Below are positions 1-64,000 of a stretch of DNA of 64,000 nt, in pieces (position 1 is the stretch's first letter; every line of letters begins with the position of its first letter). The stretch comes from Asterella californica (Eukaryota > Streptophyta > Marchantiopsida > Marchantiales > Aytoniaceae). A program made the position numbers and the translations under genes. The notes beneath the pieces are model-generated. The model did no database searches and was not told the origin of the DNA. It saw only the letters and a list, made by a program, of their open reading frames with translations. The stretch lies in assembly GCA_036924285.1 (NCBI GenBank), contig JAYKYS010000010.1, forward strand, positions 19,071,001 through 19,135,000, read 5' to 3'.

Positions 1-1
1 T

Positions 2-493
2 CAGCGAGAGGCGGTAGACGTGTCCATGGAGTCGAGGATCAGGACAGCTACCAGTGGTACTTGGCAAGCGGCGGCTGCTAGGTTAGATGAGTTACCAGCT
101 AGGCCGGCGATTGACCGTGCTAGTTTGGCACCAGGTGTGGTGTTGTTGGACAACAGAAGTGGTATCTTCTGTTTGGTGGCACCTTCAGGGAAAGTGTATC
201 GACCTCAGAAGGTCTTGTTAGACTCTGGAGCCCAACCGTTGATGTTGGGAAAGGCGGCGTGTATTGGTTTGGGTCTGAAGAAGTCCGAGATAGAGAGATG
301 TCCATTCCAGTTGCAGACATCTCTAGGGGGATCAGGAGGTACGGCTCTACACATGACACGGGAGATGTTGACGGTGAGAGTTCGGCCAGATCACCCCACG
401 GATGGCTCTATGGTGAAGACCAAGGCCATTGTTACAGCCGCAGAGTCTTATGATGTATTGGTGGGAGGTGCTGTGTTGTACCCTATGGGGTTC
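2..493 (+). pseudogene. Element A, retropepsin-like aspartic protease region (5'-truncated by the window)
   Basis: The frame is open from position 2 and runs into the LTR of B1 at 494. The active-site motif LLDSGAQPLMLG lies near nt 215-250, and a hydrophobic VLVGGAVLYPMGF stretch near 455-493 matches the second half of a retropepsin fold (the ILG-type motif). The frame continues at 9340 after B1. Gag should lie upstream of the window. The usual role is to cleave the retrotransposon polyprotein into its mature parts. The assignment rests on the DSG motif and on the position before the methyltransferase and RT. Confidence 0.8.
399..493 (+). repeat. Upstream copy of a 95-bp host duplication flanking B1
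   Basis: This stretch is repeated with no difference that I can see at 9245-9339, directly after the truncated 3' LTR of B1. The first four bases (CGGA) are shared with the LTR end, so 91 bp are duplicated beyond the microhomology. It codes for part of the element A protease. Confidence 0.95.
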
Positions 494-1408
494 TGTAACG
501 ACCTATGTTACACATAGGAAGTTTGTCAATTAGTAAGGTGTTTAGTTATAACTAAGGGTTGAGAATGTTTATTTGCTGCCAAAGTACTTTTAGGAGGTAT
601 CAAGTTAGTCATGACTAGCTAAAAGTTAGTTATGGTTAAACTTAGCTGTACTTTTGGCAGAATTCAGATATTTGCTAAAGAGTGAGCACTACTATCTTGT
701 CATCTTGTCTAAAAGGTAGAAAGGAGGTGGAAAGTATCTCTTATCTCCTTTTTGACTTGATATTAGTGGTTGGATTAAAGTTGTGGACTTTGTGGGCATT
801 AAAAACAAGAAGAGATTCCACATGTTTCCTTTTTAGTGGGTCCTAGTGTAGAGGGGGGGTGGAAATTCGAGATTCCTTGAGAATATTCCAGAATCCTTCT
901 AGAAGTTGTTGACTTTGAAGGAATAAGCCCATGTGAAAAGGTAAAAAGCCCATGTGATCAATGCTTTTACCTTAAGTAATATCTTAGTAAAACCCGGTAA
1001 AAGTAGTTACGGCTGAGTTACCGAGGGTACCAAAGTAAAAACCTAGAATGTATAAATAGAGGAGTAGAGAAGAGCTCCTCATCCTTGTTTTCACATTGTC
1101 GTAATGACAACTTGAGTAATATAGAGAGTGTGGGACATTTTTAGCATGTGAGAACTTGAGAGACGTCGTTAGAATGGAGGATTTTAGTGGATGAGATTAT
1201 GGAGATTTTAGTTGATAAGTTTGTGGGTGTATGAATGAGAGTGAACTTAGCATTTTTCCCTTCAAGATTCATGGTGTGCTTCCATCAAAGCCATCAGAGG
1301 TGACCCCTGAGTGAGAGACAGGCCCGACAGTTGCAGATTCGTGGATGACGATCGTGGAGGTTAAGAGATCGGGGGGTAGTTGATCGTTAGGACCGCGGAG
1401 GGTTTACA
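494..1408 (+). repeat. 5' LTR of B1 (915 bp)
   Basis: It begins TGTAACGACC and ends GGGTTTACA, the TG...CA ends of an LTR. It is repeated at 8343 and, reverse-complemented, at both ends of B2 and B3. A TATA box lies about 560 bp in. The sequence TGTAACGACCTATGTTACA at its start is a near-palindrome. Confidence 0.97.
1051..1058 (+). promoter_or_regulatory. TATA box of the family B LTR promoter
   Basis: TATAAATA occurs inside the LTR and is kept in all six LTR copies. Transcription would be expected about 30 bp further on, defining the U3/R border near 1080-1085. That start is inferred from plant promoter spacing. Confidence 0.7.
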
Positions 1409-1412
1409 TTTT

Positions 1413-1429
1413 TGGTTCCGTTGCCGGGA
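1413..1429 (+). other. Primer-binding site of B1
   Basis: TGGTTCCGTTGCCGGGA starts four bases after the LTR. It begins with the TGG that pairs with the CCA end of a tRNA and resembles the tRNA-Asp-type sites of plant gypsy elements, with TT in place of CG. It is identical in B2 and B3. The exact tRNA is not settled. Confidence 0.75.
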
Positions 1430-1454
1430 CCTCACTTGAAGGGATCGTTGAACG

Positions 1455-1625
1455 ATGTTTAGAGTTCAGTTCTATATTCGACAAAAGGAGATTATGAGAG
1501 AGCACATGGAGAGAACGTTGGGAGGAGAGAGAGCTAACGCGATGTTAGCAACGTTAGAACCTTTCGTGTATCCCGTAGTGATATATGACGCGTTCGAAGT
1601 CATTCTTTACATCTTGTTCACTTAG
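1455..1625 (+). CDS. Family B ORF0, small protein of unknown function (56 residues)
   Basis: The frame begins at the first ATG after the primer-binding site, 25 bp downstream, and reads MFRVQFYIRQKEIMREHMER at its start. The N-terminal half is charged, and the C-terminus (YPVVIYDAFEVILYILFT) is hydrophobic and might lie in or on a membrane. The ORF is preserved in B2 (19965-20135) and B3 (36450-36620), which suggests coding rather than chance. I do not recognise a family. It could instead act as an upstream ORF that limits translation of the later frames. Confidence 0.45.
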   Translation: MFRVQFYIRQKEIMREHMERTLGGERANAMLATLEPFVYPVVIYDAFEVILYILFT

Positions 1626-1689
1626 AAAGGGTTTGAGGAGAGTTGAAAGAAGGTGCAACAAGAGTTGTAGAGAAAGGAGGAGAGAAAAG

Positions 1690-2145
1690 TTATTAGAGGA
1701 GAGAAATTTGTGAGTTTAGAAATTCTGCTCTCTGGAAAATTTGTACAGTCCCTGTCAACTTTTCTGTGAATTTTATTTTCCTGTGAAACTTTCCAGTGTT
1801 TTAGATTGGCTGATAACCTATCTAAGACAAAAGAAATCATAGGAAAAGGTGGTCTAGAGAGGGAGCAATGATTTTTCAAAATTGAGGGGGTCTATTCGTG
1901 AAAGTTGAGGAATTCTGTTCTCTGGAAAAAGTTTACAGTCAGTGTCAGATTTTCTGTGAATTTTATTTTCCTGAGAAACTTTCCAGTGTTTTAGAGTGGC
2001 TGATAAGCTATCCAGGACAAAAGAAATCATGAGAAGATGAGGTCTGAAGAGGGAGAAAGGATTTTTCAAAGTGGAGGGGGTTGACAACCATGAGGGAAGT
2101 GAAAATATACAAATTTCAGTTCTCTGAAAATTTGTACAGTCATCA
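1690..2145 (+). repeat. 190-bp tandem repeat in the leader of B1 (two units plus a partial third)
   Basis: The motif ATTTTTCAAA recurs at 1871 and 2061, a period of exactly 190 bp. The surrounding blocks ending in ...CAAAAGAAATCAT also recur. B2 has three such units and B3 two. The difference accounts for the longer interior of B2. Confidence 0.9.
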
Positions 2146-2296
2146 CCATCTCTTCTGATTAGGGAAGTTTCTGTTGAAACTTCATGATTTAGTAGCTTGG
2201 AGGTTGAGCTACTGGAGACCACAAAAATCTTGGAGAGATCTCTTACCAACTAAGAGAGATACGTTTCGGCATACAAGGAGGTCTTGAAGATACGTC

Positions 2297-2614
2297 ATGG
2301 GGAATCCAGTTCGAATGACGAGGTGGAAGAAGAGACGTTTAGGAGTTCGAACAGAGACGGAGAAGCCCAAGTTAAGTATAGATGAGTTACGAACACGCAT
2401 CTATAGCACTTGGGGTGCCCTCTTTACTCTATACGAAGAAGCTTCCGCGACAATTGGCACAGATTTGAAGAAAGTCGAGTTTAAAGCATCATTCACTATG
2501 GAGGCCACGAATGCTCCTGGTGAAATAGAGTTGGATCCTTACAAGAGTGAGTTCAAGATGTCTGTTGTGATGAGTACAAACGAGGGTGAGGAGGATCATA
2601 TCTTTGATAGTTAA
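2297..2614 (+). CDS. Family B ORF1, basic N-terminus, unknown function (105 residues)
   Basis: The ATG at 2297 follows a stop-rich leader and the frame ends at a TAA at 2612. The N-terminus (RWKKRRLGVR) is strongly basic and could be a nuclear-localisation or nucleic-acid contact. The middle (ALFTLYEEASATIGTDLKK) looks helical, and the C-terminus is acidic. The frame is kept in all three copies without stops, but its sequence differs far more between copies than the rest of the element, especially in B3. No family is recognised. It is an accessory protein carried upstream of gag. Confidence 0.6.
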   Translation: MGNPVRMTRWKKRRLGVRTETEKPKLSIDELRTRIYSTWGALFTLYEEASATIGTDLKKVEFKASFTMEATNAPGEIELDPYKSEFKMSVVMSTNEGEEDHIFDS

Positions 2615-2752
2615 TATTAGATTAGATTTTATTTCGTGTATAGCATGTATAATGCACGATTTCTAATATAAAGCTCGGAAGAGTTAAGAAAGTAATGTAG
2701 AATTATTTTCCTCTATGATATTTTGTCCACTTAATGGTTGAGAAGGTGCAAC

Positions 2753-3229
2753 ATGAGTGGAAATTCAAAAGATTGGAAAGTTAGACTTAGAAACCTTCCT
2801 CAAGGTTTAGATGTCATAGTAAGCGTCGGAGAGAGCTCGAAAGAGATTATCGTTGAGTTTGAGAACCCTAGTACAAAACCTCAAGTAGAATCTCCGAGGA
2901 GAAGAGTAGAAACCGACTTGTGGTGTTATTTCTGTAGAGGGTTGGGACATAAAGTAGTGAATTGTCCAACTAGAATCAGAACCGAGAGAGCTAAAGGGAA
3001 GCGGGAGTTTACTGATTTAAGTCTTCGAGTGGGTCCATCGTCACTAGCGCCAATTCATCTTCTAGGCGAAGATCCTTGTCCAAGTTGTGGAGTGGGTGAT
3101 CTATCAAGAGGACACAAGTGCGTCGATGTGGCCGCCCTACTTACGTCAGTAGTCGAGAAGTTGGACGAGACTCAAAGAGCTGAGACGGAGAAGTTGTCGA
3201 CTTCAAAAGAGGACTCGGTTGAGTTGTGA
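2753..3229 (+). CDS. Family B ORF2, CCHC zinc-knuckle protein (158 residues)
   Basis: The first ATG is at 2753 (MSGNSKDWKVRLRNLPQGLD), and the frame stops 213 bp before gag-pol. A CX2CX4HX4C knuckle (CYFCRGLGHKVVNC) lies near residues 62-75. A second cluster, CPSCGVGDLSRGHKC, lies near 108-122. The first 45 residues may form a small domain. Zinc knuckles of this type bind RNA or single-stranded DNA, so a second nucleocapsid-like function is plausible in addition to the knuckle inside Gag. It is preserved at about 98 percent in B2 and B3. A host-derived or duplicated gag fragment is possible. Confidence 0.65.
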   Translation: MSGNSKDWKVRLRNLPQGLDVIVSVGESSKEIIVEFENPSTKPQVESPRRRVETDLWCYFCRGLGHKVVNCPTRIRTERAKGKREFTDLSLRVGPSSLAPIHLLGEDPCPSCGVGDLSRGHKCVDVAALLTSVVEKLDETQRAETEKLSTSKEDSVEL

Positions 3230-3442
3230 TGGAGATCGTCATTCGAATGGTGGAGAAGGCGGTGATGCGACTCAGACTCATGATTACCTTGGGAGAAGAG
3301 ATGGCACAAGAGGTGTTGTTACAACCATTTCCTTTCATTTTACCTATGGTAGATTATTCGCGAATGGAATTGGTGATGTTCGTACTCTTTTAGCGAGTAG
3401 TTATTGCACGACGATTAGAAGAGTAGAAAGAGTAGTTACAAG

Positions 3443-6400
3443 ATGGGAAAGCTACCCGTGTTTCATGGGAAGGACAATGAAGATGTAGAACCGTTTGTTC
3501 GAGACTTCAAAAGGGGTTGCATCGGAAACAACGTGAGAAGGAAGGAAGAATGGGTGTTGTTACTGCCAGAGTTTTTAGAAGATTTTGCTCTTACGTGGTA
3601 TGAAGACCGAGTGAAGAGCCAGACACCTGGTGCAGTTGAGGACACATGGGAGACGTTGAGTAATGCACTCATCGAAGAATTTCTTCCAGAAGAGAGTTAT
3701 GAGAAGCTCATGGTGGAGCTTACTCATTTGAAGCAACGTGACGACGAGAAAGTTCGGCAATATGCCGAAAGGGTGGATAAGTTGGAGCAACGGTTTCGGA
3801 CGGTCCTACGGAAGAGTGGAGACAATGTGGAACTAACGATGGCGGGGATTGGAGCAGTGCTGACCAAGAACTTGGTGGGAGGGTTGAGACCTTCAATTCG
3901 AACCCAAGTGAGGTACGAGAAGCCAGCAACCAAAGCGGAGGCCATCAAGATAGCGACAAATATGGAAGAGAGTTTGGATGAAGGAGATATCATCCAACCT
4001 CATCATGCTGCTCTGGTGTCAACTCCGACTCCTGGTGTAGCCACAACGATCGCACCTGCACCATCACAATTGGTGATTGCTTCAACGTCAGCTCCTACTC
4101 CAACGGTGGTGCCAAGACCGTTTGTCCCAACAACGATGTCTACTGCCACCTCTGATTTTCATGCCGAGCTGAAGAGCATCACTGACACTCTTGCGGATCT
4201 CAAGATAAACGTGGTACAGTTACGAGAATGGAGGAACAAAGGTGGAGGAGGAGGTCAAAGAGGTTACGACAACAATCCCAACCGAGGAAATCAAGGTAAC
4301 TTTGGAGGCAACCAAGGTAACTTTGGAGGAATCACTTGTTGGACGTGTGGAGGTTCTCATTTTCAGCGAAATTGTCCTAACAACGGAGCAAGAAGTGCCG
4401 AAGCTGTCAGAATGAATGTGGGTGGAGGAAATCCATCACAAGGACGAGACAAGGGGGTGGCTACTATCGATGTCGTGCGAGATCCCATCTACGAGAAAGG
4501 AGAGAGTTCAAACTCTTCTCATGCACCGGTGGAGCTTTTAGCTCAAGAAAGGAAAAGAACTCGATTTTCTGATGAACCGGTTTTCATGGAGGAATCAGCT
4601 AGTAGAAGCACTCGTTCGAGTAATGTTTCGAGTACACCAAGGGAGCCAAGAAGGAAGCTGGGGATGGCGGATTTCACCATTTCATCTTCCCAAGCGGGAT
4701 ATGATGTGGTTGAAGATGTGGGTGCTCAGAAAGCCAACATCACTGTTGGACAACTGATCGCACTTAATCCCAGCTTACGAAGGGAACTCAGAGGAGGACT
4801 GAGTTCTAAGAGAAGCAAGAAGAAGAAACCCAAGAGCAAGACGTCAAAGTCTGTGGGAGTTGGTGTGGTGGATGTGCATGCTTCAGAGGTATGCACTAGG
4901 GCTTCAAAGATTGAAGTCCGGTTGAATGGTCACTACGTCTCTGACGTATTGGTGGATGGAGGGTCGGCTGTAAACGCCATATCGGAGAGATTGATGAAGA
5001 AGTTGGGGATGGAACCAACTCGCCCGGCTAGGTTTGTCGTGGGGATGGCTAACAAGCAACGGGTAAGACCTCTTGGCGTGTTAGAGAAGGTGGTCGTGTC
5101 TGTGATGGGAGTTCAAACATTGATGTCCTTTCAAGTGTTAAAGGACTCTAGTTATGATTTGCTCCTAGGTAGGCCTTGGTTGAGAGCTGTGCGCACCACG
5201 GATAGGTGGCACAAGGGATACTTACGGATTGGGCCTAGAGATCATAGAGTGATAGTTCCTCTCTCGGGTGTTGGAGTTGTGACTTCTGACTCTGATAGAC
5301 CCACTAGTGACTACTGGGAATCTGATACGGAGGACGATCAGAGTGTCTCAGAAGTAGATACCGGCGATTCTTACGATCAAGAATCCTCGTCTGAGGACGA
5401 AGGATTTGGTCGAGATGAATCATTACATCAGCTTAGTGCTATTGACTTGTTGCCTCGACCAGCAGTGGAGAAAGATCCTGACAAAGAAGAGTTGAGTGAG
5501 GCAGAGATTGTGAGAAGACTCTCTACCTTGAAGTTTGGTATCAATGTCACTCAAGAGGAGAAAAGTAGATTCCTAGATATATTTCGAAAATATATCCATG
5601 TGTTTGCTTTCAGCTACAAGGATTTGAAGGAGGTGACTCTCGAGACTCATCGAATCGAATTGGAGGAGCACGCAAGACCAGTTCGACAGAAGCAGAGAAG
5701 GGTCAATCCCACAACGGCAATGATGGTCAAGGAGGAGATAGACAAGTTGAAGGAGGCGAGTTTCATCTATGAGATGGAGAACTCAGAATGGGTTTCACCC
5801 ATTGTGATTGTCAAGAAGAAGAATGGTAAGCTGCGAGTGTGCATAGACTATAAGAAGCTGAATGCAGTTACCAAGAAGGACTATTATCCTCTACCATTTA
5901 TAGATGAGATTTTGGAGGAAGTTGCCGGTCATGAGTGGTACAGCTTTGGTGATGGTTATAGTGGATACAACCAGATCAAGATAGCACAGGAGTACCAGCA
6001 GTTGACTACTTTCACTACTCCTTGGGGAACATTTGCATTTCGAGTGATGCCATTCGGACTGTGTAATGCTCCGGCCACGTTTCAGAGGTTCATGAACAAG
6101 GTGTTCGAACCATTCATAGGAAAGTTTGTTCGTGATTTCATTGATGATTTCTGTGTGTACGGAAGAAAGGAGGACCACTTTGATCATGTGATCAAAGTTC
6201 TGCAGCGGTTGGAGCAAGCTAACGCTTCTCTGAATCCAGAGAAGTGCATCTTTGGCTGCGAAGAAGGTCTGCTGTTAGGGCACATCATTTCCAAGAATGG
6301 GATTGCGGTAGATCCTGAAAAGGTGAAGAAGATTGTGGATCTTCCATTTCCGATCAACTTGACAAAGTTGAGGCAGTTTCTTGGCATGGTTGGATATTAT

Positions 6401-8329
6401 CGTAGGTTTGTCTTTTCCTTCTCAAACAAAGCAATAGCTTTGACTATGTACATGAAGAAGGGAGTTGATTTTGACTTGATAGTGCATGATCAGAAGGCAA
6501 AGGAAGCATTTGAGGAGCTGAAAAAGGCATTGGTGACAGCTCCTATACTTGCTAAACCTGAGTGGAGTAAAGCATTTATTCTGTATACGGATGCCTCCAA
6601 TGTAGCAATCGGATGTACATTAAGTCAGCTAGATGGAGATGGGCATGATCATCCTATAGCTTATGCTAGTAGGCAGATGGTTCCAGCGGAGAAGAATTAC
6701 TCCGTGACTGAACGAGAAGGATTAGCGGTGATCTTTGGATTGAAGAAATTCCGACATTACTTGCTAGGAGGGAAATTTTCCATAGTCACAGATCACAAGG
6801 CTTTAAAGTATATCTTTAATAAGCCTAATGCCGAAGGTCGTATTGCTCGTTGGAAGATCCTTCTAACAGAATACGATTATGTGATCGAAGATAGACCAGG
6901 GAAAAAGCATGCGAATGCTGATCTTTTGTCGAGGGCTTATGATGATGAGGGAGAAGAACCATTTGACGATTCGTTTCCAGACGAGCATCTGATGACCATC
7001 ACAAGCATTGAGGAGATACCGGACGAGTATAAGGAAATCTGGAGTTTCCTTGCAGATGGCTCTTTTCCGGAAGGTATGCATACCCGAGAACGTAACGCGT
7101 TGATCAAGAGATGCAAACCTTACACCATGGTGGAGGGAATTCTATTTCATCAAGGAGCAGATGGCTTACTAAGGAGAGCAGTTGGTCAGAAGGAGGCGTT
7201 CAAGCTGATGCACGAGTTTCACGATGGCACTGTTTGCGGAGGTCACTTTGCTGGTAAGATAACAGCTTTCAAGATTTTGGATGCGGGTTATCACTGGAGA
7301 GGGATTTTCAAGGAGTGTTTAGACTATTGCAAAACTTGCGATGTATGTCAAGCATTTGCTCTGAAGTCTACTAGAACACCTCCGTTAAGATCAATTCCAA
7401 TATTAGGACCATTTGAGAAGTGGGGTATTGACTTTGTAGGTCCTCTCAATAAGACACCTCGAGGAAATAGATACATTGTAGTCGCCACTGACTATTGTAC
7501 CAAGTGGGTAGAGGCTAGACCTTTGAGAGAGACCAATGAAACAGAAGTCGGTAGATTCTTATGGGAGAGGATCATCACCAGATTTGGATGTCCGTTAGAG
7601 TTGGTCTCGGATAGAGGAGGAGAGTTTGTAGGGAGCATGACTACTGCTATGCTACAACACTTTTCTATCAAGGCACGAGTAACGACCTCATACAAGCCAA
7701 ATGCTAATGGTCTTGCGGAGAAGACCAATCTTACACTTTGTATGATGCTTGCCAAAGATGCTGGTGTTGAGACTGCGAAACATACTTGGGATAAGAGGCT
7801 ACATGCCATCTTATGGGAGTACCGAACGACAACAAAGACTTCTACTGGGTACTCTCCATTTCGACTGGTTTATGGAGTGGAGTCCAAGTTGCCCATCCAA
7901 TTCGAATTGGATACTTTTCAAACTATTCAACGAAAGTTGAAGAGGTCGAGAGGAGAAGACGTGGTCAGATCAAGAAGGGAGCAACTCATGGAGTTGGAAG
8001 AGACCCGAGCGATAGCGATGATCCGGATGGAACGAGCTCAAGCGTATCAAAAGAAGAGTTACGACAAAAGGTTGGGCAAGAGGGAGGTAAAACCTTTTCA
8101 AGTCGGAGATTGGGTTATGTTGTATGATGCTATCAGATTCAAGAGGGCTAGGAAGAAGTTTCTTCCGAGATATTTTGGTCCTTTTGTTGTAGATAAGGTG
8201 TGGAGCAACTTCACATATGACCTTCAGGAGCTGGGAGGAAGGAGATTCGATCGGGTAAATCATGACAAGTTGAAGTTGTTTCATCAACGAAAGTTCTCTC
8301 TTCACTCCGAGGACGGAGCGAAAATTTAG
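3443..8329 (+). CDS. Family B Gag-Pol polyprotein, intact (1628 residues)
   Basis: One frame encodes, in order, a retrotransposon Gag domain (about residues 10-190), a CCHC knuckle of the CX2CX3HX4C form (CWTCGGSHFQRNC, near 300), a low-complexity basic linker, and a retropepsin with the motif LVDGGSAVNAIS (near 502), where DGG replaces DSG/DTG. Reverse transcriptase follows with FIDDF at the active site (near 900), then RNase H (LYTDASNVAIGC, near 1045). The integrase has an HHCC zinc site (near 1255-1310) and D, D, E catalytic residues in GIDFVG, SDRGGEF and NGLAEKTN. A GPF-type C-terminal module (PRYFGPFVVDKVW) closes it, with no chromodomain seen. The start is the first ATG in frame, just after ORF2. 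It drives reverse transcription and integration of the element. Confidence 0.95.
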   Translation: MGKLPVFHGKDNEDVEPFVRDFKRGCIGNNVRRKEEWVLLLPEFLEDFALTWYEDRVKSQTPGAVEDTWETLSNALIEEFLPEESYEKLMVELTHLKQRDDEKVRQYAERVDKLEQRFRTVLRKSGDNVELTMAGIGAVLTKNLVGGLRPSIRTQVRYEKPATKAEAIKIATNMEESLDEGDIIQPHHAALVSTPTPGVATTIAPAPSQLVIASTSAPTPTVVPRPFVPTTMSTATSDFHAELKSITDTLADLKINVVQLREWRNKGGGGGQRGYDNNPNRGNQGNFGGNQGNFGGITCWTCGGSHFQRNCPNNGARSAEAVRMNVGGGNPSQGRDKGVATIDVVRDPIYEKGESSNSSHAPVELLAQERKRTRFSDEPVFMEESASRSTRSSNVSSTPREPRRKLGMADFTISSSQAGYDVVEDVGAQKANITVGQLIALNPSLRRELRGGLSSKRSKKKKPKSKTSKSVGVGVVDVHASEVCTRASKIEVRLNGHYVSDVLVDGGSAVNAISERLMKKLGMEPTRPARFVVGMANKQRVRPLGVLEKVVVSVMGVQTLMSFQVLKDSSYDLLLGRPWLRAVRTTDRWHKGYLRIGPRDHRVIVPLSGVGVVTSDSDRPTSDYWESDTEDDQSVSEVDTGDSYDQESSSEDEGFGRDESLHQLSAIDLLPRPAVEKDPDKEELSEAEIVRRLSTLKFGINVTQEEKSRFLDIFRKYIHVFAFSYKDLKEVTLETHRIELEEHARPVRQKQRRVNPTTAMMVKEEIDKLKEASFIYEMENSEWVSPIVIVKKKNGKLRVCIDYKKLNAVTKKDYYPLPFIDEILEEVAGHEWYSFGDGYSGYNQIKIAQEYQQLTTFTTPWGTFAFRVMPFGLCNAPATFQRFMNKVFEPFIGKFVRDFIDDFCVYGRKEDHFDHVIKVLQRLEQANASLNPEKCIFGCEEGLLLGHIISKNGIAVDPEKVKKIVDLPFPINLTKLRQFLGMVGYYRRFVFSFSNKAIALTMYMKKGVDFDLIVHDQKAKEAFEELKKALVTAPILAKPEWSKAFILYTDASNVAIGCTLSQLDGDGHDHPIAYASRQMVPAEKNYSVTEREGLAVIFGLKKFRHYLLGGKFSIVTDHKALKYIFNKPNAEGRIARWKILLTEYDYVIEDRPGKKHANADLLSRAYDDEGEEPFDDSFPDEHLMTITSIEEIPDEYKEIWSFLADGSFPEGMHTRERNALIKRCKPYTMVEGILFHQGADGLLRRAVGQKEAFKLMHEFHDGTVCGGHFAGKITAFKILDAGYHWRGIFKECLDYCKTCDVCQAFALKSTRTPPLRSIPILGPFEKWGIDFVGPLNKTPRGNRYIVVATDYCTKWVEARPLRETNETEVGRFLWERIITRFGCPLELVSDRGGEFVGSMTTAMLQHFSIKARVTTSYKPNANGLAEKTNLTLCMMLAKDAGVETAKHTWDKRLHAILWEYRTTTKTSTGYSPFRLVYGVESKLPIQFELDTFQTIQRKLKRSRGEDVVRSRREQLMELEETRAIAMIRMERAQAYQKKSYDKRLGKREVKPFQVGDWVMLYDAIRFKRARKKFLPRYFGPFVVDKVWSNFTYDLQELGGRRFDRVNHDKLKLFHQRKFSLHSEDGAKI

Positions 8330-8332
8330 TCC

Positions 8333-8342
8333 GGGGGTAAAA
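8333..8342 (+). other. Polypurine tract of B1
   Basis: GGGGGTAAAA lies directly before the 3' LTR. The same sequence precedes the 3' LTR in B2 and B3 on the opposite strand. It would prime plus-strand synthesis. Confidence 0.75.
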
Positions 8343-9248
8343 TGTAACGACCTATGTTACACATAGGAAGTTTGTCAATTAGTAAGGTGTTTAGTTATAA
8401 CTAAGGGTTGAGAATGTTTATTTGCTGCCAAAGTACTTTTAGGAGGTATCAAGTTAGTCATGACTAGCTAAAAGTTAGTTATGGTTAAACTTAGCTGTAC
8501 TTTTGGCAGAATTCAGATATTTGCTAAAGAGTGAGCACTACTATCTTGTCATCTTGTCTAAAAGGTAGAAAGGAGGTGGAAAGTATCTCTTATCTCCTTT
8601 TTGACTTGATATTAGTGGTTGGATTAAAGTTGTGGACTTTGTGGGCATTAAAAACAAGAAGAGATTCCACATGTTTCCTTTTTAGTGGGTCCTAGTGTAG
8701 AGGGGGGGTGGAAATTCGAGATTCCTTGAGAATATTCCAGAATCCTTCTAGAAGTTGTTGACTTTGAAGGAATAAGCCCATGTGAAAAGGTAAAAAGCCC
8801 ATGTGATCAATGCTTTTACCTTAAGTAATATCTTAGTAAAACCCGGTAAAAGTAGTTACGGCTGAGTTACCGAGGGTACCAAAGTAAAAACCTAGAATGT
8901 ATAAATAGAGGAGTAGAGAAGAGCTCCTCATCCTTGTTTTCACATTGTCGTAATGACAACTTGAGTAATATAGAGAGTGTGGGACATTTTTAGCATGTGA
9001 GAACTTGAGAGACGTCGTTAGAATGGAGGATTTTAGTGGATGAGATTATGGAGATTTTAGTTGATAAGTTTGTGGGTGTATGAATGAGAGTGAACTTAGC
9101 ATTTTTCCCTTCAAGATTCATGGTGTGCTTCCATCAAAGCCATCAGAGGTGACCCCTGAGTGAGAGACAGGCCCGACAGTTGCAGATTCGTGGATGACGA
9201 TCGTGGAGGTTAAGAGATCGGGGGGTAGTTGATCGTTAGGACCGCGGA
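8343..9248 (+). repeat. 3' LTR of B1, missing its last 9 bp
   Basis: It matches the 5' LTR base for base as far as I can see, with the same spacing, until CCGCGGA at 9242-9248, where it passes directly into host sequence. The terminal GGGTTTACA is absent. Confidence 0.93.
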
Positions 9249-9339
9249 TGGCTCTATGGTGAAGACCAAGGCCATTGTTACAGCCGCAGAGTCTTATGAT
9301 GTATTGGTGGGAGGTGCTGTGTTGTACCCTATGGGGTTC
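9245..9339 (+). repeat. Downstream copy of the 95-bp host duplication
   Basis: This is the same as 399-493. It joins the truncated LTR at the shared CGGA and then runs on without a break into unique element A sequence at 9340. Confidence 0.95.
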
Positions 9340-9771
9340 GTGATTGACTATTGGGCAGAGACAGCATCTTACAGACCAGGTTGGCAGTCCGGTGAGGGAC
9401 GAGTGAGCCGCTTACCAGTGCGGTTCAGTGCTAGAGTTGGGACGACGGAGCCTACACCAGGAACGATGGCATCCGTTGCAGGGTTCAGTTCGATCATCAC
9501 TTGGCCGGACGAGTTGTTGGAGGGTAATGCCCATGCGGAGGATACTCCGATCTATGAGGAGGTGGAGGACATGCCTAGCATGTCTACGTTAATACCATCT
9601 GCCTTGGATGTGCCACTCTGGAGTTCGAGTGGAGAGTTGCAGCAGTATGCTGATCAGTTGGTGCAGCAGGCTTGGAGTGAAGCTTTTGTACCACCAGTAG
9701 AGGAACAAAGGGTTGTTCATGCTACTGACCTTGTGACCTTATCACCGTTGGATACGACTCCCATTGTGTGA
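9249..9771 (+). pseudogene. Element A, end of protease and acidic linker before the methyltransferase
   Basis: The frame continues the protease past the duplication (GFVIDYWAETASYRPGW...) into a Ser/Pro/Glu-rich stretch without a recognisable fold. It ends at TGA 9769-9771. The same frame continues with the methyltransferase directly after this stop, so the stop is probably a point mutation, for example of CGA. The linker would connect protease and methyltransferase in the polyprotein. Confidence 0.75.
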
Positions 9772-10986
9772 CAGTATCCAGAGGAAGGTGTATGTGTGCT
9801 GGAGCTGTTTGGAGGGATCAGCACAGGTTTGGCTGCGGTATTGCAGGCAGGTATACAAGTACAGCGATATTTATATGTGGAGAGAGATGAGATTGCGAGA
9901 TGCATCTCATTGCGACATGTGGCACGTTTGGTGCAGAGATATCCTGAGTTGTTGCCCATATCAGCTGTTAGAGGATACCAGCAAGCATTACCGTCGGATA
10001 TTTCGCTGCTGGGGGCGCAGGATCTTACGTTTGTGGGCACCATTCACTTGGTGATAGTCGGATGGCCATGTCAAGGTCACACGCGTGCAGGGAGAGGTCA
10101 GGGTTTACATGACCCGCGATCTAGGATGTTCTGGGAGATGTTACGGATCTTACGACATCTCCAGATGCATCAGATGGATTCTCCAGCGTACATCTTGGAG
10201 AACGTTCCTTTGTTGGGTGATGCTCGTACATAGATGATGGCGAGTGTGCACCAAGTGCGGTCTTGGATTGGACCAGCAGTGTTGTTGGATGCAGCGAGAG
10301 TAGGATCTCGTGCACATCGTCCACGGTTGTGGTGGACGAACTTGTTACCGAGAGAGGTGCTTAAGCGCGCACACGATGGAGTGAGACGACCAGCGCACCT
10401 CACGGTTGATAGCATCTTGGATGCAGGACGACGATCTCAAGTTGTGAGAGTCGTCGATAGGTCACCCATGACAGTGGTGAACCTAGTGGGACGGCCCATG
10501 GTAGCATTACCCACTTTGGTAAGCTTTCCAGCGTCACATGCTTACAGAGATGGAGGACCTGGGCTTGTGTGGGATGCTCAATTACGGCAGTTGGTGGAGC
10601 CCAATGCCGATGAGAGAGAGCAAGCGATGGGTTTCACTACGGGTACGACGGCAGTAGCTTCGGTGTCGGAGGCTTCACGTCGTCAAGTATTGGGTCAAGC
10701 AATGGACTTGAATTGCTTGACATGGATTGTTAGCCTTGGATTGGCTGAGCAGCGTCGGATGCGATCGACGGGTGTTACTGCTCGAGCACTCTTGAGCTCT
10801 TTGCCTACCGGGTCGGTGGAGGCAAAGGCTGGGGGCGAGGCACGTGGAGTTCGTCATCCTTGGACATCATGGGATGTCATAGGAGAGAGTGTGGAGTTTG
10901 CAGCTAGAACTGCAGAAGTTTTACACACAGTAGCGGTGGAGGTTGTTGCTGGTGAGCAGAAGGAAACTGCTCCAGAGGCTGCAAGA
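9772..10986 (+). pseudogene. Element A, cytosine-5 DNA methyltransferase domain
   Basis: The conserved C5-methyltransferase motifs occur in linear order. Motif I is LELFGGISTGLAAVLQAG (SAM binding, near 9797). A VERDEIAR segment fits motif II. Motif IV is VGWPCQGHTRAGRG, with the catalytic cysteine in the PC pair (near 10067). Motif VI is YILENVP (near 10190). Motif VIII is SRAHRPRLWWTNL (near 10303). ADEREQAMGF and RRQVLGQAMDLNCL (near 10606-10720) fit motifs IX and X. The unpermuted order excludes a DRM type, and the motifs look closer to DNMT3-like enzymes. The domain sits between protease and RT in one frame, so it belongs to the element. A TAG at 10231 separates motifs VI and VIII, and another at 10987 follows the domain. 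This copy is inactive. Active relatives would methylate DNA. Confidence 0.88.
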
Positions 10987-10989
10987 TAG

Positions 10990-12143
10990 CAGTCAACGAC
11001 TTCGTCTTCTACCTCTAGCATGGTGACAGAGGATACTTGGGAGCCGGAGATCGGACCCAAGCTTATAGGAGAGGAGAGACGAAGAGTCCAAAGATTCCTG
11101 AAGAGCTACAGGAATTGTTTGCCTTCAGTATGAAGGATTTGGGTACCTTGAAGGGACCTGGTATACGGATCGACTTGGCTAATGACACGTCAATCTTTCG
11201 ACGTCCTTACAGATACAGTGACATGGAGAGAGCCTTGATCCAGAGTCGGACTCAAGACTTATTGGAGGCTGGGTTGGTGGAGATGTCGCATGGAGAGTAT
11301 GCATCTGCCACAGTTATGCCAGCCAAGAAGGATATGTATGGCAACTACACGGATAGGCGGATGTGTGGAGACTACCGTCCTATCAATCGGCAAACGAAGT
11401 CCGATAAGTATGCCATGCCGACACCTGAGGAGATCTTTGATGCAGTGGGGCATGTGAAGGTCTTCAGTACTTTGGATCTTCGAGCAGGGTATCATCAGTT
11501 GCCAGTGAGAGAAGAAGATAAGTCCAAGACATCATTTTGGGGAATTGACTCTCACGGCAAGGATTGTTTGTATCAGTGGCGGTTCTTACCATTTGGGTTG
11601 AAGAACGCCCCTGCTGAGTTCCAAAGGGTGATGGACAGAATCCTAGCAGGATTGGATTTTGCCAGATGTTATATTGACGACATCTTAGTCTATAGTGCTA
11701 CAGTGGAGGAGCACGAGAGACACTTACGGGATGTGTTTGAGCGGTTGAGAGCTCATGGGTTGAAGTTACACCCTGGGAAGTGTAAGTTCTTTCCAGGAGT
11801 TGGTAGAGTATCTGGGCCACACTATCTATCCAGGTGGATTGGGTGTTCAACAGACGAAGGTTGAGGCTATTGCACGTATCCCACGCCCCACAGATGTGAG
11901 TCGAGTTTGAGCATTTGTTGGTTTGGCGAACTTCTATCGTCGATACGTGAAAGGGTTTAGTGCAATTGCGAAGCCGTTGACCAAGCTGATGAAGGTGGAC
12001 CAGGAGTGGCAGTGGGGAGATGAGCAGGAGCGAGCTTTTGTAGAGCTCAAGGATAGGTTGACATCTGCTCCCATCTTGAGGAGACCCGTTAGGGGGCGTC
12101 CTTTCCAACTGCACACCGATTGGAGTATGTTGGGACTTGGAGC
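10990..12143 (+). pseudogene. Element A, reverse transcriptase and start of RNase H
   Basis: RT motifs are clear: YASATVMPAKKD, RMCGDYRPINRQT, FSTLDLRAGYHQLPV, FLPFGLKNAPAEFQR and the active site CYIDDILVYS (near 11670). The thumb and connection (GLANFYRRYVKGFSAIAKPL) and the RNase H start (FQLHTDWSMLGLGA, with HTDWS instead of the usual TDAS) follow. A missing base near 11112, an extra base near 11793 and a TGA at 11908 break the frame. B2 cuts it after Ala in GLGA at 12143, and the frame resumes at 21096. Confidence 0.92.
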
Positions 12144-13058
12144 TGTAAACCCTCCGTGGTCCAATCGATCAACTACCCCCTCGATCTCTCAACCTCCACG
12201 ATCGTCATCCACGAATCTGCAACATGTCGGGCCTGTCTCTCACTCAGGGGTCACCTCTGATGGCTTTGATGGAAGCACACCATGAACTTGAAGGGAAAAT
12301 GCTGAGTTCACTCATTCATACACCCACAAACTTATCAACTAAAAATCTCCTTAAACACATCAACTAAAATTCTCCATTCTAACGACGTCTCTCAAGTTCT
12401 CACATGCTAAAAATATCCCACACTCTCTATATTACTCAAGTTGTCATTACGACAATGTGAAAACAAGGATGAGGAGCTCTTCTCTACTCCTCTATTTATA
12501 CATTATAGGTTTTTACTTTGGTACCCTCCGGTAACTCAGCCGTAACTACTTTTACCGGGTTTTACTAAGATATTACTTAAGGTAAAAGCATTGATCACAT
12601 GGGCTTTTTACCTTTTCACATGGGCTTATTCCTTCAAAGTCAACAACTTCTAGAAGGATTCTGGAATATTCTCAAGGAATCTCGAATTTCCACCCCCCCT
12701 CTACACTAGGACCCACTAAAAAGGAAACATGTGGAATCTCTTCTTGTTTTTAATGCCCACAAAGTCCACAACTTTAATCCAACCACTAATATCAAGTCAA
12801 AAAGGAGATAAGGGATACTTTCCACCCCCTTTCTACCTTTTAGACAAGATGACAAGATAGTAGTGCTCACTCTTTAGCAAATATCTGAATTCTGCCAAAA
12901 GTACAGCTAAGTTTAACCATAACTAACTTTTAGCTAGTCATGACTAACTTGATACCTCCTTAAAGTACTTTGGCAGCCAATAAATATTCTCAACACTTAG
13001 TTATAACTAAACACCTTACTAATAGACAAACTTCCTATGTGTAACATAGGTCGTTACA
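12144..13058 (-). repeat. 3' LTR of B2
   Basis: Read on the plus strand it runs from TGTAAACCCTCCG to GGTCGTTACA, the reverse complement of the B1 LTR. The polypurine tract follows at 13059-13068 on the minus strand. Confidence 0.95.
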
Positions 13059-13071
13059 TTTTACCCCCGGA

Positions 13072-16000
13072 CTAAATTTTCGCTCCGTCCTCGGAGTGAA
13101 GAGAGAACTTTCGTCGATGAAACAACTTCAACTTGTCATGGTTGACCCGATCGAATCTCCTTCCTCCCAACTCCTGAAGGTCATATGTGAAGTTGCTCCA
13201 CACCTTATCTACAACAAAAGGACCAAAGTACCTCGGAAGAAACTTCTTCCTAGCCCTCTTGAATCTGATAGCATCATATAACATAACCCAATCTCCAACT
13301 TGAGAAGGTTTTACCTCCCTCTTGCCCAACCGTTTGTCGTAACTCTTCTTTTGATACGCCTGAGCTCGTTCCATCCGGATCATTGCTACCGCTCGGGTCT
13401 CTTCCAACTCCATGAGTTGCTCCCTTCTTGATCTGACCACGTCTTCTCCTCTCGACCTCTTCAACTTTCGTTGAATAGTTTGAAAAGTATCCAATTCGAA
13501 TTGGATCGGCAACTTGGACTCCACTCCATAAACCAGTCGAAATGGAGAGTACCCAGTAGAAGTCTTTGTTGTCGTTTGGTACTCCCATAAGATGGCATGT
13601 AGCATCTTATCCCAAGTATGTTTCGCAGTCTCAACACCAGCATCTTTGGCGAGCATCATACAAAGTGTAAGATTGGTCTTCTCCGCAAGACCATTAGCAT
13701 TTGGTTTGTATGAGGTCGTTACTCGTGGCTTGATAGAAAAGTGTTGTAGCATAGCAGTAGTCATGCTCCCTACAAACTCTCCTCCTCTATCTGAGACCAA
13801 CTCTAACGGACATCCAAATCTTGTGATGATCCTGTCCCATAGGAATCTACCGACTTCTGTTTCATTGGTCTCTCTCAAAGGTCTAGCCTCTACCCACTTG
13901 GTACAATAGTCAGTGGCGACTACAATGTATCTATTGCCTCGAGGTGTCTTATTAAGAGGACCTACAAAGTCAATACCCCACTTCTCAAATGGTCCTAATA
14001 TTGGAATTGATCTTAACGGAGGTGTTCTAGTAGACTTCAGAGCAAATGCTTGACATACGTCACAAGTTTTGCAATAGTCTAAACACTCTTTGAAAATCCC
14101 TCTCCAGTGATAACCCGCATCCAAAATCATGAAGGCTGTTATCTTACCAGCAAAGTGATCTCCGCAAACAGTTCCGTCGTGAAACTCGTGCATTAGTTTG
14201 AATGCCTCCTTCTGACCAACTGCTCTCCTTAGTAACCCATCTGCTCCTTGATGAAACAGAATTCCCTCCACCATGGTGTAAGGTTTGCATCTCTTGATCA
14301 ACGCGTTACATTCTCGGGTATGCATACCTTCTGGAAAAGAGCCATCTACAAGGAAACTCTAGATTTCCTTGTACTCGTCCGGTATCTCCTCGATGCTTGT
14401 GATGGTCATCAGATGCTCGTCTGGAAATGAATCATCAAACGGTTCTTCTCCCTCATCATCATAAGCCCTTGACAAAAGATCAGCATTCGCATGCTTCTTC
14501 CCTGGTCTATCTTCGATCACATAATCGTATTCTGTTAGAAGGATCTTCCAACAAGCAATACGACCTTCGGCATTAGGCTTATTAAAGATATACTTTAAAG
14601 CCTTGTGATCTGTGACTATGGAAAATTTCGTGACTAGCAAGTAGTGTCGAAATTTCTTCAATCCAAAGATCACCGCTAATCCTTCTCGTTCAGTCACGGA
14701 GTAATTCTTCTCCGCTGGCACCATCTGCCTACTAGCATAAGCTATAGGATGATCATGCCCATCTTCATCTAACTGACTTAATGTACACCCGATAGCTACA
14801 TTAGAGGCATCCGTATACAGAATAAATGCTTTACTCCACTCAGGTTTAGCAAGTATAGGAGCTGTCACCAATGCCTTTTTCAGCTCCTCAAATGCTTCCT
14901 TTGCCTTCTGATCATGCACTATCAAGTCAAACTCAACTCCCTTCTTCATGTACATAGTCAAAGCTATTGCTTTGTTTGAGAAGGAAAAGACAAACCTACG
15001 ATAATATCCAACCATCCCAAGAAACTGTCTCAACTTTGTCAAGTTGATTGGAAATGGAAGATCCACAATCTTCTTCACCTTCTCAGGATCTACCGCAATC
15101 CCTTTCTTGGAAATGATGTGTCCTAACAGCAGACCTTCTTTGCAGTCAAAGATGCACTTCTCTGGATTCAGAGAAGCGTTGGCTTGCTCCAACCGCTGCA
15201 GAACTTTGATCACATGATCAAAGTGGTCCTCCTTTCTTCCGTACACACAGAAATCATCAATGAAATCACGAACAAACTTTCCTATGAATGGTTCGAACAC
15301 CTTGTTCATGAACCTTTGAAACGTGGCCGGAGCATTACACAGTCCGAATGGCATCACTCGAAAGCAAATGTTCCTCAAGGAGTAATGAAAGTAGTCAACT
15401 GTTGGTACTCTTGTGCTATCTTGATCTGGTTGTATCCACTATAACCATCACCAAAGCTGTACCACTCATGACCAGCAACTTCCTCCAAAATCTCATCTAT
15501 AAATGGTAGAGGATAATAATCCTTCTTGGTAACTGCATTCAGCTTCTTATAGTCTATGCACACTCGCAGCTTACCATTCTTCTTCTTGACAATCACAATG
15601 GGTGAAACCCATTCTGAGTTCTCCACCTCGTAGATGAAACTCGCCTCCCTCAACTTGTCTATCTCCTCCTTGACCATCATCGCTGTTGTAGGATTGACCC
15701 TTCTCTGCTTCTGTCGAACTGGTCTTGCGTTCTCCTCCAATTCGATTCGATGAGTCTCGAGGGTCACTTCCTTCAAATCCTTGTAACTGAAAGCAAACAC
15801 ATGGATATATTTTCGAAATATATCTAGGAATCTACTTTTCTCCTCTTGAGTGACATTGATACCAAACTTCAGGGTAGAGAGTCTTCTCACAATCTCTGCC
15901 TCACTCAACTCTTCTTTGTCAGGATCTTTCTCCACTGCTGGTCGAGGCAACAAGTCAATAGCACTAAGCTGATGTAATGATTCATCTCGACCAAATCCTT

Positions 16001-17957
16001 CGTCCTCAGACGAGGATTCTTGATCGTAAGAATCTCCGGTATCTACTTCTGTGACACTCTGATCATTCTCCGTATCAGATTCCCAGTAGTCACTAGTGGG
16101 TCTATCAGAGTCAGAAGTCACAACTCTAACACCCGAGAGAGGAACTATCACTCTATGATCTCTAGGCCCAATCCGTAAGTATCCCTCGTGCCACCTATCC
16201 GTGGTGCGCACAGCTCTCAACCAAGGCCTACCTAGGAGCAAATCATAACTAGAGTCCTTTAACACTTGAAAGGACATCAATGTTTGAACTCCCATCACAG
16301 ACACGACCACCTTCTCTAACACACCAAGAGGTCTTACCCGTTGCTTGTTAGCCATCCCCACGACAATGCTAGCCGGGCGAGTTGGTTCCATTCCCAACTT
16401 CTTCATCAACCTCTCCGATATGGCGTTTACAGCCGACCCTCCATCCACCAATACGTCAGAGACGTAGTGACCATTCAATCGGACTTCAATCTTTGAAGCC
16501 CTAGTGCATACCTCTGAAGCATGCACATCCACCACACCAACTCCCACAGACTTTGACGTCTTGCTCTTGGGTTTCTTCTTCTTGCTTCTCTTAGAACTCA
16601 GTCCTCCTCTGAGTTCCCTTCGTAAGCTGGGATTAAGTGCGATCAGTTGTCCAACAGTGATGTTGGCTTTCTGAGCACCCACATCTTCAACCACATCATA
16701 TCCCGCTTGGGAAGATGAAATGGTGAAATCCGCCATCCCCAGCTTCCTTCTTGGCTCCCTTGGTGTACTCGAAACATTACTCGAACAAGTACTTCTACTT
16801 GCTGACTCCTCCATGAAAACCGGTTCATCAGAAAATCGAGTTCTTTTCCTTTCTTGAGCTAAAAGCTCCACCGGTGCATGAGAAGAGTTTAAACTCTCTC
16901 CTTTCTCGTAGATGGGATCTCGCACGACATCGATAGTAGCCACCCCCTTGTCTCGTCCTTGTGATGGATTTCCTCCACCCACATTCATTCTGACAGCTTC
17001 GGCACCTCTTGCTCCGTTGTTAGGACAATTTCGCTGGAAATGAGAACCTCCACACGTCCAACAAGTGATTCCTCCAAAGTTACCTTGGTTGCCTCCAAAG
17101 TTACCTTGATTTCCTCGGTTGGGATTGTTGTCGTAACCTCTTTGACCTCCTACTCCACCTTTGTTCCTCCATTCTCGTAACTGCACCACGTTTATCTTGA
17201 GATCCGCAAGAGTATCGGTGATGCTCTTCAGCTCGGCATGAAAATCAGAGGTGGCAGTAGACATCGTTGTTGGGACAACCGGTCTTGACACCACCGTTGG
17301 AGTAGGAGCTGACGTTGAAGCAATCACCAATTGTGATGGTGCAGGTGCGATCGTTGTGGCTACACCAAGAGTCGGAGTCGACACCAGAGCAGCATGATGA
17401 GGTTGGATGATATCTCCTTCATCCAAACTCTCCTCCATGTTTGTCGCAATCTTGATGGCCTCCGCTTTGGTTACTGGCTTCTCGTACCTCACTTGGGTTC
17501 GAATTGAAGGCCTCAACCCTCCCACCAAGTTCTTGGTCAACACTGCTCCAATCCCTGCCATCGTTAGCTCCACATTGTCTCCACTCTTCCGTAGGACCGT
17601 CCGAAACCGTTGCTCCAACTTATCCACCCTTTCGGCATATTGCCGAACTTTCTCGTCGTCCCGTTGCTTCAAATGAGTAAGCTCCACCATGAGCTTCTCA
17701 TAACTCTCTTCTGGAAGAAATTCTTCGATGAGTGCATTACTCAACGTCTCCCATGTGTCCTCAACTGCACTAGGTGTCTGACTCTTCACTCGGTCTTCAT
17801 ACCACGTAAGAGCAAAATCTTCTAAAAACTCTGGCAGTAACAACACCCATTCTTCCTTCCTTCTCACGTTGTTTCCGATGAAACCTCTTTTGAAGTCTCG
17901 AACAAATGGTTCTACATCTTCATTGTCCTTCCCATGAAACACGGGTAGCTTTCCCAT
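13072..17957 (-). pseudogene. B2 Gag-Pol, broken by two stops and a 1-bp deletion
   Basis: It aligns with the B1 polyprotein throughout, in the same domain order. Comparison with B1 shows a TGG-to-TGA change at 15375-15377 (Trp of the RT motif TPWGTF), loss of one base near 15363, and a TGG-to-TAG change at 14359-14361 after RNase H. Gag, protease and the first half of RT remain open (15375-17957). RT to RNase H (14359-15378) and integrase (13072-14325) remain as separate open pieces. The copy could not make a full polyprotein. Confidence 0.95.
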
Positions 17958-18170
17958 CTTGTTACTACTCTTTCTACTCTTCTAATCGTCGTGCAATAAC
18001 TACTCGCTAAAAGAGTACGAACATCACCAATTCCATTCGCGAATAATCTACCATAGGTAAAATGAAAGGAAATGGTTGTAACAACACCTCTTATGCCATC
18101 TCTTCTCCCAAGGTAATCATGAGTCTGAGTCGCATCACCGCCTTCTCTACCATCCGAATGACGATCTCCA

Positions 18171-18647
18171 TCACAACTCAGCCGAGTCCTCTTTTGAAGT
18201 CGACAACTTCTCCGTCTCAGCTCTTTGAGTCTCGTCCAACTTCTCGACTACGGACGTAAGTAGGGCGGCCACATCGACGCACTTGTGTCCTCTTGATAGA
18301 TCACCCACTCCACAACTTGGACAAGGATCTTCTCCTAGAAGATGAATTGGCGCTGGTGACGATGGACCCACTCGAAGACTTAAATCCGTAAACTCTCGCT
18401 TCCCTTTAGCTCTCTCGGTTCTGATTCTAGTTGGACAATTCACTACTTTATGTCCCAACCCTCTACAGAAATAACACCACAAGTCGGTTTCTACTCTTCT
18501 CCTCGGAGATTCTACTTGAGATTTTGTACTAGGGTTCTCAAACTCAACGATAATCTCTTTCGAGCTCTCTCCGACGCTTACTATGACATCTAAACCTTGA
18601 GGAAGGTTTCTAAGTCTAACTTTCCAATCTTTTGAATTTCCACTCAT
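18171..18647 (-). CDS. B2 ORF2, zinc-knuckle protein
   Basis: This is an intact 158-residue counterpart of the B1 frame at 2753-3229, with only a few replacements (for example Leu to Pro in the SSxAPIHLL stretch). Both zinc clusters are complete. It lies directly upstream of the B2 gag-pol. Confidence 0.65.
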   Translation of the reverse strand: MSGNSKDWKVRLRNLPQGLDVIVSVGESSKEIIVEFENPSTKSQVESPRRRVETDLWCYFCRGLGHKVVNCPTRIRTERAKGKREFTDLSLRVGPSSPAPIHLLGEDPCPSCGVGDLSRGHKCVDVAALLTSVVEKLDETQRAETEKLSTSKEDSAEL

Positions 18648-18785
18648 GTTGCACCTTCTCAACCATTAAGTGGACAAAATATCATAGAGGAAAATAATTC
18701 TACATTACTTTCTTAACTCTTCCGAGCTTTATATTGAAAATCGTGCATTATACATGCTGTACACGAAATAAAATCTAATCTAAAG

Positions 18786-19103
18786 TTAACTATCGAAGAT
18801 ATGATCCTCCTCACCATCGTTTGTACTCATCACAACAGACATCTTGAACTCACTCTTATAAGGATCCAACTCTACTTCACTAGGAGCATTCGTGGCCTCC
18901 ACAGTGAATGATGCTTTCATCTCGGTTTTCTTCAAATCTGCGCCAATGGTCGCGGAAGCTTCTTGGTATAGGGTAAAGAGGGCACCCCAAGTAGTATAGA
19001 TAAGTGTTCGCAACTCATCTACACTTAACTTTGGCTTCTCCGACTCCGTTCGAACTCCTAAACGTCTCTTCTTCCACCTCGTCATTCGAACTGGATTCCC
19101 CAT
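18786..19103 (-). CDS. B2 ORF1, unknown function
   Basis: This is an intact 105-residue counterpart of the B1 frame at 2297-2614. I count about 12 residue differences from B1, many more than expected from the near-identical Gag-Pol. The basic N-terminus RWKKRRLGVR is unchanged. The ATG at 19103 matches the B1 start. Confidence 0.6.
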   Translation of the reverse strand: MGNPVRMTRWKKRRLGVRTESEKPKLSVDELRTLIYTTWGALFTLYQEASATIGADLKKTEMKASFTVEATNAPSEVELDPYKSEFKMSVVMSTNDGEEDHIFDS

Positions 19104-19330
19104 AAAGTATCTACGAGACCTCCTTGTATGCCAAAACGTATATCTCTTAGTTGGTAAGAGATCTCTCCAAGATTTTTGTGGTCTCCAGTAGCTCAACCTC
19201 CAAGCTACTAAATCATGAAGTTTCAACAGAAACTTCCCTACTCAGAAGAGATGGTGATGACTGTACAAATTTTCAGAGAACTGAAATTTGTATATTTTCA
19301 CTTCCCTCATGGTTGTCAACCCCCTCCATT

Positions 19331-19900
19331 TTGAAAAATCCTTTCTCCCTCTTCAGACCTCATCTTCTCATGATTTCTTTTGTCTTGGATAGCTTATCAG
19401 CCACTCTAAAACACTGGAAAGTTTCTCAGGAAAATAAAATTCATAGAAAATCTGACACTGACTGTAAACTTTTTCCAGAGAAAAGAATTCCTCAACTCTC
19501 ACGAATAGACCCCCTCAACTTTGAAAAATCATTGCTCCCTCTCTAGACCACCTTTTCCTATCATTTCTTTTGTCTTAGATAGGAAATCAGCCAATCTAAA
19601 ACACTGGAAAGTTTCTCAGGAAAATAAAATTCACAGAAAATCTGACAATGACTGTAAACTTTTTCCAGAGAACAGAATTCCTCAACTCTCACGAATAGAC
19701 CTCCTCAACTTTGAAAAATCATTGCTCACTCACTAGACCACCTTTTCCTATGATTTCTTTTGTCTTAGATAGGCTATCAGCCAATCTAAAACACTGGAAA
19801 GTTTCACAGGAAAATAAAATTCACAGAAAAGTTGACAGCGACTGTACAAATTTTCCAGAGAGCAGAATTTCTAAACTCACAAATTTCTCTCCTCTAATAA
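19331..19900 (-). repeat. 190-bp tandem repeat in the leader of B2 (three units)
   Basis: TTGAAAAATC recurs at 19331, 19521 and 19711, a constant 190-bp step. There is one unit more than in B1 and B3. Confidence 0.92.
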
Positions 19901-19964
19901 CTTTTCTCGCCTCCTTTCTCTACAACTCTTATTGCACCTTCTTTCAACTCCCCTCAAACCTTTT

Positions 19965-20135
19965 CTAAGTGAACAAGATGTAAAGAATGACTTCGAACGC
20001 GTCATATATCACAACGGGATACACGAAAGGTTCTAGTGTTGCTAACATCGCGTTAGCTCTCTCTCCTCCCAACATTCTCTCCATGTGCTCTCTCATAATC
20101 TCCTTTTGTCGAATATAGAACTGAACTCTAAACAT
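19965..20135 (-). CDS. B2 ORF0, small protein of unknown function
   Basis: This 56-residue frame matches B1 ORF0 except for about one replacement (ERTLGG to ERMLGG). It lies between the primer-binding site and the tandem repeat. Its function is unknown. Confidence 0.45.
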   Translation of the reverse strand: MFRVQFYIRQKEIMREHMERMLGGERANAMLATLEPFVYPVVIYDAFEVILYILFT

Positions 20136-20159
20136 TTTCAATGATCCCTTCAAGTGAGG

Positions 20160-20176
20160 TCCCGGCAACGGAACCA
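20160..20176 (-). other. Primer-binding site of B2
   Basis: The minus strand reads TGGTTCCGTTGCCGGGA, the same as in B1, four bases inside the 5' LTR. Confidence 0.75.
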
Positions 20177-20180
20177 AAAA

Positions 20181-21095
20181 TGTAAACCCTCCGTGGTCCT
20201 ATCGATCAACTACCTCCTCGATCTCTCAACCTCCACGATCGTCATCCACGAATCTGCAACATGTCGGGCCTGTCTCTCACTCAGGGGTCACCTCTGATGG
20301 CTTTGATGGAAGCACACCATGAACTTGAAGGGAAAATGCTGAGTTCACTCATTCATACACCCACAAACTTATCAACTAAAAATCTCCTTAAACACATCAA
20401 CTAAAATTCTCCATTCTAACGACGTCTCTCAAGTTCTCACATGCTAAAAATATCCCACACTCTCTATATTACTCAAGTTGTCATTACGACAATGTGAAAA
20501 CAAGGATGAGGAGCTCTTCTCTACTCCTCTATTTATACATTCTAGGTTTTTACTTTGGTACCCTCCGGTAACTCAGCCGTAACTACTTTTACCGGGTTTT
20601 ACTAAGATATTACTTAAGGTAAAAGCATTGATCACATGGGCTTTTTACCTTTTCACATGGGCTTATTCCTTCAAAGTCAACAACTTCTAGAAGGATTCTG
20701 GAATATTCTCAAGGAATCTCGAATTTCCACCCCCCCTCTACACTAGGACCCACTAAAAAGGAAACATGTGGAATCTCTTCTTGTTTTTAATGCCCACAAA
20801 GTCCACAACTTTAATCCAACCACTAATATCAAGTCAAAAAGGAGATAAGGGATACTTTCCACCCCCTTTCTACCTTTTAGACAAGATGACAAGATAGTAG
20901 TGCTCACTCTTTAGCAAATATCTGAATTCTGCCAAAAGTACAGCTAAGTTTAACCATAACTAACTTTTAGCTAGTCATGACTAACTTGATACCTCCTTAA
21001 AGTACTTTGGCAGCCAATAAACATTCTCAACACTTAGTTATAACTAAACACCTTACTAATAGACAAACTTCCTATGTGTAACATAGGTCGTTACA
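20181..21095 (-). repeat. 5' LTR of B2
   Basis: It is 915 bp and nearly identical to 12144-13058. Differences include TCCAATCG/TCCTATCG near the start and CATTATAGG/CATTCTAGG by the TATA box. Confidence 0.95.
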
Positions 21096-23070
21096 GAGCA
21101 GTGCTGACTCAGCATGATGATGAGAAAAAGGAGTTCGTGGTGGCGTATGCCAGTCGCTCCAATAATTCAGTGGAGGCGAGGTATAGTTCGTATGAGGGAG
21201 AGTGTTTGGCAGCAGTGTGGGCTGTTGCACACTTTCGATGTTATCTGTTTGGGAACCCGTTTACTCTCATCACTGATCACCAGCCGCTCAAGTGGTTGAT
21301 GGTGTCCGATAAGCTTACAGGGAAGCTTGCACGATGGGCTTTGATCTTACAGGAGTATGACTTCCAGGTAGTACATAGACCTGGAGTTGCAAACCTAGAT
21401 GCCGATGGGTTGAGTCGCAACCCGTGCACGAGTCAGCAGGATCAGACTGGGGCTCGATGGCATGACGAGGTTGATGAGGAGATAGTGCCAGGGTGGCATG
21501 CATTTGCCTTTCTTTGTGTGTTGGCCATGAACTCTAGTATGGAGGGCCAAGTCGTATCTTTCTCTGGTCAGAGAGTAGATGACGAGTCTCCAGATCCTGA
21601 GGGTGGAGATGGTGTTCCAGATCAACGGGATATCCATGATGATGTGACCGTGATGGAGTATCTACGCACTGGTGTGGTAGTAGGCACAGTAAGTGCCAAG
21701 GAGCGAGATCGTGTTCTTCAACGAGCGAAGAGATTTCGACGAGAAGGACGACATGTACTTCGAGTGTGGGGTGATGGAAGGGTACGAATAGTGCCACATC
21801 CATCCCAGAGGGCACAGTTAGTACGACATGCCCATGAGGAGTTGGGACATTTTGGAGTGAAGCGTACACATAGCTTACTCCAAGGACAGTATTGGTGGCG
21901 TGGTATGCACATCGATGTGCAACAATTTGTCGCACGATGTGTGGTTTGTGATCGAGTACGAGCATCGTTTAATGCTCCTACTCCACAGTTACACCCCTTA
22001 CCGATTATGGGGTTGGGTTACCGTTGGAGTTTGGATTTTGCGGGATCCTTACCGTTGACCGTACGTCACCACCGGTATGTGTTGGTGATGGTGGAGCACT
22101 TCTCCAAGTGGATTGAGTTGGTGGCATTACCAGACAAGGCGAGTGAAGGGACAACGTATGCGTTCTTAGATCGAGTGCTGAGTCGTTTTGGAGCAGCAGC
22201 TGAAGTGCTGACAGACCAAGGTACAGAGTTCCTTGGTGAGTTTCAGGCCTTGTGTGATCAGGCATTGATTGATCATCGGACTACATCTCGAGATCATCCT
22301 GAGGCGGATGGTTTGGCAGAGAGGGTAGTTCAGACGGTGAAGAGAGGATTGCGCAAGTATGGCTTGCAGAAGGGCCACTTGGGAGACTGGGATGTGCAGT
22401 TACCATGGTTGGCTATGGGCTACCGTTTTAGCCGACAAGCGTCTTTGGCTTCCTTCTCACCGTATTTCTTATTGTATGGCAGAGATCCAGATCTACCTTC
22501 GGCCATTCGTCGTGATTCTGCTGAGGTGCTGGACCTTGATGATCCGGATATGTGGGTGAGAGCATGTTCTCAACGAGCAGAGACATTTTGGAGAGTTATG
22601 CCTATGGCTTTTGAGAACCTAGCGATTGCCCAGCATAGAGACACGTTGCGGTATGCGACTACCCGAGGAGGAGGTTATCGGCCGTCGATTTGCAGGTTTC
22701 ATCCTGGCAATTATATCTATCTACAGCAGACTGCACCGACGACGTTGGACGTGACCGCAGGGCGCACTATTTACGAGTGCGTGAGGTGTTATCTTCTGGA
22801 GTACTCATGTTAGAGGGCCGTGATGGTGTTGTGTGGAAGGACCATGTGCGTAATTGCGCGCCATGTCATCTTCCCAACATTGATGGTACCGTTGACCCAA
22901 GCTTAGCAGTTGTACGCGCGGGCTTGAGGTGTATGTTGTGTGGGTCTGCTGGTGGAGCAGCCCGTATGTTGGTGTGTGATGGTTGTTCGAGAGGTTGGCA
23001 CATGTCATGTTTGACTCCACCTCTCAATGTAGTTCCTACTGGACGGTGGGTTTGTCCTCGATGTATATAG
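21096..23070 (+). pseudogene. Element A, RNase H, integrase and C-terminal PHD finger
   Basis: The frame resumes inside RNase H (AVLTQHDDEKKEFVVAYASR), with the later motif TLITDHQPLKW. The integrase has an HHCC zinc site (HAHEELGHFGVKRTH ... CVVCDR, 21826-21955) and catalytic D, D, E in LDFAG, LTDQGTEFLG and ADGLAERVVQ. A base missing near 22771 shifts the frame. In the following frame a C4HC3 PHD finger ends the protein: CMLC, then CDGC, HMSC and CPRC (22930-23067). PHD fingers commonly read histone H3 tails, so this one could steer integration, as chromodomains do in chromoviruses. The stop is TAG at 23068. Confidence 0.9.
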
Positions 23071-23241
23071 CGGAGATAGTCGATTAGATCTTTGCGTGGT
23101 ATGGATTGCAGACAGGCGACTAACGATGGGGCAATGTAGCACCCGGCCTCCTGATCCTTGCACCCATGAAGGTGTGTATCACGTAGTTGGGATATGGAGC
23201 TATCTGGAGTTAGAGGGACCTAACCGCCAGTTAGGGGGGCG

Positions 23242-23349
23242 ATTGTGGTACACTTGTGTATGTGTATGACATCGTCCATGTGTTATGTGTATGTGTGGTG
23301 TACCTCTGACAGCGATGTATGTTGTGTAGCGATGTGTATGCGCACGACA
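23242..23349 (+). repeat. 108-bp direct repeat inside the element A LTR, first copy
   Basis: This GT-rich block, starting ATTGTGGTACAC and ending CGCACGACA, recurs without visible change at 23645-23752, 403 bp away. The second copy forms the presumed LTR end. Confidence 0.9.
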
Positions 23350-23644
23350 GCTGTCACGTCAGTTTGGGCACCTCGGCTAGGTTGACTGAGTGCGAAGTGG
23401 CGCATCCCGGTAAGGCCGTTAGTGCCGTTAGGGCGAGTTGGAGAGAGAGCCCACTAGGGGTAAACTTCACAGGTAGGGCTTGGAGGCCTTAGTTCTTTGA
23501 GTTGAGCCTTCAAGCTCCAGGCTATGGTGGATAGTCTAGTTGAGTGTAACCCGGATTCTCTTCGCGTTTAGAGTGGGTTTGGCTTGACCGTTTGTGAGTA
23601 ATCCTTGTTGTGGTGTTGGAGATGGTAATCTCTGTATTCAGATT

Positions 23645-23752
23645 ATTGTGGTACACTTGTGTATGTGTATGACATCGTCCATGTGTTATGTGTATGTGTG
23701 GTGTACCTCTGACAGCGATGTATGTTGTGTAGCGATGTGTATGCGCACGACA
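23645..23752 (+). repeat. 108-bp direct repeat inside the element A LTR, second copy
   Basis: This is the partner of 23242-23349. Unrelated AT-rich DNA begins immediately after it. Confidence 0.9.
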
Positions 23753-26065
23753 ATGGATTAACAAATAATGTTTATAGAATTTTTAATTATTTATATATAC
23801 TTAATATATATTTTTTATTTAATATTATATATTTTCTTGATAATAATAAACGAACATGATTCCTGAATGAGCGATCTCAAGTACCTCCATTTTGAGAACT
23901 GTGTTATTATCCGTATTATCCGTATCCGTGTTCAGTAGGACAAAAGATTCAAGTCTTTATCAGTCAACGGAGACGAGCCGTGCGATACGCCGTGTTTTAT
24001 GAGAAACTTTGAAAAGAAGACTAATTCTTCCGTAATGGAGACCTACTCTTAGAAAACATAGTATAAAGTGAGAAAGTATCTGGATATCTCAGCGATCGCT
24101 TATATACCAAGAGTTATCTTAATGAGGATATTCATCTCATGTAGAGTTTACATGAGGTGTATACTTAGTTTATGTTGTATTTCTTTCAGAAGGGTTAGAA
24201 CATAAATTAATATTTTTGTAAAATGATGTGATTTGAAAATCATTTTTTCTGATTTATTTATTTATTTATTTCGATTAATATATTTTTATTATCCCAGTAA
24301 CGCATCAGCCCGGACTCTATTTATGATTTATATTCTGATGAGTTGGCTATTCTGAGATTATTAATATATATTATTTATAAATAAATTTAATATTTTATAA
24401 TAACTTATAATAATATTTTTTATAATATTTATACATTTTCTAGTAAGAGAAAACGAAATTCACTGTACAAGGCCGTGGGGAAAGATATTTGGTGTCTACT
24501 TGATTAGGGTTTTATTCCAAGCACCTGCGCTTTTTGAATATCTATTAACCTTTTGTGACGTTTTGAGAACAAACTTATCCTGCGCTTGCTATACCTGTAA
24601 AGACGTCTTCCTTGCATATGATCCACTCCTATCTTCAGTATGCAAATATGCACTAGTTAAGTAATAATTGTATTTGTTAATTAAATATATATTTTATCTC
24701 AGAATATACAGTCATACTTGTACTGTTCGAAGAGCGTGAGTCTACCTGCACTTCCCTTATGGTATTATGTTGAAAAAAATTTACATCTCCAAGTCTGGCT
24801 AACATTTAAAGATAACTTCGAATTCTCCTGTAACTTAGTATAGAATATCCGCTTCACCAAGCGGGAAAAAGCTTCCCAGAAGTTCATACTGCATGCATAT
24901 TATTTTTCCAGTATTTCCATGAAAGCTTTTACAGTTAAAACTTATTATGACTCAAGCACTAGTCTATAAATCGACTGCTGTTATTCTGAGTGATTATTAT
25001 GCACCACACTCATAAGGACAACCCTTACAAATGAGACGTAGCCACATGTCCTCAATCAGCTCGATATTATTTACGGTTGCAAGATATTTCGAGTTTTCAT
25101 GCAGCTTTCGATCACTCACCAATAGGCATTTTCTACTATTTGCAGAACGAGGAAATAAACTTTTCCACTTTCCATTTGTCGTTCTTGTGTGAAGCAAAAA
25201 GCAGGTTAAGCTCACGATGTCATTATTAAGAACTCTTTGGCAAGTTTTAATTAAACCTTGCTGCTCTTTCACAGATTTAGCTCTCTCTGAATAGGAATCG
25301 ACCTTCAACACTGACTAAATTTTCGTCAGGCTGCGTAAGGTCAGAGGTAGAGTATGTAAAGTCAGGGCCAAATGATGAAATGTTACCTCGTTGTGTTACG
25401 CTGCAGAAGGCATTGCCGAAAGCGTGCTTTATGTGTGTAAGCCACTCTCTCGAACAACGGGCTTATCTCCGTAAGTCGTCTCTAGCAACGGCTTAGGGTC
25501 TCTTCCGACTATATTCTTTGACGCGTCTAATGGATCCCGCCGGACTTGAAGAGTACAGCTGCCAGTCCTGCAGCTTTTGATAACGATTGCAGTCGCGATA
25601 GCTATCGTCTTCTCATCACATATTCTTTATCTTCGTAATTTTCGGAGAAAAGGATAGTCCCACGTGCTGCGACTATCGTTTCGCATCAGTTCCACTTGGC
25701 ACAACATCCCGATGAACGATGATGAGCGGCAGAACCAGCAGGTGTGTTTTAGGTCGTGCTACCAAAACAGCAGCATAACCAAGTATCGTAAGAGGCAGTT
25801 TGGTTCAAGGCCGGATCACAAATCTTCAACGATGGAGGACTGGACTACTTGAGGAACTCCAACCTCATCCATGCGTAGAGCATTCCGACTGATCAAGGGG
25901 TACAGAGTGTCTGGAGGTCCGTTGGGAGAGGTGAGCGATCCCATCTACCCTGGAGGCTCGTGTTCTCCATGTTCGGGTTCAGGTTCTTCGTCCAGGCTAT
26001 CGTGACTGACAAGGGACCTCTTCAAAACTTGTCCGATCATTTGACTGTGAACAATGCATGGACGA
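23753..26065. other. AT-rich intergenic DNA between elements A and C
   Basis: I see no supported gene. Positions 23760-24440 are very AT-rich. A 104-codon minus-strand frame (24997-25311) matches nothing I know. A stretch near 25990-26060 ([13 protein letters not shown]) weakly recalls an integrase core but is too short to call. Confidence 0.6.
24252..24272 (+). repeat. TTTA simple repeat
   Basis: Five near-perfect TTTA units in AT-rich DNA. Confidence 0.85.
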
Positions 26066-27380
26066 TGTCGTGATGTGAATCATTTTACATTGTAAATAAT
26101 TCACCTCTCTGTCAAGCGTTAGTCTCTCTGAGTGAAGTTAGGATCTCAGAGAAGTCGACACTAGAGGATGTTATATGTTTTGAGTCTTAGTAGGTTGATT
26201 ACTATGTACATGGAGTTAAGCTCATGGGTTGTAATTACATGTCGCCCATGTATGCTTCCTAACGAGGTTAGGTTATCTTTCGAGATTACGTGTCGTTTTA
26301 CATGTCTTCGCATGTAGTTTAGGGGTTACGTTGGCTTGACGTGGTAGCCTATGAGTGAAATTAAGTCACCACGTGGGTTAGGACACTAAAGGACAGGGGA
26401 GTGAAGCTATGAACTCCCATTGGTCCAATTTTGTCTTTGTGTACTGCTAAACTTAGTAGTAGGGGTCTTAAGAGGAATTCGAGCATTTGGAGAGGAGACA
26501 ACAAAATCTGAGAAAACAGGAGGATAAGGCTCGTCGTGCCAGTCGCTGTCAGTGAAAGTTTTTATCGATTTGGAGCAATAAAGAAGGAGTTATGGCTGAT
26601 TGAAGTTCGATTTGTGCCAGAATTGTAGCACTTCTGTTGATTTTGGGGTTTTTGGTGTAATCGCAGTAGATTTGAGAAAATCGCTTCAAACCTTTGGGTC
26701 ACGTTCACTGTCAGTAGGACTATGACTGTCCCCAAATTTTCATGTCAATTGAGTGACTGAGTAATTCGAGGCGATCGCTGAAGTAGAGGGGGTCCGAAAA
26801 GCTCTCAATCTAGAATAGCAACTTCAGAGAGCGAGATCTGGAGTTCTGTGTACAATCAAGAGGTCCAACTTCACAAGAGTGTCCAACAAGCTGTGTACTG
26901 CAAATCCTGTAAGAATCCTCGAAAGTGATCGAGCCAATTCTCTGTTCTAGGTCAGAATAGCTGTTTGGGTATCAGAAAATGCCGTAATTTCTCTGCTCAG
27001 AACGTTTCTGTCCATATCTCGGTGCTCTGAATTGATCTCAAGCTGAAACTTCGTATGAATGGTCAGTAGGGCCTCATTTACATGTAGGAGAAATTCTGAA
27101 GTTTGAACCATCGTATGTTTCTGATTCTGGACTGTTAAAGTTCGCTGTCTGATCTTATTACTGCTAGTCTGACCTGATTTTCGCTTCTTGAACATACTGG
27201 AGGGTCCATTCGACCTGAGTGAGTGTTTATAGTGTTCCCTTTTGATCTGAAGCCTACCTCTGGATAGTAAGCAACCATAGCCTGAAGCCCAACGCTTCCC
27301 TGAGTAGACTGAACACAGCCTTCAAGATCATATCATAGTCAGAAGGTTCCGCCTTTCTCAGAAAAACTCTCAACTCGACA
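26066..27380 (+). repeat. 5' LTR of element C
   Basis: It begins TGTCGTGATGTG and ends CTCAACTCGACA, TG...CA ends shared with 38713-40027. The 3' copy has its own small indels, for example around CATGAGTTTAGAGG. Confidence 0.92.
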
Positions 27381-27382
27381 TC

Positions 27383-27399
27383 TGGTGCTTCCACTGAGA
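27383..27399 (+). other. Primer-binding site of element C
   Basis: TGGTGCTTCCACTGAGA starts two bases after the LTR and has the TGG needed to pair with a tRNA CCA end. It differs from the family B site. The tRNA is not identified. Confidence 0.6.
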
Positions 27400-27449
27400 G
27401 CTCTTGGGGTGATTGATTGAGAAGGTTGAGTTTACTACATGAAGAAGAG

Positions 27450-29716
27450 ATGGATCGCAAGAGCGCTACTGTTGCTACTTCTACGGTTGCTGCATCTACG
27501 TCTACTGCAGCTCCTTCTGTAGCACCTGCGGCTACAACGACGTCTGTATCTGGTCTGGATACGGCTGAGATTCTGAAGACCCTTGCGGCCTTGGTCCAAC
27601 AACATCCGATCGTTGGAGGGAGTGAGTTAAAATCCACCAAGGCTTTGCAAGCAATAGTGAATAGGTGTGGAAGGTTTGAGGGTAGAGATATTTCTAGATA
27701 TCTGCTTGAGTATAGAGGAGAGATGGAATTGGTTAGAGTTACTGATGCTGAGATGATAGCAAGTTTTGAGTTAGCTGTCATTCCTGAGTTGCGAGACCAA
27801 GTTAGGGATGTACAGAGAAGAAAGTTTGGAATCTGGATGAGTTTTGAGCGATCTCTTCGAGAGGAGTTTCTTGAAGAAGATTCAGAGAGAGTTACTAGGA
27901 GAACATTTCTGGACTGGGTTGAGCAGCAACCTGGTCGGATGATGAGCCTGAATGAGATGTTGAGAGAGTTTGATCGGAGATACCGACAACTCTCAACTCT
28001 TGAGAGGATAACCTTAGATGTTAGGAGAACCGAGCTTTTCTTGCAAGCTACCGATGATGCTACGACAGATCGATTATGTTTTATGTTGGCCGATCGATCT
28101 GCTGAAGGAGGAGTTACTACTGATTGGGGAAGAGTCGAGGATGTTGTTGCCGTACTAACGAGACAGAGGAGGGGAAGAGTGGCTGTGAGAGGACGTCCGC
28201 TTGCAGAAGTGACCGCTCCACCTCGCACTGCTCCTCAAGTACAGCAACCTCCGGCTTCGACTCCTAGATCTGTTGTACCGGCTGCAGTACTTTTGATACC
28301 AGTGGTGCCAGTTCCTGCACAAAAGGCACCGGTTCAGAGACCTGCAGAGAACCATGGACAGCAGACCCAGATCGAAGACTTGATTCGACAGATGAGAGAA
28401 TTGAAGGTGGAGTTAGCTGGCCTGTAGAGAGAGCAGCCACCGGCGTCTGCTGCTACACGTCTAGGAGGTGCTCCTGTTCGTAGATGTATTTGGTGTGACA
28501 GTCCTGATCATTTTTGAGGAGATTGTCAAGAGCTTACGACTGCTTTACGAGATGGTGTGGTTCGCTACCAGAACGGTAGGCTACATCTTTCTTCGACTGG
28601 AGAGCCGTTGAACACGCAGTTTGGACGAAGAGGCATGAGAAGTCTATCTCAGATTGCCGCGGCTGCGACTGTAAATACATTGATGGCACCACCGGTAAAT
28701 CTTGATGTATATGTCGGACATATTGAGGTTTCTTCTAGTCCTACATTGCTAGATAAGACTGCTGAGAAGAGTATTGCTCCCATTCCTTCTGAAACATTGA
28801 AGAGAGGAGCAGAGACTATCCGTAGAGTCACAGGGTGGGGAGATCCTGTTGACGCTGCATCTATCAAAGCATTCTTGGACGTGGATAGACACGTTCACTG
28901 GCAAGATGCTTCTGTGGAGGAGAAGAGGCGGCGAGAAGCATCTGAACTTGATACTGGAGTTCTAGAGGAGATTGGAGATAGACAAAGAGTCACAAGGAGA
29001 CGAGCGGCTCTTCCTGAGGACATCCCGTCTACTTCTGCAGCTCCTCCACCTGCACCAGGTCCGATGGAGGACATACAGAGATCTCAGCAGAAGTCAACGA
29101 CTGCTGGTAGACAGTTTACTGCCCAAGAGAAAAGGAAGGGACCGGCTTATAAGTTGGCAGCTGATATTGAGACTTCAACTGATCTCAAGAGCATCTTGGA
29201 GCATAGAATACTTGACACGCGAATCGAGTTTTCTCTTCGGGAGGTTCTTGGTATTACGAAGAGGGAGTTTCACGAACTGATCATCAACATCATCAAGCGG
29301 AAGAGACAGGTGATGTCCGAGCAAGTTGAAAGTCAGATGATAGATGTAGTAGGAGCTTCTGTTAATAATGCAAAATTCGGCAAGATGCATTTTCAAGAGG
29401 CTGATGATACAGAGTACCAACAAGAAGCGTTAGTTGCTGATACCAACACTATTGAGTTTGATGATGATGAAGCTGGCGATGAGAGTCCAGCTACAAATAG
29501 CGACTTCAGAAAAAGACACTAGGCTCGTGCTACGACTGCTACACGAGTTCGCCTTGGAAGTCTTGAACCTGTTGCTGCTTTGGTTGATCACGGTTCAGAG
29601 ATCAACATCATGTCACGGGAGGTGTACGAGAGAGGACAGTGGTCTATCAAATTGAACCATGGTTAGGTGCTACGAGCTGCAAACAACCAAAAGGGTGAGT
29701 TATACGGCGCTTGTCC
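27450..29716 (+). pseudogene. Element C Gag and start of protease, interrupted by stops and by B3
   Basis: From the ATG at 27450 one frame carries a Gag-like helical domain (YLLEYRGEMELVRVTDAEMI, RDQVRDVQRRKFG). A CCHC knuckle follows (CIWCDSPDHF-stop-GDC, near 28490-28528), then a conserved-looking segment (AYKLAADIETSTDLKSILEH ... EFHELIINIIKRKRQ) and a retropepsin motif with DHG in place of DSG (ALVDHGSEINIMSREVY, near 29580). In-frame stops stand at 28425 (TAG), 28515 (TGA), 29520 (TAG) and 29664 (TAG). No frameshift is needed up to the B3 insertion. Antisense open frames over this region are shadows of it. Confidence 0.85.
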
Positions 29717-30632
29717 TGTAAACCCTCCGCGGTCCTATCGATCAACTACCCCCCCCGATCTCTCAACCTCCACGATCGTCATCCACGAATCTACAACATG
29801 TCGGGCCTGTCTCTCACTCAGAGGTCACCTCTGATGGCTTTGATGGAAGCACACCATGAACTTGAAGGGAAAATGCTAAGTTCACTCATTCATACACCCA
29901 CAAAATTATCAACTAAAAATCTCCTTAAACACATCAACTAAAATCCTCCATTCTAACGACGTCTCTCAAGTTCTCACATGCTAAAAATATCCCACACTCT
30001 CTATATTACTCAAGTTGTCATTACGACAATGTGAAAACAAGGATGAGGAGCTCTTCTCTACTCCTCTATTTATACATTCTAGGTTTTTACTTTGGTACCC
30101 TCCGGTAACTCAGCCGTAACTATTTTTACCGGGTTTTACTAAGATATTACTTACGATAAAAGCATTGATCACATGGGCTTTTTACCTTTTCACATGGGCT
30201 TATTCCTTCAAAGTCAACAACTTCTAGAAGGATTCTGGAATATTCTCAAAGAATCTCGAATTTCCACCCCCCCTCTACACTAGGACCCACTAAAAAGAAA
30301 ACATGTGGAATCTCTTCTTGTTTTTAATGTCCACAAAGTCCACAACTTTAATCCAACCACTAATATCAAGTCAAAAAGGAGATAAGGGATACTTTCCACC
30401 CCCTTTCTACCTTTTAGACAAGATGACAAGATAGTAGTGCTCACTCTTTAGCAAATATCTGAATTCTGCCAAAAGTACAGCTAAGTTTAACCATAACTAA
30501 CTTTTAGCTAGTCATGACTAACTTGATACCTCCTTAAAGTACTTTGGCAACCAATAAACATTCTCAACACTTAGTTATAACTAAACACCTTACTAATAGA
30601 CAAACTTCCTATGTGTAACATAGGTCGTTACA
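29717..30632 (-). repeat. 3' LTR of B3
   Basis: The LTR is in reverse orientation, with one extra C in the run near 29748 compared with its partner. The polypurine tract follows on the minus strand at 30633-30642. Confidence 0.94.
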
Positions 30633-30645
30633 TTTTACCCCCGGA

Positions 30646-33600
30646 CTAAATTTTCGCTCCGTCCTCGGAGTGAAGAGAGACCTTTCGTCGATGAAACAAC
30701 TTCAACTTGTCATGATTTACCCGATCAAATCTCCTTCCTCCCAGCTCCTGAAGGTCATATGTGAAGTTGCTCCACACCTTATCTACAACAAAAGGACCAA
30801 AATATCTCGGAAGAAACTTCTTCCTAGCCCTCTTGAATCTGATAGCATCATACAACATAACCCAATCTCCGACTTGAAAAGGTTTTACCTCCCTCTTGCC
30901 CAAACGTTTGTCGTAACTCTTCTTTTGATACGCCTGAGCTCGTTCCATCCGGATCATTGCTACCGCTCGGGTCTCTTCCAACTCCATGAGTTGCTCCCTT
31001 CTTGATCTGACCAGGTCTTCTCCTCTCGACCTCTTCAACTTTCGTTGAATAGTTTGAAAAGTATCCAATTCGAATTGGATTGGCAACTTGGACTCCACTC
31101 CATAAACCAGTCGAAATGGGGAGTACCCAGTAGAAGTCTTTGTTGTCGTTCGATACTCCCATAAGATGGCATGTAGCCTCTTATCCCAAGTATGTTTCGC
31201 AGTCTCAACACCAGCATCTTTGGCGAGCATCATACAAAGTGTAAGATTGGTCTTCTCCGCAAGACCATTAGCATTTGGTTTGTATGAGGTCGTTACTCGT
31301 GGCTTGATAGAAAAGTGTTGTAGCATAGCAGTAGTCATGCTCCCTACAAACTCTCCTCCTCTATCTGAGACCAACTCTAACGGACATCCAAATCTGGTGA
31401 TGATCCTCTCCCATAGGAATCTACCGACTTCTGTTTCATTAGTCTCTCTCAAAGGTCTAGCCTCTACCCACTTGGTACAATAGTCAGTGACGACTACAAT
31501 GTATCTATTGCCTCGAGGTGTCTTATTAAGAGGACCTACAAAGTCAATACCCCACTTCTCAAATGGTCCTAAAATGGTTCCTTTGTCTTCTGATCATGCA
31601 CTATCAAGTCAAAATCAACTCCCTTCTTCATGTACATAGTCAAAGCTATTGCTTTGTTTGAGAAGGAAAAGACAAACCTACGATAATATCCAACCATGCT
31701 AAGAAACTGCCTCAACTTTGTCAAGTTGATCGGAAATGGAAGATCCACAATCTTCTTCACCTTCTCAGGATCTACCGCAATCCCATTCTTGGAAATGATG
31801 TGCCCTAACAGCAGACCTTCTTTGCAGCCAAAGATGCACTTCTCTGGATTTAGAGAAGCGTTGGCTTGCTCCAACGGCTGCAAAACTTTGATCACATGAT
31901 CAAAGTGGTCCTCCTTTCGTCCGTACACATAGAAATCGTCAATGAAATCTCGAACAAACTTCCCTATGAATGGTTCAAACACCTTGTTCATGAACCTTTG
32001 AAACGTGGCCAGAGCATTACACAATCCGAATGGCATCACCCGAAATGCAAATGTTCCCCAAGGAGTAGTGAAAGTAATCAACTGTTGGTACTCCTGTGCT
32101 ATCTTGATCTGGTTATACCCACTATAACCATCACCAAAGCTGTACCACTCATGACCAGCAACTTCCTCCAAAATCTCATCTATAAATGGTAGAGGATAAT
32201 AATCCTTCTTGGTAACTGCATTCAGCTTCTTATAGTCTATGCACACTCGCAGCTTACCATTCTTCTTCTTGACAATCACAATGGGTGAAACCCATTCTGA
32301 GTTCTCCACCTCATAGATGAAACTCGCCTCCTTCAACTTGTCTATCTCCTCCTTGATCATCATTGCCGTTGTGGGATTGACCCTTCTCTGCTTCTGTCGA
32401 ACTGGTCTTGCGTGCTCCTCCAATTCGATTCGATGAGTCTCGAGAGTCACCTCCTTCAAATCCTTGTAGCTGAAAGTAAACACATGGATATATTTTCGAA
32501 ATATATCTAGGAATCTACTTTTCTCTTCTTGAGTGACATTGATACCAAACTTCAGGGTAGAGAGTCTTCTCACAATCTCTGCCTCACTCAACTCTTCTTT
32601 GTCAAGATCTTTCTCCACTGCTGGTCGAGGCAACAAGTCAATAGCACTAAGCTGATGTAATGATTCATCTCGATCAAATCCTTCATCCTCAGAGGAGGAT
32701 TCTTGATCGTAAGAATCTCCGGTATCTACTTTCGAGACACTCTGATCATCCTCCGTATCAGATTCCCAGTAGTCACTAGTAGGTCTATCAGAGTCAGAAG
32801 TCACACCTCCAACACCCGAGAGAGGAACTATCACTCTATGATCTCTAGGCCCAATCCGTAAGTATCCCTTGTGCCACCTATCCGTGGTGCGCACAGCTCT
32901 CAACCAAGGCCTACCTAGGAGCAAATCATAACTAGAGTCCTTTAACACTTGAAAGGACATCAATGTTTGAACTCCCATCACAGACACGACCACCTTCTTT
33001 AACACGCCAAGAGGTCTTACCCGTTGCTTGTTAGCCATCCCCACGACAATGCTAGCCGGGCGAGTTGGTTCCATCCCAAACTTCTTCATCAATCTCTCTG
33101 ATATGGCGTTTACAGCCGACCCTCCATCCACCAATACGTCAGAGACGTAGTGATCATTCAATCGGACTTCAATCTTTAAAGCCCTAGTGCATACCTCTGA
33201 AGCATGCACATCCACCACACCAACTCCCACAGACTTTGACGTCTTGCTCTTGGGTTTCTTCTTCTTGCTTCTCTTAGAACTCAGTCCTCCTCTGAGTTCC
33301 CTTCGTAAGCTGGGATTAAGTGCGATCAGTTGTCCAACAGTGATGTTGGCTTTCTGAGCACCCACATCTTCAACCACATCATATCCCGCTTGGGAAGATG
33401 AAATGGTGAAATCCGCCATCCCCAGCTTCCTTCTTGGCTCCCTTGGTGTACTAGAAACATTACTCGAACGAGTGCTTCTACTAGCTGATTCCTCCATGAA
33501 AACCGGTTCATCAGAAAATCGAGTTCTTTTCCTTTCTTGAGCTAAAAGCTCCACCGGTGCATGAGAAGAGTTTGAACTCTCTCCTTTCTCGTAGATGGGA

Positions 33601-34640
33601 TCTCGCACGACATCGATAGTAGCCACCCCCTTGTCCCGTCCTTGTGGTGGATTTCCTCCACCCACATTCATTCTGACAGCTTCAGCACCTCTTGCTCCGT
33701 TGTTAGGACAATTTCGCTGTAAATGAGAACCTCCACACGTCCAACAAGTGATTCCTCCAAAGTTACCTTGGTTGCCTCCAAAGTTACCTTGATTTCCTCG
33801 GTTGGGATTGTTGTCGTAACCTCTTTGACCTCCTCCTCCACCTTTGTTCCTCCATTCTCGTAACTGCACCACGTTTATCTTGAGATCCGCAAGAGTATCG
33901 GTGATGCTCTTCAGCTCGGCATGAAAATCAGAGGTGGCAGTAGACATCGTTGTTCGGACAAACGGTCTTGGCACCACCGTTGGAGTAGGAGCTGACGTTG
34001 AAGCAATCACCAATTGTGATGGTGCAGGTGCGATCGTTGTGACTACACCAGGAGTCGAAGTTGACACCAGAGCAGCATGATGAGGTTGGATGATATCTCC
34101 TTCATCCAAACTCTCTTCCATATTTGTCGCTATCTTGATGGCCTCCGCTTTGGTTGCTGGCTTCTCGTACCTCACTTGGGTTTGAATTGAAGGCCTCAAC
34201 CCTCCCACCAAGTTCTTGGTCAACACTGCTCCAATCCCCGCCATCGTTAACTCCACATTTTCTCCACTCTTCCGTAGGACCGTCCGAAACCGTTGCTCCA
34301 ACTTATCCACCCTTTCGGCATATTGCCGAACTTTCTCGTCGTCTCGTTGCTTCAAATGAGTAAGCTCCACCATGAGCTTCTCATAACTCTCTTCTGGAAG
34401 AAATTCTTCGATGAGTGCATTACTCAACGTCTCCCATGTGTCCTCAACTGCACCAGGTGTCTTGCTCTTCACTCGGTCTTCATACCACGTAAGAGCAAAA
34501 TCTTCTAAAAACTCTAGCAGTAACAACACCCATTCTTCCTTCCTTCTCACGTTGTTTCCGATGCAATCCCTTTTGAAATCTCGTACAAATGGTTCTACAT
34601 CTTCATTGTCCTTCTCATGAAACACTGGTAACTTCCCCAT
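30646..34640 (-). pseudogene. B3 Gag-Pol with about 0.9 kb deleted across RNase H and integrase
   Basis: Gag, the CCHC knuckle, protease and RT are open from 34640 to 31569. They then jump near 31570 from an early RNase H codon (DQKTKEPF) to just before the integrase core motif GPFEKWGIDFVG, with a frame change. The integrase core and GPF module continue to 30646. Compared with B1 the missing part is roughly 6512-7402 of B1, which holds the RNase H active site and the integrase zinc domain. The copy cannot act on its own. Confidence 0.94.
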
Positions 34641-34852
34641 CTTGTAACTACTCTTCTACACTTCCAATTTTCGTGCAATAACTACTCGCTAAAAGAGCAC
34701 GAACATCATCAATTCCATTCGCGAATAATCTACCATAGGTAAAATAAAAGGAAATGGTTGTAACAACACCTCTTGTGCCATCTCTTCTCCCAAGGTAATC
34801 ATGAGCCTGAGTCGCATCACCGCCTTCTCCACCATCCGAATGACGATCTCCA

Positions 34853-35329
34853 TCACAACTCAACCGAGTCCTCTTTTGAAGTCGACAACTTCTCCGTCTC
34901 AGCTCTTTGAGTCTCGTCCAACTTCTCGACTACTGACGTAAGTAGGGCGGCCACATCGACGCACTTGTGTCCTCTTGATAGATCACCCACTCCACAACTT
35001 GGACAAGGATCTTCTCCTAGAAGATGAATTGGCGCTGGTGACGATGGACCCACTCGAAGACTTAAATCAGTAAACTCCCGCTTCCCTTTAGCTCTCTCGG
35101 TTCTAATTCTAGTTGGACAATTCACTACTTTATGTCCCAACCCTCTACAAAAATAACACCACAAGTCGGTTTCTACTCTTCTCCTCGGAGATTCTACTTG
35201 AGGTTTTGTACTAGGGTTCTCAAACTCAACGATAATCTCTTTAGAGCTCTCTCCGACGCTTACTATGACATCTAAACCTTGAGGAAGGTTTCTAAGTCTA
35301 ACTTTCCAATCTTTTGAACTTCCACTCAT
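34853..35329 (-). CDS. B3 ORF2, zinc-knuckle protein
   Basis: This is an intact 158-residue counterpart of B1 ORF2, differing at only a few residues (for example SGNSKDW to SGSSKDW). Both zinc clusters are kept. Its conservation contrasts with the neighbouring ORF1. Confidence 0.62.
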   Translation of the reverse strand: MSGSSKDWKVRLRNLPQGLDVIVSVGESSKEIIVEFENPSTKPQVESPRRRVETDLWCYFCRGLGHKVVNCPTRIRTERAKGKREFTDLSLRVGPSSPAPIHLLGEDPCPSCGVGDLSRGHKCVDVAALLTSVVEKLDETQRAETEKLSTSKEDSVEL

Positions 35330-35460
35330 GTTGTGCCTTCTCAACCATTAAGTGGACAAAATATCGTTGAGGAAAATAACTCTACATCACTTTCTTAACT
35401 CTTTTATATTGAAAATCGTGTATTCTACATGCTATACATGAAATAAAATCCAATCTAAAA

Positions 35461-35778
35461 TTAAGAGTCCATGATAATATCCTCATGACCATCGTCTGTA
35501 CTAATCCTAGCAGACATCTTAAAGTTACTTTTGTAAGGATCATACTCTACTTCGCCAGGAGCATTCGTGGCCTCTACAGTGAATGATACTTTGAACTCAA
35601 CCTTCTTCACATCTGCGCCGATGCTCGCAGAAGCTTCTTGATATAAAGCAAAAATATCACCCCAATTGCAATAGAAGCTTGATCGCAACGCCTCTATACT
35701 TAACTTTGGCTTTTTCGTCTCCGTTATAACTCCCAAACGTCTCTTCTTCAACTTCGGCACTCGAACTGGATTCCCCAT
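35461..35778 (-). CDS. B3 ORF1, highly divergent version
   Basis: The frame is open over 105 residues and has the same length, start (MGNPVR) and position as in B1. However, I count about 33 residue differences from B1, roughly 30 percent, while Gag-Pol and ORF2 on either side differ by only a few percent. The NAPGEVE core, the EASASIGADVKK helix and the acidic end are kept. The divergent patch spans about 35390-35790, including some flanking noncoding DNA. Confidence 0.6.
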   Translation of the reverse strand: MGNPVRVPKLKKRRLGVITETKKPKLSIEALRSSFYCNWGDIFALYQEASASIGADVKKVEFKVSFTVEATNAPGEVEYDPYKSNFKMSARISTDDGHEDIIMDS

Positions 35779-35999
35779 GAAGTATCTTCAAGATCTCCTT
35801 GTATGCCGAAACGTATATCTCTTAGTTGGTAAGAGATCTCTCCAAGATTTTTGTGGTCTCCAGTAGCTCAACCTCCAAGCTACTAAATCATGAAGTTTCA
35901 ACAGAAACTTCCCTAATCAGAAGAGATGGTGATGACTGTACAAATTTTCAGAGAACTGAAATTTGTATATTTTCACTTCCCTCATGGTTGTCAACCCCC

Positions 36000-36380
36000 T
36001 CCACTTTGAAAAATTCTTTCTCCCTCTTCAGACCTCATTTTCTCATGATTTCTTTTGTCTTGGATAGCTTATCAGCCAATCTAAAACACTGGAAAGTTTC
36101 TCAGGAAAATAAAATTCACAGAAAATCTGACACTGACTGTAAATTTTTTTCAGAAAACAGAATTCCTCAACTCTCACGAATAGACCCCCTCAACTTTGAA
36201 AAATCATTGCTCCCTCTCTCGACCACCTTTTCCTATGATTTCTTTTGTCTTAGATAGGAAATCAACTAATCTAAAACACTGGAAAGTTTCACAGGAAAAT
36301 AAAATTCACAGAAAAGTTGACAGCGACTGTACAAATATTCCAGAGAGCAGAATTTCTAAACTCACAAATTTCTCTCCTCT
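36000..36380 (-). repeat. 190-bp tandem repeat in the leader of B3 (two units)
   Basis: TTGAAAAATT/C recurs at 36006 and 36196, the same 190-bp step as in B1 and B2. Confidence 0.9.
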
Positions 36381-36449
36381 AATAACTTTTCTCTCCTCCT
36401 TTCTCTACAACTCTTGTTGCTCCTTCTTTCAACTCTCCTCAAGCCCTTT

Positions 36450-36620
36450 CTAAGTGAACAAGATGTAAAGAATGACTTTGAACGCGTCATATATCACTAC
36501 GGGATACACGAAAGGTTCTAACGTTGCTAACATCGCGTTAGCTCTCTCTCCTCCCAACGTTCTCTCAATGTGCTCTCTCATAATCTCTTTTTGTCGAATA
36601 TAGAACTGAACTCTAAACAT
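36450..36620 (-). CDS. B3 ORF0, small protein of unknown function
   Basis: This 56-residue frame starts at the ATG whose complement is at 36618-36620 and corresponds to B1 ORF0. The hydrophobic C-terminus is kept. Its function is unknown. Confidence 0.42.
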   Translation of the reverse strand: MFRVQFYIRQKEIMREHIERTLGGERANAMLATLEPFVYPVVIYDAFKVILYILFT

Positions 36621-36645
36621 CGTTCAAAGATCCCTTCAAGTGAGG

Positions 36646-36662
36646 TCCCGGCAACGGAACCA
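36646..36662 (-). other. Primer-binding site of B3
   Basis: The minus strand reads TGGTTCCGTTGCCGGGA, identical to B1 and B2. Confidence 0.75.
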
Positions 36663-36666
36663 AAAA

Positions 36667-37581
36667 TGTAAACCCTCCGCGGTCCTATCGATCAACTACC
36701 CCCCCGATCTCTCAACCTCCACGATCGTCATCCACGAATCTGCAACATGTCGGGCCTGTCTCTCACTCAGGGGTCACCTCTGATGGCTTTGATGGAAGCA
36801 CACCATGAACTTGAAGGGAAAATGCTAAGTTCACGCATTCATACACCCACAAAATTATCAACTAAAAATCTCCTTAAACACATCAACTAAAATCCTCCAT
36901 TCTAACGACGTCTCTCAAGTTCTCACATGCTAAAAATATCCCACACTCTCTATATTACTCAAGTTGTCATTACGACAATGTGAAAACAAGGATGAGGAGC
37001 TCTTCTCTACTCCTCTATTTATACATTCTAGGTTTTTACTTTGGTACCCTCCGGTAACTCAGCCGTAACTATTTTTACCGGGTTTTACTAAGATATTACT
37101 TAAGATAAAAGCATTGATCACATGGGCTTTTTACCTTTTCACATGGGCTTATTCCTTCAAAGTCAACAACTTCTAGAAGGATTCTGGAATATTCTCAAGG
37201 AATATCGAATTTCCACCCCCCCTCTACACTAGGACCCACTAAAAAGGAAACATGTGGAATCTCTTCTTGTTTTTATTGCCCACAAAGTCCACAACTTTAA
37301 TCCAACCACTAATATCAAGTCAAAAAGGAGATAAGGGATACTTTCCACCCCCTTTCTACCTTTTAGACAAGATGACAAGATAGTAGTGCTCACTCTTTAG
37401 CAAATATCTGAATTCTGCCAAAAGTACAGCTAAGTTTAACCATAACTAACTTTTAGCTAGTCATGACTAACTTGATACCTCCTTAAAGTACTTTGGCAAC
37501 CAATAAACATTCTCAACACTTAGTTATAACTAAAGACCTTACTAATAGACAAACTTCCTATGTGTAACATAGGTCGTTACA
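36667..37581 (-). repeat. 5' LTR of B3
   Basis: It is 915 bp and pairs with 29717-30632. Differences include CACGCATTC/CACTCATTC and AAGACC/AACACC near its outer end. Confidence 0.95.
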
Positions 37582-38608
37582 GTCCCAACGTGAGAGTGAA
37601 GCTGGGTGATGTGGAGGTAGATCAATACTTCTTCGTGCAGTCTTTTGCTTCATATCCTGTGATTCTTGGTCAACCTTATATCACGGCAGTTAGAATGGAG
37701 ACGAAGATGATGGATGATGGATCTCACTATGCTAGGATCCGTAGTCCGGATGATAGACGTTTTGTGCAGTTTCTGACCATTCGTACGAACCACGAACGAA
37801 ACCGACAAACTTTGAGAGATTTTCCTATCTGCAGGAGCAAGGGTTTTCAGAAACCACTCTTGTAGGTCGGGATACCAAGAGTGATAGATCTGTTACTACT
37901 ATGATCCCGCTTGAGCAGCATGTGAGATCACAACAGGCTGACGAAGAGGTTGCTCAAGATTTAAAGAGTAGTTACACTGTACATAGTTGGAAATCTGGTT
38001 TGATGACTTTCAGTTCTGATGATTGGAGTGAGTTCACGCGAGTAGAGGATTTGATTGAGAAGAGTAGAAGACAGATGGAAAAATATGTAGAAAATCTACA
38101 CTGTACAGGAGTTCTGAATGAAGGTGAGATGATTTCTGGTGTTTACGAGGAGTTTGTAGGTGTACAGTCTTTTGTTCGTTGGCTGGATGATGTAGATAGG
38201 TTGATGGATTAGATGGGAGGAAGGGTGGTGATCCCTATCCACTCTCGTAAAGTCTATGAGGAGATTGTCTCGTGTTTACAATCTCGTCCTCATCCGAGAT
38301 TAGAGAGTGGATGGAAAGATGCAATCTGCTGGTGTGGCTCTCGTGAAGAAGCAGAGGTTCACACCGAATACAAAACTGTAGCGAAGAAGGTGAAACCAGT
38401 GACGGCCCAGTTACCTGTTGATTCACGATAGCAGATGGAGTTAGCGGCCACTGAGCATGTACTGAGAGATCTTAAACAAATAAGACACAAGTTTACTCAA
38501 GAGACACTCGAGCAACTCCAGATAGGAGGGGGTGGCTTCTTGACTGAAGTGGAGAAACGAGCTTTTGAGCAGATGATAGTTAGTCATGGAGAGGATGACA
38601 AGAGATGA
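37582..38608 (+). pseudogene. Element C, end of protease and an uncharacterised C-terminal region
   Basis: The protease continues (PNVRVKLGDVEVDQYFFVQS, then VILGQPYITAV, the second retropepsin motif). One frame change falls near 37840. An acidic, helical region without a known fold follows (EEVAQDLKSSYTVHSW ... FVRWLDDVDRLMD). TAG codons at 38210 and 38429 interrupt it, and it ends at TGA 38606. No RT follows before the LTR. It may be the remnant of a longer polyprotein or a specific feature of a non-autonomous element. Confidence 0.75.
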
Positions 38609-38700
38609 AGACGCCCCGGCTGAGGCGGAGGAGAGTGACGATGAAGAAGAACAAACAGAAGACTGAAGAGGTTGACACATGCCGGAGGATGTGCAGGTTT

Positions 38701-38712
38701 GGAGGGGATGGA
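38701..38712 (+). other. Polypurine tract of element C
   Basis: GGAGGGGATGGA directly precedes the 3' LTR and includes only one pyrimidine. Confidence 0.7.
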
Positions 38713-40027
38713 TGTCGTGATGTGAATCATTTTACATTGTAAATAATTCACCTCTCTGTCAAGCGTTAGTCTCTCTGAGTGAAGTTAGGATCTCAGAGAA
38801 GTCGACACTAGAGGATGTTACATATTTTGAGTCTTAGCAGGTTGATTACTATGCAGATGGAGTTAAGCTCATGGGTTGTAATTACATGTCGCCCATGCAT
38901 GCTTCCTAGCGAGATTAGGTTATCTTTCGGGATTACGTGTCGTTTTACATGAGTTTAGAGGTTACGTTGGCACTTTAGGGGCTTGACGTGGTAGCCTATG
39001 CGCAAAATTAAGTCATCACGTGGTTTGGGACACTAAAGGACAGGGGAGTGAAGCTATGAACTCCCATTGGTCCAAATTTATCTTTGTGTACTGCTAAACT
39101 TAGTAGTAGGGATCTTAAGAGGAATTCGAGCATTTGGAGAGGAGACAACAAAATCTGAGAACACAAGAGGATAAGGCTCGTCGTGCCAGTCGCTGTCAGT
39201 GAAATTTTTTATCGATTTGGAGCAATAAAGAAGGAGTTATGGCTCATTGAAGTTCGATTTGTGTCAGAATTGCAGCACTTCTGTTGATTTTGAAGTTTTC
39301 GGTGTCAATCGCAGTAGATTTGAGAAAATCGTTTCAAACCTTTGGGTCACATTCACTGTCAGTAGGGCTATGACTGTCCTCAAATTTTCATGTCAATTGA
39401 GTGATTGAGTAATTCGAGGCGACCGCTGAAGTAGAGGGGGTCCGAAAAGCTCTCAATCTAGAACAGCAACTTCAGAGAGCGAGATCTGGAGTTCTGTGTA
39501 CAATCAAGAGGTCCAACTTCACAGGAGTGTTCAACAAGCTGTGTACTGCAAATCCTGTAAGAATCTTCGAAAGTGATCGAGCCAATTCTCTGTTCTAGGT
39601 CGAAATAGCTGTCTGGGTATCAGAAATTGCCGTAATTTCTCTGCTCAGAACGTTTCTGTCCATATCTCGGTGCTCTGAATTGATCTCAAGCTGAAACTTC
39701 GTATGAATGTCAGTAGGGCCTCATTTACATGTAGGAGAAATTCTGAAGTTTGAACCATCGTATGTTTCTGATTCTGGACTGTTAAAGTTTGCTGTCTGAT
39801 CTTATTACTGCTAGTCTAGCTTGATTTTCGCTTCCTGAACATACTGGAGGGTCCATTCGACCTGAGTGAGTGTTTATAGTGTTCCCTTTTGATCTAAAGC
39901 CTACCTCTGGATAGTAAGCAACCATAGCCTGAAGCCCAACGCTTCTCTGAGTAGACTGAACACATCCTTCAAGATCATATCACAGTCAGAAGGTTCCGCC
40001 TTTCCCAAGAAAACTCTCAACTCGACA
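38713..40027 (+). repeat. 3' LTR of element C
   Basis: It matches 26066-27380 with scattered substitutions and small indels and ends CTCAACTCGACA at 40027. Confidence 0.92.
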
Positions 40028-42431
40028 ACGTATGATATGAACTTCACCCCCGAAACCTTTTAAGTCATACGCTTAAAGCAACTATGTTGAGATCATGCAT
40101 AGCAAAAAATCAGAATACTTAGACTCTGAAACCACCTCATTTCATGGTACCGATTTTCAGTGTGTCACTACCTTTTTTTTGTTTCAACGAAAAAGCCATC
40201 TCTCTTGTCATTGAGATTTTGCCGAAATTGGCATTGGAGGGCAGGCGGCTCATCACTTTGTATCTGATGAAAGAAAGAAAGAAAGATAATTATACAAGAG
40301 AATCATATGATCGTTGAAATCTCCTCATTCTGACAGCAACATGTTTGTGTGCAGGGTTGCAAGGACATCAAATCAGGGTGCTAATTAGTTTCAACTTTAA
40401 CTCTGTATTTGTTCCATTGCTTACGAACTTCATAAGTTAAACCGTGCCAAGCTACCGTTATTGAGAGGAAACTTCAGACCTTCTCGTTGGAGCAGTTCTT
40501 TCGCATGGTATCTAGCATATGATAGATATATTCTGGTCTCTAGGAAGCCATCTGGTCATTAAAGCATCGGTTTAGCGATCATTCATCTCGGTTATGAATG
40601 CATTAATGAATGCATTAAAGTCTCGACGAATGAATGCATTCGGACATGAATAACAATACCTCTTTGTGCAAACTACGATTGAAGCACAGGCAAAATCCCA
40701 AAGCTCATGTTCATAAGGTACAAATCATGTCAATGGTTCTATACATCACCTGAGCAAATGTAGTGACGCAGGATTACTCCTTTTGCCCATTTAGTATACA
40801 AGATATCGTTCCCACAGAGGATTTACGTAAGTAATCGCTGCTCTAAGTTCTAGGATCTGTTCAAACACACAAACACACGGGTTTTGCCTAAAAAGCCCGT
40901 CTTCTCACAAAACCACACAAAACCACACGTCTTCCAGACACGCCACATGGTGCTCTGGAACTAGACAAACAACTACCAATTAAAATATCACACAATTATT
41001 CACAGAGAAGCTCGGGAAGACGATATTCCTGCTTCCAAGTTGCTTCTTCCGGTCTTCTCGATACCGTCTTCCCGAAGCGATTCTCGTCTTCTGGGGGTTC
41101 AGCTCGTCTTCTCACACCTCCAGAAAGCTGTCCTGCTTCGCAGAAGTCGACTAGCAACAGTCGTTACACCTTATTCTCACACTCACATTCCAACGGGTTA
41201 GATTAATCACAAGGTGTATGCCCCATGTAGCCTTCCCAGGCTTCTACCTACGAAAATGGTCTTCCTGCAGCACTACAACGACATTCACCTTCACGGAAGC
41301 TCAATAGAAGTCTCGGAAGAATGTAAGAAGATGTAAGAAGATGGGGAAGATGGGGAAGAAGGGAAATCCAAACGAAGATCAAAACAAGATAAGAATAAGA
41401 AATTAAGACTCCGACAGGCTTCTAGTCCGGATCCTGACTAACAAGCCATCCCTACTTGTAATAGTTTGGGGAGGAAGACAACAAACATGTGTACAGTTGC
41501 ACCGTCTTCTTCTTGAGGATGTCGTCTTCTGCTGTGGGAAGAAGGCTTCTTTCTTCTTCACTTCGCTGCTCCGGCTACTCTGTCTTCTGGGATCCCTTAC
41601 CCATAAGACCGTCCGTACGTAGATCCCAAGTGCTCTACTGAACGAGCCAAGCTACACTTCCACAACTGCTGACAGCCACCGCCACTCAAGAAGAACACTT
41701 CCCATGCACAATTGGGAGCGAATTCAAAGAACCCACCATCCAGAAGACACGAGCAAAGCCTCTGCACTCAAATCAGCAATCCATTCCCCGAGAAGAAGAT
41801 ACATAGGTGTTGGGAAGCTCACTCCCTCTACTGTCTGCTCCTACTCCTCGACACATCAGTCTAACCAGCAGGACTGCACGAGGATGTCCTTCCCTGCTCC
41901 TAGACTGTCCACTACTCATCTACATCTCTGAATCGCTGCTGGTGGTAAGAGAATGCAGACTTCTTCCTGCGTTATCTCTTTATTCCAACATCGAGTGTAG
42001 TGTACACTGTGTACCTCTAGTGTCTAATCTATCTCATGCATCGTAAGATTGGTATGTGTGTGCAGGCTGCCAGTTTCTTCGAAGACTCCCATGTGTGTCT
42101 AATCTGTCTGCACCGTAAGATTGGAATGTGTGTGCAGAACTCAATTCTCCACACAGGTCCAATTTCCTACTCTACGATCCTTCTTAACCATCTGCCATGA
42201 GAAAACAGAGGAGGTGACCGCCAGAGAGAGATGGGCGTTGTCAGGAGGCTGCCACCCCACATGCACACCGTTCCCTTTCCAGCTTTAGCCATCTACCTTG
42301 TTTACCCTGCGTTGCCTACTCTGTCACATGATCACTGATCTAAAATTAAACTGGACATGCTATTTTCTAATATAGCATATTGGGCACTTACTAAGTTTGG
42401 ACAAGTCCCTGGTCTTCTGGGCTTTGCTTAT
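40028..42431. other. Repetitive DNA without a supported gene
   Basis: There is no coding frame that I trust. Noted are a GAAA run near 40266-40285, three GAATGCATT words at 40595-40640, and a duplicated block ending GTGTGTGCAG at about 42019-42066 and 42092-42137. From about 40900 the DNA becomes rich in GTCTTC/GAAGAC. Confidence 0.6.
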
Positions 42432-44330
42432 CTACTCTAGTGACTCGGATGCCATTTCCACCTGATCTACTCCTACCTGAACTACTAAAACGGCTTCTGA
42501 TACGCTGGGAAGCCCTGTAATTACCTCAGGTGTCGCTGAGGTGGCCTCCTCCTCCACGTTCATCGCTGGCTCTGCTGCTGCTGCTTCGGAAGACAGAAGC
42601 GTCTTCTGGGAAGCTGGGTCGATTTGTGCTTCCTCGCTCTTCTGAGGCACTAGTTCGACACTGGGAGCCATGATGACCTCATAGGGGTCCGGGGAAGTCG
42701 CTTCCTCCACACGGAATACCTAGGAAGACGGCTCGTCTTCCTATCTTCCAGAAGACGTCTTGTCTTCCGGGGCATCTTCCGGGTTCTTCTCGGCTTCCAA
42801 CGCTGTCACTACCAAGTGTACAGCGAGGTCGAACTCCCCCTTCTCCAAGTCTGGTCTTGTCGATGATGCTGGTGCTTGGGAAGACGTGTTTACTGATGGC
42901 GGGATCAAGGGAAGACCATAGAGCGTCTTCACTCCCTCTATCTGCCGATCCAAGTACCTGAACATACTCTCCTTGCACTCCACCAACATTGCTTTGGACT
43001 CCTCGTCCCACTCTCTAGCTAAGGTATGGAGCTTCCTACCCGCGGTGAAGTTAAACTTCTTCCGAAGTGCCTCCACCGAGTGAGCTAGTAACCCCTGCGC
43101 ACGGGCTTCCGCTGCTTCTCTCTGAGTCTTCTCGGCCGCAACCTGCGCTTCTGCGACTTCCCGCAGAGTCTTCCACGTCGTCTTCTCTTCTGCAAGGGCG
43201 GTGAGCTTATCCCGTACTCGCAGAACCTCCTGGTCATGCTGCTGTAAGCGCGCCTGCAACTCCTGGTTGCTCTTCTTCAGCTGCACTAACTCCTTGGAAG
43301 AAGTGACGTACTTGTTGTGAGTCGAAGGCTCAGTCCTTCCCTAAGTCCTCACAGTATAGCTTCCACTCTCAGAAGATGAACCTAGTCTTCCAGAAGACAG
43401 CTACTCCGTCTTCCGGGATTCTAACAGTGCTTCCTAACTTCCTCTCGTCTTCCGGACTATATCTACTCAATCCTAACTAAGCAAGGCCTCGCATGGATTC
43501 CTAAGAAGACAACCCACCTTGCATTACATCCTACTTCCTATCAGAAGATACAAGATTTGCGAAACATAAAATGCATAACAGGTTCGGAAGATGGTTGCGG
43601 GCTCCTGCGGTGACAGTGGCCTCTGGGAAGACTCCCGGGACAGCTTCTGATTCAATAACGTTCTCAGAAGACCTCCCAAAGCCAGGCTTCCCTTCACTGG
43701 TCTCACCTGTCTTCTGCTTCCTACACGCAATCTATCTTCACAACAGACTCAAGACATTTGCACTCTGTTCTTCTGACTTCTCACCTCTCATACGCACTCA
43801 GAAGAAGCTTGCTGCTCGGTGGGAAGACATGACCCTCGACCATTCTCTCCAGATTCTGCCAGCAAGTCTTCTCACGACTAAGTTTGGGAAGAAGAAGGAA
43901 TGGCTGCTATGGGTCGGACAGAAGAGATCCAAAATGGACCCTCATGTCTTCTCGCTCATTTTGCCAGCCTTTCAGTCTTCTAGTCTCTCTAGGAAGATGT
44001 GGATTTGAGAAGCTTGGAAGACCGGGAGGCACAGGCCTAGTCCCCGACTTCCAACTTCTCGAAATAACAAAACAACTCACCAAGCCACTCAGGATTCGTA
44101 CCAAGCCGCTCTTAACACAAAAGCAACACAAATCCACTCTTGATATGAATTGTATACAGTCGACTTCCGGAGACAGTCTTCCGAAGACGGTCTTCCGAAG
44201 ACGGTCTTCCGAAGATGTTCCAATCTTCCAAAGCGTCTTTTGTCTTTCGTCGTCTTCCGTCTTCCGCCGTCTTCCGGGAAGTCAGCTTCTTATTACAAAC
44301 AACCCTTAAGATCATCTTCCTGCTAAGGAA
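40900..44330. repeat. Segment dense in GAAGAC/GTCTTC hexamers
   Basis: The hexamer GTCTTC or its complement GAAGAC recurs dozens of times, far above the surrounding DNA. The most regular part is a repeated GTCTTCCGAAGACG unit near 44177-44217. The pattern crosses both coding-like and noncoding DNA, so codon use alone does not explain it. It probably reflects an old repeat family. Confidence 0.7.
42432..43286 (-). pseudogene. Broken ORF with a coiled coil, probably transposon-derived
   Basis: One minus-strand frame runs from about 43286 to 42432 with two TAG codons between 42710 and 42745. The first part is a long heptad-like coiled coil (KSNQELQARLQQHDQEVLRV, then Glu/Ala/Arg-rich repeats to about residue 75). 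A possible globular part follows (LHTLAREWDEESKAMLVECK), then an acidic, Ala/Glu/Val-rich tail. No ATG is seen at the start, and a TAG lies about 22 codons upstream. It could be a Gag-like or accessory ORF of an old retroelement. I do not recognise a family. Confidence 0.4.
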
Positions 44331-44599
44331 GATGTAACCTTAAGTAACAACGCTTCTTCAGTTATACAAACAAGTTATTAATCTCAAAAATTTCAAAAAT
44401 TCGTGAATCCTGTAATTTGTGGGCACCACAGCAAATCTCAGCCTCGGAAGTCGATATTGTACTAGAGTTTTGCTGGAACATAATTTGCCCCTGGCTACAT
44501 TTGATAGGGTAAATCTTACATTCTAGTTCCAGAGTCCCACTTTCCAGTCTCAGAGTGGTAGCCAGTGTCCATTTCTCATATAAGCTAGCGTCTCGACTG

Positions 44600-44790
44600 T
44601 GCAAACCGAAGCTTGAAAGAAGAAGGTAGCAAATGGACTGTGCAAGCAAGAAGAAGTTAGCGAATGGATTGTACAAACAGAAGCTTGATAGAAGAAGCTA
44701 GCGAATGGACTGTACAAACAGAAGCTTGATAGAAGAAGGTAGCAAATGGACTATGCAAGCAACAAGAAGCTAGCAAATGGACTAGCAAAA
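44600..44790 (+). repeat. Degenerate tandem array, 41-bp unit
   Basis: AAGCTTGATAGAAGAAG recurs at 44681 and 44722 (41 bp apart), with weaker copies before and after, including AAGCTTGAAAG at 44609. The shared words are TAGCGAATGGACTG and TAGCAAATGGACTA. Confidence 0.8.
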
Positions 44791-45454
44791 TACAAAATAT
44801 ATAGTAAAATGCAAAGTAAACTACAAAATACAGAGCCCCGATGCATGCTTTCAGATGAGAGAAGTGAAGGCATGCGATATAGATATTGAAAGATATGGCA
44901 AGATATTGAAATGCATGAAGATGTTAACATGAGCTATTTTGCCTACCTAATCTCGATATAGCTCAACTGAGAAAATGGACAAAATGCTGTTTTTTTATCA
45001 TCGTTTGAAGTGAAATAAACGGACCTGCGACCCCTAAAGCTTTATCATATGAGATATAGAAATGTTCCCAATACCTCTCAAACTTCTTGAGCACCTTCTC
45101 CAGCCCCGTCTGAACATGTTGGTGGTCAAACTTCTAGTGGCACCTCTTCGACTTGAGAGAGGTCCATATCTGCACGTTTTAACAAAATGTTGTGTAGTAT
45201 ACAACACGCGTGCATAATGTTCGGAGCCCAGTCGACTGAAGAAATATTCCTCATGTCCAAAATTTGTCACTTCTGTTTGAGTAATCCAAAGACACGTTCT
45301 ATCATCATTCGACCTCGTACATGAACATCATTGTATATGCGTCGGTTGCTGAGCCACCAGACCGATGACTATAAGGGATCATCATCCATCGATGAAGTTG
45401 ATACCCACTATCGCCTAGCAAGTATTGACTGAGAAAGTACCCATCATTGATCCG

Positions 45455-46610
45455 TGTCGTGACCCTCAATCTCAACATCAGGCGCAGACGCGAACAACAG
45501 AACCCTAGCGGACTTGCGCTAGGTTGTGAACGCTGCGAGTAGGACTTAACGGCCTGACCGAGAAGTCGAGATCAGATGAACCCTAAGTGGTTCTCTAAAC
45601 CAAGGTTGGAACCTTGGGTTAGGACATAAGGGCCTACCCCAAGACAACCCCGGACGAACGCTGACTTAAAGGGGCAAGTCTTGAAATGGATCGAAACATA
45701 GGTCTGAGACATAAGTCTAAGATGTGGGTCTGAGACGCAGGACCGAGACGTGGGTCTGAGACGCAAGACCGAGACGTGGGTCTGAGACGCAGACGGACCG
45801 TGGTTCGGACGCTGGTCCGAACCACAGGGTTCGAGTCTGGGTCTGGACCACATGTTTCCAAAAAATGACTAAGTGTTGGAGCTCCAAGGACGTTTTAGAT
45901 CGTGGACGGAGCTCCACGTAAGATCTGAAGACGAGTGAGGTATCATTTGAAAGGTCTTGGCGAGAGCTTTCCAGTGATATATAGCACTCCTCGATCTGAC
46001 CTCCGAGCTGAGAATTATGGACGAATCACGATCGGGTTGTGGTATAATTTTCAGGGACCAAAGAGGAGGGCGGGGCCGCCGATCCCCAGAAGTATATATG
46101 AGGAGGGGTTCGATGCCTGGGTGGGCCAGGACGAGTCACCCGACCCCAGGGTTCGGTGGCGGACTCTGGGGGCATGAGGTGGTGGCTGGGCCGGTTCCAA
46201 GGCACGTTCTGGTCTAGACTTGGACGTCTTGACTTAGGAACGATGTAAGGACTGGGGGAAGACTAGGGAACAAGTCGGCGGTTTAGACCACCATTCGGGA
46301 ACCTAGACCCAGACGGACATCACGGACGGTTGGACCGCTAGGTGTGCTGGAGGTACCGTTTAGGACCCTGGACTTTATGGGAAGTTCGCCCCAAGTCATG
46401 TTGTGACTTGCTCATGTTTGAGACCGACCTAGGCGGGTCTAAGTCGAGACTTAGGATTGCTGAGCTTGATGATTAGGGAGACGGTCCGGCTCCGGTCTGG
46501 ACCAAACTGAGATAAGATAAGTGGTGCATGGACGCTAACTTGTGATTGTGTTTGCAGGTTAGCGGTGTAAATTTCATGACCTACTGAGCAAGAGCTTCCG
46601 CTGACGCAAC
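45455..46610. other. GC-rich insertion of about 1.1 kb inside the Harbinger transposase
   Basis: The transposase frame leaves its family pattern near 46610 and resumes near 45455. The intervening DNA is GC-rich and codes for nothing I recognise. TGTCGTGACC at 45455 looks like an LTR end, so a solo LTR is possible, but no target duplication was found and the borders are approximate. Confidence 0.5.
45701..45792 (+). repeat. 26-bp minisatellite, about 3.5 units
   Basis: Units start with GGTCTGAGAC at 45701, 45727, 45753 and 45779 and contain GAC..GAGACGTG. The constant 26-bp step is clear. Confidence 0.9.
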
Positions 46611-47555
46611 AAGGCGGTAGGTGCGCGAAATCTGAATGACAGGAGTAGCTAGATGTGTATCAACCATCGCCTTCTGATAGAATTCAGATTTTCTAAGAAG
46701 TCTTTTGTCATTCACTGACCTCGGCATTCTTACGAAAATGTCGAGGAAGACTCTCTCACTATCTATTATTCCTTGCATTAACACCAAATAAAAACCTTTT
46801 CTATTGTAGTAGTCCGCTACCAACTCACGTCCAAGGGGGGCTTTGATGAAAACATGAGTCTCATCGATAGCCCCCTGGCAATTTGGTAATCCGCAAATAT
46901 TATAAAAACCTTGACTCATTCTACCATCTCTCCATTCGTAGATCAAGTCAAGTACCGACTACCTAGAATGATTACTACTACGCAAACACCTTCAGCTGCT
47001 ATACACTTAACAATGGACTCTCCAACGTCAAATAACTCCCTGATGCTAAAATAAGTAGACTCATGCGCCAGCCGATAAATCACAATACCCAACCTTACTT
47101 GAATGGGCATCGCACGTCAAAAAGAAGTGTCTACGCGCTCTATCATCGGACCAACTTGCTCTAACAGCCAAAAAAAAGTGGACTTTCTCATTCTCATGTT
47201 GCATATCCACCTATCCGCACCATAAATACTCATTAAGTAGCGGTCAAAGCAAGCAGCAGATCTATGTTTCACCCACCACTTAATCTCTTGTTTTTCTCAG
47301 ATATACGTCATCGTTATGAGAGCAGCAAACCTCTAATATCTAGCTTATGACCCCGCATGGCCCCAGTCTGAACGTCTTCTCTTTCGACTGATCATCATTG
47401 CTCTTCGACCATTTATACACTCCAATATTGATTGGAACAACATGCCAAATGTGAGCAACGCTCCACTAATATAGGTTATACAATCCCGCAGCCCACCTAC
47501 AAACATGCAATGTAGTAAACAAGCCTTCAGGAACAGAATTGTAACAAACTTACAA

Positions 47556-48063
47556 TTAAGAGCCTCTCTGGACGAGTCTGTCAAAGGCACCAACCATGAC
47601 ACTGAGAACTGAACATATAGACTGACAATTTATAGCAAGTTGATCGAGTGTTCGGATTTCCAACTCGTGTTGTTTATCGAATCGAGCAGATTCCTTCTCA
47701 TCACGAAACTCCTCGACTCGCTGCAATTGCATTCCGAATTCACGGAACGCATCCACTATGAATTTTTGATTATCGTCAGATTGTCTCTTACGCTTCCTTT
47801 GACTACGAGAAGAATAGGAAAGATTTGAAGGTTCCATGTATGAAAGAGAGTCATCCAATTCCATCCTCTTGCATACTAGAATCAACAAAAGATGGAGAGG
47901 TAACACATGGTCGACCTCCCATGAACCCATCCATGAGTTCAAACCAAGTCTCTTCATAAGCGAGCGGTAAATCATTCGTCTTGCTGTCAGCAGCACTCAT
48001 CGATTGAAATGCCTCGTTCCCTGAATGAGCATTCCAATCTTTTATTTTCTTATACCCAGACAA
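47556..48063 (-). pseudogene. Myb/SANT-like partner protein of the Harbinger element (C-terminal part)
   Basis: The frame near 48063 reads YKKIKDWNAHSGNEAFQSMS, then LPLAYEETWFELMDGFMGGR. This resembles the conserved end of the Myb/SANT-like DNA-binding ORF that accompanies plant Harbinger transposases. A one-frame change follows near 47880. Then come a basic stretch (SSRSQRKRKRQSDDNQKF) and a helical tail (EFGMQLQRVEEFRDEKESAR). In such elements the partner helps bring the transposase to DNA and the nucleus. The N-terminal Myb helices were not located, and the copy is broken. Confidence 0.6.
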
Positions 48064-51000
48064 GCAGAAATCTCATTTAGATCTAGCTTGTTTCAGATCA
48101 CAATGAACACCCTTCGCTTTCATCCTCAAGATGATATCCTACCACTTGGCAAGAGATGTTATTATGACGTTTGTGCTAGAGGTCTCAACACTCTCAAGCC
48201 ATTGATCATGTTTTTTCTCGAGGAGCACAACTATAAGCCAAGACTCCCACCTGCGTCTCGGATTACCGAACTAGACATAGAGAACGACATAGAAGACGGC
48301 AGGGATGAGGAACAAGGAAGTTGAGTCGGCTGGTCTTCATTGAGCTCGCTTGATAGGAGTTGGCTAGCTTGCGAGTCTAGAATGTCCGATTCAAACTGAA
48401 GATGTCCATTTGGAAACATGATGCAACTGCAGCATTCGAAGTCGATGTCAATAACATACATAGCACAACAATATCTGAGCACTCGGATTCGATATCAATA
48501 ACATACACATCACAACAAGATACCATCACGGTTATGGAGCAGTTCGGAGTTGAAGTCAATAACATAACGGTTCTATCATACAACTGAAATGTAATGCTAC
48601 AAGAAAAAAATTCAGAAAACTGGAAGGTCAAAGATTTGGTCAGCGGAATCCAGTCTCTCTGTGGAACTGAAAGGTCATGTTTTGGCACGGCAGACATACA
48701 TTTAAACTCGAAAATCCAAAGAACTCAAGCTACATTTTCAACACTAGAAACCAAATAACTGAAACTAGCTGTAGAAATCCAATATGTGAGCAGAAACGGT
48801 TACAGGCCACAGCCAAAGCGCGATGGGTGAAACAAAGCTGAGCGATGTAGAGGCACGAGTTATCACTGTTGAAGAGCCTGTAAGACATCGAAGGTAAAAC
48901 GAAAAGGAAGAGAAGGAGAGAGACATGCGGTAGTGTGTTGGAATTGTCATACACACATGTGTGTCCAATAGTAACCACATAAGACTGAAAAGAGCATAAG
49001 AAAGGTGCAGTGAGCAAGACAAGAAGGAGCAAGGAGGCACAACATGAAGGAGGGCAATGATGAACCATGATGTCCAAAAGTGGGGAGAAGGCATGGAAGC
49101 ATGAACTGAGTTGAATCTAGAGGCGAATATGAGCAAGACAGTGGAGGGTGATATGTGAGATATCTTTGGAAGGATGTAGGCAGGTCGAGCACGTCTGTGG
49201 AGTTTTGAGGAGAAGCGCTGCCAGTGTGTCGCAATGAAGACGCGATGAAGTAGTTGTCATAGAAAAAGGAGATCTCGTCGAAGAAGAAAGGAGATCTAGA
49301 GTTCTTCCTAGAATGAGCATCAATAGCCAAGTGTCTACCGTAGTCGTAAGTATATTCAGGTAGCACATTTCACTTTGATATTTGCAGCGAAATTTCTTAT
49401 GATATTTTAGTTTTCAGCGAATAGTAAGACCATAATCTGGACTTCATGCAAATGTCATGATATTTTATGTTATAAATACGAATTGGTTAGATGTGGACGT
49501 GTGCAAAATGTGATAAATTTTGCTGTTGAATTCCTGAAAGATCTACCACTAATAAATTCAAGACGTGAATAACTTCTCAACCATGTACTAACTATTCGCA
49601 TATAGAACTACCACGAATATATTTTAGGATTACAGTAGTCGAGATCCCAGCGGTGATTTAAGAGTAGGAGGAAGACAAGGAATGTGAAGGATTGAAAGGG
49701 TGCAAAAGAGGGAAAAGTAGCAAAAAACCATCGCAAGGGGAGTCCCATGGCATATAAAAGAGAAAGTGTAATAGCCGACGATGTAAGACGATCATCGTCG
49801 GCTAGATGTGCAGCAAGATGGATGAGTTGGACCGTGTGTCGAATGCCAATAAAGGTTAGACAGTCGGAGAGGTCAAGGAGATATGAGAAGCGCAGAGAGC
49901 CAGACTTGACAAGAAGGCTAAGAAGGTTTTGAAGTGGAAGTGTTAAACCACATGTTTCAGTATTTAGAGAGTTGGATACTCCACTGCCTTCATTGCAGAT
50001 GGACGGTTTACGAGTTCTTGTCTTTGATAAGAAATCTAGCCATTTTGACCAAAGTTGCATTTCCTGATTATTGTTACATGTTGTGATGAAATTTGTGAGA
50101 CAATGATTTCAATCAAAGCTCTCTAGCAGCTTTACTATTACTACTTTACTTCAAAACATATATATAAATTTGAAAATGTTTAGTTGAAATTTTAGTGGGA
50201 CCTTGAAGCAAAACAATATCTTTTCTTCATCTTGAAATACATGAGGGAGAAAAGTGAATATTCTTTTTCTACTTTTATACCAGTACCTGTGGTTTAATCG
50301 AAGCTCATTGTTAGCTACGGTAAACGATAAACAAGGAGCAAACATGGTCCATGTCTGCAAGATTCGAGTGGCTAGTCGAGATCTCTACTAGCAATAGAGA
50401 TTTAAAAGACCAAACTTTGTCCTTGTTGCACATCTTTGTAAGCTTGAACATAGACCCGAGTAAAACGAGACCCACAAAAAACACAACAAGCAATGAATAA
50501 CAAAGCTAGGCCAAAATTACAAACATCATCGCATGCAAGAACCGATGCATCGAGAAAGCAAGAAATGCACCAACAAGAAGCGAGAAACAAGACCCACAAA
50601 AAAATCACGAGAAAGAGAGACTAGTAAAAACAACCAAAAGCGTCACTCCCATGGTGACACATCAATAACAAACAATCCAATATAGAGTTGACAAGCCAAA
50701 ACTCATAAGACGATAGAGTACAGTACAGACACAATAGTATCAAAAACCATATGACAAGTAAAGGGACGAGCATGTGTGTTTCTTAGTCCCAAAGCTTGAT
50801 ATTGGGATTTGGAGACACTGAAATCCTTCCATTTTTTTAATGCCACTCATGATTCAAAAAAATGGTGGAAACTTTAGACTCTAAACTAACTATTCTCTTT
50901 CATGAAGCTTTTGGATTACCATGAATTGCTACAACAAAACAACACATTATATTGATTATGATTCTCATGTATTCATTTTGACTAATTCACATCACAGAAC

Positions 51001-52870
51001 CCTGATGAACTCACATCAACAACTACCAGTGATACCAAAAAGTATCATTATACTTTGAGTAGATTATCTTATTCCTTTACTTCCACACTACAACTTTAGA
51101 TTCATATACATGAAATTCATCGAGCGTGCATATTCACACTCTTCCAAGTTAGGAAGGAGAAAATATGTTTATCTTTTAATTTATGTCTTAATTCTCTCTT
51201 GGAAAGATTAAACTATAAATTAAAAGTCTTAAATAGTAAGTGCTTTTACTCGTTTGTGGCAAAGGTGTTTAAACCACTAGTTGCCAACCAATCGGTAAAG
51301 ATAATTTGCTGAGGTATATAAACGTTTGTCTACTTCTTCTCCTCAACCAGAAGTGCACTTCAGATGCATATTTTTCACTTTTGTAGTAGTCAGAATTCGG
51401 TACAAGGAAGAATGATCTCATTTGGTTAACTTTTGTCATATTTCCGTTCCATATATTGACATTTCATTTTCTCTGCTCAGCAGTTCCCTCAACTTTCTCG
51501 TTTTCACTTCTGGATGTTCAATACAAATAATGAATAGTTACAAAGCTCCATCTGTCTGTAAATGGTATGAAAGCGGTTCAAGTGTCATACATACTGCTGA
51601 ACAGCGTAATGTAATGGGCAGGACAGGAGAAATCACAGGCACGATACACAATTTTGCCCACGAACTTTACGTTGGGTAATGCATTGCTCAGCATGAGCTT
51701 ACGGGCAGCGTAAGCCGACCTCGGGCTGTGGATGATCCTCTTCTTAATGCCTTCTCCAAGCAACGAACGGTTGGGTTGCCTTTCCGGCTTTCTCACCTGC
51801 TCGTATCCGCTGTCGAGAGAGCTCAATCTGTGAAAAGAAAACTGCGTTCCGCTGCAAAACGACCCATAATGAAAGAGTATAAAATAATGAACATAGTATT
51901 GAATATGTTTTACACCTTGACTTGTCAGACACAATCGTTGGTGTCCTGCTCATCCTGAGACAGAACAGTGCCATAATCTGGAGCTACGTGCCTTCTTTAT
52001 CCATACACTACATGTTGGTAATGACCTAACCGTCGCTTATATCCATGAAAACAAACTCCGCGGCTAAGTAGGTCGGTAACGTCCAGTGCTGCCCCTTGAT
52101 CTGTCATTTCCTCTAGTGCCAACGTGCCATTTATTACATTTATTACGCGTGAAGATCATAGAGTACACCATATCTTCATCATGACAACAATTCCATGAGA
52201 ACCGGCTCCCGGCTCCTCCACTAGACTCACCCTGGCCAAGAAGTTCACCATTCTTCAGCAACCCACATTAAGTTGTGCATATATATGTTGGTATGTCAGG
52301 ATAGCAGAGTGAATCACACTACTCTCCACATTGAGGTAATCCCCAATACCAAGAGAGCCGAGCGAAGTATATAGTCAGTAACAAAGATGGTCATGATTGT
52401 CCGCTAACTTGAAGGTAACCAAGGGGCGTGCCAACAAAATGTATAGCACATAGCACATTGCCCGAGATGGTACTCCCTGGTATGAGAATGCAATATATGT
52501 AGGTACGAACGAATAACAGAACGAATCAGACTACTCTCCCGCACAAAGCTAGAGTAAGGCGTGCGATAAGGAAGAGACATCCATTATGCAATGCATGCAA
52601 ATCTACGCGTAAGCGGAGTGTATCATCTATGTTCACAGAGCATACCTTAAACAGGGAAATCATACATCCAAGGCAATTCACTAGGCAGAATTTTCTAGAG
52701 ACAAAATCGCGATGCACGTCTGTTCGAAAACCATCCTTAAAAGGAGCATCACAATCCAGCAAATGGCCAGAACCGGGAAATATTTAACACACATGTTGTG
52801 CACAGTTTCGGTGACAATTGTTCTTACACTGTACATTTCGTCAACCAGGTCATAAGTCCCGACTACATAA
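48064..52870. other. Intergenic DNA with no supported gene
   Basis: Several open frames of 100-150 codons exist (for example 48947-49366 and 49608-50060 on the minus strand), but none has a recognisable domain or splice context. TCAATAACATA recurs at about 48448, 48496 and 48557. A frame at 51578-51850 (minus) follows a pyrimidine-rich tract ending in CAG and could be an exon, without further support. Confidence 0.5.
49772..49804. other. Perfect 12-bp inverted repeat (hairpin)
   Basis: TAGCCGACGATG and its exact reverse complement CATCGTCGGCTA are separated by nine bases. No gene end or RNA gene is evident next to it. Confidence 0.8.
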
Positions 52871-54465
52871 CTAAGCACTTGCGGCTTCACGATCTTCACG
52901 AGGAGTGTCCACTCCGGTATTAGCTTCTTGAAGTTCTATCAGAACACCTGCAGTATCTTTGGGGTTCAAGAACAGAATGGGCTTGCCCTCTGCTCCAATG
53001 GTCGGTGAACCACTCCCAAGGCACTTCACTCCAGCTTCTTCACTTAGATACCCGGCTGCAGCATGGACGTCATCGACCTGTCCAAATATACGTTTGACCA
53101 ATGACGTATGATCATCATCAGATAAACCACATGCAATCAGAACAAGACTCTCCACTACCTACCTAGACTACATCAACTTCCTTCCCAGAAGATCTTCACG
53201 CGGTTCTCCAGTAATAAAAGACCTAATAAAAAACCTAAGAATGGTGCTTGTTAGCACAAGCTAGAAAATACTGGACGCGACCAGGTCGGGGCCTGCAAAG
53301 TTTGCCGTGTAATGCGGTCACCACGAGATCAGTCGAAGACAAACATCTCTTCTCATACCGAACTGAAGTTGAGCTGAGTAAAATGTAATCAGGACTTACG
53401 AATTCCCGTATATGGGCTCTGGAATCTACCGGTATATTCCTGTAGGGAACCGCAACAACGAGGAAGAAAAACGTGTCTGTCTCAAATGATTGTTTACGTC
53501 GGCCTGCATAGCGACTCTTAAAGTTGTTCGGATACTCACGTTAAGGCAGATGTGATGAATGCCCCCCCTCGGATTCTTCTGGAGGAACTTGGACACAGGG
53601 CTTGAATCTCCCAATGGATGAAGGAGCTCAATGTTCACATTTGGCAAGTGAACGAACACGACCGTCACGCCCTGCTCTGGCAAGGCCTGATTCACACCTG
53701 AAAGATCAGATCCTGGGAAGTGCTAGAAGGTCAGGGTATAAACCAAAACAAAATAATACAGATTTCCACCCATGAGATTCACTAAATTGTTCCTCCGGAG
53801 AGGGAAATCAAAGGCAGTTCTGCCCAGACTGAAAACTCCGCCAGTCCAGTACGACTGGCTCACCTTAGGCTCACTCACGTGGGCTCCGAACGCAGTACGA
53901 TAAGTTTCCGCAGCCTCAGAAAGGTCAGGTACTGCTAGAGCTATATGCGCCAGTCCCTTCACACTGTAAGGGATATTCTCCGGGCCACTCCTGACAGTGG
54001 GATCACCAACACGACCACCACTTCCCCCCCCTATCCCTACACTGTGAGTGGACAATTCCTGGCATGGATGCAACCAGTACTCAAAATCCTGACAGGTTAG
54101 TATCAATCTCTCACTCTCCTCTCAGATGTCAACGAATACTCAAATCCATGGACAATTTACTTAGTTAGATTTCACCCATTCCATATGAAACGATCTGACG
54201 AAAATTTTACTGGAAAACGATAGTCATTTCACGCGAAAAATGTATAGACAAAAGCTTCAGATGATATGCCCCGGGATAGCGCAGAGGATATAGCATACGT
54301 TTTCCACGAAACACACTAGGAGTAACAGTATGAGTTACAGAGACACGAAAGTATAGCTAGATAACATCACACCTTGGCTATCTCCATCGTCTTTGTTTGC
54401 TTGAACTTTAAAGACCTCGATTGCTGCAGAAGTCTAGGGCCCAATGTGTGAATCAACTTTGCCAT
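52871..54465 (-). CDS. MCEE: Methylmalonyl-CoA epimerase, mitochondrial, four exons
   Basis: Exons on the minus strand are 54465-54373, 54088-53864, 53686-53540 and 53077-52871, joined by GT-AG introns, all in phase 0. They give 223 residues. The first exon (MAKLIHTLGPRLLQQSRSLK...) is Arg/Lys-rich without acids in its first 25 residues, like a mitochondrial presequence. The vicinal-oxygen-chelate fold follows: KGLAHIALAVPDLSEAAETY (metal-binding His, about residues 70-90), then VTVVFVHLPNVNIELLHPLG, then GGIHHICLNV (His), and finally GKPILFLNPKDTAGVLIELQ (Glu). The enzyme interconverts (S)- and (R)-methylmalonyl-CoA between propionyl-CoA carboxylase and the B12-dependent mutase. In exon 3 I used the inner AG (53686), since the outer one gives a stop. 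The length fits the family. Confidence 0.85.
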
Positions 54466-57422
54466 ACGAAAATAGATATTCCTAACCTACAAGACATATC
54501 TTAACAATCCAAGTTAAGCTCCACTCTCCAAGACGTGATTGTTCAGACTCTTGGTATACCATGAGACAAGATCGATCCCGCAAGCCAGCAAACTCAGTTT
54601 CTGTAGCCCGAGACTGATCATGGGTTGGTGAGTCTGAACGGGCGTCTCACTGGCAGATCAACGCTGACAATGGTGAATGTGATTGCAAACAGAAGGAATT
54701 GATCTTACTGTCGTGTATGTAAACATACTCATCTGACTTTGCAAAAAGGAACTGGCACTCGCGCGACGCATTAGTATTTGATTCCGTATGGTCAGATGAG
54801 CCGAGTGTGCTCCGGTGTTTAAATTTGTGGATGAAGCAAGCAAGCAGATCTAAGCAAGCAAAAGGCGTGAAGGCATAAGATAACAGTCTCACAACATGAC
54901 AAAAAACCTCCCTCGCCTATTTTACACAATCGACGGTTAAATATGGAAATGCACAACGCACGTGCAATATATTATTCGCCTGAGAGAATGGCAGCCCAGC
55001 TAAGGAGCAAGAACCACGCTCAAAGACAGAGGTAACACCCAGTAGAATAACCGAGTGAAGCACACAGAAAGTGCCAGAAGAAAAGGTAGCCTGTATATGC
55101 TTCTTGGAACTTCAAGTTAGTGTAACTCTGTAACCTAATGGAACTGACAAATGGGAATATGAAGTGCGGCGCACATTACTTGAGATGGTGCCCCTAGGTA
55201 TGTGACATGTACAGTATGCAGTGCAAGCTGATCACAACGAAATCAAAAAATCTAATGCAAACCTGGGCTAAAATACAGTAAGAGTGAAATCAGTAAAGAG
55301 CGTCAATGGTGAATGGAGAATAAAGTATGGGATCACAAAAACCGCAATACATCTTAAGAACAAATCGAACTTAAGCAAAAAGAAACTGTAGGTTGTCCTT
55401 AGTGCACGATCATGGATTATTATAATATCTGTTCCCAAATTTCTTAAGTCTAGTAGATTTGCTTCTCTGTCTTGTTTCGTGTGCTGTAGTTTTCGTACCA
55501 AGAGGGCGTGAAACTCATGTGTTGTTCCCTTGTTGCTCCTCCCCGCACGGTTCCTCTTCCTCTTCTGTAGCAGTCTTATACAGCTCTCTACCTCGCTAGA
55601 TTGACTTTCCGAACTCAACGGTAGAATATCCTGCTACAATACTTCTGGTCTTCAACAAAACCACTGCTCATATTTCCCCTCATACAGAACCCCTTGAAAG
55701 CCAACAGGACCAGTCGACGGAGCTCTCAAATACATGAAAGTATCCCCATTATAGCATTACCGAAGCTTCAGGCCTACAAAACGCAACGCCAACGTCAAAC
55801 TCGAGCAAATGAGAAATGAACTCGAGCAAACACGCAGACGACTCAAAAGCAACTGCTCGAGTAGCAAATGGAGAGCTTTAGCTGCTTCCCGCAGTTGCTC
55901 TGGACATAAAGTGGCAGCCAGTACACGGAACCTACAATCCACCAAGAAACAAGATACGATAAACATACACAAAAGCAACAGGTGAAAGCGGCATAAGTAG
56001 CAGCAGCACGACGCTGCTGTGCGTGTTCCGGCAGGAGTGAGTCGATAAACGAAGTTTGCCGGAGTGTATTCCTCGCCTCGGAGCACATTCATCTAGAAAC
56101 AAAAGGTGCACGCAAGCCAGCTGAGAGACGCCTACAACTACGAAGACGATGGGACAAAGGCAATGAGCAAGACAAAAGAGATCGAGCGTGCAGACTAAAA
56201 GATGAACGGATGGCAACAGGCAACAAACCAGAAGCAGCCGGACCGAAGCGGCAGTGCAAGGCAGAGTGGAGCAGAGATTATATGACAGGGTGCTTCCTGC
56301 AGATTCCAGGTGCGTCCCACTTGCCCCGCTGAGTGCTTCAACTGATGTTCTCCCCTATCAAGTCTCCGATCCGATGCGGCTGTCCGATCTTTCTCATCCC
56401 TCTCTCCCTCGATCCCTGGCTCTTCGGACTTCCAAGTAACAGCTTCTGCTCCTCCCTCGACAAAGGCCACCACCAATTCCCTGCTTCCCCAACCTATCCC
56501 CCATAGCCCGCTCCACCTCGTTTTACCGCTCTCCTCGCGTCAGGCACTTCCGATCATCCTCTCATTCTTCCGCGAGAGATCCTTTTCAGCTAAAAGCGTG
56601 GAAATGAGGAAATATTTCATCTTCCTCCATTCTTCATAACAGGTAAACCTCGCGGACGAAATAATGTTTCAAAAGCGGGCGACACGTGTCAACTTATGCC
56701 TCATGGACGGGACAGTGATGGACGAAGGAAGCAAGAGATGGAGGAAGGTTAAGGAGAGAACCGACACGTGTCTTCTGGCAGGGTGTAACGGGAGAGTCGA
56801 GTGTTTGCGCTGAGGAGGGTGCAGAAACCTAGCGAGGGGAGTGGGGAGGGAGCGACAGAAGAGGGAAAGAGAGTGCTGTCTGCTCCGCTGTATGTGTCGC
56901 GGTGCTGCGCTGAAAGGCACAGAGTTCGATGAACCCGGTTCTTTTCTGGTTACCTCGTGTTCTGGTGTAAAGGGGGCGTCAGGAAGAAACAAGGATCGAC
57001 GAGGAGGTTCAGAGAAAGAGATCAGAAGCAGGAAGGCGGGACGGGGGGGGGGTAGAGGTAAGAGGAGAAGGTGGGGGGGTGCTGGTGGCACCCGAAAGCT
57101 AGAGAAGCGAAGAGAAGAGAGAAGAAGCAGAACAAACTTCTGAGGGGAGAACTAAGTGGTGGAGGCAGACAAGCGGGTGAAGGAAAGAAGGAGAGGGAGG
57201 GATTTCGACTACATTTTGGGGGAACAAATTGGCACGGAGAGCAGGCGAGGGGTGGGTGTACATGCACAAGGCAGAGGGGTTCTTTCAGAACTACTGTAGA
57301 CTGAAGGCAGGCCTTGCGCGCTATCAGGGCGCGGCATAGGGAGCTAGGTCAAGTAGTACGTTAGAGTGACGAGCCCCAGGTTCGGGTTTTTGCTTGGATA
57401 GTCCTCGAGCCGCTTATGGGGT
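54466..57422. other. Region between the divergent epimerase and CK2 genes
   Basis: Both promoters must lie here. Open frames on the minus strand at 55268-55618 and 55757-56092 have no recognisable domain and are not called. Positions 56830-57250 are strongly purine-rich on the plus strand with G runs near 57038-57080, probably the 5' flank or leader of the CK2 gene. Confidence 0.5.
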
Positions 57423-62437
<5,015 letters not shown>

Positions 62438-64000
62438 ATGTCCGAGGTATACTGGCAGGCCGGGGCTTATGTATTATCTTTAGTACTTATGTTGAGGCCA
62501 AGTCGTTCACTGTAGCTTTGGGTGGTAAGGGGCGGGGCCTTGTAACCGATGTGTATGAATGACGCGCATGCCGATCAATACTGGCTGCTGTTCATCAAGG
62601 GGCGATTGATGATCCTTGAAAACAGTGTCACTCTCCGTGTCGTTATTGTGAGTGCACGAGATTGGGAGTCACTGGTTATTGCCTTGTGCGACCCTAATGA
62701 AGTCAGTACCACTGCGGTTACTATATACCCTTCTGTGTGTCTACCTCAGTTGCCAGCATAACCCAACGGGGCGCAGGAGTGGACGCCTGTGAATCAGAAC
62801 GTTTTCTTTCAGCATATCGGGAGACAGAGATTGGGGGATTCGAACTAGGAGCAGTTGATAGCATATTAGTTCGCTTCTGCGTGGAAGTTATTTCATTCTA
62901 TTTGGGATGTCAGAGCATGATCTCGAGTGTCTTTCCGATTTCACAAGCTGGTTGGATTTGTTATTAAGATCGTATAAGTATATTGGGTAGCTAAAATGAT
63001 ACTGAGGATTCTGCGCATGGAAGATGGCCGTCCATCTTATGCGTGAACGTTTTGAGCTCTATGCGTTTCTAGTAAACTTCATTCGTTCGTTGGATGTCTT
63101 TTTCTGTGTGATGTGCGACTCTTTGAGCTGTGTTTACTAGTCCTGGGTTGTCTGCCTCCTCGTCTACATCCCTGCGCAGCTTTTGTGTTAATGAAGTTTG
63201 TCTTTGTAAGCCAGGCTAGGACGGAAGGGGTTTCCGCAACATTTTGTTATTATGTTATAAGGGAGAAAGAAAAGAGGCGACTGGCGGGAAGGGCTTCTGT
63301 TTTCTACTTATGTACTTCATTTATGAACTGCGTGACCAGCTGATGGTAATATTTTGGCGATTGCCCTCCTGTCGTGAATGCAACTTCCACGACGTCTTTT
63401 GTCGTTCAACTCTGGCTTTCCATGCTTTACTTGCTTATTTATTTATTCACTGCTTCGTCCGAGCGGGAAATAACATTTTGCTTTTCCATATCAATACAGC
63501 TTCCGGATTGAACGTTTTAACTTTTCGAGCATATATAATTTGACCATAAATCTCAGTCAGAGCACCGTCCATATTTACTTCTTCCATATTTAATTTATTA
63601 TCTAACCTGGAAATTAGACAATAGTTACGCTACTCTAATGTATTAATAGTCACTGGTTCCCGGAGATGGTTTCATGTAGTAGTGTAACTCTACATAGAGA
63701 ATTAGACTGCACACACAGGATGTTTGATTTGAACCTATGAACCACTTGCAAGAAGGATTATACTAACATGATTTTACCATTGATTGAATGCATGTTTTGA
63801 GTGGTGTATTTCATGTGAAGTGTGTCTAGGTATACATGGGCTATTTAGTGTGAAGTGTGTCCAGGTATACATGGGCTATTTAATCGTGAGGAAAAGTTCA
63901 TTTGGAGAGAAAGAAATAAAAATCTGAACACATACACAGAATTGATTTATGAATAATTTTCTAGTCTTGATATACGTAAAATTTATAAATAAATTTTATG
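62438..64000 (+). other. 3' flank of the CK2 gene, no further gene seen
   Basis: The 3' untranslated region should start here. Short open frames at 62549-62761, 63113-63343 and 63244-63543 show no domain and no splice support. The last 450 bp are AT-rich. Confidence 0.6.
63815..63882 (+). repeat. 35-bp tandem duplication
   Basis: GTGAAGTGTGTCTAGG...CTATTTA at 63815 is repeated at 63850 with a single T/C difference that I can see. Confidence 0.9.

Follow-up and report, generated by a model that had tools for sequence, protein, structure and literature searches.

The window, i.e., the whole stretch of 64,000 nucleotides of Asterella californica DNA analysed here, carries at positions 9772-10986 of its forward strand a domain assigned to the DNMT3-type C5 cytosine DNA methyltransferases (DNMTs), together with its tail; the assignment draws on the profile PF00145, on the structure and PDB match of the intact domain, and on copies elsewhere in the genome. 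The domain is part of a Ty3/Gypsy-type retrotransposon, here called element A, which lies in the window on the forward strand in three pieces (1-493, 9242-12143 and 21096-23752). The first piece (1-493) is the protease part of a Gag-protease frame, is 99% identical by blastn to positions 3879-4371 of the intact copy L013, and contains the catalytic protease motif LLDSGA at about nucleotide 221. This copy begins about 3.8 kb before the first letter of the window, where its A1 repeat is found (G000:C2:19067163).

The first interruption (494-9241, forward strand) is an ordinary LTR Gypsy element, element B, with LTR repeats at 494 and 8343 and its own Gag-protease-RT-RNase H-integrase frame at 3419-8329 (Pfam matches on 3419-8326). 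On both sides of it stand copies of a 98-nt stretch of element A (396-493 and 9242-9339, identical at 97 of 98 positions), in the place where a short target duplication would be expected. Behind it follow the remaining protease region and the linker to the DNMT (9242-9771, recognized by homology to the intact Gag-protease frame), the DNMT domain and tail, a TAG stop with the nucleotides CAGTCA, a CARYYA context, that ends the Gag-protease-DNMT frame (10987-10995), and the reverse transcriptase (RT) with the start of RNase H (10990-12143; RVT_1 E 1.8e-29 on 11019-11861, and blastn). A second copy of element B, recognized by its inverted repeats, occupies 12144-21095 on the reverse strand, with a 4-base target overlap (L013 coordinates 7172-7175 in both flanks). 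The last piece of element A contains the rest of RNase H, the integrase and the 3′ end of the second frame (21096-23241, blastn 97%; RT_RNaseH, H2C2 and rve matches fall within 21044-22810), followed by the terminal repeats B1 (23242-23349, 108 nt), A2 (23352-23645, 294 nt, beginning TGTCAC in the compared copies) and B2 (23645-23752, 108 nt), the last of which ends in ACGACA, the 3′ end of the element. Further downstream, LTR-like direct repeats (26064-27361 and 38711-40008, about 95-96% identical) bracket another element, in which a frame at 28518-29519 matches DUF4100 (E 3.7e-7) and an additional copy of element B is nested near 29.7-37.6 kb.

This copy of element A is dead, as the original prediction had said: in-frame stops stand at 9769-9771 (TGA) and at 10231-10233 (TAG, which breaks the DNMT domain), and the two copies of element B have been inserted on either side of the DNMT stretch in opposite orientations. 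The DNMT had also been described as in frame with a protease upstream and an RT downstream. On the upstream side, the DNMT frame does run through 9242-9768, which is homologous to the intact Gag-protease frame, but the catalytic LLDSGA is separated from it by element B, and 9229-9768 searched alone had no Pfam match. On the downstream side, the frame meets the TAG at 10987-10989 and the RT (11019-11861) lies in another phase in the window, whereas it is in phase behind the same TAG in intact copies.

Intact copies of element A in the genome

The genome searched comprises 516.7 Mb in 773 contigs. With positions 9772-10230 as query, 150 places were scored from 2,975 candidates, all at 96-100% identity and with the window's own place included; thus, the window stretch represents more than chance. 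Genome copies do carry the DNMT, which is not unique to the window, although a capture at this one place had been considered. In 48 of the 150 places the query lies in an open frame of 1,363-1,383 amino acids without inner stops; some of the other scored copies have stops or short frames. The junction at the end of the DNMT frame was also searched with a pattern that tolerated up to three mismatches and any codon in place of the stop; it matched 1,514 places (731 + 783), and the reversed control matched 0. Twenty stretches of 10 kb, selected for long or intact frames, were taken for the anatomy of the element. In all 20, the DNMT stands at the end of a frame of 1,369-1,383 amino acids that is followed by TAG, and in 10 of them a frame of 1,041 amino acids, from RT to a PHD finger, continues in phase behind the stop. 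Thus, a C5 methyltransferase between the protease and the RT of a Gypsy element, as originally proposed, agrees with the domain order of intact copies, but its placement inside a single polyprotein has to be given up: a UAG stands between DNMT and RT, and the DNMT belongs to the Gag-protease product.

The first frame contains, in order, two zinc-knuckle-like CCHC motifs (Gag), the protease region and the DNMT, of which Pfam names only the DNMT; a separate Pfam search of the protease stretch in an intact copy gave no match. The related proteins P0019 and P0029 match aspartyl-protease models, and an AF2 model of the protease region (pLDDT 72.6) matches the retroviral-protease-like domains of Ddi1 (best 5yq8, E 4.4e-5), from which a retropepsin fold is predicted. 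The second frame contains RT, RNase H, H2C2 and rve and closes with the PHD finger (PF00628, E 6.7e-11). Sixteen aligned proteins all keep the integrase residues D697, D757 and E792, and the eight zinc ligands of the finger show at least 90% conservation among them. The PDB sequence relatives of this finger include those of what we take to be CHD4, KMT2C, DPF2, PHF12 and KDM5B (some of these gene symbols being assigned from PDB molecule names), and several such PHD fingers read histone H3 that is unmethylated at K4. The presence of Gag and the order protease-RT-RNase H-integrase, with an integrase of the DDE type, are those of Ty3/Gypsy elements.

The ends of element A are less ordinary. Its repeats are arranged as A1(294)-coding-B1(108)-GC-A2(294)-B2(108), i.e., as split direct repeats that start with TGTCAC and end with ACGACA, rather than as a plain LTR-internal-LTR layout. 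The ends are of the TG...CA type, inspection by eye of the sequence behind A1 showed no tRNA primer site, and the segment B1-GC-A2 resembles the two ends of the element joined head to tail. Split repeats are also found in DIRS elements, which carry a tyrosine recombinase instead of a DDE integrase; element A has an rve integrase, and five of the six testable copies (L013, L016, L020, L026 and L028, the exception being L022) are flanked by identical 4-bp target duplications. One of these, L028, consists of A1-coding-B only, lacking B1-A2, and still has matching 4-bp duplications; it is probably the result of a deletion between the B repeats, or else a different integration product. A1 and A2 are identical in six of the 13 copies that allowed a comparison, in some of them over part of the length only, and at least 97.9% identical in the others, so these insertions are recent.

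The methyltransferase domain and its relatives

Positions 9772-10230 match PF00145 with E 5.2e-9 and 36.4 bits (cut-off 22), and no Pfam family matched 10234-10986 alone. The characteristic motifs nevertheless run in order across the two pieces, as had been claimed for them: LELFGGISTGL, PCQ, ENV, AHRPR and LGQAMDLN, which we take to be motifs I, IV, VI, VIII and X. The best sequence relatives in the PDB are DNMT3A and DNMT3B (6brr, E 7e-11), in whose alignment PC, ENV and AHRxR coincide; a weaker match (E 2e-4) is 4onj, a DNA methyltransferase from a plant and presumably a DRM. An AF2 model of the DNMT from an intact copy (pLDDT 80.5) matches the DNMT3A-DNMT3L-CpG DNA structure 6f57 (E 8.9e-21, TM 0.85 by target), and a DNMT3 fold is accordingly predicted by the model.

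A tree was calculated from 37 rows: 31 element rows, the host DNMT3, human DNMT3A (in parts), three rows from viral contigs (L031, L032 and L041) and one from Streptomyces (L050), the last four serving as the outgroup with a midpoint root. Some rows are long and uneven composition was flagged for four, including the host DNMT3, so its groupings should be read with this caution. All 31 element rows group together (95/79, i.e., not fully supported) and join the host DNMT3 and human DNMT3A against the viral-contig and Streptomyces rows (97/96), while the host DNMT3 pairs with human DNMT3A (100/99). Thus, the element enzyme is probably no recent capture from the DNMT3 of this host, and derivation of the DNMT from the present host is unsupported. 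Two host genes were noted in the same genome: L051, read as an intron-bearing DNMT3 gene, and L052, read as a DRM with rearranged motifs. Together with the nearest named relatives of the element, which come from liverworts and Sphagnum, these genes point to a bryophyte as the host and not to a charophyte. Unlike L052, the element A domain has motifs that are not rearranged and lies in the DNMT3 branch. Profile and tree, which had been called for together with the original prediction, and the predicted structure all place it with DNMT3 and not outside the C5 methyltransferases; on sequence and model, element A encodes a predicted C5 cytosine DNA methyltransferase of the DNMT3 branch.

Three protein searches returned 52, 137 and 295 matches, from which the best 120 of the 137 and the best 120 of the 295 were examined. 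Among the matches listed, the named sources include Marchantia polymorpha (72%), Calypogeia fissa, Riccia sorocarpa, Sphagnum species, Closterium and Volvox, the nearest being the liverworts and Sphagnum, and many further relatives are metagenomic. The Volvox protein P0213 covers the integrase-PHD part and also matches the DNMT, at 28% over 58% of its length. Of 289 collected proteins, 212 have a DNMT match, and the position of the enzyme varies: in 22 of the 289, including P0037 and P0039, the order is RT-RNase H-DNMT-integrase-PHD, a second position for the enzyme, and P0033 (with a PHD finger) and P0034 (no PHD detected) have protease, DNMT, RT, RNase H and integrase in one frame. P0037 and P0039 continue for several hundred residues behind the PHD finger without an identified domain. 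The rows that end behind the DNMT (L012, L054, L046, P0001, P0005, P0018, P0019, P0029, P0055 and P0087) fall in one tree group of 15 with weak support (82/59), the rows outside that group having been only partly checked for their end. Fifteen matches from viral contigs were weak (26-48%) and were taken as phage-type enzymes, outside the element A family.

A search of GTDB genomes gave four Streptomyces loci and one true relative, L046, a contig (CADCWO010000201.1) filed under a cyanobacterial (Synechococcales) metagenome-assembled genome that encodes a DNMT-bearing retroelement of eukaryotic type and is probably eukaryotic contamination. The ends of this contig overlap by exactly 127 nt, so that it closes into a circle, which may be an assembly effect of terminal repeats or a real circle.

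The domain could be a passenger or a decayed capture without function. The window copy is dead and some of the scored copies have stops or short frames, as such a reading would have it, but the pattern of substitutions makes it very improbable. Between subfamilies, compared as single copies (L012 against L053 and L054, at dS of about 0.2), dN/dS is 0.16 and 0.14 in the DNMT core, close to the 0.17 and 0.16 of the protease side, and 0.64 and 0.74 in the tail behind motif X; in addition, conservation of the PC and EN columns is at least 90% across 36 relatives, whose identity is 32-79%. For the RT behind the stop, the L012/L054 comparison gave dN/dS 0.06, and the downstream value of 0.52 for L053 was set aside, as that stretch is out of phase in L053. 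Among 26 near-identical copies pN/pS is 0.38, a figure less telling than the comparison of subfamilies. Judged from the sequences of its copies, the DNMT core is under purifying selection.

The stop codon behind the methyltransferase

The stop that ends the Gag-protease-DNMT frame is uniform. In 98 of 100 listed places among the 1,514 junctions it is TAG (AAG and GAG occurring once each), a uniformity that partly reflects the shared descent of young copies. In 36 of 36 stretches, representing 33 different places including the window's own, the TAG is followed by CAGTCA (35) or CAATCA (1), and common descent alone could likewise explain this among young copies. In the window as a whole, four of 1,764 TAG trinucleotides precede CARYYA, the stop at the end of the DNMT being among the four. 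L046, whose identity to element A is 49% for the DNMT and 63% for the RT, shares the two-frame layout and carries TAG CAATCA at the corresponding position; the codons neighbouring the stop differ between the two elements while CARYYA is kept. The six nucleotides CAR YYA have been reported as essential for readthrough behind UAG (PMC2754532).

Thus, element A combines UAG and CARYYA with an in-phase, selected frame behind the stop, and the arrangement is conserved in one distant relative (L046). The dN/dS of 0.06 behind the stop implies that the RT frame has been translated, and the UAG is likely to be read through into the RT-integrase frame, as far as its context indicates. Of the 55 relatives with a protease followed by a DNMT and no further domain, 40 of which were examined, at least 24 end 57-138 residues behind the DNMT, a number limited by gene calls and contig ends.

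It is also conceivable, if unlikely, that the stop is a true terminator and that RT-integrase is made by reinitiation at a downstream ATG or by splicing out of the stop. An in-frame ATG does lie ten codons behind the stop in L012, several Marchantia gene models (P0003, P0009 and P0010) join both frames without a stop, and the second frames of relatives are listed as separate proteins with an initial M (P0176, P0178 and, from a transcriptome, P0175), although gene callers would list them so anyway. Neither reinitiation nor splicing, however, needs the second frame to be in phase, as it is in L046 and wherever the frame is intact among the 20 copies (10 of them), nor CARYYA directly behind the TAG, which L046 has kept at 49% protein identity.

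A proposed role and its relation to known systems

The reading that we regard as probable is that the window stretch is the broken DNMT3-type domain of a Ty3/Gypsy-type element which, when intact, carries this domain at the end of the Gag-protease frame before a likely read-through UAG, so that the enzyme would be made at the level of Gag, packaged, and predicted to methylate the element's own cDNA. The DNMT is fused to Gag and protease and ends before the RT. Readthrough at such stops is usually a few per cent, and at that rate the DNMT would be made at the Gag level. The protease of the element would release the DNMT from the Gag-protease-DNMT product, and the DNMT, packaged in the particle, may act on the double-stranded cDNA before integration, probably at CG by analogy with DNMT3. 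The PHD finger of the integrase would steer insertion to chromatin that lacks H3K4 methylation. Newly inserted copies would then be methylated from the start and lie in silent chromatin, which may spare the host damage and keep the element hidden.

As a point against this reading, a clear methylation footprint was not found in the sequence, as judged from the context of C/T differences among 27 copies and from CG ratios: C/T differences among the 27 different copies affect 2.4% of CG, 2.2% of CHG and 1.8% of CHH sites, CG being only slightly commoner, and the observed/expected ratio of CG is 0.68-0.78 in the coding parts of element A versus 0.69 in element B, which has no DNMT.

The enzyme may instead act in trans on host, competing or viral DNA, as a means of host re-programming or antiviral defence, a reading that we consider doubtful. 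DNMT3-type enzymes methylate nuclear DNA, and an enzyme made at the level of Gag would be plentiful. De Mendoza et al. 2018 discussed how the host methylome may be affected (PMC5890265), and antiviral defence by a transposon-encoded methylase has been a matter of speculation (PMC6338049). However, in all 20 long-frame copies the DNMT shares one frame with Gag and protease, which would tie it to the particle where the cDNA would form, and the dN/dS of the DNMT core (0.14) is near that of the protease side (0.16), as expected if the element itself needs the enzyme. Element A can be compared with several known systems.

The closest is KnitGypsy-Dnmt3 of the charophyte Klebsormidium nitens, for which acquisition in the K. 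nitens lineage was inferred by de Mendoza et al. 2018 (PMC5890265). Both elements have Gypsy domains, a Dnmt3-type DNMT without rearranged motifs, DIRS-like A-coding-B-A-B repeats and a DNMT under purifying selection (Ka/Ks < 0.2 in KnitGypsy-Dnmt3, dN/dS 0.14-0.16 in element A). They differ in that the DNMT of KnitGypsy-Dnmt3 is described inside the Pol polyprotein frame, whereas that of element A closes the Gag-protease frame before a stop of the leaky type, in host, element A being found in a bryophyte, and in number, KnitGypsy-Dnmt3 having fewer copies than the Symbiodinium elements and element A about 1,500 junctions. The likeness is judged from layout, no row named for K. nitens being among the matches listed. 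By this analogy, element A shares the layout of KnitGypsy-Dnmt3 and would work alike, set apart by the DNMT in its Gag-protease frame. The DNMT of KnitGypsy-Dnmt3 was without activity in yeast, in an assay that its authors called inconclusive, and the words "PHD" and "readthrough" are absent from the main text of that paper on a word search (PMC5890265). The kinship to a charophyte group suggested by the original prediction is borne out by this layout; the nearest named relatives, however, are liverworts and Sphagnum.

SymbioDIRS-Dnmt3 of the dinoflagellate Symbiodinium resembles the element A family in its Dnmt3-type DNMT, its split repeats and its two domain orders, and carries the DNMT in Pol (PMC5890265); it is a DIRS element with a tyrosine recombinase, whereas element A has an rve (DDE) integrase and 4-bp target duplications. 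The methyltransferases of dinoflagellate retrotransposons and of the one charophyte were read as independent captures (PMC5890265), and DNMT3 members in retrotransposons of streptophytes and dinoflagellates have also been mentioned by Sarre et al. 2025 (PMC12344493). The readthrough side of the proposal has its counterpart in the TMV-type signal UAG-CAR-YYA, for which rice RIRE2 has been cited as a candidate (PMC2754532). Element A has UAG followed by CAGTCA or CAATCA and an in-phase continuation; TMV-type readthrough has been shown for plant viruses and is predicted for element A, in which the product that the stop separates ends in a methyltransferase. Among the titles and passages searched, which include few subscription papers, no publication was found that deals with DNMT-bearing Gypsy elements of bryophytes, with a stop behind the DNMT of such elements or with PHD fingers on their integrases, and word searches of PMC10508981 and PMC6317226 found neither "methyltransferase" nor "PHD".

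For the integrase, the comparison is with chromoviruses, i.e., Ty3/Gypsy elements with a chromodomain at the integrase end. Like these, element A has a chromatin-reader domain at the C-terminus of the integrase; unlike them, it has a PHD finger in place of the chromodomain, and a DNMT in addition.

The named relatives in Marchantia, Calypogeia, Riccia, Sphagnum, Closterium and Volvox make the lineage look wider than the Klebsormidium case, which suggests one old lineage rather than an event confined to Klebsormidium. A broader reading, put forward tentatively, is that this is an ancient and still abundant class of the green lineage (bryophytes, Closterium, Volvox and many metagenomes) which combines DNMT3 at capsid dosage, via UAG-CARYYA, with a histone-reading PHD finger on the integrase, and which would pre-methylate its cDNA, enter silent chromatin and silence itself on arrival, a strategy of stealth and not of escape from silencing. 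Gag-level dosage is not needed throughout the family, as the joined DNMT-RT frames of P0033 and P0034 and the 22 DNMTs between RNase H and integrase imply.

Transposons encoding DNA methylases have been stated to be absent from land plants such as tracheophytes (PMC6338049); the genome of this land plant holds about 1,500 places that match element A. The relatives in liverworts and Sphagnum point to experimentally tractable hosts such as Marchantia, and the leaky-stop layout makes it testable, through dosage and the methylation state of the cDNA, why an element that is itself targeted by methylation carries the enzyme.
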